Part shown: positions 1 through 64,000 of the stretch, in pieces
Layout of the letters: each line of letters starts with the position of its first letter
How positions within the stretch are numbered: the first letter of the stretch is position 1
Assembly (NCBI GenBank): GCA_947453625.1
Contig: CANGHK010000003.1
Coordinates: 1 to 64,000, forward strand
Source: Burkholderiales bacterium
GTDB taxonomy: Bacteria > Pseudomonadota > Gammaproteobacteria > Burkholderiales > Burkholderiaceae_C
DNA: 64,000 nucleotides
Reading direction: 5' to 3'
The notes under the pieces: model-generated
The model's database searches: none
The model's input: the letters and a program-made list of their open reading frames with translations, nothing else
Told to the model about the DNA's origin: nothing
Translations under genes and position numbers: made by a program

Positions 1-1
1 C

Positions 2-1195
2 TTCGAGGGCAACCAGCGTCCCGACTCGGTCTTCGTCAACATCGGCCCATCGCACCCCGCCACCCACGGCACAGTGCAGATCATTGCCGAGTTGGACGGT
101 GAACGCGTGCTGCGAACCGACATCCACTGCGGCTACCTGCACCGCGGTTTCGAGAAGGAGTGCGAGGACCACACCTGGCACAACCTGATCCCATACGTGG
201 ACCGCTTGAACTATGTCTCGGCGCTGATCAACGACTTTGCCTATTGCGATGGCGTCGAGCAGTTGATGGGTGTGCAGATCACGCCTCGCTGCCGCTACCT
301 GCGCACCCTGCTGAGCGAGTACTCGCGCCTGGTCGACCACCTGACCTGCCTGGCGGCCGGGCTGATGGAGCTCGGTGCGATGACGGCGTTCCTGTACCTG
401 GTGATGGTGCGCGACTTCATGTACGAGCACCTCGCCGCGTTGACCGGCGCGCGCGTCACCTACAGCTATGGCCGCATCGGCGGTCTGGCGCGCGACCTGC
501 CCGAGGGCTGGCTGAAGCGGCTGGAAGAGATCCTCGTCCAGTACGAGGAATTCGTCGGCCGGGTGCATGGACTGGTCGACCGCAACCGCATCTTCATCGA
601 CCGGATGCGCGACGTCGGTGTCATCAGCACCGCCGACGCGCTGAGCTACGGCTACACCGGTGTGCTGCTGCGGTCCACCGGCGTGGCGCGCGACCTGCGC
701 AAGGACACCCCGTACCTGGCCTACGCCGAACTCGACTTCGAGGTTCCGGTGGGCATCAAGGGCGACAACTACGACCGTTACTTCGTGCGTATGCGCGAAA
801 TGGACGAGTCGGTCCACATGATGAGGCAGTTGGCGGAGATCCTGCAATCGCCCTCGATGTCGGGACCGATCAACGTCGACGACCGCCGCTGCAGCTTTCC
901 CGACAAGGCGCTGGTGTACTCGGAGATCGAGTCCTTGATCAACCATTTCAAGCTGGTGATGGACGGGCCCAGGGTGCCGGCCGGCGAGGTCTACTGCGCC
1001 CACGAGGCGCCCAATGGCGAACTGGGTTTCTACATGGTCAGCACGGGCTTGGGCACACCCTACAAAGTGCATGTCAGGTCGCCCAGCTTCGTGCACATGG
1101 GCGGCGTTCATCGCATGCTGGACGGCGGGCAACTGGCCGACATCGTGCCCACCTTCGGTTCGGTCAACATGATCGGCGGGGAGTGCGACCGATGA
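2..1195 (+). CDS. nuoD: NADH-quinone oxidoreductase subunit D, 5' partial
   Basis: This is the 49-kDa subunit of complex I, which with NuoB forms the quinone-reduction site in the peripheral arm. The reading frame is open from base 2, so only the extreme N-terminus lies outside the window; the GTG at 74 is internal. Near the start is the loop NIGPSHPATHG, which carries the quinone-site His. YVDRLNYVSALIND carries the Tyr that in Thermus Nqo4 contacts the quinone headgroup. The protein ends GSVNMIGGECDR, the usual NuoD terminus (family form FGEVDR). The stop codon overlaps the nuoE start (ATGA), opening a run of translational overlaps through nuoN. The family call is secure. Confidence 0.97.
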   Translation, partial: FEGNQRPDSVFVNIGPSHPATHGTVQIIAELDGERVLRTDIHCGYLHRGFEKECEDHTWHNLIPYVDRLNYVSALINDFAYCDGVEQLMGVQITPRCRYLRTLLSEYSRLVDHLTCLAAGLMELGAMTAFLYLVMVRDFMYEHLAALTGARVTYSYGRIGGLARDLPEGWLKRLEEILVQYEEFVGRVHGLVDRNRIFIDRMRDVGVISTADALSYGYTGVLLRSTGVARDLRKDTPYLAYAELDFEVPVGIKGDNYDRYFVRMREMDESVHMMRQLAEILQSPSMSGPINVDDRRCSFPDKALVYSEIESLINHFKLVMDGPRVPAGEVYCAHEAPNGELGFYMVSTGLGTPYKVHVRSPSFVHMGGVHRMLDGGQLADIVPTFGSVNMIGGECDR

Positions 1196-1659
1196 AGCAC
1201 TTGATCGCTGAGTTCGAGCTGATGCGTCGGCGTTACCCGCCGGGCAGCGAGTCGTCGCTGGTGCTACCCTGCCTGCACCGGATACAGCAAGACCGCGGCT
1301 TCGTCGCCGACAGCGACATCGCCGAGCTGACCGACTACATCGGCGTGCCACGCATCCAGATCGAGGAGGTGCTGTCGCACTACACCCAGTTCCGGCGCGC
1401 ACCTATCGGCCAGTGGCACCTGCAGGCCTGCCGCAACCTGTCGTGCTCGATGCGCGGCGCTGAAGGGGTGATAGGCCATCTCAGCCGCAAGCTTGGCATA
1501 GCGCCCGGCCAGACCACCGCCGACGGCCGCTTCACGTTGTCCACCGTCGAGTGCCTGGGCTCCTGCGGCACGGCGCCGGTGGTGATGCTCAACGAGGCCT
1601 ATCACGAGAACATGAGCCCGGCGCGGCTCGATGCACTGATCGAGGGTTTGCCGAAATGA
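1192..1659 (+). CDS. nuoE: NADH-quinone oxidoreductase subunit E
   Basis: This 155-aa 24-kDa subunit of complex I carries the N1a-type [2Fe-2S] cluster of the NADH-input module. The thioredoxin-like domain has the expected ligand pattern: Cys80 and Cys85 (CRNLSC) and Cys121 and Cys125 (CLGSC followed by GTAP). The chosen ATG at 1192 overlaps the nuoD stop by four bases and gives the normal family length of about 155-165 aa. A longer in-frame extension upstream only reads nuoD in another frame. The stop overlaps the nuoF start by four bases (ATGA). Together with NuoF and NuoG it shows that this complex I uses NADH rather than only ferredoxin as electron donor. Confidence 0.96.
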   Translation: MKHLIAEFELMRRRYPPGSESSLVLPCLHRIQQDRGFVADSDIAELTDYIGVPRIQIEEVLSHYTQFRRAPIGQWHLQACRNLSCSMRGAEGVIGHLSRKLGIAPGQTTADGRFTLSTVECLGSCGTAPVVMLNEAYHENMSPARLDALIEGLPK

Positions 1660-2966
1660 CGGGCACCAAACTGATCATGACCTTCCCGGTCACCGCCACC
1701 TCGCACCTGCTGGCCGATGTGCGGGCCCGCGGCGGCTACACCACGCTGGACAAGGTGCTGCGCACGATGCGCCCCGAAGAGGTTACCAAGGAGGTGGCGG
1801 CATCGGGCATCCTGGGCCACGGCGGCGCGGCTTTTCCCGCCGGTCGCAAATGGGGTGTCATCAAGCTCAATGACGAGCAGCCGCACTACCTGTGCGCCAA
1901 CGCCGACGAGGGCGAGCCCGGCACCTTCAAGGACCGCTGGATCCTGGAGAACGCACCGCATCTGCTGCTGGAGTCGATGCTGATCGCCGCCTACGCGCTG
2001 CAGGTTCGCCATGCCTTCGTCTACATCCGCGGCGAGTTCGACCTGCCGTACCGGCGCCTGGCCGATGCAGTCGAGGAAGCCTACGCCGCCGGCTTGTTTG
2101 GCGAACGAATTATGGGAACCGACTTCTGCTGCGACATCGTGATCTACCGCGGCGCAGGCTCCTACGTCTGCGGCGAGGCTTCGGCGCTGATCACCTCGAT
2201 CGAGGGCAAGAAAGGCTACCCACGCAACCGCCCGCCCCGCCTGACGGTGCGCGGCCTGTACCAGAAGCCTACCGTCATCAACAACGTCGAGACGCTGGCC
2301 AACGTCACCGGCATCGTGGCGCATGGCGCCGAGGCCTTCCGCAAGGTCGGCACGGCCAAGAGCCCGGGCACGCAATTGGTGTCGATCTCGGGCCACGTCG
2401 AGCGTCCCGGCGTCTACGAGGTCGAATACGGCACCCCGCTGGCCAAGTTCATCTACGGGGAATGCGGTGGCGGCTTGGGCGGCAGCAAGATCAAGTGCAT
2501 CGTGCCCGGCGGCATCTCGACCAAGGTGTTGACTGCGGAAGAGATCGAGACCGTCACCTACGACCATGTCAGCCTGTCGGCGGCCGGGTCGGGGGTGGGT
2601 TCTGGCGGCATGGTGGTGATCGGCGAAGGCAGCTGCATGGTGCGGCTGCTGCAGATCCTGCTGCGCTTCTACCACCATGAGAGTTGCGGCCAGTGCACGC
2701 CCTGCCGCGAGGGCATGGGCTGGATGCACCGCATCATCGACCGCATCGTCGCCGGCGAAGGCCGGATGGACGACATCGATCAGCTGATCCGCATTTCCAA
2801 GGCCAACGACGGTGCGACGATCTGCGGCATGGGCGACGCCGCGGGTTACGCCACGCTGGGCATCCTGGCCAAGTACCGGGACGAATTCGAGTTCTGGATC
2901 ACGAACAAGCGCTCGCGCTTCGAAGGGCGGATTGAAGTGGCAGGCGGAGTGACTGAACATGCTTGA
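1656..2966 (+). CDS. nuoF: NADH-quinone oxidoreductase subunit F
   Basis: This 436-aa 51-kDa subunit binds NADH, FMN and the N3 [4Fe-4S] cluster. The nucleotide/FMN motif reads GHGGAAFPAGRKWG (family GRGGAGFPTGxKW), followed by NADEGEPGTFKDR. The [4Fe-4S] ligands are Cys344, Cys347 and Cys350 (SCGQCTPCREG) and Cys390 (TICGMGD). The start at 1656 overlaps the nuoE stop; an in-frame ATG at 1677 is an alternative. The sequence deviates from common proteobacterial NuoF at GAGSYVCGEASALITSIEGKK, where GEETALLESLEGKK is usual, so this complex I belongs to a less common branch. The 3' end overlaps nuoG by eight bases. Confidence 0.96.
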   Translation: MTGTKLIMTFPVTATSHLLADVRARGGYTTLDKVLRTMRPEEVTKEVAASGILGHGGAAFPAGRKWGVIKLNDEQPHYLCANADEGEPGTFKDRWILENAPHLLLESMLIAAYALQVRHAFVYIRGEFDLPYRRLADAVEEAYAAGLFGERIMGTDFCCDIVIYRGAGSYVCGEASALITSIEGKKGYPRNRPPRLTVRGLYQKPTVINNVETLANVTGIVAHGAEAFRKVGTAKSPGTQLVSISGHVERPGVYEVEYGTPLAKFIYGECGGGLGGSKIKCIVPGGISTKVLTAEEIETVTYDHVSLSAAGSGVGSGGMVVIGEGSCMVRLLQILLRFYHHESCGQCTPCREGMGWMHRIIDRIVAGEGRMDDIDQLIRISKANDGATICGMGDAAGYATLGILAKYRDEFEFWITNKRSRFEGRIEVAGGVTEHA

Positions 2967-4434
2967 GTTCTTCATCAATGGCCAGCCGGTCCAGGCCGAA
3001 GACAACCAGACCGTGATGCAGGCGGCCAAGGCCAACGGCTTCTTCATCCCCTACTTCTGCTGGCATACCCACCTCTCGGTGCCGGGCAACTGCCGCATCT
3101 GCACGGTCGAGGTCGAAAGCGACAGCCCGGGCGGTGGCAGCGGCTGGCTCGACATCGCCTGCAACATGCCGGTCACCCGCGGCATGCGGGTGCTGACCGA
3201 TTCCGACAAGGTCAGGCTGCGCCGCAAGGAGACGCTGCAGTTCATCACGCTGAACCACCCTGTGGACTGTGGCATCTGCGACAAGGCCGGCGAATGCACG
3301 CTGCAGGACTACCACTACGAGTACAACGGCGAGCCCTCGGTATCACGCGACGCCAAGGTCACCGCGACCAAGTTCTTCCCGCTGTCCGAGCGCATCGTGC
3401 TCGACAACGAACGCTGCATCCTGTGCACGCGCTGCGTCCGCTTCACGCGCGAAATTTCCAAGACCAACGCGCTGGGCGTGCAAAGCCGCGGTGACCACTC
3501 GCTGATCCGGGCGGTGGAGGACGGCGCCTTCGAGGCCGATCCGTATTCCGACAACGTGATCGACCTTTGCCCGGTGGGCGCATTGCTGTCGCGCCAGTTC
3601 CTGCACAAGGCGCGGGTCTGGTACTTGAAGCCCACACCGTCGGTCTGCCCGGGCTGCTCGCGGGGCTGCAGCATCAATCTCTGGCACCGCAAGAGCGAGT
3701 GGAAACTGAAGAACCTGGACGCGGGCCAGAATGCCCGCATAGCCCGGGTCACCCCGCTGGAGAACCCCGCCGTCAATGGCCCGTGGATCTGCAACAAGGG
3801 GCGCGACCTGGCACAGATCTTCGAGCGCGCCCGCGCTGACCACGCGATGCAGAAAGGCCGACCGGTCGAGTTGCAGGCGGCCATCGCCCTGGCGCGCGAC
3901 TTGATTGCCGCGGCAAGGCAACCGGTCGCGCTGGTGTCGAGTTGGGGCTCGAACGAAGAGTTGACGGCCTTCAACACCGCGCTGGGCCAGCGCTTTGCCT
4001 GCCATGTCAAAGCCGACTGGCAGCCGGTGGCGGGCGAGGTCATCGCGGACGATGTGCTGATCCAGCCCGACAAGAACCCGAACCGCGCGGCGGCGATCGC
4101 GCTGTTCCCGGCGCTGCCAAAGACCGCGACCGACGCCTTCCCGCCCGACACCGATCTGGTGCTGGTGTGGGGCGAGGGCTTCAGCTTCGCCCAGCTGCCA
4201 CCCAAGGCCAAGATCATCTACCTCAACAGCTATTTGCAGCCTGAAAACGGCCACGCCGATGTGTTCCTGCCGATCAGCGTCCAGACCGAGCGCAGCGGCC
4301 ACTACACCAACTTCCAGGGCACCGTGACCGGCTTCGAGGCCTGCTTCACCTGCCAACCCGGGGTGGTGGACGCGCAGGCCTTGTTCGCCGAGCTGGCGCC
4401 TGTGGCCGTGCTGGCCCCGGGGGTGTCGTCATGA
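2959..4434 (+). CDS. nuoG: NADH-quinone oxidoreductase subunit G, short form
   Basis: This 491-aa 75-kDa-type subunit conducts electrons from NuoF towards NuoI. Visible ligands are Cys34, 45, 48 and 68 for the [2Fe-2S] cluster; His100, Cys104, Cys107 and Cys113 for N5; and Cys153, 156, 159 and 204 for a [4Fe-4S] cluster. An N7-like set follows (Cys230, Cys233, Cys237, Cys278). The C-terminal molybdopterin-oxidoreductase-like domain is reduced: typical NuoG is roughly 700-900 aa and this one stops near 490. It still ends in a recognisable fragment of that fold (VFLPISVQTERSGHYTNFQG). There is no sign of frameshift and nuoH follows with a four-base overlap, so the short form appears genuine. 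Confidence 0.94.
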   Translation: MLEFFINGQPVQAEDNQTVMQAAKANGFFIPYFCWHTHLSVPGNCRICTVEVESDSPGGGSGWLDIACNMPVTRGMRVLTDSDKVRLRRKETLQFITLNHPVDCGICDKAGECTLQDYHYEYNGEPSVSRDAKVTATKFFPLSERIVLDNERCILCTRCVRFTREISKTNALGVQSRGDHSLIRAVEDGAFEADPYSDNVIDLCPVGALLSRQFLHKARVWYLKPTPSVCPGCSRGCSINLWHRKSEWKLKNLDAGQNARIARVTPLENPAVNGPWICNKGRDLAQIFERARADHAMQKGRPVELQAAIALARDLIAAARQPVALVSSWGSNEELTAFNTALGQRFACHVKADWQPVAGEVIADDVLIQPDKNPNRAAAIALFPALPKTATDAFPPDTDLVLVWGEGFSFAQLPPKAKIIYLNSYLQPENGHADVFLPISVQTERSGHYTNFQGTVTGFEACFTCQPGVVDAQALFAELAPVAVLAPGVSS

Positions 4435-5579
4435 CCCAGGACCTCAGCGTCTCGCTGGTCTTCATCGTCTACGCGCTGGTCATGCTGATCACCTTCGGCA
4501 CGGTCCTGACCTGGGTCGAGCGCAAGCAGGCGGCGGTGATGTCGGACCGCCTGGGCGCCAACCGGGCCTACATCCGCATCCCGTACACCCAGATCAAGCT
4601 GGTCTGGATGGGCTTGTTCCACGGCATCGCCGATGGCATCAAGATGCTGATGAAGGAAGACTTCACGCCGCGCACCCATGACTGGCTTGCCTACACGGTC
4701 GCGCCCTGGGTCGTCTTCACCCCCGTGCTGCTGGTGTTCGCGGTAGTGCCCTTCGGCGGCATGGTCGACCCGGGCCGGCTGTTCCCGGCGCTGGCCGACT
4801 GGTTTGGCGGCCGCACCTACCCGATGCAGATCGCGCGCCTGGACGCCGGTTTGCTGGTCGTGTTCGCCTTCAGCGGCCTGACCATCATCGGCACGATGCT
4901 GGCGGGTTGGTCGTCGGACAACAAGTTCTCGCTGCTCGGCGGCCTGCGCGCCGGCTCGCAGATGATCTCCTACGAACTGGTGATGGGCCTGACGGTGCTC
5001 GGCCTGATCCTGGTCTACGGCACGATCGACCTGGGGGCGATGGTGCGCCAGCAGTCGGGCACGGTGCTGGGCTTCCTGCCGGCCTGGGGGCTGGTCTACC
5101 AGCCCTTCGCCGCGGTGCTGTTCATGACCGCCGCGATCGCCGAGAACAAGCGCATCCCCTTCGACCTGCCCGAGGCGGAGTCGGAACTGATCGCCGGCTA
5201 CTACACCGAGTACACCTCGATGAAGATGGGCCTGTTCATGTTCGCCGAGTTCATCGAGATCGCGATCATCGGCGCGCTGTTCACGACGATGTTCCTGGGC
5301 GGCTACAACCTGCCCTACATGAACGACGCCGGCTTCACGCTGCCCGGCGGCTACCCACTGGCGATGAGCCATGGCGCGGTGGTCGTCACGCAACTGGTGG
5401 TGTTCCTGGCCAAGGTGATGGTGGTGTGCAGCTTCCAGATCCTGGTGCGCTGGACCCTGCCCCGATTCCGCTACGACCAGGTGCTGCGTTTCGCCTGGAA
5501 GTTCATGCTGCCGCTGGCACTGGCCAACCTGTGCATCACCGCTGTGCTGGTGTGGTCTCACCAAGGGGCGCCGCTGTGA
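4431..5579 (+). CDS. nuoH: NADH-quinone oxidoreductase subunit H
   Basis: This 382-aa multi-spanning membrane subunit of complex I (ND1) forms the membrane end of the quinone chamber and the start of the proton path. Family signatures include VERKQAAVMSDRLGANRA near residue 27, the acidic loop IPFDLPEAESELIAGYYTEY, and MGLFMFAEFIEI. It is slightly longer than the usual 330-350 aa. The ATG overlaps the nuoG stop and the stop overlaps the GTG start of nuoI, so translation is probably coupled. About eight hydrophobic helices can be seen by eye. Confidence 0.97.
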   Translation: MTQDLSVSLVFIVYALVMLITFGTVLTWVERKQAAVMSDRLGANRAYIRIPYTQIKLVWMGLFHGIADGIKMLMKEDFTPRTHDWLAYTVAPWVVFTPVLLVFAVVPFGGMVDPGRLFPALADWFGGRTYPMQIARLDAGLLVVFAFSGLTIIGTMLAGWSSDNKFSLLGGLRAGSQMISYELVMGLTVLGLILVYGTIDLGAMVRQQSGTVLGFLPAWGLVYQPFAAVLFMTAAIAENKRIPFDLPEAESELIAGYYTEYTSMKMGLFMFAEFIEIAIIGALFTTMFLGGYNLPYMNDAGFTLPGGYPLAMSHGAVVVTQLVVFLAKVMVVCSFQILVRWTLPRFRYDQVLRFAWKFMLPLALANLCITAVLVWSHQGAPL

Positions 5580-6211
5580 CTGCTCCTGCCAAGTCAAGCT
5601 ACAAGAACAAGCCCCACGTGCGCAAGGTGTACTGGAACGAGCCCACGATGGGCTGGTGGGAACTTGCCTACCTGCCCGAGATCCTGCGCGGCCTGGCCAT
5701 CACCAGCCGCGTCTTCCTGCGCAACATGGGGCGCTGGATGACCGGCAAGAAGGGGGCCTTGACCACCTTCTACCCGGAGGAAACCCGCTTCGACTACGCG
5801 CCGGCCAACCGCGGCAAGCATGTGCTGACGCAGCGCCCCGACGGCAAGCCGCAGTGCATCGCCTGCAACATGTGCGCCACGGTCTGCCCGGCCAAGGTGA
5901 TCGAGATCGAGGCCGGCTTCGACCCCAGCGACGTCGCACACCCGAAGTTTCCGGTGCGCTTCGAGATCGACTACTCGCGCTGCGTGTTCTGCGGCCTGTG
6001 CGTCGAAGCCTGCCCGGAGGACGCCATCCGCATGGCCAAGGAAACACCCGGCCTGCCGGCCGAGGACAGGCACCAGATGTGGCTGACGATGGACGAGATG
6101 CTGACCTGGCAACCGCAGAGCGATGTCGCCAAGCCCTACCCGCCCTCGGGCAAGGGCGCCGCTGGCCCACGCACCGCGATTCCCCTGCACAAGGCCGGGG
6201 GCACGTCATGA
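5576..6211 (+). CDS. nuoI: NADH-quinone oxidoreductase subunit I
   Basis: This 211-aa subunit carries two [4Fe-4S] clusters (N6a and N6b) that link NuoG to NuoB. The two CxxCxxCxxxCP motifs are Cys94, 97, 100 and 104 (CIACNMCATVCP) and Cys136, 139, 142 and 146 (CVFCGLCVEACP). The GTG at 5576 is chosen because it overlaps the nuoH stop (GTGA) and no ATG occurs before the conserved N-terminus. It is longer than the common 160-180 aa form, with an N-terminal extension and a Pro/Gly-rich C-terminal tail. The stop overlaps the nuoJ start. Confidence 0.96.
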   Translation: MTAPAKSSYKNKPHVRKVYWNEPTMGWWELAYLPEILRGLAITSRVFLRNMGRWMTGKKGALTTFYPEETRFDYAPANRGKHVLTQRPDGKPQCIACNMCATVCPAKVIEIEAGFDPSDVAHPKFPVRFEIDYSRCVFCGLCVEACPEDAIRMAKETPGLPAEDRHQMWLTMDEMLTWQPQSDVAKPYPPSGKGAAGPRTAIPLHKAGGTS

Positions 6212-6735
6212 CCGGGGCACTGCTCCAAAGCCTGGACGGCCTGCTGCTGCTGTTGTTCGGCACCGGTGCGCTGGCCGCCGCGGCGCTGATGATCGTGTCA
6301 CGGCAGCCGATGCGGGTAGCGATGGCGCTGATCACCACCATGGTCTGCCTGGGCGTGGTCTACGGCCTGCTCGGCGTGCACTTCATCGCAGCCTTCCAGG
6401 TGCTGATCTATGTCGGCGCGGTAATGGTCTTCATGGTCTTCGTGATCATGCTGCTCGATGTGCGCGAGGCCACCGGACCGCGCTTTTCCAGCCTGCTGTG
6501 GCCGGGATTGATCGGTTTCGCGCTGCTGCTGGGTGCCATCGTCATCAGCATCTGGCGCACCCTGCCCGCCCCGGTGGGCAACATCGGCCAACAGGGCTAC
6601 GGCATCGCGAGCTTCTCGGCCACCTTCCTCAACCAGTACTGGCTGCATTTCGAACTCACCTCGGTGCTGCTGGTGGCCGCGGTGGTGGCGGCGCTGGCCG
6701 TCATCAAGGTCAGCCGGAGAGCGCACCATGGATAG
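6208..6735 (+). CDS. nuoJ: NADH-quinone oxidoreductase subunit J
   Basis: This 175-aa membrane subunit (ND6) has about five transmembrane helices. The family segment AAFQVLIYVGAVMVFMVFVIMLL, which contains the pi-bulge helix linked to conformational coupling, is present from about residue 62. The ATG at 6208 overlaps the nuoI stop, giving the normal length of 170-200 aa. The 3' end overlaps nuoK by eight bases. Confidence 0.95.
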   Translation: MTGALLQSLDGLLLLLFGTGALAAAALMIVSRQPMRVAMALITTMVCLGVVYGLLGVHFIAAFQVLIYVGAVMVFMVFVIMLLDVREATGPRFSSLLWPGLIGFALLLGAIVISIWRTLPAPVGNIGQQGYGIASFSATFLNQYWLHFELTSVLLVAAVVAALAVIKVSRRAHHG

Positions 6736-7030
6736 AACGCAGTTCTTGCTGGGCCTGTCGGTGGCGCTGTTTGCCATCGGCCTGCTCGGCGTGATCGTCC
6801 GGCGCAACGTGCTGGTGATGCTGATGTGCATGGAGTTGATGCTCAACGGCGTCAACCTCAGCCTGGTGACCTTCGCCCAGCAGACCGCCACCACCGCCGG
6901 CGCGGTGCTGGTCTTCCTGATCTTCGTCGTGGCCACGGCTGAAATTGCCCTGGCCATCCCCATCGTGCTGCTGCTGGTCCGCGACAAGCGCACGCTGGAC
7001 ATCGATGCCTACAGCGACCTGAAGGGTTGA
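6728..7030 (+). CDS. nuoK: NADH-quinone oxidoreductase subunit K
   Basis: This 100-aa membrane subunit (ND4L) has three transmembrane helices, with the conserved Glu of helix 2 in MLMCMELMLNGVNL. That Glu takes part in the central proton axis. The protein starts MDRTQFLLGLSVALFAIGLLGV and has exactly the usual family length of about 100 aa. It overlaps nuoJ by eight bases and sits six bases before nuoL. Confidence 0.96.
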   Translation: MDRTQFLLGLSVALFAIGLLGVIVRRNVLVMLMCMELMLNGVNLSLVTFAQQTATTAGAVLVFLIFVVATAEIALAIPIVLLLVRDKRTLDIDAYSDLKG

Positions 7031-7036
7031 CCTTCG

Positions 7037-8939
7037 ATGTCATCCATGCTCACCGTCATCGTTCTGCTCCCGCTGCTCGGCTTCGTGCTGAACGGCGTGC
7101 TCGCCACCCGCCTTGGCGAGGGTCAGGGCGGCCCCCGCGTCGGCAAACGCTTCGTCACCGTGGTGGGCTGCGCCCTGCCGCTGCTGTCCTTCGTGCTGGT
7201 GGTGAAGTCACTGCTGGATCTGAAATCCGGCGGCTACGCGCCGCTGGTCGAGACCGCCTACCGCTGGGCGTCGATTGGCAGCGCCAACTTCGAGGTCGCC
7301 TTCTACTTCGACCGCCTGACCGCGGTGATGGCGCTGATCGTCACCGGCGTCGGGTCAGTGATCCATGTCTACTCGGTCGGCTACATGGCGCACGACAAGA
7401 GTTTTGGCCGCTTCTTCGCCTACCTCAACCTGTTCCTGTTCTTCATGCTGCTGCTGGTGTTGGGCCGCTCGCTGCTGGTGCTGTTCGTCGGCTGGGAAGG
7501 CGTCGGCCTGGCCTCCTACCTGCTGATCGGCTTCTGGTTCGACGACCTGGCCAACGCCCGCGCCGGCAAGAAGGCCTTCATCACCAACCGCATCGGCGAC
7601 GCGGGTTTCCTGCTGGGCATGTTCGTGCTCTACCAGGCACTGGGCACGCTGGACATGGACCGCATCAACACCGCATTCAGCCACGGCAACGCGGCTACCC
7701 TGGTGTCGGCCAGCATGGTGGGCATCCTGCTGTTCGTCGGCGCCACCGGCAAGTCGGCGCAGATCCCCCTGCATGTCTGGCTGCCCGACGCGATGGCCGG
7801 CCCGACACCGGTCTCGGCCCTGATCCACGCCGCCACCATGGTCACGGCCGGGGTCTACCTGGTCGCGCGTATGGCGGGCGTCTACCTGCTGGCACCCGAG
7901 GCCTCGATGGTGATCGCAACCGTCGGCGTGGCCACCGCGTTTTTTGCCGCCACCGTGGCGCTGGTGCAGACCGACATCAAGAAGGTGCTGGCCTACTCGA
8001 CCGTCTCGCAGTTGGGCTTCATGTTCCTGGCGCTGGGCGTAGGTGCCTACGGCGTGGCGATCTTCCACGTCGTCACCCACGCCTTCTTCAAGGCCTGTCT
8101 GTTCCTAGGCGCGGGCAGCGTGATCCACGCGCTGGGCGGCGAGCAGGACGTGCGCAAGATGGGCGGCCTGGCGCGCAAGATCCCGGTCACCTTCATCACT
8201 TTCGCGGTGGCCACGGCGGCGATCGCCGGCATCCCGCCGCTGGCCGGGTTCTTCTCGAAGGACGAGATCCTGTGGTACGCCTTCGCCAGCACGCGGGGCG
8301 GGTCAGCGCTGCTGTGGGGTATCGCCGCAGCCACGGCGTTGATGACGGCCTTCTACATGTTCCGCCTGCTGTGGTTGACCTTCCTCGGCAAATCGCGGAT
8401 GACGCCGGAGGTCGAACACCATGCTCACGAATCCCCGTTGTCCATGACCGGCGTGCTGATGCTGCTGGCCGTGCTGTCAGCACTCGGCGGATTCATCGCG
8501 ATACCGCATTTCCTGGAGCCCCAATTGCCCTTGCCCGCCGTGCACGAATCGCTGCACCATTTCGAGACCCCGCTGCTGGTGCTGTCGGTCGTGCTGGCAG
8601 CCGCCGGCCTCGGCCTGGCCTGGTTGCTGTACGGCGGCACGTCCGGCCGTGTCGACCGACTGCAGCAATCCTTTGCCGGCCTGCACCGCTGGCTGTCGGG
8701 CAAGTACTTCATCGACGAGTTGTACGAGCGGGTGATCAACCAACCGCTGGTCTGGATCTCCGACCGGGTCTTCCTGCGGTTGGGCGACCGCATCCTGCTC
8801 GACGGCACCCTCAACGGGATGGCGGCAATCGGACGCTTTGGCGGCGGCTTGCTGGGCCGCCTGCAGACCGGCAGCCTGCAGTGGTATGCCTTGTTCGTGC
8901 TGAGCGGTATCGTCGGCGCCGTGCTCTGGAGCTGGCGCC

Positions 8940-8947
<8 letters not shown>
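7037..8947 (+). CDS. nuoL: NADH-quinone oxidoreductase subunit L
   Basis: This 636-aa distal antiporter-like subunit (ND5) pumps protons and carries the long lateral helix at its C-terminal end. Family signatures are LFVGWEGVGLASYLLIGFW, the helix 5-7 segment with the conserved Glu, IPLHVWLPDAMAGPTPVSAL with its HxxxxD motif, and VQTDIKKVLAYSTVSQLG. The length is close to the family norm (about 610-670 aa). The ATG at 7037 lies just after the nuoK stop. The 3' end overlaps nuoM by eight bases. Confidence 0.97.
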
Positions 8948-10486
<1,539 letters not shown>

Positions 10487-10490
<4 letters not shown>

Positions 10491-11875
10491 TCAGCCACGC
10501 CGTGTTGACCGCGATGATGCCCGAGCATCTGCTGCTGCTGGGCATCGTGCTGTTGATCGCCATCGAGATCGCCGGCCACTGGCAGCGTGCCGCGCTGGCA
10601 GTGGCGCTGGTCTGTGTCGGCGCGGCGGCGCTGACTGCGCTCAACCTGTCGCTGTCGGGCTACTCGACAGCGCCCTTCGCCGGGCAGTTCTCGGTCGACC
10701 CTGCCACGCTGCTGGCCAAGGCGATGGTGCTGGCGCTGGCGCTGCCGGTGCTGCTGATGTCGCGTAACGATTTCTCGGATGGCGAGTTCCCTATCCTGCT
10801 GCTGTCTTCGCTCTACGGCGCCTGCCTGATGCAGTCGGCCGACAGTTTCCTGACGCTGTTCCTCGGGCTGGAGATCATGTCGCTGCCAGTCTATGTGCTG
10901 GTGCTGCTGGCCTACCGCCGGCCGCAAAGTGCCGAAGCCGCGCTCAAATACCTGGTGCTGGGCGGAGTGGCCTCGGCCATGCTGCTGATGGGGGCGTCGC
11001 TGCTGTATGGCGGCACCGGATCGCTAGCGCTGTCGGCGTTCTCGAAGGCGCTGGCCGCACCCGACAACATGGCGCGCGCGGCCGTCGTGCTGGTGATCCT
11101 GGCGTTCTTCCTGAAAGCCGCGATCGTGCCCTTCCATGCCTGGGCGCCCGATGCCTACGAAGGCGCCAGCGTGCCGGTGACGGCCTACATGGCGACGATC
11201 GTCAAGGCCGCGGTGTTGCTGACGGCGGTGCGGCTGTTCGGCCAGGCGGTGCTGGCCTCGCCGATGCTGGAGTTGCTGGCTGTGTTGCCGCTGGCCTCCA
11301 TCGTCTGGGGCAACCTGGCCGCCATGAAGCAGCTCAGCCTGCGCCGCTTGATCGCCTACAGTTCGATCGCTCATGCGGGCTACCTGTTCTACGCCTTGCT
11401 GGGTGCTGCGGAAGGCCGGTTGCAGGCCGTCACCTTCTATGTGCTGGCCTACGCGCTGATGAACCTGCTGGCCTTCGCCTCATTGCCGGCGTCGGATGAC
11501 GACAGCCTGCGCGACCGCCTGGACAAGCTGAAGGGCTTGTTCCACCGCTCACCCTTCGCAGCGCTCATGATAGGCATCGCGATGCTGTCTCTGGCCGGTC
11601 TGCCGCCCTTCCCCGGCTTCGTCGCGAAGTTCATGATCTTCCGCAACGTGATGGCCGCGGGTCATACGACTTACGCGGTGCTCGGCCTGGTCGGCAGCTA
11701 CCTCGGGATCTACTTCTACCTGCGAGTGATACAACTGATGTTCATGAGCCCGGACGCCGCAGCGGCGCCGGCGGGCAAGTCATCCCGCGGCTTGGCGATG
11801 GGTGCCAGCCTGGCCTGTCTGGTGGCTGCGTTGCTGGTGGCGGTTTTCCCTGGCTGGATGATGGCCCGTCTCTGA
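10487..11875 (+). CDS. nuoN: NADH-quinone oxidoreductase subunit N
   Basis: This 462-aa antiporter-like subunit (ND2) is the last gene of the complex I operon. The signature blocks are FLGLEIMSLPVYVLVLLAY with the conserved Glu, IVPFHAWAPDAYEGASVPVTA, and MKQLSLRRLIAYSSIAHAGY. The length fits the family (about 480 aa). It ends at 11875 and is convergent with the small minus-strand gene at 11950, with a GC-rich hairpin between them. Confidence 0.97.
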
Positions 11876-11914
11876 GCCGGTGGCGTCACCGCTGAGCGCC
11901 CTGAAGCCGGACGA

Positions 11915-11932
11915 GGCCGGCCAAGGCCGGTC
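11915..11932. terminator. GC-rich hairpin at nuo operon end
   Basis: CCGGCC-AA-GGCCGG forms a perfect six-base-pair stem that can be extended by a G-C and a G-U pair on the outside. It lies in the 74-base gap between convergent nuoN and the minus-strand gene. The flanking T-tract is weak (TCTTGCC), so it may stop transcription poorly or act as an mRNA 3' stabiliser. The loop is tight unless the inner pair opens. Confidence 0.45.
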
Positions 11933-11949
11933 TTGCCGTGGCTCCCTGC

Positions 11950-12426
11950 TCAGTTGCCGGCGCGCTTGGCCACCGGCGAGTACATGTCCATCAGTTGGAC
12001 GCGCGTGGCGCGCAGCCGCTCCGAGACCACGCCCATCAGCCGCAGCATGAAGGCCAGGCCGAATTCAGGGTCGCGCTTGAAGGCGGCCAGCAACTGCTCG
12101 CCCTCGAACGCCAGCGCCGTCACCGGACTCAGCGCGCGGGCCTGGAAGTGCTTGCCGGCATGCGGCAACAAGGCCGACCAGTCGAGCTCATCGCCGGCAT
12201 ACAGGGTCTGCACGCGCAGCACCGTCTCGGCCGACTCCAGTTCCAGCGCCACCATGCCCGAGCCCAGCAGGTAGAAGACCGAGTAGACGTCGCCCTCGCG
12301 AAAAATTACCTGGTTGGGGTCGAACTGCACCTGCTTGGCCAGCGAGGCCAGGATGGCATTGTGCTCGGGCCGGAACTCGGCGACAAACGGATGCTTCTGG
12401 AGTTCCTGCAACAGGGTCTGTGTCAT
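11950..12426 (-). CDS. Stand-alone cyclic-nucleotide-binding domain protein
   Basis: This 158-aa protein consists only of a Crp-like cyclic-nucleotide-binding beta-barrel. The turn FREGDVYSVFYLLGSGMVAL, the segment LYAGDELDWSALLP and the C-terminal helix VVSERLRATRVQLMDMYSP match the fold. No helix-turn-helix follows, so it is not a DNA-binding Crp/Fnr regulator by itself. The start is MTQTLLQELQKHPF at 12426; the upstream in-frame extension has no family resemblance. It lies between complex I and the 2-oxoacid oxidoreductase cluster, divergent from the latter across 368 bases (12427-12794). It may bind a nucleotide or another small ligand and act on a partner protein; the ligand is unknown. 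No gene is seen in the 368-base gap. Confidence 0.8.
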   Translation of the reverse strand: MTQTLLQELQKHPFVAEFRPEHNAILASLAKQVQFDPNQVIFREGDVYSVFYLLGSGMVALELESAETVLRVQTLYAGDELDWSALLPHAGKHFQARALSPVTALAFEGEQLLAAFKRDPEFGLAFMLRLMGVVSERLRATRVQLMDMYSPVAKRAGN

Positions 12427-12547
12427 GGCCTGGTTCCTGCCGTGGTCGTTCGTTGTCGGATGTGCGAAGCGGCCGATGGCGAATGGGCACCCGAGGGCCG
12501 GCCGCAAGGGAAAAGTCGATTCTGCGCCCGGCACTGACGGCTTGAGA

Positions 12548-12561
12548 TTGACCTTGCTCAA
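12548..12561. promoter_or_regulatory. Candidate FNR/ANR-type site upstream of nfn-kor cluster
   Basis: TTGACCTTGCTCAA is a palindrome that keeps the Crp/Fnr-family anaerobic core TTGA-N6-TCAA, with one mismatch in each half relative to TTGAT-N4-ATCAA. It lies between the divergent cyclic-nucleotide-binding protein (start 12426) and the nfnA-like gene (start 12795), and could serve either. The similar sites at 21887, 28604 and 31511 raise its plausibility. Binding is not shown. Confidence 0.5.
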
Positions 12562-12794
12562 ACGGGCACGGCGACTGTCCGCCATCCGAAGTAAGTGGCG
12601 GAGACGCTGCCACACAGGGGCTAGAAAGCCGCTCATATGGCATTGGGGCACGATTGATCCACCGCAAGGGGTCAACCCTGCACGCCGTTACGCTGGATTC
12701 TGTCAAACATCAAGCGGACTTCGTCCCCTGCACGACAGCATCCGGCAAGCCCGAATCTGGCAGGTTGGTCAGGCGCCGCAGCCCGAGGGATAGC

Positions 12795-13685
12795 ATGTCC
12801 GATTTCGAGATCGTTGCACGCGAAGATTTTTCCGAGGTCACCTACCTGCTTGAGGTGCGCCACCCGCAGATGGCCAGGGCCGCCAAGCCAGGCCAATTCG
12901 TCATCGTGATGGAACATGAAAAAGGTGAACGCATCCCGCTGACCATCGCCGACTTCGACCACGACAAGGGCACGATCACGCTGGTGATCCAGGCGGTCGG
13001 CAAGACCACGAGGGAGATGCAACGCAACTGCCGCGTCGGCACGCATCTGCATGCGATGGTCGGACCGATGGGCATCCCCAGCCACATCGGCCAGGCCAAG
13101 AAAGTGATCTGTGTCGGCGGTGGCTTGGGCGTGGCGCCGGTCTACCCCCAAGCCCGCGCGTACAAGGAAAGCGGCGCCTATGTCATTGGCGTGCTGGGTT
13201 TCCGCAACCAGAGCCTGATGTTCTGGGAAGACAAGTTCCGCGCCTGCTGCGATGAACTGATCGTCTGCACCGACGACGGATCGGCCGGCATCAAGGGCCT
13301 GGTCACCGAGGGCATCCGGCAGGCGATAGCCCGGCATGCCGACATCGACGAGGTGGTGGCGATAGGCCCGCCGATCATGATGAAGGGCTGCGCCGATGCA
13401 ACGCGCGCGCTGGGCATCAAGACCCTGGTCAGCCTGAACCCGGTGATGGTCGACGGCACCGGCATGTGTGGCGGCTGCCGCGTCAAGATCGGCGATACGG
13501 TCAAGTTTGCCTGCGTCGACGGACCTGATTTCGACGGCCACCAGGTCGATTTCGACGACCTGATGGCGCGCCTGGGGCGCTACAAGTCGACCGAGAAGAG
13601 CGCGCTGGAAGCCTTCAACGAAAGTTGCCGCATCCGCGCCACGGCCGACACGGTTGCGCCTGACAAGGCGGCGGACCCGCACTGA
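12795..13685 (+). CDS. NfnA/SudB-like ferredoxin-NADP reductase family subunit
   Basis: This 296-aa flavoprotein resembles the small subunit of NADH-dependent ferredoxin:NADP oxidoreductase (NfnA) and sulfide dehydrogenase SudB. It has an N-terminal FAD-binding barrel (RIPLTIADF), a nucleotide-binding domain (VICVGGGLGVAPVYPQ, about residue 105) and a C-terminal [2Fe-2S] motif. Cys225, Cys228 and Cys240 (MCGGCRV and FACVDGPDF) are present. Asp220 in MVDGTG lies where NfnA uses an Asp as the fourth ligand. The start MSDFEIVARED at 12795 has a GAGGG ribosome site. It precedes an NfnB-like gene, as in known Nfn operons. It probably exchanges electrons between NAD(H) and the partner subunit; calling it bifurcating is inference. 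Confidence 0.85.
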   Translation: MSDFEIVAREDFSEVTYLLEVRHPQMARAAKPGQFVIVMEHEKGERIPLTIADFDHDKGTITLVIQAVGKTTREMQRNCRVGTHLHAMVGPMGIPSHIGQAKKVICVGGGLGVAPVYPQARAYKESGAYVIGVLGFRNQSLMFWEDKFRACCDELIVCTDDGSAGIKGLVTEGIRQAIARHADIDEVVAIGPPIMMKGCADATRALGIKTLVSLNPVMVDGTGMCGGCRVKIGDTVKFACVDGPDFDGHQVDFDDLMARLGRYKSTEKSALEAFNESCRIRATADTVAPDKAADPH

Positions 13686-13736
13686 GGCACTCGCTCAGCG
13701 ACCCGCTCGCCCGCACCCTCCGATCAGGAACCGACC

Positions 13737-15242
13737 ATGGCCAAGAAGAAGACGATACGCACCATCCCGCAGGCGCGCACGCCCATGCCCGAGCAGAGTC
13801 CGCAGGCGCGGGTGACGAACTTCGACGAGGTGGCCTGCGGTTACCGCTTGGAAGACGCGCTGGTCGAGGCCGAACGCTGCCTGGATTGCGCTGACCAGCC
13901 CTGCGTGCGCGGTTGCCCGGTCGGCATCGACATCCCCGGCTTCATCCTGAAGATGAGCGCCAAGAACTTCCATGGCGCCTACGACGTGATCACCGACACC
14001 AACCTGCTGCCCTCGGTGTGCGGCCGGGTGTGTCCGCAGGAAAACCAGTGCGAAGGGGTTTGCACCGTGGGCGAGACGCTGGAGCCGGTGGCGATCGGCA
14101 GGCTCGAGCGCTTTGTCGGTGACATGGCGATTGCCCAGGGCTGGACCAACATCCCCTACATCGAGCCCACCCGCTTCAAGGTCGGCATCGTCGGGTCGGG
14201 TCCGGCCGGCATGGCCTGCGCCGCCGACATGGCCAAGGCCGGTTGCGACGTCACCGTCTACGAGGCCTTCCACGAGCCCGGTGGCGTGCTCAAGTACGGC
14301 ATCCCCGACTTCCGCCTGCCCAACAGCGTGGTCGATATGGAGATCGGCAAGCTCAGGCAATTGGGCATCAAGTTCGAATGCAATACCCTGGTCGGGCGGC
14401 TGTTCACGGTCGAGCAGATGCTTACCGAGATGGGTTTCCACGCGGTGTTCATCGGCACCGGCGCGGGCTACCCGAGCTTCATGGGCATACCGGGCGAATC
14501 GCTGGGCGGCGTGCTGTCGGCCAACGAGTGGCTGACGCGCTGCAACCTGATGCGCGGGCGCGACTTTCCGGCCTACGACACCCCACTGCAACCGGGCCGG
14601 CGCGTGGCGGTGATAGGCGCCGGCAACACGGCGATGGACGCGATGCGCGTCTCGCTGCGGGTTGGCGCCGAGAAGGTTTATTGCATCTACCGGCGCAGCG
14701 CGGCCGAAGCACCCGCCCGGGCCGAGGAGATCCACCATGCGCACCAGGAAGGCGTCGATTTTCAGTGGCTGACGAGCCCGCTGGAGTTGCTGGGCGACGC
14801 GGCCAAGAACGTTCGCGCGATGCGCTGCGAGCGCATGGAACTCGGTGAGCCCGACAGCTCGGGCCGGCGCCGGCCGGTAGCTGTGCCGGGCAGCGAATTC
14901 GAATTTGAATGCGACATGGTGGTGTTCGCGATCGGCACCCATGCCAACCCCATCCTCGGCCAGACCTCGGGCCTGAAACTGGACAAGCGCGGCTACATCG
15001 CCACCGACGAGCACCTGGCCACCTCGATCGCCGGTGTCTACGCCGGCGGCGATATCGTCACCGGTGCCGCCACGGTGATCCAGGCCATGGGCGCCGGCCG
15101 CAAGGCTGCGCGCGGCATGAAGGCCTACCTCGGACTGCGCGATAGCGCGGTCGTCTACCAGCCCGATGACCTCGATCCAGCGGCCAGGCTGTTCGGCATC
15201 GCCCGCGGCGAGCGCAATTTCGCCCGCGTCCATCTGGCCTGA
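13737..15242 (+). CDS. NfnB/GltD-like NADPH oxidoreductase subunit
   Basis: This 501-aa iron-sulfur flavoprotein belongs to the glutamate synthase small-subunit family, in the branch that includes NfnB, SudA and KorC-type subunits. The N-terminal region has two [4Fe-4S] sets: Cys48, 51, 56 and 60 (CLDCADQPCVRGCP) and Cys95, 99, 105 and 109 (CGRVCPQENQCEGVC). FAD binding is at VGIVGSGPAGMACA, NADPH binding at VAVIGAGNTAMDAMR, and the FAD-closing motif is GVYAGGDIVTGAATV. No glutamate synthase large subunit is nearby, while 2-oxoacid:acceptor oxidoreductase subunits follow. A related FAD subunit makes the Azoarcus 2-oxoglutarate oxidoreductase NADP-dependent, so this protein is probably the NADP(H) module of the neighbouring enzyme or half of an Nfn complex. 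An AGGAA ribosome site precedes the ATG. Confidence 0.88.
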   Translation: MAKKKTIRTIPQARTPMPEQSPQARVTNFDEVACGYRLEDALVEAERCLDCADQPCVRGCPVGIDIPGFILKMSAKNFHGAYDVITDTNLLPSVCGRVCPQENQCEGVCTVGETLEPVAIGRLERFVGDMAIAQGWTNIPYIEPTRFKVGIVGSGPAGMACAADMAKAGCDVTVYEAFHEPGGVLKYGIPDFRLPNSVVDMEIGKLRQLGIKFECNTLVGRLFTVEQMLTEMGFHAVFIGTGAGYPSFMGIPGESLGGVLSANEWLTRCNLMRGRDFPAYDTPLQPGRRVAVIGAGNTAMDAMRVSLRVGAEKVYCIYRRSAAEAPARAEEIHHAHQEGVDFQWLTSPLELLGDAAKNVRAMRCERMELGEPDSSGRRRPVAVPGSEFEFECDMVVFAIGTHANPILGQTSGLKLDKRGYIATDEHLATSIAGVYAGGDIVTGAATVIQAMGAGRKAARGMKAYLGLRDSAVVYQPDDLDPAARLFGIARGERNFARVHLA

Positions 15243-15311
15243 CTGATCAGCCTGGATTCAGCGTACCTGCCTGCCGATTCACCCGCTTCCACCTTACCCC
15301 TTGCGCACACC

Positions 15312-17252
15312 ATGAGCGACACGCAGACCCTTTCCCCACCCGAAGCGCCGGTCCGCGGTGCCGACCCCACGCCGCGGCCTGCGCTGGCGATCGGCGAGCA
15401 CATCGTCGAGGTGATCAGCGACTCGGGTGAAGGCGCGCAGAGATGCGGCCAGTCGCTGGCGGCGATCGCCGCGCGCATGGGCAACGGCATCTGGACCACC
15501 GAGATCATCCCGGCCGAGATCCAGCCACCGGCACGCAGCGTTGCCGGGGCCAGCGGCATCCGCATCCGCATCGGCTCCGAGCGCGTGAGCAATGGCGGCG
15601 ACCAGACCGATCTGGTGGTAGCCTTCAACGAGCAGGTACTGATCGGCCGGGTGCAGGCCGATGAGCTCAAGCCCGGCGCCACCATCCTGCTCGAGAGCAT
15701 GTGGCGCATCCACCGTGACCCGGCGGTGGTGGACTCCTACCTGAAGACGGTCGAGGCGTTGCGGCGAGACGGATTCAAGCTCTACGAGGTGCCGCTGGAA
15801 GCGCGCTGCAAGGAACTCGTCAGCGACCCGCGCAAGGGCAAGAACATGTTCGTGCTGGGCCTGCTGTGCAATGTCTACGGCCTGGACGCCGCGTTGGCGC
15901 GCGAGCAGATCGCCCGCATCTTCGGCAAGAAGGACGCCAAGGTCATTGCGAGCAACGTCGCGCTCTACGATGCAGGCGCCGCCTGGGCCGAGGCCCATCT
16001 CGACTTCAAGTTCTGCATCCCGGCACAGCGCAGCAGCCAAGCACAGATCGTCGTCAACGGCAACACCGCGATCGCGCTGGGCGTGATGGCCTCGGGCATG
16101 GACATCTGCGCGATGTACCCGATCACGCCGGCCACCTCGGCGTCGCACTACCTGAGCGAAGTGTTCGAGAAGGTCGGCGGCATGGTGCACCAGGCCGAGG
16201 ACGAGATCGCTGCCTGCGCTTTCGCCGTGGGCGCGTCCTACGCCGGCAAATGCGCGGTCACCATCACCTCGGGCCCGGGCTACTCGCTCAAGCAGGAGGT
16301 CATCGGTCTGGCGGTGATGGCCGAGATCCCGCTGGTGGTGGTCAACGTCCAACGCGGCGGCCCGAGCACCGGCCAGCCGACCAAGGTCGAGCAGGGCGAC
16401 GCGCTGGCGGCGATGTTCGGCAGCCACGGCGATGCGCCGAAAGTGGTTCTGGCGCCCTGCAGCATCGAGGACTGCTTCTACTCGGTGATCACCGCGCGCA
16501 AGATCGCCGAGACCTTCGGCATGGTGGTGGTGGTGCTGTCCGACGCCAGTCTGTCCACCGCGCAGCAGCCCTTCCCGCGGCCGCAATTCAGCGAGGACTG
16601 GCTGGCGCCGCCGGTCGACCAGACACCCGTGCCGGCCGGCGCCAAGCCCTACGACTGGGACCCGGTCACTGGGCTGTCGCGGCGCTTTCAGCCCGGCCAG
16701 CCCGGAGGCATGCACACCCTCACCGGACTGGCGCACGACCGCTCCAGCAAGGTGGCCTACGACCCGAAGATCAACGAGGAGGGCCTGCGCGCGCGCGGCC
16801 TGAAGCTCGCCGCGCTGCAAAAGACGCTCAAGCCGCCACCGGTGTTCGGCGGCGCACCCGACGAAGGCGGCGACCTGCTGCTGGTGGGCTGGGGCAGCAC
16901 GATGGGCGCGATCGAGGAGGCGGTGACCCGACTGCGCGCCGAGGGACTGGCCGTCTCGTCCATGCACCTGCGCTTCCTGCAACCGATGGCCTCGGGCATA
17001 CGCGAGATCCTGAAACGCTTCAAGCAGGTGATGACGATCGAGGGCAACTGGTCCGACAAGCTCGAGGACGAGCTGATCGACGAGGACAACCGCCGCTACT
17101 CGGCGCTGGCGATGCTGTTGCGCTCGCGCTTCCTGGTCGACATCGACTGCTGGAGCGAGGCGCGCGGCCAGCCGATCAAGCCTGGCGACATCTGCCGCGT
17201 CGCACGCTCGTCCTTGCAAGCCACCCTGCAACCCACGGTACACACATCATGA
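15312..17252 (+). CDS. korA: 2-oxoacid:acceptor oxidoreductase, fused gamma-alpha subunit
   Basis: This 646-aa protein joins the gamma domain (about residues 25-210, starting HIVEVISDSGEGAQRCGQSL) to the alpha domain. The alpha domain carries the family motif YPITPATSASHYLSE near residue 268 and continues with SGPGYSLKQEVIGLAVMAEIPLVVVNVQRGGPSTGQPT. With the beta subunit it decarboxylates a 2-oxoacid to acyl-CoA and CO2, or the reverse, using thiamine diphosphate and iron-sulfur clusters. The gamma-alpha fusion and the GGPSTGQPTK stretch are typical of 2-oxoglutarate:ferredoxin oxidoreductases, so 2-oxoglutarate is the likeliest substrate, though pyruvate or branched-chain oxoacids cannot be excluded. 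The stop overlaps the beta-subunit start. Confidence 0.88.
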   Translation: MSDTQTLSPPEAPVRGADPTPRPALAIGEHIVEVISDSGEGAQRCGQSLAAIAARMGNGIWTTEIIPAEIQPPARSVAGASGIRIRIGSERVSNGGDQTDLVVAFNEQVLIGRVQADELKPGATILLESMWRIHRDPAVVDSYLKTVEALRRDGFKLYEVPLEARCKELVSDPRKGKNMFVLGLLCNVYGLDAALAREQIARIFGKKDAKVIASNVALYDAGAAWAEAHLDFKFCIPAQRSSQAQIVVNGNTAIALGVMASGMDICAMYPITPATSASHYLSEVFEKVGGMVHQAEDEIAACAFAVGASYAGKCAVTITSGPGYSLKQEVIGLAVMAEIPLVVVNVQRGGPSTGQPTKVEQGDALAAMFGSHGDAPKVVLAPCSIEDCFYSVITARKIAETFGMVVVVLSDASLSTAQQPFPRPQFSEDWLAPPVDQTPVPAGAKPYDWDPVTGLSRRFQPGQPGGMHTLTGLAHDRSSKVAYDPKINEEGLRARGLKLAALQKTLKPPPVFGGAPDEGGDLLLVGWGSTMGAIEEAVTRLRAEGLAVSSMHLRFLQPMASGIREILKRFKQVMTIEGNWSDKLEDELIDEDNRRYSALAMLLRSRFLVDIDCWSEARGQPIKPGDICRVARSSLQATLQPTVHTS

Positions 17253-18250
17253 GCCGCTCGTTCTCCCCCTCGCTGAGCCAATGCGTCATCAAGCTGCACG
17301 AGGAGCACCACGCGCTGGAAGACTACCAGGGCGGCGTGCCGCGCTGGTGCAACGGCTGTGGCGACAACGCAATCCTGGCGGCGATGCAACGCCTGTGCAG
17401 CGAAGAGAACCTGGCGCCCGAGAACACCGTGTTCGTCTCGGGCATAGGCTGCTCCAGCCGCCTGCCGCACTACATGAAGACCTACGGCTTCCACAGCCTG
17501 CATGGCCGCGCCTTCCCGGTCGCCGAAGGCATCAAGATGGCCAGGCCCGACCTCAACGTCTTCGTCAGCACCGGCGACGGCGACTGCTGCAGCATAGGCG
17601 CGGCGCACTGGATCCACGCGCTGCGCTACAACATGAACATCACCGTGGTGCTGCACGACAACCATGTCTACGGCCTGACCAAGAAACAGGCCTCGCCGAC
17701 CTCTCCGCGTGGCTTCAAGAGCAACACTACGCCCTATGGCTCGACACTCGAGCCGATGAACCCGCTAACGGTGTCGCTGGGGGTGCAGGGCGCGTCCTTC
17801 ATCGCGCAGGCGGTCGACTGGGTGCCCGAAGTGCTGTTCGACATCATGCAGGCTGCGTTCAGGCACCGCGGCTTCTCGTTCGTGCGGGTGCTGCAGCGCT
17901 GCCCCGAGTTCATGCCCAAGGCCTTCGACCCCTGGCTGCATGATCCGCAACGCACGATGCTGCTGACGCACCCGGATGGGCTGACGCTCAGCCCCGGCCT
18001 GTCGGCCAGCTACCGCAACCAGCGCGTGCACGATCCGATCGACATCGATCGGGCGCGCGAGATCGCCTCGATGGACGATCCCATTCCAGTGGGCATCCTC
18101 TACCGCAACCCCGCCGCGCCCTGCTACGAGGACTTGCGCCATGCCGGCCAGATGCGCTCGCCCGAGTACATCCGCAGCGGCTTCAACCGCGAACTCGACA
18201 AGTACACGGTCTGGCCCGATGAGCCGGACCAGACCCGGAAGGCGGCCTGA
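17249..18250 (+). CDS. korB: 2-oxoacid:acceptor oxidoreductase beta subunit
   Basis: This 333-aa subunit binds thiamine diphosphate and the catalytic [4Fe-4S] cluster. The cofactor motif STGDGDCCSIGAAHWIHALR (from about residue 108) ends near DNHVYGLTKKQASPTSP, the family signature. Cluster ligands fit Cys34 and Cys37 (WCNGCGDN), Cys68 (GIGCSS) and Cys218 (QRCPEF), the same spacing as in archaeal 2-oxoacid:ferredoxin oxidoreductases. It overlaps the gamma-alpha gene by four bases (ATGA), so the two are made together. It is longer at the N-terminus than minimal beta subunits (about 290 aa). Confidence 0.92.
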   Translation: MSRSFSPSLSQCVIKLHEEHHALEDYQGGVPRWCNGCGDNAILAAMQRLCSEENLAPENTVFVSGIGCSSRLPHYMKTYGFHSLHGRAFPVAEGIKMARPDLNVFVSTGDGDCCSIGAAHWIHALRYNMNITVVLHDNHVYGLTKKQASPTSPRGFKSNTTPYGSTLEPMNPLTVSLGVQGASFIAQAVDWVPEVLFDIMQAAFRHRGFSFVRVLQRCPEFMPKAFDPWLHDPQRTMLLTHPDGLTLSPGLSASYRNQRVHDPIDIDRAREIASMDDPIPVGILYRNPAAPCYEDLRHAGQMRSPEYIRSGFNRELDKYTVWPDEPDQTRKAA

Positions 18251-18299
18251 GACAGCAGCCGACGGCGCCCAAGCCGTCTCAACCGAACGAGAACCCGTG

Positions 18300-20510
18300 A
18301 TGGACATGCCAGCCAAGCACCCCGATCAATTGATCTTCCACCTCACCGGCCGGCTGCAAGCCAGCGTCCGGGAGACGGCCTTGTCCGCGACAGCCAGTCT
18401 CGGCCTGCGCCCCGCCCTGCTCGCGCCCTACCGGGATCTCGGCACGCTGCGCCATGACTTTCCGCTGCTGCTCGACGACCGGTGCCAGGGATCCCATGTC
18501 GTGCACTCGCTGACCAGCCTGGTCGATGCGGTGCTCAAGGACGTGGCGCCGCGCGGCATCGAGGGAGAGCGCCTGCGCCGCCATGGACTGCAGCTCGAAT
18601 GCGCGATCCGTCGCGCGGTCGACCAGGGCGCCCAGGGCACGCTGGCCGAGTTGTGGGACCAGGCCGCGGTCGAACTCGGCGCCCGTGAAGGCGAGACGCT
18701 CGAGAAAGTACTGAGTCATGCTGGCGGCGCGCTGCCCGCGGAGGGCGAACTGCTGGGCTGCACGCCCGACATGCCGGCGCGCCTTATCAGCCATGTCTGG
18801 CGCGCGGCGCAGCGCGAAAAGGCGCGCCTGTTCCATGCCGACCTGGCCAGGCTGGTGCTCAAGCTGTCGGACATCCTGCGCGCGGCCTTCAGTCACTCAC
18901 AGGCCGGGCGCCAACCCCAGAGCCTGCGGTCCTCGCTCGGCGGGCCGCACCAGGACGCGTTCGACTTCAACATGCTGTCGCGCATCGTCGGCAAGGGTGC
19001 GCCGCGCGATGAGCTGCCCGCCGACCGGCGGGCGCGACTGGTGCACAGCCTGGGCGTGCTCGAGTCGCAGCGCTTCTTCGCCGCGCCCGATGCGGGCGAG
19101 GACGACAGCTCGGACACCGTCTTCGGTTTCGCCTTCGACAACTGCGCGACCGCGGCCCAGGCCTACCGCGACCGACTGGCCGAGCTGGCCGAGCTGGTCA
19201 AGGCCATCGCGGTCGCCGAGCTCGAAGCCCAGGGCCACTACCGGCCGGCCGAACACGACCTGTTGTTTGAATCCTTCGACCAGAACACCCTCACCAGCGA
19301 GGATCTGGCACGCTTTCCAGACTACCTGGTGTGCATCCCGCCCGAGCGCAACGAGGCCACCGAAAACGTCAATCTGATGGAGATGCTGTCGTCCGGGTTG
19401 CCGGTCAAGGTGCTGGTGCAAACCTCGGACCTGCTGGAAGAGGCATCGATAGGCACCGGCCATTTCGCGTTTGGCGTGCGCAGTGCGCGCTTGGCCACCA
19501 CGGCGATGGGGCTGGGCGGCATGTTCGTGCTGCAGTCGTCCAGCGCCAACCTGGTCGCGATGCACACGCGGATCGCCCGCGGTCTGGCCTGCCGGGGGCC
19601 GGCGCTGTTCAGCGTGTTCACAGGTTCGGCGCAAACCACGGGTGCGCTGCCGCCCTACCTCAGCGCAGCGGTGGCGATGCAGTCACGCGCTTTCCCGGCC
19701 TTCAGCTATGACGCCGCCGCGGGCAGCAACTGGGCCGCGCGCTTCTCGCTCGAGAACAACCCGCAGCCCGACGACGACTGGTCAGTCGAGACGCTGGCCT
19801 ATGTCGACAACGCGCAGCAGCGCGTCAGCACGCCCTGTGCCTTCACCTTTGCCGACTTCGCGCTCTGCGATGATCGACAAGCCACGCATTTCGCCCTGGT
19901 GCCCAGCGCACACTGGGATGCGACGATGTTGCCGGTCGCGGATTGGCTGCTGCTGGACGAGCGGGACGCGGCACAGCGGGTGCCCTATCTGCTGGCGGTC
20001 GACGCGCGGGACGCGCTGCAGCGCGTCATCGTCGATGCCCGGCTGATGCAGGCCACGCGCCGCTGCCAGTTGCTGTGGCACCGCCTGCAAGAGCATGGCG
20101 GCGTACACGATTCGCATGCCGAGCGTCTGCTGGCGCGCGAGCGGGCGGCCTGGATTGCCGAGCAACAACCGCTGGCCACGGCGCCTGCCGCCGCGCCAGT
20201 GACCGCCGCAACGGCGGGCGCTGCAACAGCAGAGGTGGAAACCGCTGCACCGGTGCACTCGCGCGATGAGACCTGGATCGACACCGCACGCTGCCCGAGT
20301 TGCAACGAGTGCCAGTTGATCAACGACCGGATGTTCGGCTACGACGCGAAGAAGCAGGCCTACATCAAGGACCTCAAGGCTGGCAGCTACCGCCAACTGG
20401 TCGAGGCCGCCGAGAGCTGCCAGGTCGCCATCATCCACCCCGGCAAACCGCGCGACCCGAACGAGCCCGGGCTCGAGGACTTGCTGCTGCGCGCCGAACC
20501 CTTCCGCTGA
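18300..20510 (+). CDS. Large protein with TPP-less PFOR-like domain and C-terminal ferredoxin domain
   Basis: This is a 736-aa protein of no established function. Seen directly: a C-terminal single-cluster [4Fe-4S] motif at Cys665, 668 and 671 (CPSCNEC) and Cys707, preceded by an Ala/Thr-rich linker (about 610-650). By eye, residues about 355-520 align with the thiamine-binding C-terminal domain of pyruvate:ferredoxin oxidoreductase (LPVKVLVQTSDLLEEASIG and later FPAFSYDAAAG, ARFSLENNP). The GDGW-type thiamine-diphosphate motif is absent; PPERNEATENVN stands in its place. The first 350 residues are mostly helical and unrecognised. It starts 49 bases after the beta subunit on the same strand, so it probably works with that enzyme as an electron-transfer or scaffold partner. 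The start is the ATG at 18300. Confidence 0.7.
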   Translation: MDMPAKHPDQLIFHLTGRLQASVRETALSATASLGLRPALLAPYRDLGTLRHDFPLLLDDRCQGSHVVHSLTSLVDAVLKDVAPRGIEGERLRRHGLQLECAIRRAVDQGAQGTLAELWDQAAVELGAREGETLEKVLSHAGGALPAEGELLGCTPDMPARLISHVWRAAQREKARLFHADLARLVLKLSDILRAAFSHSQAGRQPQSLRSSLGGPHQDAFDFNMLSRIVGKGAPRDELPADRRARLVHSLGVLESQRFFAAPDAGEDDSSDTVFGFAFDNCATAAQAYRDRLAELAELVKAIAVAELEAQGHYRPAEHDLLFESFDQNTLTSEDLARFPDYLVCIPPERNEATENVNLMEMLSSGLPVKVLVQTSDLLEEASIGTGHFAFGVRSARLATTAMGLGGMFVLQSSSANLVAMHTRIARGLACRGPALFSVFTGSAQTTGALPPYLSAAVAMQSRAFPAFSYDAAAGSNWAARFSLENNPQPDDDWSVETLAYVDNAQQRVSTPCAFTFADFALCDDRQATHFALVPSAHWDATMLPVADWLLLDERDAAQRVPYLLAVDARDALQRVIVDARLMQATRRCQLLWHRLQEHGGVHDSHAERLLARERAAWIAEQQPLATAPAAAPVTAATAGAATAEVETAAPVHSRDETWIDTARCPSCNECQLINDRMFGYDAKKQAYIKDLKAGSYRQLVEAAESCQVAIIHPGKPRDPNEPGLEDLLLRAEPFR

Positions 20511-20518
20511 ACCCGGAG

Positions 20519-20535
20519 GCGGGCAATACCCGCCC
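20519..20535. terminator. Hairpin between convergent kor-cluster gene and porin
   Basis: GGCGGG-CAATA-CCCGCC is a perfect six-base-pair stem in the 79-base gap between the 736-aa gene (ends 20510) and the minus-strand porin (ends 20590). There is no clear T-tract on either side, so termination strength is uncertain. Confidence 0.45.
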
Positions 20536-20589
20536 GGCCCATCCGGCTGTTCTGAACACAGGCAGCCTGGTGGGCCTGAATCGCAGGGC

Positions 20590-21684
20590 CTAGAACGAGT
20601 GCCGCAGTCCCAGCGCGATGGCGTTCTGCGAAGCGCCGGCGACCGGGTTGCTGCCGACAGCGCCGCTGCTGACAGACAGCGCCAGCTTGCCGTCATTGGC
20701 GATGCGACCGAAGCTGGTGTAGACCGCCGTGCGCTTGGACAGGCTGTAGGTAATCCGCGCAGCGGCCAGCGCAGCCTTGTCTCCGCCTTGCTTGTAGCGC
20801 AGGCTGAAGATCTCGGCCTCGGCCAGCAGCAGCGGCGTGACGGGATAGACCGCGCCGGCATACCAGAGGTTGCTGCGGGGTGACAGCGTGTTCGCGCCGT
20901 TGTCGCGCCATACCAGACCCGCCGTCAGCTTCCAGGCCGCCAGATTGACATAGCCGTTGACCGACACATGCCTGTCCTTCAGGGCGCTGCTGGTCAGGCC
21001 GGCAAACGCGCCGGGGCCGCCGCTCACCTCGTCGATGGCCCAGAGCGCGCCCCAGGCCGCGCCGTCGTACTTGACCATCGCTGACCACTCGCGGCAGGCC
21101 TGGGCATCGGTGGCGAGTTCACCCGGGCAGTTGGTGGCCGCGGGGTTGCCGCCATTCACCACGTCGCGGCCCAGGCTGTAGGTGGCGCCCAGGGTCAGTC
21201 CGTCGAATGTGCCCCGGTAGGCAAAGGCGTTATCGGCCCGGGCATTGGGGATGGTGTTGTCCAAGGACCCGGAGCCGTAGATATTGGGCCCCAACACATC
21301 GGCGTCCAGCAGCGACCAGAAGAGCATCGTGTACTGGCGCCCGAAGGTCACCGCGCCCCAGGGCCCGGCAAGTCCGACGAAGGACTGGCGCCCGAAAGCC
21401 CGTCCGCCCTGGCTGAGGGCGCCGGTGTCGGGCGAAAACCCCATCTCCAGCGTGACCAGGGCCCGCAAGCCGTCACCCAGATCCTCGCTGCCGCGCAAAC
21501 CGAGCCGCGACGGGAAACTGCCGGTCAGATTGGGCATGCGGTTCAGGCCGCTGCCCGAGGCGCCCACCTTGTCCACATGCTCCACCGCGGCGTCAATCAG
21601 CCCATAGACCGTGACCGACTGGGCGGACGACGAGGCGGCCGCAAGCGTCGAAAGTGCAAAGACCAGCAAGCAGCGATGTTTCAA
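20590..21684 (-). CDS. Gram-negative porin, Burkholderiales type
   Basis: This 364-aa outer-membrane porin is of the 16-strand trimeric family common in Burkholderiales. A signal peptide (LLVFALSTLAAASSSAQS) precedes the mature N-terminus SVTVYGLIDAAVEHV. Family hallmarks are SRLGLRGSEDLGDGLRALVTLE, SFVGLAGPWGAVTFGRQYT and the terminal GLRHSF ending in Phe, needed for outer-membrane assembly. The start is a TTG at 21684 with an AAGGA ribosome site seven bases upstream; no ATG fits. It is divergent from the menG-like gene across 346 bases (21685-22030) that contain a perfect FNR-type site. Apart from that site nothing is recognised in the gap. Substrate is not predictable. Confidence 0.92.
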   Translation of the reverse strand: MKHRCLLVFALSTLAAASSSAQSVTVYGLIDAAVEHVDKVGASGSGLNRMPNLTGSFPSRLGLRGSEDLGDGLRALVTLEMGFSPDTGALSQGGRAFGRQSFVGLAGPWGAVTFGRQYTMLFWSLLDADVLGPNIYGSGSLDNTIPNARADNAFAYRGTFDGLTLGATYSLGRDVVNGGNPAATNCPGELATDAQACREWSAMVKYDGAAWGALWAIDEVSGGPGAFAGLTSSALKDRHVSVNGYVNLAAWKLTAGLVWRDNGANTLSPRSNLWYAGAVYPVTPLLLAEAEIFSLRYKQGGDKAALAAARITYSLSKRTAVYTSFGRIANDGKLALSVSSGAVGSNPVAGASQNAIALGLRHSF

Positions 21685-21886
21685 GACGGATTCCTTGTGA
21701 AGGCTAAATTTCCAGATGGGCTTGAGGTGTGAACAAGATGTTTCTGTCGAACGGCTACCCGTCAGTGGCTCATCGGATCATCCATTCCGTGAAGGGATGG
21801 ACATGGGCAGCGCATCTGCCACATGCCTGTGGCCTCAGGCCGCCCCCGCACCGACGGTGAATATGCACCGAGGCATTTTGCGGAAG

Positions 21887-21900
21887 TTGATGCAAATCAA
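21887..21900. promoter_or_regulatory. Perfect FNR/ANR-type binding site upstream of menG-menA
   Basis: TTGATGCAAATCAA matches TTGAT-N4-ATCAA at all ten defined positions and is an exact palindrome in its half sites. It lies 130 bases upstream of the menG/ubiE-like ATG (22031) and about 200 bases upstream of the divergent porin start. Crp/Fnr-family anaerobic regulators recognise this sequence. The best -10-like match downstream is TACAGT at 21934. Confidence 0.75.
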
Positions 21901-22030
21901 GCCGAGTGGACGGTACGACCCATCGCTTGCCCATACAGTGCCCGTACCGGCCAGCCGATCAGGGCCATGCTGTCCAATCGCCGCAGCAGCTTTGCCGAAC
22001 GGTTGGGCCGCCCGCCAGACTTGGAGAACC

Positions 22031-22798
22031 ATGAAAGATCCCCTTCCCCTGTCGCGAACCTTTGGCGACAAGCGCGTCGATGAACAGGAACGAGAACGAG
22101 GCATAAGAGGCGTTTTCGAGGCCGTGGCGCCGCGCTACGACCTGATGAACGACTTGATGAGCCTGGGCATACACCGCTGGTGGAAGCGCTGCCTGGTCCG
22201 CATGGCGGCGCCCGCCGCAGGACAAACCATCATCGACCTGGCCGGTGGCACTGGCGACGTGGCCGCCCGCATGGCAGGACCGGACCGCAAGGTGACGGTG
22301 GTCGACCCCAGCCCGGCGATGATGGCGGTCGGGCGTGCGCGCGGCCTGGACCAAGTGGCATGGCAGGTCGGCACCGCCGAACACCTGCCGCTGGCCGATG
22401 CTTCGGTCGACACGCTGACGATGGCCTTCGGCATCCGCAACGCCACCCGCGTCGACAACGCGCTGGTCGAGATCTTGCGGGTCCTCAAGCCCGGAGGCCG
22501 CCTGCTCTGCCTCGAGTTCTCGACCCCGGCGGTCTGGCTGCGCCCGGCCTACCGGCTCTTCTCGTTCCAAGTCATTCCAAGACTGGCCGCCTGGATCACC
22601 GGTTCACCGCAGGCCTATACCTATCTGGTCGAGTCGATTCGCCGCTTCCCCGACCAGCCCACCTTCGCCCGCCAGATCGAGGAGGCTGGTTTCACTGGGG
22701 TGGATTTCAGCAACCTGAGCTTCGGCATCGCCTGCATCCATGTCGGCATCTGTCCCGCCCGGCCGGTCGACCGTGAGCACCCAAGCGCCTCGTCTTGA
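22031..22798 (+). CDS. menG: Demethylmenaquinone/ubiquinone C-methyltransferase family
   Basis: This 255-aa class I SAM-dependent methyltransferase is of the UbiE/MenG family. It starts MKDPLPLSRTFGDKRVDEQER, has the family entry VFEAVAPRYDLMNDLMSLGIHRWWKR, and the SAM site IIDLAGGTGDVAARMA followed by VDPSPAMM. AFGIRNATRVDNALVEILRVLKPGGRLLCLEF is the second family signature. UbiE methylates both ubiquinone and menaquinone precursors. Because MenA follows directly and the site at 21887 is FNR-like, this copy is best read as the menaquinone enzyme (MenG), possibly additional to a housekeeping ubiE elsewhere. The start at 22031 has GGAG just upstream; the longer open frame from 21716 has no family sequence. 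Confidence 0.88.
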   Translation: MKDPLPLSRTFGDKRVDEQERERGIRGVFEAVAPRYDLMNDLMSLGIHRWWKRCLVRMAAPAAGQTIIDLAGGTGDVAARMAGPDRKVTVVDPSPAMMAVGRARGLDQVAWQVGTAEHLPLADASVDTLTMAFGIRNATRVDNALVEILRVLKPGGRLLCLEFSTPAVWLRPAYRLFSFQVIPRLAAWITGSPQAYTYLVESIRRFPDQPTFARQIEEAGFTGVDFSNLSFGIACIHVGICPARPVDREHPSASS

Positions 22799-22881
22799 CA
22801 TTGCGCAAGGCGAACGGCCGGGTCGCACGCTGAAAATCCACCGCCTGAGTTGCCGTGTCTCGCGGTGGAAGTGAGAAGCCC

Positions 22882-23823
22882 ATGACCGCAGAAAGAACCA
22901 TCTCGAACATCGCCGATCCGGTACGGGCAGGTTCACTGCAGGCCTGGGCGGTTGCTGTGCGGCCACGCAGTCTGCTGGTGGCGATCAGCCCGGTTCTCGT
23001 CGGAGGCACCTTGGGATTCGACCGCACGGGCGCGATCGATCTGGTGGCTGCCCTGCTGGTGTTCGGCGCGGCGCTGTTGATGCAGGTGATCACCAACATG
23101 CAGAACGATGTCGGCTACACCGTGCGCGGCGGCGACAGCAGCGGCACCCGCACCGGCCTGCCGCGCGCCACCGCCAATGGCTGGCTGAGCGTGCGCCATG
23201 TGCGCGCCGGCATCGTGCTGGTGGCCCTGGTGGCGGCAGCGATGGGGCTGGGGCTGGTGGCCTACCGGGGCTGGCCCGTGCTGGCCATAGGCTCAGCATC
23301 GCTGTTGGCTGCGCTGGCCTACATGGGTGGCCCGAGGCCGATTGCCTACTCACCCTTCGGCGAACTGACGGTGTTCGTCTTCTTCGGCCTGGTCGCGGTG
23401 ATGGGCACCGACTGGGTGTTGACCGGCAGCGTCGGTCTCGTCAGCGGCCTGGCCTCGGTGGCGATCGGTTGCCTGGCGGCGGCCGCGCTGGCGGTGAACA
23501 ACCACCGCGACATCGCGCACGACCGTCTGGTCGGCCGACGCACTTTCGCGGTCACTTTTGGCGACGCTGCGTCGTCCGGCCTCTACGCGGTGCTGTTGCT
23601 GGCGCCCTATGCGCTGGTGCCGATGATGGCGCTGGCGGCGCGCGCACCCATGCTGCTGCTGCCGCTGCTGCTGCTGCCGGTGTCGCTGCAGTTGAGGCAG
23701 GATTTCGTGCACTGCCCGCGGGGCACGGCATTCAATGAGATGCTGTTCCGCACCTTCCGGCTAGAACTGTGGTTCGCGGCGCTGCTGTCGGCCGGCGCGC
23801 TGTTGTCGAGGATGCTGGGCTGA
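22882..23823 (+). CDS. menA: 1,4-dihydroxy-2-naphthoate polyprenyltransferase
   Basis: This 313-aa integral-membrane prenyltransferase of the UbiA superfamily attaches the polyprenyl tail to 1,4-dihydroxy-2-naphthoate, the step before MenG. It opens with AWAVAVRPRSLLVAISPVLVG, has the first Asp-rich motif NMQNDVGYTVRGGD and the second motif NNHRDIAHDRLVGRRTFAV, and about eight or nine hydrophobic helices. These two motifs match MenA rather than UbiA. The chosen ATG at 22882 gives MTAERTISN; a GTG at 22855 is an alternative. The stop overlaps the next gene's ATG by one base (TGATG). Presence of menA indicates that the organism makes menaquinone, consistent with the Wolinella-like fumarate reductase nearby. 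Confidence 0.9.
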   Translation: MTAERTISNIADPVRAGSLQAWAVAVRPRSLLVAISPVLVGGTLGFDRTGAIDLVAALLVFGAALLMQVITNMQNDVGYTVRGGDSSGTRTGLPRATANGWLSVRHVRAGIVLVALVAAAMGLGLVAYRGWPVLAIGSASLLAALAYMGGPRPIAYSPFGELTVFVFFGLVAVMGTDWVLTGSVGLVSGLASVAIGCLAAAALAVNNHRDIAHDRLVGRRTFAVTFGDAASSGLYAVLLLAPYALVPMMALAARAPMLLLPLLLLPVSLQLRQDFVHCPRGTAFNEMLFRTFRLELWFAALLSAGALLSRMLG

Positions 23824-24827
23824 TGTCGGCGAGGAACAACGCGACTGTGCCCTGCCCGGCGCTGGGACGAAGGACGGTGCTGGCCGCATTGGCCAGCGCG
23901 CTGCCAGGCTGGCCGGCGGCGGCGATAGGCTATCCGGAGCGCATGGTGCGCCTGGTGGTGCCTTATTCGGTTGGCGTCGGACCCGACGTGGTGGCGCGCA
24001 GCGTCGCCGACCGACTGGCCCAGCAATGGGGCCAGACCGTGCTGGTGGACAACAAGCCCGGCGCGTCGGGCATCGTCGCTTTCGGCGAGGTGCGGCGCGT
24101 CTTGCCCGACGGCCACACGCTGTTCCTGGCCGATACCGCCACGATGGCGGTCAACCCGCTGCTGCATGCCACTCTGCCCTACGACCCGGTACGCGATCTG
24201 GTGCCGCTGACCTTGCTGTTCCACGCGACCTTTCTGCTCTGGGTCGGTGGCGGCAGCCGGTTTCGCAGCCTGGCCGCGCTGCTGGAAGCGGCACGCCGCG
24301 CGCCGGGCAGCGTCAGCTACGCCACGCTGGGCAATGGCCATGCCAGCCATGTAGCGATCGAGACCTTCGCCCATGCTGCCGGGGTGCAGATGCTGCACGT
24401 GCCGTTCAAGGACGCCGGCGCGATGCTTGCGGCGGTGGTCAACAGCGACGTCGACTTCACCGCCATCGGCATGAACACCGTGGCCGGTCTGATGGCAGGT
24501 GGCCGACTGCGGCCGCTGGCGGTGGCCGCGAAGAAGCGCCTGCCCAGCCATGGCGAGATCCCGACCCTGTTCGAAGCCGGCGGTCCGCCGGTCGAGATGC
24601 ACCCCTGGGCGGCGTTGATGGCCGTGGCTGGCACGCCGGCACCGGTGGTCGACAAACTGCAGCGCGACATCAGCGCCGTGCTCGCCCAGACCGAGGTGCG
24701 CGAGCGAGCCGCGCAAGCCGGCTTCGAGATCACGCCGTCCACGCCGCAGGCACTGCGCGATCGCATCCAGGCCGACATCGCGCTCTACACGCCGCTGGTC
24801 AGTGAAGGGCGCATAGCGCAACTCTAG
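23823..24827 (+). CDS. Bug/TctC-family periplasmic solute-binding protein
   Basis: This 334-aa tripartite tricarboxylate transporter receptor of the Bug family is very common in Burkholderiales. It has the family start YPERMVRLVVPYSVGVGPDVVARSVADRL, then VLVDNKPGASGIVAFGEV and the terminal block with VRERAAQAGFEITPSTPQAL. The N-terminus LGRRTVLAALASALPGW has twin arginines before a hydrophobic stretch, so export by Tat is possible. No TctA or TctB membrane subunit is adjacent, as is usual for orphan Bug proteins. Its ATG overlaps the menA stop by one base, an odd coupling for a periplasmic binder. Ligand is unknown; a dicarboxylate would fit the fumarate reductase context but this is speculation. 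Confidence 0.88.
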   Translation: MSARNNATVPCPALGRRTVLAALASALPGWPAAAIGYPERMVRLVVPYSVGVGPDVVARSVADRLAQQWGQTVLVDNKPGASGIVAFGEVRRVLPDGHTLFLADTATMAVNPLLHATLPYDPVRDLVPLTLLFHATFLLWVGGGSRFRSLAALLEAARRAPGSVSYATLGNGHASHVAIETFAHAAGVQMLHVPFKDAGAMLAAVVNSDVDFTAIGMNTVAGLMAGGRLRPLAVAAKKRLPSHGEIPTLFEAGGPPVEMHPWAALMAVAGTPAPVVDKLQRDISAVLAQTEVRERAAQAGFEITPSTPQALRDRIQADIALYTPLVSEGRIAQL

Positions 24828-24936
24828 GCCGACCCGGCAGCGCCGGTTCACTGCTGCAGCAAGACCGGTCGGCGCGGGTCCAGCAAGGCGCGCGGGGCCT
24901 CCAGGGCAAGCCTGGACCAGCCTGGTCGCTGTCCCG

Positions 24937-25752
24937 CTACCTCAGCGCCATGCTGACCATCTTGCGGCGCATGAAGGCGATCTGGGTGGCCAGCGGCAAG
25001 TGCTTGGGGCAGACATCATGGCAGGCCAGCAGCGACATGCAGCCGAAAACGCCTTCGTCGTCGCCGACGAGATCGTAGAAATCCTCGTCGTCTCGGGTGT
25101 CGCGCGGATCCAGCCTGAAGCGGGCGATCTTGTTCAGCCCGACCGCACCAACGAAGTCCTCGCGCATGCGTGCCGTGCCGCAGGCCGCCACGCAGCAGCC
25201 GCATTCGATGCAGCGATCGAGCTCGTAGATGCTCTCGGCCAATTCGGGCGCCATGCGGACTTCGAGCCGGGTCAGGTCGGGCAGGGCTTCCTGCTGGTGC
25301 ACCCAGGCCTGCAACCGCTCGCTCATGCCGCGCATCCACTTTCCGGTGTTGACCGACAGGTCGCCTATCAGTTCAAACACCGGCAGAGGCGCCAGCGTGA
25401 ACTCATCGCCCAGGTCCTGGGTCAGCGTGCGGCAAGCCAGCGCCGGGCGGCCGTCGACCAGCATCGCGCAACTGCCGCAGATGCCGGCTCGGCAGACGAA
25501 ATCGAACTGCAGCGAGGGGTCTAGCTTCTCGCGGATTTCGCTCAACGCGATGAACAGCGTCATGCCGGCCGCGTCGAGCAAGTCATAGGTCTGCCAATGC
25601 GGCGCATCACCGTGCTGCTGCGGGTTGAAGCGCAGCACGCGTATCCTGAGCCGGCGCATGGCTGCGCCATTCGTCGCCGGTGTAGCGGACGATGTCGCGG
25701 CAGGCGTCGCAGCGGTGAATGGCGTCACGACCGGATGGATGGGAATGATCAT
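24937..25752 (-). CDS. frdB: Fumarate reductase iron-sulfur subunit
   Basis: This 271-aa subunit wires FrdA to the membrane haems through [2Fe-2S], [4Fe-4S] and [3Fe-4S] clusters. Motifs are [13 protein letters not shown] (with the later CRTL), [13 protein letters not shown], and [17 protein letters not shown]. It resembles Wolinella-type FrdB (about 239 aa) almost throughout: for example [17 protein letters not shown] and FRRR-like end [11 protein letters not shown]. The ATG at 25752 overlaps the frdA stop by four bases but adds a 31-residue Ala/Thr-rich leader absent from that family. The internal ATG at 25659 ([11 protein letters not shown]) gives the family length and may be the true start. 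Confidence 0.94.
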
Positions 25753-27731
25753 GGGAGGGGCTCGTCGATGCGTTCATTGCGCCCGAGCAGTGCGGCGGGC
25801 AACAGCTTGTCGTAAGGCATCAGCGCCTGCTGCACCTCGAATCGCGGCGCGTCGGCCAATCGATCGCGCAGCGCGGCCACCGCGGCGGCTCGCGCCGCCG
25901 TGTCGGGGTGCTCGACATAGTCCTTGGCACCGTAGCCACGCCAGCCCGGCGGCAATTCCATCGCCATCACGTCGAGCGGCTCGTAGGCAAGCGTGGGCAA
26001 GGTGTCGGCCGCCCGCGGCCAGGTCGCCAGCGTGCGCTTGAGCCACTGCGCGTCGTCACGGCGCGGGAAGTCCTCGCGGAAATGCGCGCCCCGGCTCTCG
26101 GTGCGCTGGGCCGCGCCGTAGGCCACGCACAGCGCCAGCTTGAGCATCTTCTGCGTGCGGTAAGCCGTCACCAACTCGGGATTCGGTCCCGCCGACTTGC
26201 TCCGCAAACCGATGTGGCGGCTGCGCTCGAGCAAGGCCTGCAATTCGGTCACCGCGGCCGACAGCTCGGTGCCGGTGCGGAAGATGCCGACCTTGGCCGT
26301 CATGATCTCCTGCATCGCAATGCGCAACTTGGAGGCATCCTCGTTGCCGCCGCCAGAGACCAGTTGATCGAGCTTGGCCTGCTCGGCCGCCAGCACCTCG
26401 CGCACCAAGCCGGTGGGGATGTTCGCGTCGTTGGCGCTGCGGTCGCAGAAGTCGGCGATGAAATCGCCGACGATCATGCCGGCCACCACGGTCTCGGCCA
26501 CCGAGTTGCCGCCCAGCCGGTTGAAGCCGTGCATGTCCCAGCAAGCGGCCTCGCCGGCGGCGAACAAGCCCTTCAGCGTCGGGCTCTCGCCGGTGTGGTC
26601 GGTGCGCACCCCGCCCATCGTGTAATGCTGGGCCGGACGCACCGCGATCAGTTGCGTCACCGGGTCGATGCCGAGGAAGGATTCGCAGATCTCCTTGACC
26701 TCGCGCAGGTTCTTCTCGATATGGGCCCGGCCGAGCTGGGTGATGTCGAGCCACAGGTGCTCGCCGAATCGCGACTGGGCTCCCTTGCCCTTGCGGATAT
26801 GGGTCTCCATGCGGCGCGACACCACATCGCGCGAGGCCAGTTCCTTCTTCTCGGGCTCGTAGTCGGGCATGAAGCGGTGGCCGTCGACATCCTTGAGCAG
26901 GCCGCCGTCGCCGCGGCAACCCTCGGTCACCAGGATCCCGGCCGGGAAGATGCCGGTCGGGTGGAACTGCACCGCCTCCATGTTGCCCAGCGTGGCGATG
27001 CCGGTCTCGAGCGCGATCGCCGTGCCCATGCCTTCGCAGATCACCGCGTTGGTCGTGACGCGGTATAGCCTTCCTGCACCGCCGGTGGCGATGGTGGTGG
27101 CCTTGGCGACATAGGCGCTGAGCTCACCCGTGATCAGGTTGCGAACCACCGCGCCATGGCAACGCCCGGCCTGGTGGATCAGCGCGATCGCTTCCATGCG
27201 TTCGTGCACCGGAATCGATTCGGCGATGGCCCGGTCGCTGACGGCGAACAGCATCGCGTGGCCGGTGCCGTCCGACACATAGCAGGTGCGCCACTTCTTG
27301 GTGCCACCGAAGTCACGTTGCGCGACCAGGCCGTGGGCCTCGTCACGTTCAGTCAGCGTCACCCTCTGGCCGTTGATGATCACCTGCCGGTCGCCGCGCT
27401 GGACGCGGCTCCAGGGCACGCCCCAGGCGGCCAGTTCGCGCACTGCCTTGGGCGCCGTGTCGACGAACATGCGCACGACGCGCTGGTCGGCACCCCAGTC
27501 GCTGCCGCGCACCGTGTCCTCGAAGTGCACGTCCTCGTTGTCGCCCTGCCCCTTGATCACATTGCCCAGCGAGGCCTGCATGCCGCCCTGCGCGGCGGCC
27601 GAATGCGAGCGCTTGGGCGGCACCAGCGACAGGATGATCGCGTCGTGGCCGCGCCGCTTGGCGCCTATGGCCACCCGCAGACCGGCCAGCCCGCCGCCGA
27701 TCACGAGCACGTCCGTGTAGATAATTTTCAT
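25749..27731 (-). CDS. frdA: Fumarate reductase flavoprotein subunit
   Basis: This 660-aa catalytic subunit interconverts fumarate and succinate. It has the Rossmann motif [16 protein letters not shown] and [16 protein letters not shown], whose His43 corresponds to the covalent FAD-binding His of the Wolinella enzyme. Later come [14 protein letters not shown] and [20 protein letters not shown], then [15 protein letters not shown] with the active-site Arg region. [19 protein letters not shown] follows. Length and sequence follow the epsilonproteobacterial menaquinol:fumarate reductase much more closely than the usual proteobacterial SdhA or the E. coli FrdA. A GAGAG ribosome site precedes the ATG at 27731. 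It sits ten bases after frdC and overlaps frdB. Confidence 0.95.
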
Positions 27732-27741
27732 CGGAACTCTC

Positions 27742-28527
27742 TCATTTCAGCGCGGCGGGTGCGTGCGGGTCGGGCTGGGCCCAGGCCGGCGTGTAGCGCT
27801 CGCCGGCCTGCGGCGCGTGCTCGCGTCCGATCTTGATGTAGGCCGCCAGCGTGGCCAGGCCCAGCACCAGGAAGAACGCCGTCAACGCCCACTTCAGCGT
27901 CTTCAGGCGCGCTCTCGTGGCATTCGGATCCGACCCCGCGATCCAGCCCCACTTCACTGCCAAGCGGTACAGGCCGATGCCACCGTGCAACTCCACCACG
28001 AACAACAGCACCAGGTAGAGCGGCCAGAAGTGGTCGGACCAGACCCGGTCGGCGCTCTCGAACGGACCGATGCGGTCGGGCCGGGTGAGCATGGTGTACA
28101 GGTGGATGGAGGCCATGAAGAACAGTGCGAAGCCGGTCACCACCTGCCACCACCACAAGTTGGTGTCGCTGTGCTTCATGCTGGCGGCGTGGTCGCGGAA
28201 GGACCGGTACTGCCCGTAGTTGATCGGAAACTTGCGCACCGCCAGCAGCGCATGGCCAATGACCAGTGCGAAGATGACCGCTACGACGATGGACACCACC
28301 CAGGGCAGCGACCGGCCGAAGACGAAATAACCCTCGAAGAACTTGGCCACCGTCCACATCGCGTCCTTGCCGAGCAGGATCGACGAGACGAAGAACATGT
28401 GACCCCACATGAACAGTGCCAGGATCAGGCCACTGACACTCTGCAACCAGTCCAGTCGGGCCGGCCAGCGACTCTTGCGCGTCGGGTGCCCGACGCCGCT
28501 TGAGGCGACGGACGCGTTGTTGTCCAT
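27742..28527 (-). CDS. frdC: Fumarate reductase di-haem cytochrome b subunit
   Basis: This 261-aa membrane anchor has five transmembrane helices and binds two haems b. His43, His92, His119, His142 and His181 lie one residue before the functional His44, 93, 120, 143 and 182 of Wolinella succinogenes FrdC. Glu65 and Glu179 match its quinol-site Glu66 and E-pathway Glu180. Blocks such as [25 protein letters not shown] and [18 protein letters not shown] are nearly identical in pattern. These residues suggest menaquinol oxidation with the compensating proton path. The gene order frdC-frdA-frdB is also that of Wolinella. The start at 28527 has AGGAGA upstream, and a near-consensus FNR-type site lies about 77 bases before it. 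Confidence 0.95.
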
Positions 28528-28603
28528 GAGGCTGTCTCCTGACACCGGCTGATCACGGCTTGGCGCCGTGGCCGAGATGTTGCCCCCCTCGGCCATAAAG
28601 CGC

Positions 28604-28617
28604 TTGAGCCACATCAA
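28604..28617 (-). promoter_or_regulatory. FNR/ANR-type site upstream of frdCAB
   Basis: Read on the frd strand, TTGATGTGGCTCAA matches TTGAT-N4-ATCAA with one mismatch and keeps the TTGA-N6-TCAA core. It lies 77 bases upstream of the frdC start, in the 268-base gap (28528-28795) that separates it from the alpha/beta hydrolase gene. Position and sequence suit anaerobic activation of fumarate reductase. Nothing else is recognised in that gap. Confidence 0.7.
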
Positions 28618-28795
28618 ATCAGCGACGGACGGCATGGCCGCGCAGGGCGCGCCGGCCCGCGGGCAACCGGTACGCGGATCGCGGTCGTCTTTTTTTCCGC
28701 TTCGATTGCAGCTTAGGCCGAGCCAGGCGGCCAGACGCGGATAGCCCCGGGTCCGCCCTGGCCGGCAGGCAAGGCGGGACCAGCCCGGCCGAACT

Positions 28796-29680
28796 TCAGG
28801 CCGCCGCAGCAGCGATGGACGCGATGTCCGCGGCCAGGCGCGGCAGCAGCGCCGCAGGCAGGTCGTGGCCCATGCCCGAGATGATGTCGGCCCTGGCGCC
28901 GGCAATCTTGCGCTGCAGGTCGTGCGCGGCGGCCACCGGCACCAGCGGGTCGGCCTGGCCATGGATGACCAGCGTGGGCGCCTGGATGCGCCCGAGCAGG
29001 GCCGAGCGGTCGCCGTCGGACACCACCGCCGACAACTGGCGCGCCGTGCCGTCCGGGCGCCAGGCGCGGCGCACCATGGCCTCGAGCCGGTGACGCTGGA
29101 CCACCGGGTCGGGCCGGTACAAGGGGCTGCCTATCACCTGCAGCAAGGCTTCGAGGTGGGCCACCACATCGGGCAGCGCCCGACTGCGCGGCCGCTTGAG
29201 CAAAGCCTGGCGCACCGCCATCCTGGCCTGCGGCAAGGCGCGTGCGCCCGAGGTCGTCATGATCAGCGTCAGGCTCTTGACCCGGCTCGGGTGTGACGCC
29301 GCGAGGTGCTGGGCGATCATGCCGCCCATCGACGCACCGCAGACATGGGCGCGCCGCAAGCCCAGCGCGTCGAGCACGCCCAGCGCGTCGCCAGCCATGT
29401 CGGCCAGGTGGTAGGGCGAAGGCACCCGCAGGTGCAGCAGGTAGCGCAGCGAGGCCGCCACCAGGTTGGGCACGCCGCAGGACTCGAAGCCCTGGCTCAG
29501 GCCGACATCGCGGTTGTCGAATCGGATCACCCGGAAGCCGCGGCGCACCAGATCGGCCACCAGATCTTCAGGCCAGCCCACCAGCGGCATGCCCAGGCCC
29601 ATGATCAGCAACAGTGGTTCGCCCTCGGGCGGGCCCTGGACATCGATCTCGATCTGCAAGCCGTTGGCGGTGATTTTCAT
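28796..29680 (-). CDS. Alpha/beta hydrolase
   Basis: This 294-aa alpha/beta-hydrolase-fold protein begins MKITANGLQIEIDVQG. It has the oxyanion strand PLLLIMGLGMPLVGW, the nucleophile elbow CGASMGGM (Ser in GASMGG), the acid segment VIHGQADPLVP and a final His in SGMGHDLP, so the catalytic triad is complete. The ATG at 29680 is preferred over a TTG two codons earlier. It lies nine bases downstream of the wax ester synthase/DGAT gene on the same strand, so the two are probably co-transcribed. An esterase or lipase acting on an acyl ester is a reasonable guess; the substrate is unknown. Confidence 0.85.
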   Translation of the reverse strand: MKITANGLQIEIDVQGPPEGEPLLLIMGLGMPLVGWPEDLVADLVRRGFRVIRFDNRDVGLSQGFESCGVPNLVAASLRYLLHLRVPSPYHLADMAGDALGVLDALGLRRAHVCGASMGGMIAQHLAASHPSRVKSLTLIMTTSGARALPQARMAVRQALLKRPRSRALPDVVAHLEALLQVIGSPLYRPDPVVQRHRLEAMVRRAWRPDGTARQLSAVVSDGDRSALLGRIQAPTLVIHGQADPLVPVAAAHDLQRKIAGARADIISGMGHDLPAALLPRLAADIASIAAAAA

Positions 29681-29689
29681 GCTCAATTA

Positions 29690-31444
29690 TCACGTCGGAC
29701 GGCGCCGCGGCTTGCGCTCCGGCGACCCGACCGGCTTGCGGCCGGACTTGGCGCCGGCCGCCGACCCGTCGGTTGCCGACTCGCCAGTGGCCGTGGCAAC
29801 CGCCTGGCTGACAGCCCCCCGAACCACCCCGCCGACGACCTTACCCATGCCACGCATCGCTCCGCCGACCGCCCCGCCGACCGCGTCACCCACCGCCCCG
29901 CCCACCGCGTCACCCATGCTGCTCAAGCCCTCCGCCAGCCGCTTGCGCGCCTGACCCACCACCGTGCGTCCGGTCTGGGCCAGACCGGGCGAGGCCTTGG
30001 CCGCGGCAGGCGCTTCGAGCAGACAAAGATCCTCGAAGGCGATCTGCACCGCGTCGGCCAGCGCCCGCAGGTGCGGCACAGCTTTCGCATCGGCGACCAG
30101 GCCGAAATCCATCTGCCGGTCATAGCTCTCGACCGTGATGTTGAGCGCCACGCCGTGCATCACGATCGAGGTCGGGAAGTTGCACATCATGCGTGCGCCG
30201 GCGAGGTAGAGCGGCACCGTCGGGCCCGGCACGTTGCTGATCGTGACGTTGGCCAGTTGCGGAATGCGCTCGGCCACCCGAGCCCGGCCATAGAGCGCGG
30301 TCAGCGCCTCCAGCAGCCAGGGCACGCCGATCGACGGATAGTCGGTGGGCAGTACGCCCTTGAGGCTGCCCATGGTCTCCTTCATCGCCCGGGTGGCGGC
30401 CTTGACATGGGCCAGCCGCTTGTCGAGGTCGGCGATGTGGGTACCCAGGCTGACCAGGCTCAGCGAGGCCTGGGTGTCCGAGGTGGTGTCGCCCTCGGCG
30501 CGCAGCGACACCGGCACTGCGGCGATCAGCGACTTGCGCGGCAGCGTGGCGTGCCTGGCCAGGTAGCGCCGCAGCGCGGTCGAGCACAGCAGCAGCACGA
30601 TGTCGTTGACCGTGGCGTCATGCGCTCGGGCCAGCGCCTTGAGTTTGTCCAGCGGCAGGCTGACGGCGGCGAAGGCCCGCTGCACCGTGACCGACTGGTT
30701 GAACACGGTGCGCGGCGCCAGGTTCAGGTTGCTCACCGTCGCCGCCTTGCCCCGCAGCAGCGCGGTGTGCGAAAGCACCTGACCCGCGGCGTCGGCCAGC
30801 GCACCCAGCGTGGACGGCAGGTCGCGGATGATGCCGGCCACCTGCATCGCCTCGTTGGCGATCGCGGCGCGCAGCATCTGGCCGACGCCGAAGCGGAAGT
30901 TCTTGCTGCGATTGCCGGCGCGCAGCGTCAGGTCACGGCCCTCGGGCGAAACGTCGAGCAGCGCCTGCGCCACCGCCACCGCCGCCCGCCCGTCGACCGC
31001 CGCATGGTGGAACTGCGCGTACAGACCCACCCGCTTGCGGCCCTCGGCGCCGGGCGCCAGTCCTTGGAGCACATGGAAACGCCACAGCGGCCTGCTGCGG
31101 TCCAGGCACTGGGCATGCAGCGTGCCTACTGTGGCCTCGAGTTCAGCCATGCCATCGCCCTGGCGGGCCGACTTGGGCAGTTTGACCGCGACGACATGGT
31201 ATTTCAGGTCCGGCGCGGCATCGACCCAGGCCGGGTTGGCCAGGTTCAGCGGCATCCACCACAAGCGCCGGCGCAGCACCGGTATCAACGGCAGGCGCTC
31301 GGCCATGTGGCGCCGCAACTGGGCCACGAAACTGCCCTGGTGCCCAGGCGGCAATTCGTAGATGTTGAGCGCGCCCACATGCATCGGCATCTGGGGGGTC
31401 TCGAGGTGGAGAAAAGTGGCATCCAGGCCGGAGAGCTGCTTCAT
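29690..31444 (-). CDS. Wax ester synthase/diacylglycerol acyltransferase with glycine-zipper tail
   Basis: This 584-aa bifunctional WS/DGAT family enzyme esterifies acyl-CoA to a fatty alcohol or diacylglycerol, making storage lipid at the inner membrane. It starts MKQLSGLDATFLHLETPQMPMHVGAL, and the catalytic HHxxxDG motif is HHAAVDG at residues 146-152. Other family blocks are VNDIVLLLCSTALRRYL and the ISNVPGP motif. An in-frame ATG at 31453 is a possible earlier start. The C-terminus is unusual. Residues about 510-545 hold five GxxxG-spaced glycines (DAVGGAVG repeats), a glycine-zipper pattern, followed by a basic Arg/Lys/Pro-rich end. Most family members stop near residue 460-500. An FNR-type site lies 67 bases upstream. 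Confidence 0.88.
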   Translation of the reverse strand: MKQLSGLDATFLHLETPQMPMHVGALNIYELPPGHQGSFVAQLRRHMAERLPLIPVLRRRLWWMPLNLANPAWVDAAPDLKYHVVAVKLPKSARQGDGMAELEATVGTLHAQCLDRSRPLWRFHVLQGLAPGAEGRKRVGLYAQFHHAAVDGRAAVAVAQALLDVSPEGRDLTLRAGNRSKNFRFGVGQMLRAAIANEAMQVAGIIRDLPSTLGALADAAGQVLSHTALLRGKAATVSNLNLAPRTVFNQSVTVQRAFAAVSLPLDKLKALARAHDATVNDIVLLLCSTALRRYLARHATLPRKSLIAAVPVSLRAEGDTTSDTQASLSLVSLGTHIADLDKRLAHVKAATRAMKETMGSLKGVLPTDYPSIGVPWLLEALTALYGRARVAERIPQLANVTISNVPGPTVPLYLAGARMMCNFPTSIVMHGVALNITVESYDRQMDFGLVADAKAVPHLRALADAVQIAFEDLCLLEAPAAAKASPGLAQTGRTVVGQARKRLAEGLSSMGDAVGGAVGDAVGGAVGGAMRGMGKVVGGVVRGAVSQAVATATGESATDGSAAGAKSGRKPVGSPERKPRRRPT

Positions 31445-31510
31445 GCCGGGCATGCTAGGCCGGCCGGCGCGCGCGGGGCCCGGTTCTTTCCCCACTAGAC
31501 CGGGGCCCGC

Positions 31511-31524
31511 TTGAGTTCGATCAA
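31511..31524 (-). promoter_or_regulatory. FNR/ANR-type site upstream of WS/DGAT
   Basis: On the minus strand TTGATCGAACTCAA matches TTGAT-N4-ATCAA with one mismatch. It sits in the short gap between the transporter gene (ends 31526) and the acyltransferase start (31444), 67 bases upstream of the latter. A TCTAGT hexamer (31494-31499) could be a -10 element, though it is closer to the site than in classical class II FNR promoters. Confidence 0.55.
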
Positions 31525-31525
31525 G

Positions 31526-32449
31526 TCAGGTCGATCGCATCGCGACGCGGGCCGCGGTTCGCTCGCGCAAGGCCAGCCACTCGTTGAACAGCAGCGCGCC
31601 CAGCACAAGCGCCCCGCCAGCCAACGCCGTCGGGCCAGGCGCCTCGCCGGCGCCGACCCAGGTCAGCAGCACGCCGAAGATCACTTCCAGCAGGCCGATC
31701 AGCGAGATCTCGGGCGCCGGCAGCACCCGCGTCAAGCCCACCACCAGCAGGCAGGGGATAGCCAGTTGCACGACCCCCAGCAGGCCCAGCAGGGACAGGT
31801 CGTGTGCGGTGGCCGAGAACGGCAGCGACAGCGGCAGCGCGACCAGCGTCGACATCAACGCCCCCAGCAGCACCGCCGGCAGCATGTCCGGCGCGGCCAC
31901 CGCGGCATCGCGGGCACGGCGCTGGTGCAAGTGCTGCAGCAAGGTCCAGTTGGTCGCGCCGGCGAAAGGCACGACCAGCGCCACCAGCGCGCCGGTCATC
32001 GACGCGCCCGGTGCGAAGGCCTGGCGGCCGAACATCCAGGCGATGCCCACGCCGGCCACCGCGATCGCGACCCAGGTGCGGCGCGGCAGCGCATGGCCCA
32101 GGAAGAAGCGCGCGAACAGCGCGGTGAGCAGCGGCGCGATCGACATCGTGATCAGCACCGTGGCCACGGTGGTCAGCGTGATAGCGACCATGAAGTTGGT
32201 GTACATCAAGGCCCAGCACAGGCCTGACACCCACTGCGCCCAGCCACCGCTGCGGATGTCGGCCCACAAGCGCGGGCCGCGCATCGCCAGCAGCGCGACC
32301 GTCAGCGCCAGCGCGTTGAAGCCGCTGCGCCAGAAAGTCACCTCGAAGCTGCGCGCCGCCTCCAGGTGGCGCGTGACCACCCCGGCGATGCTCCACATCA
32401 TCGTGACCAGCACCATCAGCAGCACGGCGCGGCTATGAGAAATGCGCAT
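31526..32449 (-). CDS. EamA/DMT-family transporter
   Basis: This 307-aa inner-membrane protein has about ten hydrophobic helices in two EamA repeats (from residues about 5-140 and 155-295), the drug/metabolite transporter layout. The N-terminal block SRAVLLMVLVTMMWSIAGVVTRHLEA and the second-repeat block PAPEISLIGLLEVIFGVLLTWV are typical. Substrate is not predictable; members export amino acids, metabolites or drugs. It starts at 32449 downstream of typA, separated by 210 bases containing three hairpins. Confidence 0.88.
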   Translation of the reverse strand: MRISHSRAVLLMVLVTMMWSIAGVVTRHLEAARSFEVTFWRSGFNALALTVALLAMRGPRLWADIRSGGWAQWVSGLCWALMYTNFMVAITLTTVATVLITMSIAPLLTALFARFFLGHALPRRTWVAIAVAGVGIAWMFGRQAFAPGASMTGALVALVVPFAGATNWTLLQHLHQRRARDAAVAAPDMLPAVLLGALMSTLVALPLSLPFSATAHDLSLLGLLGVVQLAIPCLLVVGLTRVLPAPEISLIGLLEVIFGVLLTWVGAGEAPGPTALAGGALVLGALLFNEWLALRERTAARVAMRST

Positions 32450-32468
32450 CGGGGCTTGGGATTGAAGA

Positions 32469-32560
32469 GGGCCGCAAAGCGGCCCGGGCCATCATCTGGC
32501 TGGAGCCCCCGATGGCGGGGGCTGAGCCCCGCAGCGCCAAGCCGACCTGCGTCGGCTTGG
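32469..32560. repeat. Three tandem perfect hairpins between typA and EamA gene
   Basis: Three perfect stem-loops lie within 92 bases. GGGCCGC-AAA-GCGGCCC spans 32469-32485. An 8-bp stem beginning AGCCCCCG with loop ATGG spans 32504-32523. A 10-bp stem beginning CCAAGCCGAC with loop CTGC spans 32537-32560. They follow typA (ends 32660, minus strand) and precede the EamA start (32449). None has a strong T-tract. They could be terminators, mRNA stabilisers or copies of a dispersed intergenic repeat. Confidence 0.6.
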
Positions 32561-32659
32561 ACGGGGCGAAGGAGCCGAACTCTGCGAGGCTGCGGCCTGC
32601 AAGGCAGGGGTGCGACAAAGTACCGGTCGAAGATCGGAAGCGTGCGGGGTGCAACTCGT

Positions 32660-34486
32660 TTACGAGTCGCGCCCAGCGCGCTTACGATCATGTTCCTTCA
32701 GGTAGCGCTTGCGCAGCCGCACCGACTTGGGAGTGATCTCGACCAGTTCGTCGTCCTCGATGAACTCGACCCCGTACTCCAGCGTCAGGTCGATGGGCGG
32801 CGTGATCTTGATCGCGTCTTCCTTGCCGCTGACGCGGAAGTTGGTCAACTGCTTGGTGCGGGTGGCGTTGACGACCAGGTCGTTTTCGCGGTTGTGGATG
32901 CCCACTATCATGCCCTCGTAGACCGGATCGTTGGGCTTGACGAACATGCGGCCACGGTCGTCGAGCTTGCCCAGCGCGTAGGTGAAGATCTCACCGGCGT
33001 CCATAGAGATCAGCACGCCGTTCTTGCGGCTGGCGATCGCACCCTTGTGCGGCTCGTAGCCTTCGAAGATGTTGGCGATCAGGCCCGAGCCGCGGGTCAG
33101 GTTCATGAACTCGTTCGAGAAGCCGATCAGGCCACGCGCCGGAATGCGGTACTCCAGGCGCACGCGGCCTCGGCCGTCCGGCTCCATGTTGACGAGCTCG
33201 CCCTTGCGCTCACCCAGCGCCTGCATCACGCCACCCTGGTGCTGCTCCTCGACGTCGGCGGTGACCAGTTCGATGGGTTCGTGCTTCTCGCCATTGACCT
33301 CGTGGAAGACCACGCGCGGCTTCGACACCGCCAGCTCATAGCCCTCGCGGCGCATGTTCTCGACCAGGATGGTCAAGTGCAGTTCGCCTCGGCCCATCAC
33401 CTCGAAGATGCCTTCCTCGTCGGTTTCCGACACGCGCAGCGCAACGTTCGACTGCAACTCCTTCTGCAGCCGGTCCCAGAGCTGGCGGCTGGTGACGTAC
33501 TTGCCTTCGCGCCCGGCCAGCGGGCTCGTGTTGACGCAGAAGTTCATCGTCAGTGTCGGCTCGTCGACCTTGAGCATGGGCAGCGGCTGCGGGTCGAGCG
33601 GGTCGGTCACGGTCACGCCTATGCCCAGCGCGTCTATGCCGTTGATCAGCACGATCTCGCCCGGACCGGCTTCGGTGACCTGGACGCGGTCCAGGCCCTG
33701 GAAGGTCAGCACCTGGTTGACGCGACCCTTGACCGACTTGCCGTCCGGGCCTTCCATCACCATCACTTCCATGCCCGGCTTGACGGTGCCGGCGTTGATG
33801 CGCCCGACGCCGATGCGGCCGACGAAGGTGGAATAGTCCAGCGAGGAGATCTGCAGTTGCAGCGGCGCGTCAGGCTCGCCGGCATGCGGCTCGACATGCT
33901 TGAGCACGGTGTTGAACAGCGCCGACATATCGGTGCCCCACTTCTCGCCGTGGGCGCCTTCTTCCAACGACGACCAGCCGTTGATGCCCGAGGCGTAGAC
34001 GACCGGGAAATCCAGTTGTTCGTCGGTGGCGCCGAGTTTGTCAAACAGGTCGAAGGTGGCGTTGACCACGGCCTGCGGCTTGGCGCCCGGCTTGTCGACC
34101 TTGTTGACGACGACGATCGGCTTCAAGCCCAGCGCCAGCGCCTTCTTGGTGACGAAACGGGTCTGCGGCATCGGGCCTTCCTGGGCGTCGATCAGCAGCA
34201 CCACGCCGTCGACCATCGACAGCGCGCGCTCCACCTCGCCACCGAAGTCCGCGTGGCCCGGGGTGTCGACGATGTTGATGTGCGTGCCTTCCCAGCTCAC
34301 CGCGCAGTTCTTGGCCAGGATGGTGATGCCGCGCTCTTTTTCGATCGCGTTGCTGTCCATTACGCAGTCGACGACTTTCTCGTGGTTGGCGAAGGTGCCG
34401 CTCTGGCGCAGCAGCTGGTCGACCAGCGTGGTCTTGCCATGGTCGACGTGCGCGATGATGGCGATGTTGCGGATCTGTGGGGTCAT
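32660..34486 (-). CDS. typA: Ribosome-associated GTPase TypA/BipA
   Basis: This 608-aa translational GTPase binds the ribosome and assists assembly and stress adaptation. The P-loop [15 protein letters not shown] is near residue 12. [10 protein letters not shown] (switch I) and [16 protein letters not shown] (switch II) follow, then NKVDKPGA as the guanine-specificity motif. EF-G-like domains III and V and the TypA-specific C-terminal domain are present, and the length is that of the family (about 605 aa). It lies downstream of truB on the same strand, ending the rimP-nusA-infB-rbfA-truB series. Confidence 0.97.
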
Positions 34487-34522
34487 GGTGGGTCTTTGAA
34501 GAAAATCGGGTCGGGCAAGATT

Positions 34523-35503
34523 TCAGGCGGCTGCAACCAGCGCTTGAGGGGTGGTTGCGGCCGAGGCCACGGGGATCAAGGCCTGCACTTCGAGCGGGCT
34601 GAGCAGGCGGTCGGGAATCAGTTCACCGGCGGTGATGTGGGCGCTGCCGAGAAAGGCGCCGGGCTCGGGCCCATAGACTTTCATGGCTGGCGCATCGGCA
34701 TGGACCACCCGGCGGCGCAAGCCGGTCAGGAAGCGGCCTGCCTCCGCCTTGTCGAGCGCCAGGCCGGGCCAGTCAGCCAGCAGGGTGTCGGCGGGCAGCA
34801 GGCGGGACTGGCGCGCGGGCTCGTCCAGCGCCTCGAGCTCGGCCAGCGTGATCGCACCCGCCAGGGTAAGCGGTCCGCTGCCGGTGCGGCGCAGACCGGT
34901 GAGATGGGCGCCACAGCCCAGCGCCTCGCCGATATCCTCGGCCAGGGTGCGGATATAGGTTCCCTTGCTGCACGACACGTCGATCACCAGGGAGGCATCC
35001 TGCCAGTCGATGATGTCGATCGCGTGAATCGTCACCCGACGCGGCGCGCGTTCGACTTCCAGGCCGGCACGGGCGTACTCGTAGAGCGCACGGCCGTCCT
35101 TCTTCAGCGCCGAGTGCATCGGCGGCACCTGGGCGATCGCCCCGATGAGGCGGGCGATGACCGCCTCGATCATCACCCGGTCTACTGCCACCGGCCGCTC
35201 CTGCACCACCTCGCCCTCCAGGTCGCCGGTGCTGGTGCGCTTGCCCAGCGCCAGCGTCGCCCGGTAGGCCTTGTCGGCGTCCAGGCTGATCTGGCTGAAC
35301 TTGGTTGCCGCGCCGAAGCACAGCGGCAGCAGGCCGGTGGCCAGCGGGTCGAGCGTGCCCGTGTGGCCGGCCTTCTCGGCCCGCAGCAGCCATTTTGCTT
35401 TCTGCAAGGCGTCGTTGCTCGTCCAGCCCAGGGGCTTGTCGAGCAGCAGCACGCCGTGCAGGGCACGTCGCACTTGGCGAGGAGGTCGGATAGCGCGGTT
35501 CAT
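34523..35503 (-). CDS. truB: tRNA pseudouridine-55 synthase
   Basis: This 326-aa enzyme makes pseudouridine 55 in the T-loop of tRNAs. The catalytic Asp52 lies in HTGTLDPLATGLLPL. The N-terminus HGVLLLDKPLGWTSNDALQK, the motif VPPMHSALKKDGRALYEYAR and the SCSKGTYIRTLAEDIGEALG segment are all canonical. A C-terminal extension forms the usual PUA-like part. It begins six bases before the rbfA stop boundary, consistent with co-transcription. Confidence 0.97.
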   Translation of the reverse strand: MNRAIRPPRQVRRALHGVLLLDKPLGWTSNDALQKAKWLLRAEKAGHTGTLDPLATGLLPLCFGAATKFSQISLDADKAYRATLALGKRTSTGDLEGEVVQERPVAVDRVMIEAVIARLIGAIAQVPPMHSALKKDGRALYEYARAGLEVERAPRRVTIHAIDIIDWQDASLVIDVSCSKGTYIRTLAEDIGEALGCGAHLTGLRRTGSGPLTLAGAITLAELEALDEPARQSRLLPADTLLADWPGLALDKAEAGRFLTGLRRRVVHADAPAMKVYGPEPGAFLGSAHITAGELIPDRLLSPLEVQALIPVASAATTPQALVAAA

Positions 35504-35509
35504 GGCTCT

Positions 35510-35884
35510 TCAGGGCTCGCCGTCTTCCTTGGCGCGCGTTGAGTTGGCGGTGCGGATCAGCGCCGACAGCTCGGCGGCATGTTCGGTGGTGCGGTCGAAC
35601 TGGAAATGCAGCGTCGGCACGGTGTGGATCTGCAAGCGCTTGAACAGACCATTGCGCAGGAATCCAGCGGCCTCGTTCAGACCGGCGGCGCATTCGGCCG
35701 TGTCACCGACCAGCACCGAAAAATAGACTTTGGCGTGGGCGTAGTCGGGCGTGACCTGCACGCTGTTGACCGTGACCATGCCGATGCGGGGGTCTTTCAG
35801 ATCGCGTATCAATTCGCCCAGATCGCGCTGGATCTGGTCCGCAACGCGGACGCCGCGGTGGGGTATGGCTCGCTTGTGGCGCAT
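35510..35884 (-). CDS. rbfA: Ribosome-binding factor A
   Basis: This 124-aa KH-fold factor matures the 16S rRNA 5' end in the 30S subunit. Typical blocks are [44 protein letters not shown] and the C-terminal [19 protein letters not shown]. The ATG at 35884 ([11 protein letters not shown]) gives the family length; the longer in-frame extension would read through the hairpin between infB and rbfA and is rejected. It is followed six bases later by truB. Confidence 0.95.
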
Positions 35885-35910
35885 GGTGTTCTCTGGGTGG
35901 GCCGCACAAG

Positions 35911-35948
35911 TGCAAACCCCGCCAACTTTGAAGAAGGCGGGGTTTGCA
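35911..35948. repeat. 13-bp perfect inverted repeat between infB and rbfA
   Basis: TGCAAACCCCGCC (35911-35923) is exactly complementary to GGCGGGGTTTGCA (35936-35948), with a 12-base loop. It fills most of the 82-base gap between the infB stop (35967) and the rbfA start (35884). There is no T-tract on the transcribed strand, so it more likely marks an mRNA processing or stability point, or partial termination within the operon. Confidence 0.75.
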
Positions 35949-35966
35949 GGTGAGGGCAAATCCGCC

Positions 35967-38891
35967 TTACAGCGTTCGGGCGACTTCCTTGACCTCGAAG
36001 AACTCCAGCTGATCGCCCTCGGCGATGTCGTTGTAGTTCTTCAGCTTGATGCCGCACTCGAAGCCCTCGACCACTTCGCGCACATCGTCCTTCATGCGCT
36101 TGAGCGAATCGAGCTCGCCGGTGTAGATCACCACGTTCTGGCGCAACAGGCGGAACTTGGCGTTGCGGCGCACCACACCAGCGGTGACCATGCAACCGGC
36201 CACCGTGCCGATCTTGCTGGCCACGAACACGGTGCGGATCTCGGCCGCGCCGATGACCTCTTCACGCTGCTCGGGCGCCAGCATGCCGGTCATCGCCGCC
36301 TTCACCTCGTCGACGGCGTCGTAGATGATGTTGTAGTAGCGGATGTCGACGCCGTTGCCTTCGGCCAGTTTGCGCGCGCCCGAATCGGCCCGCACGTTGA
36401 AGCCGATGATGACCGCCTTGGAAGCGATCGCCAGGTTGACATCGCTCTCGCTGATGCCGCCCACCGCACCGTGCACGATCTGCACCTTGACTTCCGGCGT
36501 GCTGAGCTTGACCAGCGACTGGGCCAGCGCTTCCTGCGAGCCCTGCACGTCGGCCTTGACGATGAGCGCCAAGGTCTGTGCCTGGCCTTCGCCGATCGTG
36601 TCGAAGATGTTGTCGAGCTTGGCTGCCTGGCGCCGATTGAGCGTGACCTCGCGGTACTTGCCCTGACGGAAGGTGGCGATCTCACGCGCCCGACGTTCGT
36701 CGGACAGCACCATGAACTCGTCGCCGGCCTGCGGCACTTCGGTCAGACCCTGGATCTCGACCGGAATCGACGGACCCGCTTCCTGGATCGCCTTGCCGTC
36801 TTCGTCCGTCATCGCGCGCACCCGGCCGAAGCTCGAACCCGCCAACACGACGTCGCCGCGCTTGAGCGTGCCGCTCTGCACCAGCACCGTGGCCACCGGG
36901 CCACGGCCCTTGTCCAGGCGGGCTTCGATCACCAGGCCCTTGGCCAGCGAAGTGGTCGAGGCCTTCAGTTCCAGCACCTCGGCCTGCAGCAGCACCTGCT
37001 CGAGCAGGGCGTCTATGCCCTCGCCGGTCCTGGCCGACACCGGGACGAACGGCACATCGCCACCGAAGTCTTCCGGCACCACCGATTCGGCCACCAGTTC
37101 GCCCTTCAGGCGCTCCAGGTTGGCACCCGGCTTGTCGATCTTGTTCATCGCCACGACCAAGGGCACATTGGCCGCCTTGGCATGGGCGATGGCTTCCTTG
37201 GTCTGCGGCATCACGCCGTCGTCGGCCGCCACCACCAGGATAACCAGGTCGGTGGCGGTGGCGCCGCGGGCGCGCATCGCGGTAAACGCCGCGTGGCCCG
37301 GGGTGTCGAGGAAGGTGATCATGCCGCGCGGCGTCTCGACGTGGTAAGCGCCGATATGCTGCGTGATGCCGCCGGCCTCGCCCGCTGCAACACGGGTGCG
37401 GCGGATGTAGTCCAGCAGCGAGGTCTTGCCGTGATCGACGTGGCCCATGATGGTGACCACCGGCGCACGAGGCAGTTGCTCGCCTTCGGCGGCGACATGC
37501 TCTTCCTCAAGGAAGGCGTCCGGGTCGTCGAGCTTGGCCGCGAAGGCCTTGTGGCCCATCTCCTCGACCAGGATCATCGCCGTCTCTTGGTCGAGCTGCT
37601 GGTTGATCGTGACCATCTGGCCCAGCTTCATCAGCTGCTTGATCACCTCGGCAGCCTTGACCGACATCTTGTGCGCCAGGTCGGCCACACTGATGGTCTC
37701 GGGCACGTGCACTTCCTGGATCACCAACTCGGTGGGGGCCTGGAAGTTGCTCTGGCCACCGCTGTCGCGCTCGCCACGGCGGCCGCCGCGCGGAGCGCGC
37801 CAACCAGGACGGTTAGCACCAGGGCCGTCGGTGCGGCCTTTGCCGGCCAACGCACGCTTCTTGGCGGCGTCATCGGCCCAGCTCGACGAGAGCTTCTCGC
37901 TCTTGACGGATTTCTTGTCGCCCGGCTTGGCAGCGGTTGTGGCCGCCGTGGCGCCCGGCGCACCCGGCACCGGCTTGGGCTTGTGGATCGTGCCCAGGAT
38001 GGCTTCCTTGCCCACGACCGGCTTGGCCGGCTCCTCGGGCTTCTTGGCCATCATCACCTTCTTGGGCGCGTTCATCATCGCCCGGATCGCGGCCGCTTCG
38101 TCCTCGGCCGCCTTGCGGCGCTTGGCCACTGCCGCCAGGGCCAGCTTCTCGGCAGCCTCGGCGTCACCCGCCTTGACGATGCGGATACCCGGCTTCGCCA
38201 CCTCAGGCGCCGGGGCGGCGGCGGCCGGCGCAACTGCCACCAGCGGTGCAGCAGGCGCCACTGGTGCAGCGGCCTTGGCAGGCGGACGTTGCGCCGGTGC
38301 TGCCGCCTTCACGATGGCTGCCGCGGCTTCGGCCTTGGCCCGCGACTCGGCCGCTTGGCGGGCAGCGGTCGCTTCGGCAGCGGCCTTGGCCTCGGCGGCG
38401 GCCCTGGCGGCGGCCTCGACCGCTTCGCGCTCGGCACGCTCACGCTCGGCACGCAGGCGCGCCTGCTCGGCCAGCTCTTCTTCCTGGCGCCGCAACTGCT
38501 CTGCCTGGGCGATGGCCTCTTCCTCGCGACGCTGCAATTCAGCCTCTTCGGCCACGCCAGCGTTGACTTCCTCGACACCGGTCGTCACGTCGTCACGCTT
38601 GACGAAGGTCCGCGTCTTCTTGGTCTGCACCTGGATCGTGCGGGCCTTGCCAGAGGCATCGGCCTGCTTGATCTCGCTCGTGCTCTTGCGTGTCAGCGTG
38701 ATCTTCTTGCGATCGGCGCTGCCGGTGCCATGCGCGTTGCGCAGGTAATTCAGCAGGCGTTCCTTGTCAGAATCGGTCAGCGCGTCGTCGGGTGACTGCT
38801 TGGCGACACCGGCAGACTGCAGCTGCTCGAGCAGCGTCCCGGCAGGACGGTTGAGCTCGGCTGCGAACTGGGCGACGGTCGTCACGGCCAT
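35967..38891 (-). CDS. infB: Translation initiation factor IF-2
   Basis: This 974-aa GTPase brings initiator tRNA to the 30S subunit. The N-terminus [24 protein letters not shown] is the IF2N module. A long Ala/Glu/Lys-rich charged linker follows (about residues 100-330). The GTPase core contains [32 protein letters not shown] and MNKIDKPGA, and domains II-IV complete the C-terminal half ending [14 protein letters not shown]. Length is normal for betaproteobacteria. An AAGGA ribosome site lies eight bases before the ATG at 38891. Confidence 0.97.
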
Positions 38892-38966
38892 GGGTGGATT
38901 TCCTTGCGAAACTTCAATGCGGTGAGGTGGGGGGCGTGGTGTTGCAGCGGAATCGCGAAACCGCGA

Positions 38967-40457
38967 TCAGGCGGTGAACCAATGCTCCCGCGCCTTCATG
39001 ATCAATGCCTTGGCGGCCTCGTCGTCGATGCCGGTCATCTCGACCAGTTCGTCGACAGCCAGATCGGCCAAGTCGTCGCGGCTGTGCACGCCGCCGTCGG
39101 CCAGCTTGCCGATCATCTCGGGGCTCAGCCCCTGACCGTCATGCTCGAGGTCACGCAGGTCCTGCGAGACGGCTTCGACACTCTCCTCGTGGGCGATTTC
39201 CATCGTCAACAAGGCGTCCTTGGCACGGTTGCGCAACTCGGTGATGGTGTCTTCATCGAAGGACTCCATCTCCAGCAGTTCCTGCAAGGGCACGTAGGCT
39301 ATTTCTTCGAGGCTGGTGAAGCCCTCGGCGATCAGGATATCGGCCACCTCGACGTCGACGTCGAGTTTCTCGATGAACAGCCGCCGGCTCGAATCGCTCT
39401 CGATCGCCTGCTTGGCCTGAGACTCCTCGGCCGACATGATGTTGATACGCCAGCCCGTCATCTCGGAGGCCAGGCGCACATTCTGGCCGCCGCGACCAAT
39501 GGCGATGGCGAGGTTTTCCTCGTCGACCACCACGTCCATCGCGTGCTTTTCCTCGTCGACGACGATGGACTGCACGTTGGCCGGCGCCAAAGCGCCTATC
39601 ACGAACTGGGCCGGGTCTTCAGACCACAACACGATGTCGACGCGCTCACCGGCCAACTCGTTGGTCACCCCGTTGACGCGCGAACCGCGCACGCCGACGC
39701 AGGTGCCGATCGGGTCGACCCGCTTGTCATGCGAGACCACCGCGATCTTGGCGCGCGAACCGGCATCCCGGGCGCAACTCTTGATCTCGAGCAGACCCTG
39801 CTCCATCTCGGGCACTTCCTGCGCGAACAACTCCATCATGAAGCCAGGCGCCGAGCGCGACAGCATGATCTGAGGGCCGCGCGCGGCGGTGTCTATGCCG
39901 GCGATGAAGGCCCGCAACCGGTCACCGATGCGCAGGTTTTCCTTGGGAATCATCTCGCTGCGCTTGAGACGCCCTTCGACGCGACCGCTCTCGACGATGA
40001 TGTCGCCCTTGTCCAGCCGCTTGACAGTGCCGACGAAGATCTTGTCGCCACGCGACAGGAAGTCGTTGAGCAGGGTCTCGCGCTCGGCATCGCGGATCTT
40101 CTGCAAGATCACCTGCTTGGCGGCCATCGCACCGATGCGGCCTATAGGCACCGAAGCCACCGGCTCCTCGATGAAGTCGCCGACCTCGATGTCGGCAATG
40201 CGGTCGAGTGCGTCCGACAGCATTTCCTCGCCGTCGGCGTTCTGAAGGCCAGCCTCGTCGGGCACTACCAACCAGCGGCGGAAGGTTTCGTACTCGCCGG
40301 TGTCGCGGTCGACCGCGACGCGGATCTCGACCTCGCCACCATGCAGCTTCTTGGTGGCTTGCGCCAAAGCCGCTTCGACCGCGCCGAACACCACATCACG
40401 GTCCACGCTCTTCTCGCGCGAGATGGCATCGACCAGCATCAACATTTCGCGGTTCAT
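38967..40457 (-). CDS. nusA: Transcription termination/antitermination factor NusA
   Basis: This 496-aa RNA-polymerase-binding factor governs pausing, termination and rRNA antitermination. It has the N-terminal domain ([21 protein letters not shown]), an S1 domain ([22 protein letters not shown]), two KH domains ([20 protein letters not shown] and [18 protein letters not shown]) and two C-terminal acidic repeats. The presence of the repeats matches E. coli-type NusA. The start overlaps the rimP stop by one base. Confidence 0.97.
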
Positions 40458-41095
40458 CAGTCCTGACCTCCGTCTACCATCTGATCCTCGGGCATCTGCC
40501 CCAGGCCTTGCCCTGCATCGACATCCAGGCCCTGGTCGCGGCGCCCCTTGAAGTCAACCACCGGCACGAGGCGAGCCTCGCGCACCTCATCCAGCAAAAA
40601 ATCCAGCGTACGCTGCGCCGTCGCACTGTCGGGAACCCCACCGGCGGCTGCAGCCTTGGCCGCCCGCTTGGCGGAGGTGCGCGACACCGGCTTGTCCAGC
40701 GGCAAAATCAACCGCCATCCGGCATCACTGTCGCCGCAAGCCAATTCACCGCGCCATTTGCGACGGTCTTGAAACGGTTCAAGCAAGGTGATTTCAACCT
40801 CCGCACCCACGAAGCGCTGCCAATCGGCAAGCCTCTTCAGCGGCCTGTCGATGCCGGGCGACGACACCTCGAGACGGGCGTAATCGACCGCCTCGACCTC
40901 CAGCAAAAACTGCAATTGCCGGGTCACGATCTCGCAATCCTCGACCACGATCACCTCGCCAGGCCCGGTGCTGTAGACCCGCCCGGCCAACCGGTCTATG
41001 GTCACGCACAGCAAACCACCCGCCGATCGCTCGACATCCACGAGGTCATATCCCAAACCAGTGACGGTGCGCTCAAGCGCTTGCTGCCAACTCAT
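40457..41095 (-). CDS. rimP: Ribosome maturation factor RimP
   Basis: This 212-aa factor assists 30S subunit assembly. Family blocks are [22 protein letters not shown], the [13 protein letters not shown] segment and [26 protein letters not shown]. The C-terminal Sm-like domain carries an insertion rich in Lys/Ala ([16 protein letters not shown]). The start is taken as ATG 41095 (MSWQQALER); a TTG at 41119 would add eight residues without family support. It heads the nusA operon, as in most proteobacteria. Confidence 0.94.
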
Positions 41096-41191
41096 CTTGC
41101 CCGAATCGTTCCTTGCCAAAAAAACCGGCCTGCCGCGGTGGACCTGCCCGTTGAAAAGCTTTCAAGCAAAAAAAATGGGCTGGAAGATCCG

Positions 41192-41220
41192 CCCAACTTT
41201 GCTTTTCAGCGAAAGACGGG
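41192..41220 (-). promoter_or_regulatory. Imperfect hairpin in the rimP-nusA operon leader
   Basis: CCCAACTTTGC and GCGAAAGACGGG form an imperfect stem around TTTTCA. Read on the minus strand this lies about 100 bases before rimP and is followed at 41168-41175 by a run of eight T. That layout could be a leader attenuator for the rimP-nusA-infB operon or part of the shared fabI/rimP promoter region. The rest of the 244-base gap (41096-41339) shows no gene. Confidence 0.35.
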
Positions 41221-41339
41221 ATTGTAGCCTGAGCCCTGCAGCCCGGCAATACCCGGATGCTGCCGACACCCCAGCATGCGAGAATCCAAGGCTCCAATAG
41301 CGGCGCACACCGCCGCAGCCAACCACAGGACTGTCACCC

Positions 41340-42125
41340 ATGGGTTTTCTCGCCGGCAAGCGCTTGCTGATCACGGGCGTGTTGAACAACCGCTCCATCG
41401 CCTACGGCATCGCAAGGGCCTGTCATCGCGAAGGCGCAGAACTCGCCTTTAGCTACCAGGGTGAGCGGTTCAAGGACCGAATCACCGAATTTGCAGCCGA
41501 TTTCGGCTCCAAACTGGTGTTCGATTGCGACGTGACCGACGACGCGCAGATTGCGGCACTTTTCGAGCAGCTCGGCACGCATTGGGATCAGTTCGACGGG
41601 TTTGTGCACGCCATCGCCTACGCCCCGCGTGAGGCCATCGCCGGTGACTTCCTGGACGGCATGACGCGCGAGAACTTCCGCATCGCCCATGACATCTCGG
41701 CCTACAGCTTTCCGGCGCTGGCCAAGGCCGCCCTGCCCCGGTTGCGCCCGGGTGCGGCGCTGCTGACGCTGAGCTACCTTGGCGCGATGCGCTATGTGCC
41801 CAACTACAACACCATGGGCCTGGCCAAGGCGTCACTGGAGGCCAGCGTGCGCTTCCTGGCGCAAAGCCTGGGCGGCAAGGGCATACGGGTCAACGCCATC
41901 TCGGCCGGCCCGATCAAGACCCTGGCCGCTTCGGGCATCAAGGATTTCGGCAAGCTGCTGACCGAATTTGCCGCCACCACGCCAATCCGGCGCACCATCA
42001 CGATCGACGATGTGGGCAATGTGGCCGCCTTCCTGCTGTCGGACCTGGCGGGCGGCGTCAGCGCCGAGATCATGTACGTCGACGGCGGCTTCAGCCACGT
42101 CGCGATCGGCAACCCCGACTCCTGA
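41340..42125 (+). CDS. fabI: Enoyl-[acyl-carrier-protein] reductase (NADH)
   Basis: This 261-aa short-chain dehydrogenase-like enzyme reduces enoyl-ACP in the last step of each fatty-acid elongation cycle. The NADH site is [32 protein letters not shown]. The catalytic segment [21 protein letters not shown] carries the two Tyr and the Lys of the FabI Tyr-x6-Lys pattern. The length is exactly that of FabI. An AGGA ribosome site precedes the ATG. It is divergent from rimP and ends at a strong bidirectional terminator. Confidence 0.97.
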
Positions 42126-42149
42126 TCGGATCCGGGTTCGGACCTTCTG

Positions 42150-42175
42150 AAAAGCCGGCCGCAACGCCGGCTTTC
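42150..42175. terminator. Bidirectional intrinsic terminator after fabI
   Basis: AAAGCCGGC (42151-42159) pairs perfectly with GCCGGCTTT (42166-42174) around the loop CGCAAC. A T-rich tail follows on the plus strand, and a fourth A at 42150 gives TTTT on the minus strand. It lies between convergent fabI and the decarboxylase gene and should serve both. Confidence 0.85.
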
Positions 42176-42186
42176 CTTTGTCCCGG

Positions 42187-44448
42187 TCAGGCCGCTTCGC
42201 GCACGCAGTCCACGTAGTAGCGGCCCTCGACCCCGCCTTCGTCCGCCACCAGGCCGTGCACATCGGTGGCAAAGCCAGGAAAGGCGGCGTTGAACTCGCG
42301 CGTGAACTTCAGGTACTGGACGATCTTGCGGTTGAATCGCTCGCCCGGGATCAGCAGCGGGATGCCGGGCGGGTAAGGCGTCAGCAGCGCGGTGGTGATG
42401 CGGCCTTCGAGCTTGTCGATGTCGACCCGCTCGGTCTCGCGCCGGGCAATGTGGGCGAAGGCGTCGCTGGGCTTCATCGCCGGCTGCAGGTCCGATTGGT
42501 AGACGTCGGTGGTCAGGCGCGCGATGTCGCCCTTGGCATATGCCCCGTGCATGGCCTGGCACAAGTCCTTCAGCCCCATCTTCTCGTACTGCGGCTGGGC
42601 CTGGCAGAACTCCGGCAGGATGCGCCACATCGGCGCGTTGCGGTCGAAGTCGTCCTTGAACTGCTGCAGCGCGGTCAGCAGCGTATTCCAGCGGCCCTTG
42701 GTGATGCCGATCGTGAACAGGATGAAGAAGGAGTACAGCCCGGTCTTCTCGACCACCACGCCATGCTCGGCCAGGAATTTGGTGACGATGCCGGCCGGGA
42801 TGCCGGTCTTGGCGAACTTGCCCGACATGTCCATCCCCGGCGTGATGATGGTGCACTTGATCGGGTCGAGCAGGTTGAAGCCCAGCGCCAGATCGCCGAA
42901 GCCATGCCATTTGTCCTTGGCCTTCAGCGTCCAGGCCTCGGCCCGGCCTATGCCCTCGTCGACCAATTTGTCCGGGCCCCAGACCTTGAACCACCAGTCC
43001 TTGCCGAATTCCTTGTCGACCTTGCGCATCGCGCGCCGGAAGGCCATCGCTTCCTTGATGCTCTCCTCGACCAGCGCGGTGCCGCCGGGCGGCTCCATCA
43101 TCGCCGCGGCCACGTCGCAGCTGGCGATGATGGCGTACTGAGGGCTGGTGCTGCTGTGCATCAGGTAGGCCTCGTTGAACAGGTGCTTGTCCAGGTGCAC
43201 CGTCTGCGAGTCCTGCACCAGCACCTGCGAGGCCTGGCTCAGGCCGGCCAGCAGCTTGTGGGTCGACTGGGTGGCGTAGACCATCGCCTCCTTGGGCCGG
43301 GGCCGGTTCTTGCCCATCGCGTGGAAGCTGCCGTAGAACTTGTGGAAGGCGGCGTGCGGCAGCCAGGCCTCGTCGAAATGCAGGTTGTCGATGTAACCAT
43401 CGACCATGCCCTTGATGACCTCGGTGTTGTAGAGCACGCCGTCGTAAGTGCTCTGGGTCAGCGTCATGATGCGCGGGCGCACCGTCTTCGGGTCGATGCC
43501 GGCCAGCAGCGGATTCTTGGCGATCTTGCGCTCGATCGCTTCACGCGTGAACTCGCTCTGCGGGATCGGGCCGATGATGCCGTAGTGGTTGCGCGTGGGC
43601 GTCATGAACACCGGCACCGCGCCGGTCATGATGATCGCGTGCAGGATGCTCTTGTGGCAGTTGCGGTCGACCACCACCACGTCGCCCGGCGCCACCGTGT
43701 GGTGCCAGACCATCTTGTTGCTGGTCGACGTGCCGTTGGTGACGAAAAAGCAATGGTCGGCATTGAAGATGCGGGCGGCGTTCTTCTCGCTCGCGGCCAC
43801 CGGGCCGGTGTGGTCCAGCAGTTGCCCGAGTTCGTCGACCGCGTTGCACACATCCGCGCGCAACATGTTCTCGCCGAAGAACTGGTGGAACATCTGGCCC
43901 ACCGGGCTCTTCAGAAAGGCCACGCCGCCCGAGTGGCCGGGGCAATGCCAGCTGTACGAGCCGTCCTGGGCGTAGTCGACCAGCGCCTTGAAGAACGGTG
44001 GCGCGACACCGTCGAGGTAGCTCTTGGCCTCGCGGATGATGTGCCGGGCCACGAACTCGGGCGTGTCCTCGAACATGTGGATGAAGCCGTGCAGCTCGCG
44101 CAGGATGTCGTTGGGCAGGTGCTGCGAGGTGCGGGTCTCGCCGTACAGGTAGATCGGGATGTCGCTGTTCTTGAAGCGGATCTCCTCGATGAACTTGCGC
44201 AGGTTCAGCACCGCCGGGTCGAGCTCGGGGCCGGGCGTGAATTCCTCGTCGTCGATCGACAGGATGAAGGCGCTGGCCCGGCTCTGCTGCTGGGCGAACT
44301 GGCTGAGATCGCCGTAGCTGGTGACGCCCAGCACCTCGAAGCCCTCCTTCTCGATCGCCTGGGCCAATGCACGGATGCCCAGGCCAGAGGTGTTCTCGGA
44401 GCGGTAGTCCTCGTCGATGATGACGATAGGAAAGCGGAAATGCTGCAT
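42187..44448 (-). CDS. PLP-dependent arginine/lysine/ornithine decarboxylase
   Basis: This 753-aa fold-type I decarboxylase has the three-part layout of the LdcI/AdiA family. The N-terminal wing domain begins FPIVIIDEDYRSENTSGLGIRALAQAIE. The PLP core has Lys398 in ATQSTHKLLAGLSQAS and an earlier HFDEAWLPHAAFH carrying the PLP-binding Asp. The C-terminal domain includes LTPYPPGIPLLIPGERF. It removes CO2 from a basic amino acid, consuming a proton, for acid resistance or polyamine synthesis. Which amino acid cannot be decided from the sequence. The start at 44448 (MQHFRFPIV) has GGAG seven bases upstream; an extension to 44511 is unlikely. No antiporter gene is adjacent. Confidence 0.92.
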   Translation of the reverse strand: MQHFRFPIVIIDEDYRSENTSGLGIRALAQAIEKEGFEVLGVTSYGDLSQFAQQQSRASAFILSIDDEEFTPGPELDPAVLNLRKFIEEIRFKNSDIPIYLYGETRTSQHLPNDILRELHGFIHMFEDTPEFVARHIIREAKSYLDGVAPPFFKALVDYAQDGSYSWHCPGHSGGVAFLKSPVGQMFHQFFGENMLRADVCNAVDELGQLLDHTGPVAASEKNAARIFNADHCFFVTNGTSTSNKMVWHHTVAPGDVVVVDRNCHKSILHAIIMTGAVPVFMTPTRNHYGIIGPIPQSEFTREAIERKIAKNPLLAGIDPKTVRPRIMTLTQSTYDGVLYNTEVIKGMVDGYIDNLHFDEAWLPHAAFHKFYGSFHAMGKNRPRPKEAMVYATQSTHKLLAGLSQASQVLVQDSQTVHLDKHLFNEAYLMHSSTSPQYAIIASCDVAAAMMEPPGGTALVEESIKEAMAFRRAMRKVDKEFGKDWWFKVWGPDKLVDEGIGRAEAWTLKAKDKWHGFGDLALGFNLLDPIKCTIITPGMDMSGKFAKTGIPAGIVTKFLAEHGVVVEKTGLYSFFILFTIGITKGRWNTLLTALQQFKDDFDRNAPMWRILPEFCQAQPQYEKMGLKDLCQAMHGAYAKGDIARLTTDVYQSDLQPAMKPSDAFAHIARRETERVDIDKLEGRITTALLTPYPPGIPLLIPGERFNRKIVQYLKFTREFNAAFPGFATDVHGLVADEGGVEGRYYVDCVREAA

Positions 44449-44617
44449 CAAGATGCTCCGGGAGCGGGCAGAAACAAGGTCAGGGAAGACGGACTCGCCC
44501 ACCAAGGGCATGGACGCGGGGCGAAGTGTAGGGGCGAACCGCGGCCGGGCCGTGACGACCGGGCCACGTCGCTACACTGAGTGGGCGCCCGATGGCGCGG
44601 TGCACGAGGAGCTGACG

Positions 44618-45049
44618 ATGGACTGGAACGCCTCCACGCTTTGGTGGTTGACCGCTGCCGGCTTGGTGGCCGCGGAACTGGCCACCGGCACGTTCTACCT
44701 GCTGATGCTGGCAGGCGGTGCGGCAGCCGCGGCGATCGCCGGCCATGCTGGCATGGGTCTGACCGGCCAATTGCTGGCGGCGGCCGCAGTCGGCGGCGGC
44801 GGCGTGGCGCTCTGGCACCTGCGCCAGGTGCGCCGTCCAGCCGCCGCAGCGGCCAGCGCCAACCGCGACGTCAACCTCGACATCGGCGGGACGGTGCATG
44901 TGGCGCAATGGCATGACGACGGCTCGGCCCGGGTGAATTACCGTGGCGCGGGCTGGGATGCCCGCTTTGCCGGCAGCGGCACGCCGGCGGCGGGCGACTT
45001 CGTGATCCGCGCCATCGAGGGCAGTTGCCTGCTGCTGGACCGGGCTTGA
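44618..45049 (+). CDS. NfeD-family membrane protein
   Basis: This 143-aa protein has two to three hydrophobic helices (about residues 8-65) followed by a small beta-rich OB-like domain (VNLDIGGTVHVAQWHDDGSARVNYRGAGWDARF), the pattern of short NfeD proteins. An AGGAG ribosome site precedes the ATG at 44618. NfeD proteins usually pair with an SPFH/stomatin-like protein, and one starts 70 bases downstream. They are thought to organise membrane microdomains or protein quality control; the exact role here is unknown. Confidence 0.88.
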   Translation: MDWNASTLWWLTAAGLVAAELATGTFYLLMLAGGAAAAAIAGHAGMGLTGQLLAAAAVGGGGVALWHLRQVRRPAAAAASANRDVNLDIGGTVHVAQWHDDGSARVNYRGAGWDARFAGSGTPAAGDFVIRAIEGSCLLLDRA

Positions 45050-45119
45050 CGGCGCGCATGTACCCACCGAATCGCCCACCGATTCGCTTTTTCACCCGCT
45101 TTTCCGAAGGATCTGACCC

Positions 45120-46049
45120 ATGGAATACATCGCCCTGCTGTTGCTCGTCGTGGCCGCCCTCTTCATCGTGCGCTCGGTCAAGGTCGTGCCACAGCAAAAC
45201 GCCTGGGTGGTCGAGCGTCTGGGCAAGTACCACGCCACGCTCACCCCGGGGCTGAACCTGCTGGTGCCCTTCGTCGACCGACTGGCCTACAAGCATTCGC
45301 TCAAGGAGATCCCGCTCGACGTGCCTAGCCAGGTCTGTATCACCAAGGACAACACCCAGCTCACGGTCGACGGCATCCTGTACTTCCAGGTGACCGACGC
45401 GATGCGCGCCAGCTACGGCTCGTCGAACTACATCGTGGCCATCACCCAGCTCGCCCAGACCACGCTGCGCAGCGTGATCGGCCGGATGGAGTTGGACAAG
45501 ACCTTCGAGGAGCGCGCCCACATCAACAGCTCGGTGGTGCTGTCGCTGGATGAGGCGGCGCTGAACTGGGGCGTCAAGGTGCTGCGCTACGAGATCAAGG
45601 ACCTGACGCCACCCGACGCGATCCTGCACGCGATGCAGGCCCAGATCACCGCCGAGCGCGAGAAGCGCGCGCTGATCGCCGCCAGCGAAGGCCGGCGCCA
45701 GGAGCAGATCAACATCGCCACCGGCGCGCGCGAGGCCTCGATCGCCCGCAGCGAGGGCGACAAGCAGGCCGAGATCAACAAGGCCCAGGGCGAGGCGGCG
45801 GCCATCACCGCGGTGGCCACGGCCACGGCCGACGCGATCCGGCAGATCGCCGCGGCCATCGGCCAGCCCGGCGGCGAGCAGGCGGTGCAGCTCAAGGTGG
45901 CCGAGCGCGCGATCGACGCCTACCAGGCGCTGGCCAGGACCAACAACACCATGATCGTGCCCGGCAACATGAGCGAGGTATCGGGCCTGATCGCCACCGC
46001 GATGGCGGTGATGAAGTCGGGCGCGGCCGCACCGGCGGTCCGGGCGTGA
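45120..46049 (+). CDS. SPFH/stomatin-like membrane protein (QmcA type)
   Basis: This 309-aa protein has an N-terminal membrane helix (IALLLLVVAALFIV) and an SPFH/band-7 domain (VPQQNAWVVERLGKYHATLTPGLNLLVPFVDRLAYKHSLKE). An Ala/Glu-rich coiled-coil helix follows (about residues 175-255). It resembles E. coli QmcA and paraslipins, which assemble into large membrane rings and can modulate proteases. Its partner is the upstream NfeD protein. The 3' end overlaps the next gene's GTG by four bases. Confidence 0.92.
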   Translation: MEYIALLLLVVAALFIVRSVKVVPQQNAWVVERLGKYHATLTPGLNLLVPFVDRLAYKHSLKEIPLDVPSQVCITKDNTQLTVDGILYFQVTDAMRASYGSSNYIVAITQLAQTTLRSVIGRMELDKTFEERAHINSSVVLSLDEAALNWGVKVLRYEIKDLTPPDAILHAMQAQITAEREKRALIAASEGRRQEQINIATGAREASIARSEGDKQAEINKAQGEAAAITAVATATADAIRQIAAAIGQPGGEQAVQLKVAERAIDAYQALARTNNTMIVPGNMSEVSGLIATAMAVMKSGAAAPAVRA

Positions 46050-46426
46050 GCGAGCGCCCCGCCCTCAACGTGCTGGGCAAGGCGCTGCTGCCCTGCTCGT
46101 ATGACCCGCTGACCGGCTGGTTTCGCGACGGCTGCTGCCAGGTCGACGCGCTGGATACCGGCAGCCATGTCATCTGTGCCCGCATGACGATGACCTTCCT
46201 GAACTTCCAGTTCGAGCGCGGCAACGACTTGATCACGCCGCGGCCCGAGATGCGATTCCGCGGCCTGAAGCCCGGCGACCGCTGGTGCGTCTGCGCGCTG
46301 CGCTGGCGCGAGGCCTACCAGCAAGGCTGCGCCCCGCCGGTGGTGCTGGAATGCACCCACGCCCGGGCAGTCGATTTTGTGCCCCTGGCCTGGCTGCAAG
46401 ACAACGCCCTCGACCCGGTGGGCTAG
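46046..46426 (+). CDS. DUF2237-like protein
   Basis: This 126-aa protein of unknown function matches the DUF2237 family. It starts NVLGKALLPCSYDPLTGWFRDGCC, with the Cys pair and DPLTGWFRDG signature, then HVICARMTMTFLNFQFERGNDL and the RFRGLKPGDRWCVCALRW block. The GTG start at 46046 overlaps the SPFH stop (GTGA), so it is probably translated by coupling. Conserved cysteines suggest a metal or redox role, but none is established. Confidence 0.85.
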   Translation: MSERPALNVLGKALLPCSYDPLTGWFRDGCCQVDALDTGSHVICARMTMTFLNFQFERGNDLITPRPEMRFRGLKPGDRWCVCALRWREAYQQGCAPPVVLECTHARAVDFVPLAWLQDNALDPVG

Positions 46427-46429
46427 AAT
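46424..46429 (+). promoter_or_regulatory. Candidate -10 element for tRNA-Ser
   Basis: TAGAAT is one mismatch from TATAAT and lies 15 bases before the mature tRNA 5' end, overlapping the stop of the preceding gene. A weak -35 candidate AAGACA sits about 20 bases upstream, a longer spacer than ideal. Confidence 0.3.
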
Positions 46430-46444
46430 GATCGGCTGACCCGC

Positions 46445-46535
46445 GGAGAGATGGATGAGCGGTTTAAGTCGCACGCCTGGAAAGCGTGTGGGGGTTAACA
46501 GCCCCCCGAGGGTTCGAATCCCTCTCTCTCCGCCA
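46445..46535 (+). tRNA. tRNA-Ser(GGA)
   Basis: The gene is 91 nt including an encoded CCA. The acceptor stem GGAGAGA pairs with TCTCTCC, followed by discriminator G and CCA. The anticodon stem CACGC/GCGTG encloses the loop CTGGAAA, so the anticodon is GGA and it reads UCC and UCU serine codons. A long variable arm (TGGGGGTTAACAGCCCCCC) is typical of class II tRNA-Ser. The T-arm is GAGGG-TTCGAAT-CCCTC. The 136 bases that follow (46536-46671) are briefly AT-rich but hold no gene. Confidence 0.97.
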
Positions 46536-46671
46536 CTGTAAGTCGTTGATTTATAAGTATTTTTTCGGTAGGGTTGGAACATCACTCCCGCAACTCCCGC
46601 AACCACTCCCGCAACGCCCGACTCGGCCTGTGACCAGGCCGCAGCCATGCAACAGTCAGCGGCACGACGGA

Positions 46672-47907
46672 TCAGCGGTACATATAGTCCCTCTTGAATG
46701 GGAACGCCGAACGGGCACCCGGCATGACCGCGCCGTTGAACGGGTCGCTGGGTCGCGCGGCCAGCAATTGGTAGAGCGACACCCAGCCGCGCTCGAAGCA
46801 CATCGCGCTGCCGGCCAAGTACAGACGGTAAGCCCGCACCGTGGCCTCGCTGGTCAGCACGCGGGCCTGTTCGAGGCGGTTTTCAAGCGCCTCCGACCAC
46901 GCCCACAGCGTGCGCGCATAGTGGGGCCGCAGGTTCTCGGCATCGAGCAGCTCAAGTCCGCCGACGGCCAGGCTGTGCATCACCTGGGACGCATGGACCA
47001 GTTCGCCGCCGGGGAAGATTCGCTTTTCGATGAAATCACCCATGCCGGCACCGAGCTGGCCATTGCGCAAACCGCCGGCCGTGATGCCGTGGTTCAGCAC
47101 CAGGCCGCCAGGCTTGAGCAGGCCGTTCAGCGCCGCAAAGTAAGCGTCGAGTCGGCCACGCCCGACATGCTCGAACATGCCCACGGACGCGATGCGGTCG
47201 AACTCGCCGCTGCGCGGCAGCTCGCGGTAGTCGAGCAAGCGCATCTCGACCTGACCGCGCAAGCCCTTTTCTTCGATCAGGCGGTTGACATGGGCATGCT
47301 GGTTGGCCGACAGCGTGATCCCCAGCGCCTGCACGCCGTGGTGCTCGGCCGCCCACAGCAGCAGCCCGCCCCAGCCGGCACCGATGTCGAGCAGGCGCTG
47401 GCCCGGCGCCAGCATCAGCTTGCGGCAGATGTGCTCGAGCTTGGCCTGCTGCGCCTGCTCCAGGCTCATCGCGCTGTCGCGGTAGTAGGCGCAGGAGTAG
47501 ACGCGCAGTGGGTCCAGCCACAGCGCGAAGAAATCGTCGCAGACGTCGTAGTGGAAGCGCACCTGCTCGGCATCGCGCCGCAGGTGGTGCTGCCAGCGCG
47601 AACGCCACCACTGCAGCCAACGCGGCCAGGCCAGTTGCTCGCCCCGCTTGACCGGATCACCCGCCAGCACCGCGGCCACCGCCATCACGTCGCCCATCGC
47701 TCCCTCGATCTCGAGATCGCCATCGGCATAGGCATCGGCCAGGCCACCGACATGCCCACGCAGCAGCCCGGTCAGCAGCCGGCTGCTGCGCAGCGTCAGC
47801 CGCACCTCGGCCGACGCATCGCCCAGACGTCCGCCCGGCCAGGCCAACGCCAAGCGGCGCGGCAATCGCGCCAGGCGTGCATCGATCATCGCGGACAATG
47901 CCGGCAT
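46672..47907 (-). CDS. cfa: Cyclopropane-fatty-acyl-phospholipid synthase family methyltransferase
   Basis: This 411-aa SAM-dependent enzyme adds a methylene bridge (or methyl) to unsaturated acyl chains of membrane phospholipids. The N-terminal lipid-binding region (GLADAYADGDLEIEGAMGDVM) precedes the FHYDVCDDFFALWLDP motif. YSCAYYRDSAMSLEQAQQAKLEHICRKL and the SAM loop LLDIGAGWGGLLLWAAEH follow, then SVGMFEHVG. The start at 47907 has a GGGAGG ribosome site; the open frame further upstream is unrelated. It matches the Cfa family well, although related methyltransferases of tuberculostearate type cannot be excluded. Confidence 0.9.
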   Translation of the reverse strand: MPALSAMIDARLARLPRRLALAWPGGRLGDASAEVRLTLRSSRLLTGLLRGHVGGLADAYADGDLEIEGAMGDVMAVAAVLAGDPVKRGEQLAWPRWLQWWRSRWQHHLRRDAEQVRFHYDVCDDFFALWLDPLRVYSCAYYRDSAMSLEQAQQAKLEHICRKLMLAPGQRLLDIGAGWGGLLLWAAEHHGVQALGITLSANQHAHVNRLIEEKGLRGQVEMRLLDYRELPRSGEFDRIASVGMFEHVGRGRLDAYFAALNGLLKPGGLVLNHGITAGGLRNGQLGAGMGDFIEKRIFPGGELVHASQVMHSLAVGGLELLDAENLRPHYARTLWAWSEALENRLEQARVLTSEATVRAYRLYLAGSAMCFERGWVSLYQLLAARPSDPFNGAVMPGARSAFPFKRDYMYR

Positions 47908-48002
47908 CTCATCCTCCCGGGCCTCGCCTTGCAGTGGTGGGTTTCGCCGCCGGCCACCATACGCCGAGCGACCCACGACAAGTCCGACAGTTGGACGCTT
48001 CA

Positions 48003-48017
48003 ATTGCGCAATATCAA
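48003..48017. promoter_or_regulatory. Weak FNR-like palindrome upstream of cfa
   Basis: TTGCGCAATATCAA (48004-48017) has one perfect FNR half site (ATCAA) and one poor one. It overlaps a perfect palindrome ATTGCGCAAT (48003-48012). It lies about 97 bases upstream of the cfa-like start in a 274-base gap (47908-48181) with no other recognised feature. It is listed as a weak candidate only. Confidence 0.25.
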
Positions 48018-48181
48018 TCACTGCGGGTGTACTGGGACGCTGAAGGCCGCCGGCCTGACCAGTGAAAAACAGCACCGGCAACCGTTCGCTGAACCGCCTG
48101 CGCCACCATGGGGCGTACGGCACAGGCCGCGACCCCGGCCATGCCGAATCGGGCACCGTGACCGCGCTGCAGGTCGGCAGC

Positions 48182-48772
48182 CTATGCCGAAGCCTGCTGC
48201 GCCGAACGCCGCCCCCGCCTGACCACCCGCACGAACCTGGATACCGATCCCCAATACCGACGCCCGGAAAGGTCGTCGGCGGACAGTGCCAGTGTCGCCG
48301 CAGCAGGCCGGCCGCACAACCGGGAGACATCGTGGGGCACCCGCGCGGGGCCCCAGCGACCGTAGGTGCAAAAGCAGGCGATGCGCCTGAAGCGCCCGCG
48401 GTGACGCTGCAGATAGGTCCGCATCGGACTGGCCATGCACCGGGCCCAGACCGGTGTACCAATCACCACGGTATCGTAGTCGAGTGGCGACCAGCGGTTG
48501 TCACGGATAGGCGGTGCCACCCCCAAAAAAGCCTGTAGTGCAGAACGCAGGTAGCCGATCAGGCCGCGTTGATGCACCAACTCGACGACTTCCTCGTAGT
48601 CGGCATCGCAATGCTCGGCGATCCGGCGGGCCAGGCGGCGGGTGCTGCCGTCGCGGGAATAACAAACCACCAGCACAGCCCGTCGCTGCTGCGCTTCAGC
48701 GGCATCCTGCGATTGCGCCGACGCCATGGCCTGTCGGACACGTGAGTCCAGCGAGGGGGCGCTCATCCGCAT
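48182..48772 (-). CDS. Flavodoxin-like protein
   Basis: This 196-aa protein has a flavodoxin fold. The FMN-phosphate loop is VVCYSRDGSTRRLARRIAE, followed by LDYDTVVIGTPVWARCMASPMRTYL and a third flavin-contacting segment ACFCTYGRWG. It could be a quinone or metal reductase or an electron carrier; HemG-type enzymes have a related loop but the rest does not match. The start at 48772 is chosen among clustered ATGs (48766 is another). It begins 38 bases downstream of the Crp/Fnr gene on the same strand, so the regulator and the flavoprotein are probably in one operon. Confidence 0.75.
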   Translation of the reverse strand: MRMSAPSLDSRVRQAMASAQSQDAAEAQQRRAVLVVCYSRDGSTRRLARRIAEHCDADYEEVVELVHQRGLIGYLRSALQAFLGVAPPIRDNRWSPLDYDTVVIGTPVWARCMASPMRTYLQRHRGRFRRIACFCTYGRWGPARVPHDVSRLCGRPAAATLALSADDLSGRRYWGSVSRFVRVVRRGRRSAQQASA

Positions 48773-48809
48773 GGTGCATCGCCAGTCTCGCCCGGCATGC
48801 CTGCCGGCC

Positions 48810-49661
48810 TCAAGCGATCGCCCGGTCAGGCACAGGTCGGCCGGCCTGCGCAGTGCCGGCAGCCTGGCCAGGCGAGCGCAGTGGATCGATGTCATCGAGG
48901 TGGCGCCGGGTGCAGTGCGCCAGCGTCTTGAGCCCGTTCATGTCGAGAATTTCGACTTCGCGGTTGCTCACACTGAGCAAGGACCACCGGGCCAGGGCCT
49001 GGAACGAGCGACTGACCGTCTCATGTGCTACGCCAAGGTGGCTGGCAATGTCGCGCCGGCCCATGCGCAATCGGAAGCGGCGTGGCGATTGCCCGCAAGC
49101 CTCCATTCGGCTCGACAACTGCAGCATGAAGCGCGCCAGACGAACCTCGGCCGCCACCGCGGCCATCACGTCGGCCAGTTCACCCTGCTGGGTCAAGGCG
49201 CGACTGACCGCCAGCGTCACCACCTGATCGAGCGCCGGGATGCGCTGGCTGGGCCGCAGGATGTCGCGCATGCTCACGGCATAGACGCTCGAGTCTTCGA
49301 GTGCGATCGACGCTGTCGGGTGCTGCCCCATGCAGATGGCATCGAAGCCCAGCACTTCGGCCCGACCCGAAAATCCCAGCACCTGCTCGTAGCCGTCCTC
49401 GGCAATGCGGAAGGTCTTGAAGGTGCCAGCACGCACGAAATAGACCGCCTCGGCACGGGCGCCCTGGTGAAACAGGGTTTCGCCCGACCGCAAACGGCGC
49501 ATCAGCACCGACATGTCCGAGGCCCAGCCCGGGTCCTCGGCGCTACCCATCAGTTGCAGCAGTTCGGCCAGTTGACTGCGCTCCCCGCCCACGCCTCGCA
49601 CGTGCAAGGGAACATTGCTGAAGGGGGTTTGCGCAAGCGACGAAAGCGAGTAATAGCTCAT
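48810..49661 (-). CDS. Crp/Fnr-family transcriptional regulator
   Basis: This 283-aa regulator has an effector-binding barrel (RSGETLFHQGARAEAVYFVRAGTFKTFRIAEDGYEQVLGF), a dimer helix (about residues 145-185) and a winged helix-turn-helix. The recognition helix reads RRDIASHLGVAHETVSRSFQAL. The E-x2-SR pattern in ETVSR is that of FNR/ANR/DNR proteins, which recognise TTGAT-N4-ATCAA. The N-terminal Cys cluster of oxygen-sensing FNR is not visible, so it is more like FixK or DNR proteins that lack an iron-sulfur sensor, or senses through another ligand. It is divergent from a kinase-kinase-regulator operon. Confidence 0.9.
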   Translation of the reverse strand: MSYYSLSSLAQTPFSNVPLHVRGVGGERSQLAELLQLMGSAEDPGWASDMSVLMRRLRSGETLFHQGARAEAVYFVRAGTFKTFRIAEDGYEQVLGFSGRAEVLGFDAICMGQHPTASIALEDSSVYAVSMRDILRPSQRIPALDQVVTLAVSRALTQQGELADVMAAVAAEVRLARFMLQLSSRMEACGQSPRRFRLRMGRRDIASHLGVAHETVSRSFQALARWSLLSVSNREVEILDMNGLKTLAHCTRRHLDDIDPLRSPGQAAGTAQAGRPVPDRAIA

Positions 49662-50146
49662 GGAGATGTCTTTGCTGTCCGTTATTCGAGGCCAAATGAC
49701 CCGATAACGTTAATTTGCACCGGACACGAGGTAGCGGATATCGGCGGCTCAGCGGACTTGGCGTCAGTCTTTTCCGATCCGACATCCGGAATATTCTCAG
49801 GCCCAGGCCCTGGTGCTTTCGGCGTTGCCAGCGGCGCCAACCGGCCAGCCGGAAGTCGCCATAGACGGCATGGCTCGACCGTCTTGCCCATCGGCTGCAA
49901 TGTTGCGGCCTTGGCACCTCGGTGCCTCCGCCGCCTGTCGTGAGAAAAGTCAAACCGTGCCAGCTCGGAAGATCACGCCACCCGCCAGCGTCCGCTACGA
50001 TGAAATGCAAGGTTGTCACAACAGAGATCCTTCCCCAGATTGGTCATGAGCATCGCGCCCTGTCTCCATCTGCAACACCCGCCCGTTGGCAACTTTCACG
50101 GGCCGGAGCTGTCTCGCCCGAAAGGCGCTGCGCAGGCTGGCGGTCT
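49662..50146 (+). other. 485-base intergenic region, divergent promoters
   Basis: This gap separates the minus-strand Crp/Fnr gene from the plus-strand kinase operon. It must hold promoters for both. No coding sequence with family resemblance, no FNR-type site and no clear terminator was seen. Short GC-rich inverted repeats occur but none is long enough to call. Confidence 0.4.
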
Positions 50147-51754
50147 ATGAACACCGCGCCTACCGAAGCCTGCGAGACCGAACCGTTCCGAACGGCGAAG
50201 ACTGCGGTGCTGGATGCGGTGATGGGCGAAGCGATGCTGGTCATAGACGGGCAGGAGCGCGTGGTGATGATCAATCCGGCGGCGTTGCGCATGTTCTCCT
50301 GCAGCGCCGCCGAGGCGCTGGGCAGCCGGCTGTCGCGCTTCATCCCGGGTCCGTTTCGGGGCGCGCAGGTCGGTCTGGTGCAGGAATTCAGGGCTTCTGG
50401 CACGGCCGAACACAGCGCGATCGAGCCCGGGGCTGTGATCGGTCGGCGTGCCACGGGTGAAGAGTTCGCGCTCGAAGCGACGATCTCCCGGATCGAAACC
50501 GCCGGGCAGTTCGGCCCGGACCGCTACCACGCCGCGCTGCTGCGTGACCTGAGCCAGGCGCTGGCATTGCGGGCGGGCGCAACCCAGTTGCCGACCGGCA
50601 TGCACAGCCTCTTCAGCCTGGCGCCGACGGCGATCTGGATCGCTGAAGGCGAATTCATCGTCTTCGCCAACCAGGCCTGCGCCATGCTGTTTGGAGCTGA
50701 TGACCCGCGCCAACTGGTGGGCCGATCGATCTACGACTTGCTGGCGCCTCAATCTCACGGGGCCTTGCGGCAGAGCATGGCTCAGGTCCTCGACTCCGCA
50801 ACCCGGCTGTCGCGGGTCAACGAGCGCATCGCCCGCCTGGACGGCGCCGCGCGGGATGTCGAGATCGCCGTGGCCGCAATGCCTGACCACGGCCGAACCA
50901 CCTTGCAGATGGTCATCAACGACGTCACCGAACAGTCGCGGGCCAACCGCGAATTGCAGCGTTCGCGCCGCGAGTTGCGCCAGCTCACGGCCAGCCTGGT
51001 CGACGCGCGAGAGGAGGAACGGCGGCGCATCGCGCGTGAATTGCACGACGAGCTGGGCCAAAGGCTGACGGCACTGAAGCTGGAGCTGTCGACGCTGGAC
51101 AACCGGTCACGGTCACGGTCACGGTCACGGTCGAGGTCGGGCCGGCCCGGCCCGCGCATTGCCGCGATGTTCGACATGATCGACGAGACCGTGGCAGCGG
51201 TGCGCCGAATTGCCACCGATCTGCGCCCGGCGATGCTCGACGATCTGGGCCTGAATACGGCCATCGAGTGGCTGGCCAGGGAGTCGGGGCGGCGCATGGG
51301 GGTCAAGGTGGCGTTGGCCTTGCCGCAGGTCGACCCGCCCATCGGCGAGGCCGCCTCGATCGCGCTCTACCGCATGGCACAGGAGACGCTGACCAACATC
51401 GCCCGCCATGCCCGGGCCACCGAGGTGCGCATCGAGATGCATTGCGGCGCCGACTCGGTGATGCTGCGGGTGCAGGACAACGGCGTGGGCCTGCCCAGGC
51501 CGACCACCCAGCGCAGGGTCTCGCATGGTCTGATGGGCATGCGCGAGCGCTGCCAGATGTTGGGCGGCGAGATCGACGTCGGCAATGCGCCAGAGGGCGG
51601 TGCGCGCATCACGATCCGGCTACCGCTGATGCCGCTGGCGCCTGCCGACACCGATGAGGGCGGGCTCGACCCGCACGATGCCGGCGCGGGCAAGCCGGCG
51701 CCAGAGACCGGCGGCGCGGCGGTGGGCGCGGCAAGTGCAGCGGCGCAGCCATGA
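50147..51754 (+). CDS. PAS-domain sensor histidine kinase, NarL-partner (HisKA_3) type
   Basis: This 535-aa soluble kinase has two PAS-like regions (about residues 18-140 and 150-270) and no membrane helix. The HisKA_3 dimerisation domain has phospho-acceptor His300 in EEERRRIARELHDELGQRLTALKLEL. The ATPase domain has the N-box QETLTNIARHA, DNGVGL and HGLMGMRERCQMLGG. All catalytic motifs are intact. Residues 320-332 are an Arg-Ser repeat encoded by a hexanucleotide tandem array, placed in the turn between the two dimerisation helices. The C-terminus is Ala/Gly/Pro-rich. The ATG at 50147 is the likely start; its stop overlaps the next kinase (ATGA). Confidence 0.9.
   Translation: MNTAPTEACETEPFRTAKTAVLDAVMGEAMLVIDGQERVVMINPAALRMFSCSAAEALGSRLSRFIPGPFRGAQVGLVQEFRASGTAEHSAIEPGAVIGRRATGEEFALEATISRIETAGQFGPDRYHAALLRDLSQALALRAGATQLPTGMHSLFSLAPTAIWIAEGEFIVFANQACAMLFGADDPRQLVGRSIYDLLAPQSHGALRQSMAQVLDSATRLSRVNERIARLDGAARDVEIAVAAMPDHGRTTLQMVINDVTEQSRANRELQRSRRELRQLTASLVDAREEERRRIARELHDELGQRLTALKLELSTLDNRSRSRSRSRSRSGRPGPRIAAMFDMIDETVAAVRRIATDLRPAMLDDLGLNTAIEWLARESGRRMGVKVALALPQVDPPIGEAASIALYRMAQETLTNIARHARATEVRIEMHCGADSVMLRVQDNGVGLPRPTTQRRVSHGLMGMRERCQMLGGEIDVGNAPEGGARITIRLPLMPLAPADTDEGGLDPHDAGAGKPAPETGGAAVGAASAAAQP
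51104..51133 (+). repeat. In-frame hexanucleotide repeat within histidine kinase gene
   Basis: Four exact copies of CGGTCA and one CGGTCG stand in tandem and encode Arg-Ser repeats, extended by AGGTCG. The array is in frame, so copy-number change by slippage would lengthen or shorten the protein by two residues without breaking it. It maps between the two helices of the kinase dimerisation domain. Confidence 0.9.
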
Positions 51755-52947
51755 CCCGGCTGCGCCGCCACTCCGACAACGCAGCGTCCGCCGGGGTGCC
51801 GCTGTCAGACGACGTGTCGAGCGAGCTCGAGCACGAACTGCGGGTGCACCAGATCGAGCTCGAGTCGCAGAACGAGGAGTTGCGGCGCGCGCAACTCGAT
51901 CTGGCCGCCGCGCGCGACCGTTTCGTCGACCTCTACGATTTCGCACCCATCGGCTACTTCACGCTCGATGCCGCGGGCCGGATCAGCGAGGTCAACCTGA
52001 CCGGCACTTCGATGATGGGCACCCAGCGCAATTTGCTGCTGGGCCGGCGCTTCGAGCGCTTCGTCGCGGCGGTAGACAGCGTGCGCTGGCGCGAGTACCT
52101 GCACCAGACGCTGCAGCAGGACGTCACCGGCCGCGTCGAATTGATGATGCGCCCCGTGTCGGGCCTGCTGGTGCATGCCCAGCTCGACGGCCTGCGGGTG
52201 GTCACCACACAGGGCGCGCCGACGCTGCGGCTGACGCTGACCGACATCACCCAGCGCAAGCGCGCCGAGATGGACCGGCGCATCGTCGCCACCGTGATCG
52301 AGGCCAGCGAGGCCGAACGCCGCCGCGTGGCGCGCGAGTTGCACGAGGATCTGGGACAGAATCTGAGCGCGCTGAAGATGGATCTCGCCAGCCTGCCCGC
52401 GGCAGCCGGTGTCCAGTCCGAGCGCATCGCCGCGATGCTGGCCACGCTGGACGATGCGGTGGCCAGCGTGCGCCGCATCAGCACCGCGCTGCGTCCCATG
52501 ATGCTCGACGATCTGGGCTTGAACGCCGCGATCGACTGGCTGGTGCGCGACTCGGCCCAGCGGCTCGGTCTGACCATCACGCTGGACCAGGAGGAAAGCG
52601 ACCCGCCACTGAGCGAGCGCCACTCGATCGCGCTCTACCGGATGCTGCAGGAGTCGCTGGCCCTCATCGCACGCCACGCCCATGCCAGCGACGTCGCCAT
52701 CGAGGTGCGCCAACGTGGCGGCGAACTGTTGCTGACGGTGCAGGACAACGGCGCCGGCTGGCCGTTCGCCGCCAACCGGCAGGTCGACAACGACGCGGCC
52801 AGCAGCCTGCGCGAGCAGGCACACCTGCTGGGCGGCCGACTGGCGTTCACCAAGGTGCGCGGTGGAGGCCAGCGTTTCACGCTGCACCTGCCCTTGCACG
52901 GCACCGACCACCTCGCTTTTTCGCAAGGCCACCGGAGCACACCATGA
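51751..52947 (+). CDS. PAS-domain HisKA_3 histidine kinase, apparently degenerate
   Basis: This 398-aa protein is similar in layout to the upstream kinase. A coiled segment (HELRVHQIELESQNEELRRAQLDL) and one PAS domain (YDFAPIGYFTLDAAGRISEVN) lead to the HisKA_3 domain with His198 in ARELHEDLGQNLSALKMDL. The ATPase domain has DNGAGW, but the N-box Asn is replaced (QESLALIARHA instead of QETLTNIARHA). The G2 loop is missing (SSLREQAHLLGG instead of HGLMGMRER). It therefore probably binds ATP poorly and may act as a phosphorylatable partner in a heterodimer with the upstream kinase. It overlaps both neighbours by four bases. Confidence 0.85.
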   Translation: MTRLRRHSDNAASAGVPLSDDVSSELEHELRVHQIELESQNEELRRAQLDLAAARDRFVDLYDFAPIGYFTLDAAGRISEVNLTGTSMMGTQRNLLLGRRFERFVAAVDSVRWREYLHQTLQQDVTGRVELMMRPVSGLLVHAQLDGLRVVTTQGAPTLRLTLTDITQRKRAEMDRRIVATVIEASEAERRRVARELHEDLGQNLSALKMDLASLPAAAGVQSERIAAMLATLDDAVASVRRISTALRPMMLDDLGLNAAIDWLVRDSAQRLGLTITLDQEESDPPLSERHSIALYRMLQESLALIARHAHASDVAIEVRQRGGELLLTVQDNGAGWPFAANRQVDNDAASSLREQAHLLGGRLAFTKVRGGGQRFTLHLPLHGTDHLAFSQGHRSTP

Positions 52948-53630
52948 GCCACCCTGGCAGCGGCAGGCCGCTGCGCCTGTTGCTGGTCGACGACCACTCC
53001 ATCGTACGCGAAGGGCTCAAGCGCGTGCTGACCTCCAGCGACAATCCCTGGGACATCACCGAGGCCGGCACCGGCTTCCAGGCGCTCGACCTGCTGCGCC
53101 GGCAGGAATTCGACCTGACCATCGCCGACCTGTCGATGCCGGGCATGAACGGGCTCGAGCTGATCCGCCGCATCCGGGCCTCTTTTCCGGCCGTGGCGGT
53201 GCTGGTGCTGAGCATGCATGGCGAGGAGCAGTACGCGATGCGCGCCTTCAAGGCCGGCGCCAAGGGCTATGTCACCAAGGACACCGCCGCCGAGGAATTG
53301 GTGGCCGCGGTGCACAAGGTGGCGTCCGGCGGCGCCTATGTCTCGTCCGGGCTGGCCGAGCGGGTGGTGCAGCACCTGAACGGCGAGTTGCAGTCGCCGC
53401 GCCACGCCGAGCTCTCCGACCGCGAACTCGACGTTTTCCAGCGCATCGTCGCCGGGCAAAGGCTGACCGACATCGCCGCGTCGATGAACCTGTCGATCAA
53501 GACCGTGAGCACCCACAAGAGCCGGGTCCAGGACAAGCTGCAACTGCCCAACACCGCGGCGCTGATCCGCTACGGCCTGGAGAACCGGATAGGCAGCAGC
53601 GCGGAGGCGGGCGTGGACGGCGCGCCCTGA
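52944..53630 (+). CDS. NarL/FixJ-family response regulator
   Basis: This 228-aa two-domain regulator has a receiver (LRLLLVDDHSIVREGLKRVL) with phospho-acceptor Asp62 in TIADLSMPGMNGLE, a Ser/Thr position in LVLSMHGE and a Lys in GYVTKDT. The LuxR-type helix-turn-helix is LSDRELDVFQRIVAGQRLTDIAASMNLSIKTVSTHKSRVQDKL. It overlaps the degenerate kinase by four bases, so kinase, kinase and regulator form one translationally coupled phosphorelay. Target genes are unknown; the neighbouring Crp/Fnr gene is a possibility because it is divergent from this operon. Confidence 0.93.
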   Translation: MSHPGSGRPLRLLLVDDHSIVREGLKRVLTSSDNPWDITEAGTGFQALDLLRRQEFDLTIADLSMPGMNGLELIRRIRASFPAVAVLVLSMHGEEQYAMRAFKAGAKGYVTKDTAAEELVAAVHKVASGGAYVSSGLAERVVQHLNGELQSPRHAELSDRELDVFQRIVAGQRLTDIAASMNLSIKTVSTHKSRVQDKLQLPNTAALIRYGLENRIGSSAEAGVDGAP

Positions 53631-53645
53631 CGGGTGCCGCCCGGG

Positions 53646-53825
53646 CTACTTCACCAGCAGCAGCGACAAGCGGGTCAAATGCCCCACCCGCTGCGCCACC
53701 GAGCCCAGGAACAGGCTGACCACCGTGCCACGCCCATGCGTGCCCATCACGACCTGGTCGGGGCGATTGAGCGCCCGCAACGCGCAGCGCGCCGACCGGC
53801 GGCGAAAGTCGGCACCCGAGCGTCA
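53646..53825 (-). pseudogene. Universal stress protein (UspA) C-terminal remnant
   Basis: On the minus strand a frame ending at 53646 reads ALNRPDQVVMGTHGRGTVV, then SLFLGSVAQRVGH and LTRLSLLLVK. This is the conserved C-terminal ATP-binding motif and last strand of UspA-family proteins (GTHGRG, then LLGSVA). Upstream of about residue -45 the similarity ends and a stop codon lies near 53823, so the first two thirds of the gene are missing. It occupies the 375-base gap (53631-54005) before the CheB-CheR fusion gene; nothing else is recognised there. Confidence 0.65.
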
Positions 53826-54005
53826 GCGTTCGTGCCAAACTCGGTCTGTCGGCGGAGCGGAGCCAGCCAGGGGATGCGCGAGAGGGGTGGACGCGGGCAG
53901 GGGGCGCTTGACGTGCCTGCCTTCGGGCTGCGCGCGCGTCCCGGGGGCCGTTGCGACGATCGAATGGCCACGACCAGGACCCGATCACATGACCAGCATC
54001 CGCCG

Positions 54006-57000
54006 ATGAGCACCAAGAAAATCGCCGCGGGCGAAACGTCTGAGACGCCCGCCACATCCGAACCTCCCGAGCCTGCGACGCCACCCTCTGCCGGGGATCT
54101 GGCGGCAAGTACCGGGGGACAAGCCGGCGCGGGATCAAGCGCTGAGCCTGCCGCTGAACAGGCCGGCGAAGCGATCGCGACGCCCATCGGGCCGGCGCCG
54201 GCGCAAGCCCCGGCAGGGCCGGCAGCCGAGCGGGCCGAAACTGGGGCCAGCGAGGCCGTGAGACCCTTCCCCATCGTCGGGCTGGGAGCGTCGGCCGGCG
54301 GGCTGGAGGCTTTCGAGATGTTCCTGCGGGAGATGCCGGCCGACTGCGACATGGGCTTCGTGCTGGTACAGCACCTCGATCCCAGCCACGCCAGCATCCT
54401 GTCCGAGATCCTGCAGCGCAGGACCGCCATGCCGGTGATCCAGGTCGAAGAACCGATGCGCGTGCTGCCCGACCGGGTGTATGTGATCCCGCCCAACCGC
54501 GACATGTCGATCTTCCACGGCACCCTGCTGTTGAGCCTGCCGGCTGCGCCACGCGGCCAGCGCCTGCCCATCGATGCCTTCTTCCGCTCGCTGGCCGAGG
54601 ACCAGGGCGACAACGCCGCCGGCATCATCCTGTCGGGCACCGGCACCGACGGCACGCTGGGCCTGCGGGCCATCCATGGCGCAGGCGGCCTGTGCCTGGT
54701 GCAGGAGCCGGCCGACGCCAAGTACGACGGCATGCCCTCCAGCGCGATCAGGGCCGGCTACCTCAGCCAGGTCATGCCGGTCAGCAAGATGCCGCAGGCG
54801 CTGCTGGACGGCTTTCGCCTGAAGCCAGGCCGGATGTCGCCGACGCTCCAGGGGACGTCGCCGCCCGGGCTGAACGGGATCCTGATGCTGCTGCGCTCGG
54901 GCACCGGCCACGACTTCTCGCAGTACAAGAAGAGCACCCTGGGCCGCCGGGTCGAACGGCGTATGGACCAGCATGGATTAGACGACATGGCCTTGTATGT
55001 CCGCTTCCTGAAGGAGCACCCCGAGGAACTGCAGAATCTGTTCCGCGAGTTGCTGATCAACGTCACCAGTTTCTTCCGCGACCCGCTGGCCTTTGCCGCC
55101 CTCAAGGACGAGGTGCTGCCCAGTCTGCTGGCCGAGCGGCCGGAGCACAAGGTGCTGCGCATCTGGGTGGCCGGTTGCGCCACGGGCGAGGAGGCCTACT
55201 CGCTGGCGATCCTGCTGCACGAGTGGATGGAGGAGCACCAGCAGGACCTGAAGATCCAGCTCTACGCCACCGATCTCGACGACGAGGCGATCGCCACGGC
55301 GCGCATGGGGCGCTACCCGCCCAACATCGAGCAGGACGTCTCGCCCGAACGGCTGCGCCGCTACTTCAGCAAAGATGACACCGGCTACCGGGTGCGAAAG
55401 GAGATCCGCGAGCGGGTGGTGTTCGCAGTGCAGAGCGTGATCAAGGATCCGCCGTTCACCCGGCTCGACCTGCTGTCCTGCCGCAACCTGATGATCTACC
55501 TCGAGCCCGAGTTGCAGGACCGGCTGATACCGGCCTTCCACTACGCGCTCAACCCTGGCGGGGTGCTGTTCCTGTCGCCCTCCGAGGGCGTGGGCAGCCA
55601 CGTCGAGCTGTTCGAGCCGGTGAACCGGCGCTGGAAGCTGTACCGTGCCAAGCCCTCGATGGCCTCCGTCCGCGCGGTGCTCAGCGGCGGGCTGTCCTGG
55701 ACCATATACAAGGGCACGCAGGTGTCGAACGAGTCACCGAGTCAGCCCCCCGAAATGCAGATCGCCGAACTCGCCAAACGCACGCTGCTCAAGACCTTCG
55801 CGCCCGCCGCCGTGGTGACCGATCTGCAGGGCAATATCCTTTACGTGCACGGCGATACGGGCAAGTTCCTGCGCCCGGCGCCCGGCCAGCCGACGCACTG
55901 CGTCATCGACATGGCACGCGAGGGCCTGCAGGCCGAGTTGCGCGAGGCAATCAAACTGGCCACCAGCCAGGGCCTGCCGACGCTGCACCGGCTGTTGAAG
56001 ATACGCAGCAACGGCGCGCCGCTGACCGTCAGCCTGAGCGTTCAGGCCATGCCTGGCGCGCAGGCCGGCAGCGGCGTGCTGCTGGTGAGCTTTCAGGAAG
56101 TGGACGAAAAATCTCGGCGCAAGTCGGGGAGCAAGCCGCACAGCATCGCCTCGGCCGCTCAGCTGCATGTCGAGGAGCTGGAACGTGAACTGACCCGCGC
56201 CAAGGAGGACATGAGCGCGATGCTCGAGGAGCAGCAGGCCTCGAACGAGGAGCTGAAGTCGACCAACGAGGAACTGCAGTCGACCAACGAGGAACTGCAG
56301 TCGACCAACGAGGAACTGGAGACATCGAAGGAGGAGCTGCAGTCGGTCAACGAGGAGATGGTGACGGTCAACACCGAGTTGCAGACCAAGATCGACGAGA
56401 TGGCCGGCATGCAGGACGACATGAAGAACCTGCTCGACAACATGCGCCTGGGCACGATCTTCCTCGACCGCCAGTTGATCATCCGGCGCTTCACCCGCGA
56501 CGCGGCCAAGATCTACCGGCTGGTGGGCAGTGACGTGGGGCGTCCGCTGGCGGACTTCCGCAGCGCGATCGACGACGACCGGATGATCGCCGACGCCCAG
56601 ACCGTGCTGCACACGCTCGAGCCCATCGAACGCGAGGTCTGCACCGCATCGGGGATCTGGTACCTGACCCGAATCCAGCCCTACCGCACGGTCGACAACG
56701 AGGTCGACGGGGTGGTGCTGTCCTTCTCCGACGCGAGCGCGCATGTGCAGGCGATCGCGGCGCGCAAGGCGCACGCGTTGGCCGAGGCGATCGTCGACAC
56801 GGTGCCGGTGCCGCTGGTCGTGCTCGATGCCGGGCTGCGCGTGGTGTCGGCCAACCGCGCCTACTTCGACCGCTTCGGAGGCACGTCGGCCGAGACCATC
56901 GGGCGAAAATTCATCGAGATCGGCTCCAGGCAATGGGACGATCCGGACCTGCGCCTGCTGCTCGAGACGGCGCTGGCGAGAGAACACAGCGTCGAGCGCC

Positions 57001-57134
57001 AGGTCTTGCCGTTGACACGCGAGGGCCAGGGCGCGCGGCAACTGAGGCTCAGCGCCCGCTGCGTCGACGACCCCTCGGGCACCGGCAACCTGGTGCTGCT
57101 GGCACTGGAGCCCGACGCGCCGGCAGCCGGCTGA
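54006..57134 (+). CDS. CheB-CheR-PAS fusion protein
   Basis: This is a 1042-aa multi-domain signalling protein. Residues 1-85 are Ala/Pro/Glu-rich and disordered. A CheB-type methylesterase domain (about 88-275) has the triad Ser96 (GASAGG), His (VQHLDPSH) and Asp (SGTGTDGTLG), and lacks the receiver domain. A CheR-type methyltransferase (about 285-560) has NVTSFFRDPLAF, WVAGCATGEEAYSLA and SCRNLMIYL. A region with PAS-like sequence is followed by a coiled coil (about 715-800) built of STNEELQ repeats, then two PAS domains (about 805-920 and 925-1035). No kinase or GGDEF domain is attached. No chemoreceptor gene is nearby, so methyl-accepting targets are unknown. An in-frame ATG at 53964 could also start it. 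Confidence 0.9.
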   Translation: MSTKKIAAGETSETPATSEPPEPATPPSAGDLAASTGGQAGAGSSAEPAAEQAGEAIATPIGPAPAQAPAGPAAERAETGASEAVRPFPIVGLGASAGGLEAFEMFLREMPADCDMGFVLVQHLDPSHASILSEILQRRTAMPVIQVEEPMRVLPDRVYVIPPNRDMSIFHGTLLLSLPAAPRGQRLPIDAFFRSLAEDQGDNAAGIILSGTGTDGTLGLRAIHGAGGLCLVQEPADAKYDGMPSSAIRAGYLSQVMPVSKMPQALLDGFRLKPGRMSPTLQGTSPPGLNGILMLLRSGTGHDFSQYKKSTLGRRVERRMDQHGLDDMALYVRFLKEHPEELQNLFRELLINVTSFFRDPLAFAALKDEVLPSLLAERPEHKVLRIWVAGCATGEEAYSLAILLHEWMEEHQQDLKIQLYATDLDDEAIATARMGRYPPNIEQDVSPERLRRYFSKDDTGYRVRKEIRERVVFAVQSVIKDPPFTRLDLLSCRNLMIYLEPELQDRLIPAFHYALNPGGVLFLSPSEGVGSHVELFEPVNRRWKLYRAKPSMASVRAVLSGGLSWTIYKGTQVSNESPSQPPEMQIAELAKRTLLKTFAPAAVVTDLQGNILYVHGDTGKFLRPAPGQPTHCVIDMAREGLQAELREAIKLATSQGLPTLHRLLKIRSNGAPLTVSLSVQAMPGAQAGSGVLLVSFQEVDEKSRRKSGSKPHSIASAAQLHVEELERELTRAKEDMSAMLEEQQASNEELKSTNEELQSTNEELQSTNEELETSKEELQSVNEEMVTVNTELQTKIDEMAGMQDDMKNLLDNMRLGTIFLDRQLIIRRFTRDAAKIYRLVGSDVGRPLADFRSAIDDDRMIADAQTVLHTLEPIEREVCTASGIWYLTRIQPYRTVDNEVDGVVLSFSDASAHVQAIAARKAHALAEAIVDTVPVPLVVLDAGLRVVSANRAYFDRFGGTSAETIGRKFIEIGSRQWDDPDLRLLLETALAREHSVERQVLPLTREGQGARQLRLSARCVDDPSGTGNLVLLALEPDAPAAG

Positions 57135-57180
57135 ACTCGCCCGGCAGGTCAGGGCCTGCGCGGGCGGCAGGCCCTGCTGA

Positions 57181-57393
57181 CCGACCCAGCCCTCACCCGG
57201 AGGGTTCGGGCCTTCGTAGGCGGCAGGCCCTGCGCAGGCAGGCCCTGCCGTCCGACCCAGCCCTCACCCGGAGGGTTTGGGCCTTCGTAGGCGGCAGGCC
57301 CTGCGCAGGCAGGCCCTGCCGTCCGACCCAGCCCTCACCCGGAGGGTTCGGGCCTTCGTAGGCGGCAGGCCCTGCGCAGGCAGGCCCTGCCGT
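57181..57393. repeat. Three tandem copies of a 71-bp repeat
   Basis: Copies start at 57181, 57252 and 57323 and are contiguous; a fourth begins at 57394 but diverges after a few bases. Copy 2 differs from the others by at least one C-to-T change (GAGGGTTTGGG). Each unit begins CCGACCCAGCCCTCACCCGG and ends with the inverted repeat GGCAGGCCCTGC-GCAGGCAGG, which can fold into a GC-rich hairpin. The array fills the 264-base gap between the convergent CheB-CheR gene (ends 57134) and glgA (ends 57399). It may provide transcription termination from both sides. Confidence 0.92.
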
Positions 57394-57398
57394 CCGAC

Positions 57399-58886
57399 TC
57401 AGCCCAGCCCGTGGCGCGGCGCGGTCTGGCGCGACCAGCGCGCCTCGACATAGAGGCCGAGGTAGGCCCGCGCCGGGCCGGCCCAGGACAGGTCTTGCGC
57501 CATGCCGCGCAGCATCACCGCGCGCCACCCTTCCCCATCGCGCCGAAGCGCCAGCGCCCGCATCACGGCGGCCTCCAGCGCGGCCGGCGTGGCGGCGTCG
57601 AAGACGAAACCGGTCTGGCGCTCGGAAGGTCCCTCGCACACCGTGTCGGCCAGCCCGCCCACCCGGCGCACCAGCGGCAGCGTGCCGTAGCGCAGGCCGT
57701 AGAGCTGGGTCAGCCCGCAGGGCTCGAACCGCGAGGGCACGGCGATCACGTCGGCGCCGGCCACCAGTTGATGGGCGCGCGTCTCGTCGTAGCCGATGTA
57801 CACCGCCACCCGGCCGGGGTGGGCCTGCTCGGCCATCCGGAAGGCGGTCTCCAACGCCGGCTCGCCGGTGCCCTGCACCGCGAACTGCACGCCTGCGCGC
57901 ACCAGGGTGGGCAGCGCCGCGAGCACCAGGTCCAAGCCCTTCTGCGCGGTGAGCCGGCTCACCACCGCGACGATCATGGCCTCGTCATCGCGCGCCAGGC
58001 CCATCTGCCCCTGCAGGGCGTGGCGACAGGCGCGTTTGCCCGCCAGGCGGTCGCGGTCGTAGCGGGCTGCGATGGCCGCGTCCGCAGCCGGGCTCCAGAC
58101 CGCCTCGTCGATGCCGTTGAGGATGCCGACGACATCGCCGGCCCGGCTCCGGACCACGCCGTCCAGACCACAGCCGAACTCCTGCGTCGCGATCTCGGCC
58201 GCGTAGCTCGGGCTGACGGTGGTGACCTTGTCGGCAAACTTCAGACCGGCCTTCATGAACGACAGCTGGCCGTGGAACTCGATGCCCGAGGGCGACATGA
58301 AGCGCGAACTCAGCCCCATCAGCGCCCAATCGTGGTGCGGAAACAAGCCCTGAAAAGCCAGGTTGTGCACCGTGAAGACCGAGGCCGCCTGGGTCGGCAG
58401 GTGGTCGGCGATGTAGGCGCAGGCCAGCGCGGCATGCCAGTCGTGCGCATGCACGACATCGGGCACCCAGGCCGGGTCGGCGTCGTCGGCGGCCAGATGC
58501 GCCGCCACCCAGCCCAGCAGCGCAAAGCGCTGCAAGTTGTCGGGCCACTCCAGGCCGTCGCCGGCCTGGTAGGGGCCACCGCCGCGGCGGTAGAGGTGCG
58601 GAGCGTCGATCACATAGACCGGCAACTGGCTGCCTGGCATGCGGCCCAGCAGCAGGCGCACCCGCAGCGCACCGAAACAGGCACCGATGTCGACCACCAA
58701 CCGCGCCCCCTGCACCGCGTCCAGGATCGCCGGCAGGCCGGGCAGCAGCAGCCGCACCTCGGCGCCGGCCTGGGCCTGGGCCGGCGGCAGCGCGGCCACC
58801 ACGTCGGCCAGGCCGCCGGTCTTGACCAGCGGGTAGACCTCGGCGGCGACGTGCAGGACCTTCAGGCCGGACGGGCGATCGCTCAT
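57399..58886 (-). CDS. glgA: Glycogen synthase (ADP-glucose, GT5)
   Basis: This 495-aa glycosyltransferase elongates alpha-1,4-glucan from ADP-glucose. The N-terminal motif [19 protein letters not shown] holds the KTGGL ADP-glucose site. The catalytic core shows [44 protein letters not shown] and the C-terminal [29 protein letters not shown] with the conserved Glu. The length is normal (about 480-500 aa). Its start overlaps the glgC stop by four bases, so synthesis of substrate and polymer is coupled. It ends near a 71-bp repeat array. Confidence 0.96.
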
Positions 58887-60193
58887 GCGTCGGTCGAACC
58901 CGCGCTCTTGCCCATGCCCATGCTGGCGCTCGCCAGCGCCGTCAACATGCCGCGGGTGACCAGGGTCACCCCCTGCTCGCTGCGGTGGAAGCGCCTGGCG
59001 TCGTCTTCGGCGTTCTCGCCGATCACCATGCCATCGGGGATGCTGCAGCCGCGGTCGACGATCACCTTGGTCAGCCGGGCGTGGCGGCCAATCTGCACCT
59101 CGGGCAGCAGCACGCTCCAGTTGACATGGCTGTACGAATGCACCCGCACGCTGGAGAACAGCACCGAGCGGAACACGCTGCCCGAGACGATGCAGCCGCC
59201 CGACACCATCGACTCGACCGCCAGGCCGCGCCGGTCGGGCTGGTTGTGGACGAACTTGGCAGGTGGCAGCTGGGCCTGGTAAGTCCAGATCGGCCAGCGC
59301 GTGTCGTAGAGGTTGAGCTCAGGGTCGGTGGCGGTCAGGTCGATGTTGGCGTCCCAGTAGGCGTCTATCGTGCCGACGTCGCGCCAGTAGGGCTGCATGC
59401 CCCCCTTGTTGCCGACGCAGCTCAGCTCGTAGGGGTGGGCCACGGCCTGGCCGCCCCTCACCGCGGCGGGGATGATGTCCTTGCCGAAATCATGGGTCGA
59501 GTTCGGATCAGCCATGTCGCGCTCGAGCTCCTTGTACAGGTAGCGGGCGTTGAAGATGTAGATCCCCATGCTGGCCAGGCTGCGCTCGGGCTGGCCGGGC
59601 AAGGTCGGCGGATCGGCCGGTTTCTCGACGAAGTCGATGATCCGGCGCTGCTCGTCGATGGCCATCACGCCGAAGGCACTGGCCTCGGCGCGCGAGACCT
59701 CGATGCAGCCGACGGTGCATTCGCGGCCATGGCGCACATGGTCGGCCAGCATCAGCGCGTAGTTCATCTTGTAGACATGGTCGCCGGCCAGCACCACGAT
59801 GTAGTCGGCACCGTAGGCCGCCAGGATGTCCTGGTTCTGGTAGACCGCGTCGGCCGTGCCTCGGTACCAGCTGTCCTCGTCGACCCGCTGCTGCGCCGGC
59901 AACAGGTCGACGAACTCGTTCATCTCGGTCTTCAGGAAGGCCCAGCCGCGCTGCAGGTGGCGCAGCAGGCTGTGGCTCTTGTACTGGGTGATCACGCCGA
60001 TGCGCCGGATGCCCGAATTCAGGCAGTTCGACAACGCGAAGTCGATGATGCGGAACTTGCCCCCGAAATACACCGCCGGCTTGGCCCGGCGATCGGTCAG
60101 GTCTTTGAGGCGGCTGCCGCGTCCACCTGCCAGCACCAGCGCCACGGTGCGCTTGGGCAGGTCGAAGCTGGATGCGAGTTCGCTGTTGGCCAT
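58883..60193 (-). CDS. glgC: Glucose-1-phosphate adenylyltransferase
   Basis: This 436-aa enzyme makes ADP-glucose from glucose-1-phosphate and ATP, the committed step of glycogen synthesis. The nucleotide loop is [56 protein letters not shown] and [10 protein letters not shown] (metal-binding Asp) follow. A C-terminal beta-helix carries the regulatory sites. An AAGGAGA ribosome site precedes the ATG. It is divergent from glgP across 203 bases (60194-60396), where no clear regulatory motif was seen. Confidence 0.97.
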
Positions 60194-60396
60194 GCTGTCG
60201 GGTCTCCTTGCACCACTGTCAGGGTGCCAGCGCCATTGCCGGCATCAGCGTGGTTACAAATTGGATGGTGCCATGGCTTGCTGCCCATTTCCGCGCACAG
60301 GGCATGAATAATGCTCTGTAACCTCGCGGTGATGCGGCCAGGGCCGCTGCGCCGTCACGATCTCCCGTCTGCACCCCGAACCGGATCAAGCTGCCC

Positions 60397-62835
<2,439 letters not shown>

Positions 62836-62891
62836 CGCCCGGTGGCGTGCCGGCCACGCGCCACCCACCCATTCCCCACTACAGTGACGGC

Positions 62892-64000
62892 ATGCTGAGT
62901 TCCAACGACATCGACCTGATACGCCACGGCCGCTGCGGCGACCCCTTCGCCTTGCTCGGGCTGCACCGAGACGCCGACGGGCAGGCCTGGGTGCGCGCGT
63001 TTCTGCCCGGTGCAGACAAGGTGGCGGTGCTGGGCGCGACCGATGGCCGTGGCCTGGGCACGCTGCTGCGCTGCCACGCCGACGGTCTGTTCGAAGGCCC
63101 GGTGGCGCTGGCCGCGGGCGTCCCGTCGCATCCCGCGGCCTACCGGCTGCAGGTCCGCTGGGCCGACGGCAGCCGCCAGACCCTGGAAGACCCCTACCGC
63201 TTCGGCCCGCTGCTCGGCGAAATGGACGCCTGGCTGCTGGCAGAGGGCACCCACCTGCGGCCGTTCGAGGTGTTGGGCGCCAGCCCGCGCATCCACCAGG
63301 GCGTGGCTGGCACCGGTTTTGCCGTCTGGGCGCCCAACGCCACCCGGGTCAGCGTGGTCGGCGATTTCAACCACTGGAACGGCGCCCGCCACCCGATGCG
63401 GCTGCGCCGCGAATGCGGCGTCTGGGAGCTTTTCATCCCGGGGATCGAGGTCGGCGCGCGCTACAAATACGAGTTGCTCGGGCCGCAGGGCGAGTTGCTG
63501 CCGCACAAAGCCGACCCGATGGCGCGCGCCGCCGAACTGCGCCCGGGTACCGCCAGCGTGGTCGCGGCCATGCCCGCGCCAGTGCCGCCATCGACCGCCC
63601 GCCAGGCCGCCAACGCGCTGGGCGCGCCTGTCAGCATCTACGAGGTGCACCTGGGTTCGTGGCGGCGCAAGCCCGAGGAGGGCAACCGATGGCTGAACTG
63701 GGACGAACTGGCCGACAGCCTGATCCCCTACGCACGCGGCCTGGGCTTCAGCCATGTCGAGTTGCTGCCGATCAGCGAACACCCTTTCGACGCCTCCTGG
63801 GGCTACCAGCCGCTGGGACTCTATGCGCCGACGGCGCGGTTTGGCGATCCATCAGGCTTCGCGCGCTTCGTCGAGCGCGCCCACGCCGCGGACCTGGGCG
63901 TGATCCTGGACTGGGTGCCGGCGCATTTCCCAACCGATGCCCATGGGCTGGGCAACTTCGACGGCACCCACCTCTACGAGTATGCCGACCCGCGTGAGGG
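62892..64000 (+). CDS. glgB: 1,4-alpha-glucan branching enzyme, 3' partial
   Basis: This 369-residue N-terminal part of a GH13 branching enzyme runs off the window end without a stop. It begins MLSSNDIDLIRHGRCGDPFALLGLHRD, the GlgB N1 module. It then shows the CBM48 module with TGFAVWAPNATRVSVVGDFNHWNGARHPM, and the start of the catalytic barrel: SIYEVHLGSWRRK, FSHVELLPISEHPFDASWGYQPLGLYAPTARFG, GVILDWVPAHFPTDAHGL and FDGTHLYEYADPREG. These last blocks are diagnostic for GlgB. The ATG at 62892 lies 57 bases after glgP. With glgA, glgC and glgP it completes a glycogen gene set apart from a debranching enzyme, which would lie beyond the window. Confidence 0.96.
   Translation, partial: MLSSNDIDLIRHGRCGDPFALLGLHRDADGQAWVRAFLPGADKVAVLGATDGRGLGTLLRCHADGLFEGPVALAAGVPSHPAAYRLQVRWADGSRQTLEDPYRFGPLLGEMDAWLLAEGTHLRPFEVLGASPRIHQGVAGTGFAVWAPNATRVSVVGDFNHWNGARHPMRLRRECGVWELFIPGIEVGARYKYELLGPQGELLPHKADPMARAAELRPGTASVVAAMPAPVPPSTARQAANALGAPVSIYEVHLGSWRRKPEEGNRWLNWDELADSLIPYARGLGFSHVELLPISEHPFDASWGYQPLGLYAPTARFGDPSGFARFVERAHAADLGVILDWVPAHFPTDAHGLGNFDGTHLYEYADPRE

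Follow-up and report, generated by a model that had tools for sequence, protein, structure and literature searches.

A conserved five-gene set encoding an NfnAB-like pair, a KorAB-type 2-oxoacid oxidoreductase and a cofactor-stripped PFOR homologue in a Burkholderiales bacterium

The stretch of DNA analysed here (the window, 64,000 nucleotides of a Burkholderiales bacterium) encodes five consecutive genes for two Nfn-like subunits, a KorA-KorB type 2-oxoacid oxidoreductase and a protein derived from PFOR. The gene set and its cofactor residues are conserved, and the fifth product is homologous to PFOR and has lost the PFOR active site. On balance, we favour the reading that the five genes specify one multisubunit 2-oxoacid:NAD(P) oxidoreductase, in which the fifth protein wires KorAB to NfnAB. 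We infer that a single physical complex, an electron path through it and the use of both NADP and NAD are most likely. The five products, A to E, are known modules in a new combination, and the novel part is E.

12795..13685, + strand, 296 aa: A, NfnA/SudB-like FAD and [2Fe-2S] subunit
13737..15242, + strand, 501 aa: B, NfnB/GltD-like FAD and [4Fe-4S] subunit
15312..17252, + strand, 646 aa: C, KorA-type gamma-alpha subunit of a 2-oxoacid oxidoreductase
17249..18250, + strand, 333 aa: D, KorB-type beta subunit (TPP, one [4Fe-4S] cluster)
18300..20510, + strand, 736 aa: E, cofactor-stripped homologue of the long-PFOR C-terminal half with a C-terminal single-[4Fe-4S] ferredoxin domain

The five co-directional open reading frames fill positions 12795-20510 with gaps of 51, 69, -4 and 49 bp, and the overlap of C and D consists of the four bases ATGA. 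The preliminary description of this DNA, which had listed NfnA-like, NfnB-like, gamma-alpha, beta and 736-aa genes in a row, was correct on this point. The titles and abstract openings listed by literature searches, with subscription papers mostly outside reach, yielded no description of the five-gene set.

Public relatives of the unit were recruited by E, with a scan based on two peptide patterns that retained 80 of 90 relatives, so that an E protein without these patterns would be missed. All five genes were present in 52 of the 80 loci, and the order A-B-C-D-E on one strand was kept in 52/52 of these, which indicates that the arrangement is more than chance. D adjoined E in 79 of the 80 loci, and the remaining locus begins inside E. 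Among the 28 incomplete loci, 26 were clipped at the start of the locus sequence and two were broken upstream: L041 has C from residue 142 only and showed no match to A or B in 2.2 kb upstream, and L094, which contains 200 N, likewise gave no match to A or B. In some of the 52 complete loci E ran off the end of the locus or was only partly matched (L107, L113, L116), and a stop was flagged inside the aligned stretch of one A, two C, five D and one E. Most loci (76/80) are titled MAG, and misbinning may account for the labels distant from Proteobacteria (Chloroflexi, Acidobacteria, Thermoleophilia). The four other titles are Ideonella sp. A 288 (L042), Rubrivivax sp. A210 (L099), Ramlibacter lithotrophicus RBP-1 (L103) and isolate BURC (L081). 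In two draws of the order, about 399 genomes, the genomes with a close A and those with a close C were identical, 11 in number apart from the window's own, and all 11 contained E; a clean gap set the close relatives off, with identity dropping from 70% to 38% for C and from 75% to 57% for A. Full-length E was found in none of 13 genomes with distant KorA relatives only (13 of 85 such genomes). Across sequences, E diverges in step with B, C and D (Spearman 0.84-0.86 between pairwise identities) and less closely with A (0.65). The proposal of a conserved set with a TPP-less PFOR-like ferredoxin protein thus withstood the check for gene separation without co-occurrence in relatives, as shown by the 52/80 loci and the 11/11 genomes. 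This co-occurrence makes the five genes one functional unit; it does not extend to one particle, and gene linkage does not bear on bifurcation.

Conservation of A to D was counted in the window and in the 43 loci whose five genes are all complete and uninterrupted (44 sequences), and that of E in 72 near-complete proteins plus the window (73), with 8 of the 80 omitted. The cofactor residues of A to D were invariant in all 44. A and B are two full-length Nfn subunits, both above the model cut-offs. A matched NCBIfam NF004862 at 383.7 bits (cut-off 220) and Pfam DHODB_Fe-S_bind; its best solved relative was the P. furiosus NfnI chain 5jca_S (E 3e-95), followed by 4ylf_A (E 2.2e-74) and 5vj7_B (E 1.9e-49), so that it is much nearer to P. 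furiosus NfnI and 4ylf, presumably Thermotoga maritima NfnAB, than to 5vj7. D220, C225, C228 and C240 of A were invariant. B matched TIGR01316 at 572.2 bits (cut-off 471.75) and Fer4_20, with 4ylf_B (E 2.4e-170), 5jca_L (4.5e-144) and 5vj7_A (4.7e-136) as its best solved relatives; it ranks the structures as A does, yet its scores for 5jca_L and 5vj7_A are almost equal. The eight cysteines C48, C51, C56, C60, C95, C99, C105 and C109 of B were invariant together with E102, R319 and R320, the last two of which we take to be the RR of the YRRS motif, and the Fe-S ligands and RR residues of A and B align with those of 5jca and 4ylf. B also has conserved N- and C-terminal tails. By analogy with NfnAB, we assume that A is the NAD(H) side and B the NADP(H) side. 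As a separate observation, a fused Nfn of 819 aa is encoded elsewhere in the same genome, beside a PFOR (G000:C47).

C reached 492 bits with TIGR03710 (cut-off 482.75), and its best solved relative was 6n2n_A (E 1.6e-83), a Magnetococcus OGOR according to the PDB title. In a tree of C with 33 rows, the 17 rows from five-gene units formed one group (support 100/99). D contains TPP_enzyme_C and PFO_beta_C domains above cut-off and no Fer4 domain; it fell just under the cut-off of TIGR02177 (252.7 against 261.9 bits, E 5e-75) and is related to 5b48_B (E 2.4e-53) and 6n2n_B (E 3.8e-53). YPITP, R348 and T353 of C, and C34, C37, C68, C218 and G109-D112 of D, were invariant (44/44), which leaves the TPP motif GDG, the four cluster cysteines and YPITP of KorAB intact throughout. 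Neither subunit has a built-in ferredoxin domain.

E is different in kind. Only Fer4_13 at the C-terminus was found by domain search, at 24.1 bits just under its cut-off of 24.5, and no NCBIfam family matched at E <= 0.1. Profile-profile alignment with hhalign related E to the C-terminal halves of long PFORs at a probability of 100% (E 7e-63). E aligns only to this half: POR_N, PFOR_II and POR gave no match at E <= 0.1, and the N-terminal domains I-III are absent. The ferredoxin cysteines 665, 668, 671 and 707, for one [4Fe-4S] cluster, were kept in 73/73 and C154 in 72/73, and the alignment of the 73 proteins showed no conserved cysteine in the domain V stretch. The long PFORs carry C322, C325, C452 and C656, which we take to be ligands of the proximal and ferredoxin-domain clusters, and E keeps the equivalent of C325 only, its C154. 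Most Fe-S ligands of PFOR are therefore lost. The TPP motif GDG is absent from 71 of the 73 proteins, the window's E included, and stands at the canonical place in two (L080 and L083); the earlier label of E as TPP-less and PFOR-like was borne out with these two exceptions. An AlphaFold2 model of E had a mean pLDDT of 88.9 and a pTM of 0.80. Foldseek matches of this model were weak, with query TM-scores of 0.15-0.21 and none below E 0.001; the best was a PFOR (E 2.2e-3), rows 1-12 were all PFORs, and PFORs made up 16 of the first 18, the other two being oxalate oxidoreductase.

Taken together, these features suggest a mechanism in which KorA-KorB (C, D) would decarboxylate a 2-oxoacid, likely 2-oxoglutarate, with CoA on TPP, and two low-potential electrons would leave through the single [4Fe-4S] cluster of KorAB. 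E would dock as a non-catalytic pseudo-subunit and place one [4Fe-4S] cluster between KorB and NfnB. From there the electrons could travel along the Fe-S clusters and flavins of NfnA-NfnB and reduce pyridine nucleotides, with NADP bound on NfnB and NAD on NfnA. The most speculative step would be an NfnAB-like action, 2-oxoglutarate + CoA + NADH + 2 NADP -> succinyl-CoA + CO2 + NAD + 2 NADPH, or the reverse. In its strongest form this would be a 2-oxoglutarate oxidoreductase with permanently joined subunits that works by flavin bifurcation or confurcation and couples 2-oxoglutarate/succinyl-CoA to NADH and NADPH at once without free ferredoxin, with the PFOR half as scaffold and one-cluster wire; we hold this form to be possible and rather doubtful. 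A plain 2-oxoacid:NAD(P) oxidoreductase without bifurcation is a tentative reading with somewhat better prospects, in which NfnAB would be a mere NADP/NAD outlet, as in OFORs with GltD-like subunits. It is consistent with GltD-like genes next to KorA-KorB pairs elsewhere: in the window's own genome, in neighbouring loci and in G490. However, none of the 43 complete loci has lost either Nfn subunit or any of its ligands, and this argues against a simple outlet, which would seem to need only one. KorAB and NfnAB might also be separate enzymes of one pathway that form no tight complex, with E as a large soluble electron shuttle. Relatives of both operate with diffusible ferredoxin, and E has the full set of ferredoxin cysteines; but about 650 PFOR-derived residues precede its ferredoxin domain, and the strict gene order and the conserved tails of B fit a fixed assembly better, so we regard a shuttle as improbable.

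The 2-oxoacid is most likely 2-oxoglutarate, as judged from sequence comparison. At the positions of Lys49 and Asp468 of S. tokodaii OFOR, C and D carry Arg and Leu, the same pair as the Magnetococcus OGOR, and their pocket positions match those of this enzyme. Variants of S. tokodaii OFOR weigh against the assignment: the K49R enzyme favoured pyruvate, and 2-oxoglutarate activity was lost in D468A and in K49I. The same assembly may act on another 2-oxoacid (e.g. pyruvate, an aromatic or a branched-chain oxoacid), which we consider unlikely, with some points in its favour. Sequence alone does not reveal specificity, Lys49 and Asp468 are not kept, and in 12 of the 80 loci the unit is joined by a second set, a complete or partial GltD-KorA-KorB, which would appear redundant if both enzymes used the same substrate. 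Against it stand the affinity to TIGR03710 and 6n2n with common pocket positions, and, for a minority of loci, the presence of gltA or sucA nearby: a named-query search found gltA in 7/80, and sucA is divergent from A in G775. Near most loci, however, no TCA gene was seen, which weighs against 2-oxoglutarate; the sucA, sucB and lpd queries matched in none of the 80. The largest flank cluster beyond the five genes touched 14/80 loci. Its members lay on both strands and probably include spurious frames. The cNMP-binding protein encoded upstream, a candidate regulator, was found in L050 and L099 only; at least 2 kb of sequence 5' of A was present in 47/80 loci. Magnetococcus KorA, the closest solved relative of C, is a reverse-TCA enzyme, and Nfn is able in principle to supply low-potential electrons; both would suit a reductive carboxylase that turns succinyl-CoA and CO2 into 2-oxoglutarate, driven by NADPH through Nfn. 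This direction appears distinctly improbable, since a complete OGDH E1 gene, the canonical sucA, coexists in 13 of the 15 genomes with the five-gene unit. The unit is accordingly not usually the sole route. We rejected the absence of OGDH as an explanation of the unit, because 22 of the 24 genomes examined (15 that have the unit and 9 of the same genus without it) pass the cut-off of the sucA model; the exceptions, G018 with no match and G702 with a fragment, both have the five-gene unit, which may replace OGDH there. Electron supply to benzoyl-CoA reductase or nitrogenase, as by Thauera KorAB or R. palustris AadN, is the least probable role and in our view a very remote one. PF06050 genes occur in 7 of the 15 five-gene genomes, and R. 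palustris AadN shows an Nfn homologue at work in a pathway of this kind (PMC9973337). On the other side, the window's own genome (95.6% complete) has no PF06050 match, PF06050 also occurs in 3 of the 9 same-genus genomes without the unit, and a different KorA paralogue lies within 4 kb of a PF06050 gene in G508, G720, G784 and G769. For nitrogenase, nifH was above cut-off in 2/15 unit genomes, neither of them the window's own, and in 1/9 without the unit. The PF06050 and TIGR01287 searches of the same 24 genomes left both supply roles unsupported.

A complex of the five subunits, if it exists, would tie both pyridine nucleotide pools to a key step of the TCA cycle and would show how half of a dead enzyme can be re-used as an electron wire. 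The unit also offers a compact and testable example of an Nfn module combined with a 2-oxoacid oxidoreductase. Nfn stands beside an oxoacid oxidoreductase twice in the window's own genome, which together with three rnf-adjacent PFORs related to E points to a wider theme of direct wiring.

Compared with known systems, A and B are full-length relatives of NfnAB (NfnI of P. furiosus, 5jca; 4ylf) with every Fe-S ligand, but their genes are grouped with those for a 2-oxoacid oxidoreductase and for E, and B extends beyond the part aligned to NfnAB with its conserved tails. C and D share with the 2-oxoglutarate:ferredoxin oxidoreductase of Magnetococcus marinus (6n2n) the gamma-alpha plus beta layout, the one [4Fe-4S] cluster in beta, YPITP and the pocket positions. 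The 6n2n chains match only these two of the five products, and C and D have conserved C-terminal stretches past the aligned part. The 2-oxoglutarate:NADP oxidoreductase of Azoarcus evansii combines a 2-oxoacid oxidoreductase with a GltD-like NADP subunit and, to our knowledge, has neither NfnA nor a PFOR-derived subunit, unlike the five-gene unit. AadN of Rhodopseudomonas palustris is, like A and B, an Nfn homologue in proteobacterial low-potential electron transfer; it is, however, a single gene of anaerobic aromatic degradation, and the strains listed have aadN or korAB, not both (PMC9973337). The nearest counterpart of E is the long PFOR (1639-1643 aa) of the Burkholderiales genomes G307, G399 and G475. 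The homology covers the whole of E and, in the long PFOR, the C-terminal part that opens shortly ahead of ferredoxin domain V and runs to the C-terminal ferredoxin (G307 and G399 aligned). In the long PFOR, GDG and the cluster cysteines are intact and this part is fused to the PFOR N-terminal half. In all three genomes its gene lies between an rnfB-like gene and rnfC, that is, next to another NAD-reactive electron-transfer module, with Rnf in the place of Nfn.

The five consecutive open reading frames of the preliminary description were recovered with matching positions at window 12795-20510, and its short gaps and overlaps were borne out as a four-base C-D overlap (ATGA) and remaining gaps of 49-69 bp. 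Family searches identified A as NfnA, B as NfnB/GltD, C as the KorA gamma-alpha subunit and D as KorB, and the sole domain recognised in E was a Fer4_13 ferredoxin, just under the cut-off. A five-sequence E alignment was scanned against 84,980 species genomes, which gave 127 pattern stretches, 90 relatives and 80 retained loci, and A-E were located on these loci by tblastn. Sought in other genomes in this way, as had been proposed, the set had a constant order wherever it was complete: all five genes were matched in 52 of the 80 loci, always in A-B-C-D-E order on one strand (52/52), with median gaps of 18, 31.5, 2 and 27 bp for A-B, B-C, C-D and D-E and a median span of 7.6 kb. Twenty-six of the 28 incomplete loci are cut where the locus sequence begins; in L094, which contains 200 N, A and B were unmatched, and in L041 C was matched from residue 142 on, with A and B unmatched upstream. 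D adjoins E in 79 of 80 loci, and the remaining one, L098, begins inside E.

The co-occurrence that the preliminary description proposed to test was found both for close A with close C and for E. C at at least 70% identity was present in 12 of 399 genomes of the order (its own and 11 others; next match 38%), and in a second draw of 398 genomes A at at least 75% identity was present in the identical 12. E was found in 14/14 five-gene genomes searched (the 11 plus G011, G016 and G018), and full-length E in none of the 13 tested among 85 genomes with only distant KorA relatives, two of which gave partial E matches in frames of 1640-1722 aa. The next A matches of the 398-genome draw (53-57% identity) fall within 803-861-aa open frames, a length which suggests fused Nfn, and the distant A match of the window's own genome is an 819-aa NfnA-NfnB fusion. 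This fused Nfn (L173, G000:C47:29000-39720) stands beside a 1229-aa protein with intact GDG, named by eye as a PFOR; its other neighbours, also named by eye, are rubrerythrin-type and dihydroorotate-dehydrogenase-like proteins. The five-gene unit is rare and patchy: E occurs in 5/40 relatives, own genome included, and in 3/20 same-genus genomes, and in a phylum sample of 398 genomes full-length E was found in the own genome alone. A 33-row KorA tree places the 17 five-gene sequences in a single group (support 100/99) on a long stem.

The earlier characterisation of E as PFOR-like and TPP-less held. With an alignment of 73 E sequences as query and five long-PFOR C-terminal halves as target, hhalign paired residue 9 through the C-terminus of E with PFOR at 100% probability (E-value 7e-63), with individual columns displayed to about residue 620, and the TPP motif GDG is missing from 71/73 sequences, being present at the canonical TPP position in L080 and L083. 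The Cys of PFOR ferredoxin domain V are not retained, and of PFOR C322, C325, C452 and C656, which we take to be cluster ligands, only the C325 equivalent is kept (C154, 72/73); C665/C668/C671/C707 of E are retained in 73/73. Foldseek with the AlphaFold2 model of E (mean pLDDT 88.9, pTM 0.80) returned nothing below E-value 0.001; among the rows, all above that value, the first 12 and 16 of the first 18 were PFORs, the other two were oxalate oxidoreductase, and row 19 was D. africanus ferredoxin I (rmsd 1.2 over 59 columns). Judged by mean pairwise identity (0.51 vs 0.72-0.76), E evolves faster than A-D. Its pairwise identities nevertheless correlate with the values for B, C and D (Spearman 0.84-0.86) and more weakly with the values for A (0.65), though relatedness inflates correlations of this kind.

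Three long PFOR relatives of E, of 1639-1643 aa, were located as follows.

L039 7237-12165: long PFOR of genome G307, in an rnf gene cluster
L040 7494-12425: long PFOR of genome G399, in an rnf gene cluster
L159 4462-9381: long PFOR of genome G475, in an rnf gene cluster

An rnfB-like gene lies on one side and rnfC then rnfD on the other in 3/3 long PFORs examined, a count that covers these three genomes, further long PFORs being present in G754 and in phylum-sample genomes; the rnfB-like calls rest on domains or on models just under the cut-off. The arrangement suggests that the long PFOR feeds Rnf directly, and since it is flanked by the rnfB-like gene and rnfC, these E relatives too adjoin a NAD-reactive electron-transfer machine.

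The surroundings of the unit were also inspected. The gene gltA was in the flank of 7/80 loci, immediately downstream in L092, L095, L104 and L112, and sucA, sucB and lpd queries matched none of the 80; in G775, outside these loci, a divergent sucA begins about 0.5 kb from A. Canonical sucA was over the cut-off in 22/24 genomes, the exceptions being G018 and G702, both of which carry the unit. In 12/80 loci (e.g. L042, L044, L072) the unit is adjoined, in differing orientations, by a further, complete or partial GltD-KorA-KorB set, its KorA being 65-83% identical to the own genome's copy at G000:C8 (L174) in nine loci measured. PF06050 occurs in 7/15 genomes with the unit vs 3/9 without, and nifH over the cut-off in 2/15 vs 1/9. 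The unit is unlikely to be an aromatic-pathway KGOR, because a different KorA paralogue lies within 4 kb of a PF06050 gene in four genomes (G508, G720, G784 and G769). NifH-family matches of 231 and 203 bits on own-genome contigs G000:C25 and G000:C27, far below the nifH cut-off, are possibly bchL/bchX, and the organism may therefore be phototrophic. A cyclic-nucleotide-binding-domain protein, whose Pfam hits include no DNA-binding domain, is encoded divergently from A (window 11950-12675, - strand) and is upstream of the unit in only L050 and L099 of the 80 loci. The frdB-, frdA- and cytochrome b-type frdC-like genes at window 24937-28962 (- strand) look like a quinol:fumarate reductase set, and a ubiE-family and a UbiA-family gene lie nearby (21716-23823).

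Over 44 aligned sequences per protein, all keep D220/C225/C228/C240 in A, eight Cys, E102 and R319/R320 in B (a ninth Cys, C34, in 29/44), YPITP, R348 and T353 in C, and C34/C37/C68/C218 and GDGD in D. The closest solved chains are 5jca_S for A, 4ylf_B and then 5jca_L for B (5vj7_A scores nearly equal to 5jca_L), 6n2n_A for C, and 5b48_B and 6n2n_B for D. The NfnAB of the unit may bifurcate, as do NfnI and 4ylf, the closest solved relatives of A. In the simplest reading, KorAB, which has a single cluster and lacks an internal ferredoxin domain, would be wired to NfnB by the C-terminal cluster of E; the B tails, which are conserved in 44 sequences and lie outside the stretch aligned to solved Nfn chains, may form part of the wiring interface. 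The modules of the unit are already known; no description of the fixed five-gene combination or of the gutted PFOR subunit was found in the literature searched, in agreement with the assembly having been called possibly undescribed.

In S. tokodaii OFOR, Arg344 and a Thr of YPITP hold the carboxylate, Lys125 is linked with CoA, and specificity is shaped by Lys49, Leu123 and Asp468, with K49R favouring pyruvate and D468A and K49I losing 2-oxoglutarate activity (PMC5020499). By our placement of these positions on the alignments, Lys49, Leu123, Lys125 and Asp468 correspond to Arg, Leu, Lys and Leu in the window proteins. These C-D pocket residues would suit a bacterial 2-oxoglutarate enzyme without amounting to proof, and Magnetococcus OGOR has the same four residues at those positions.
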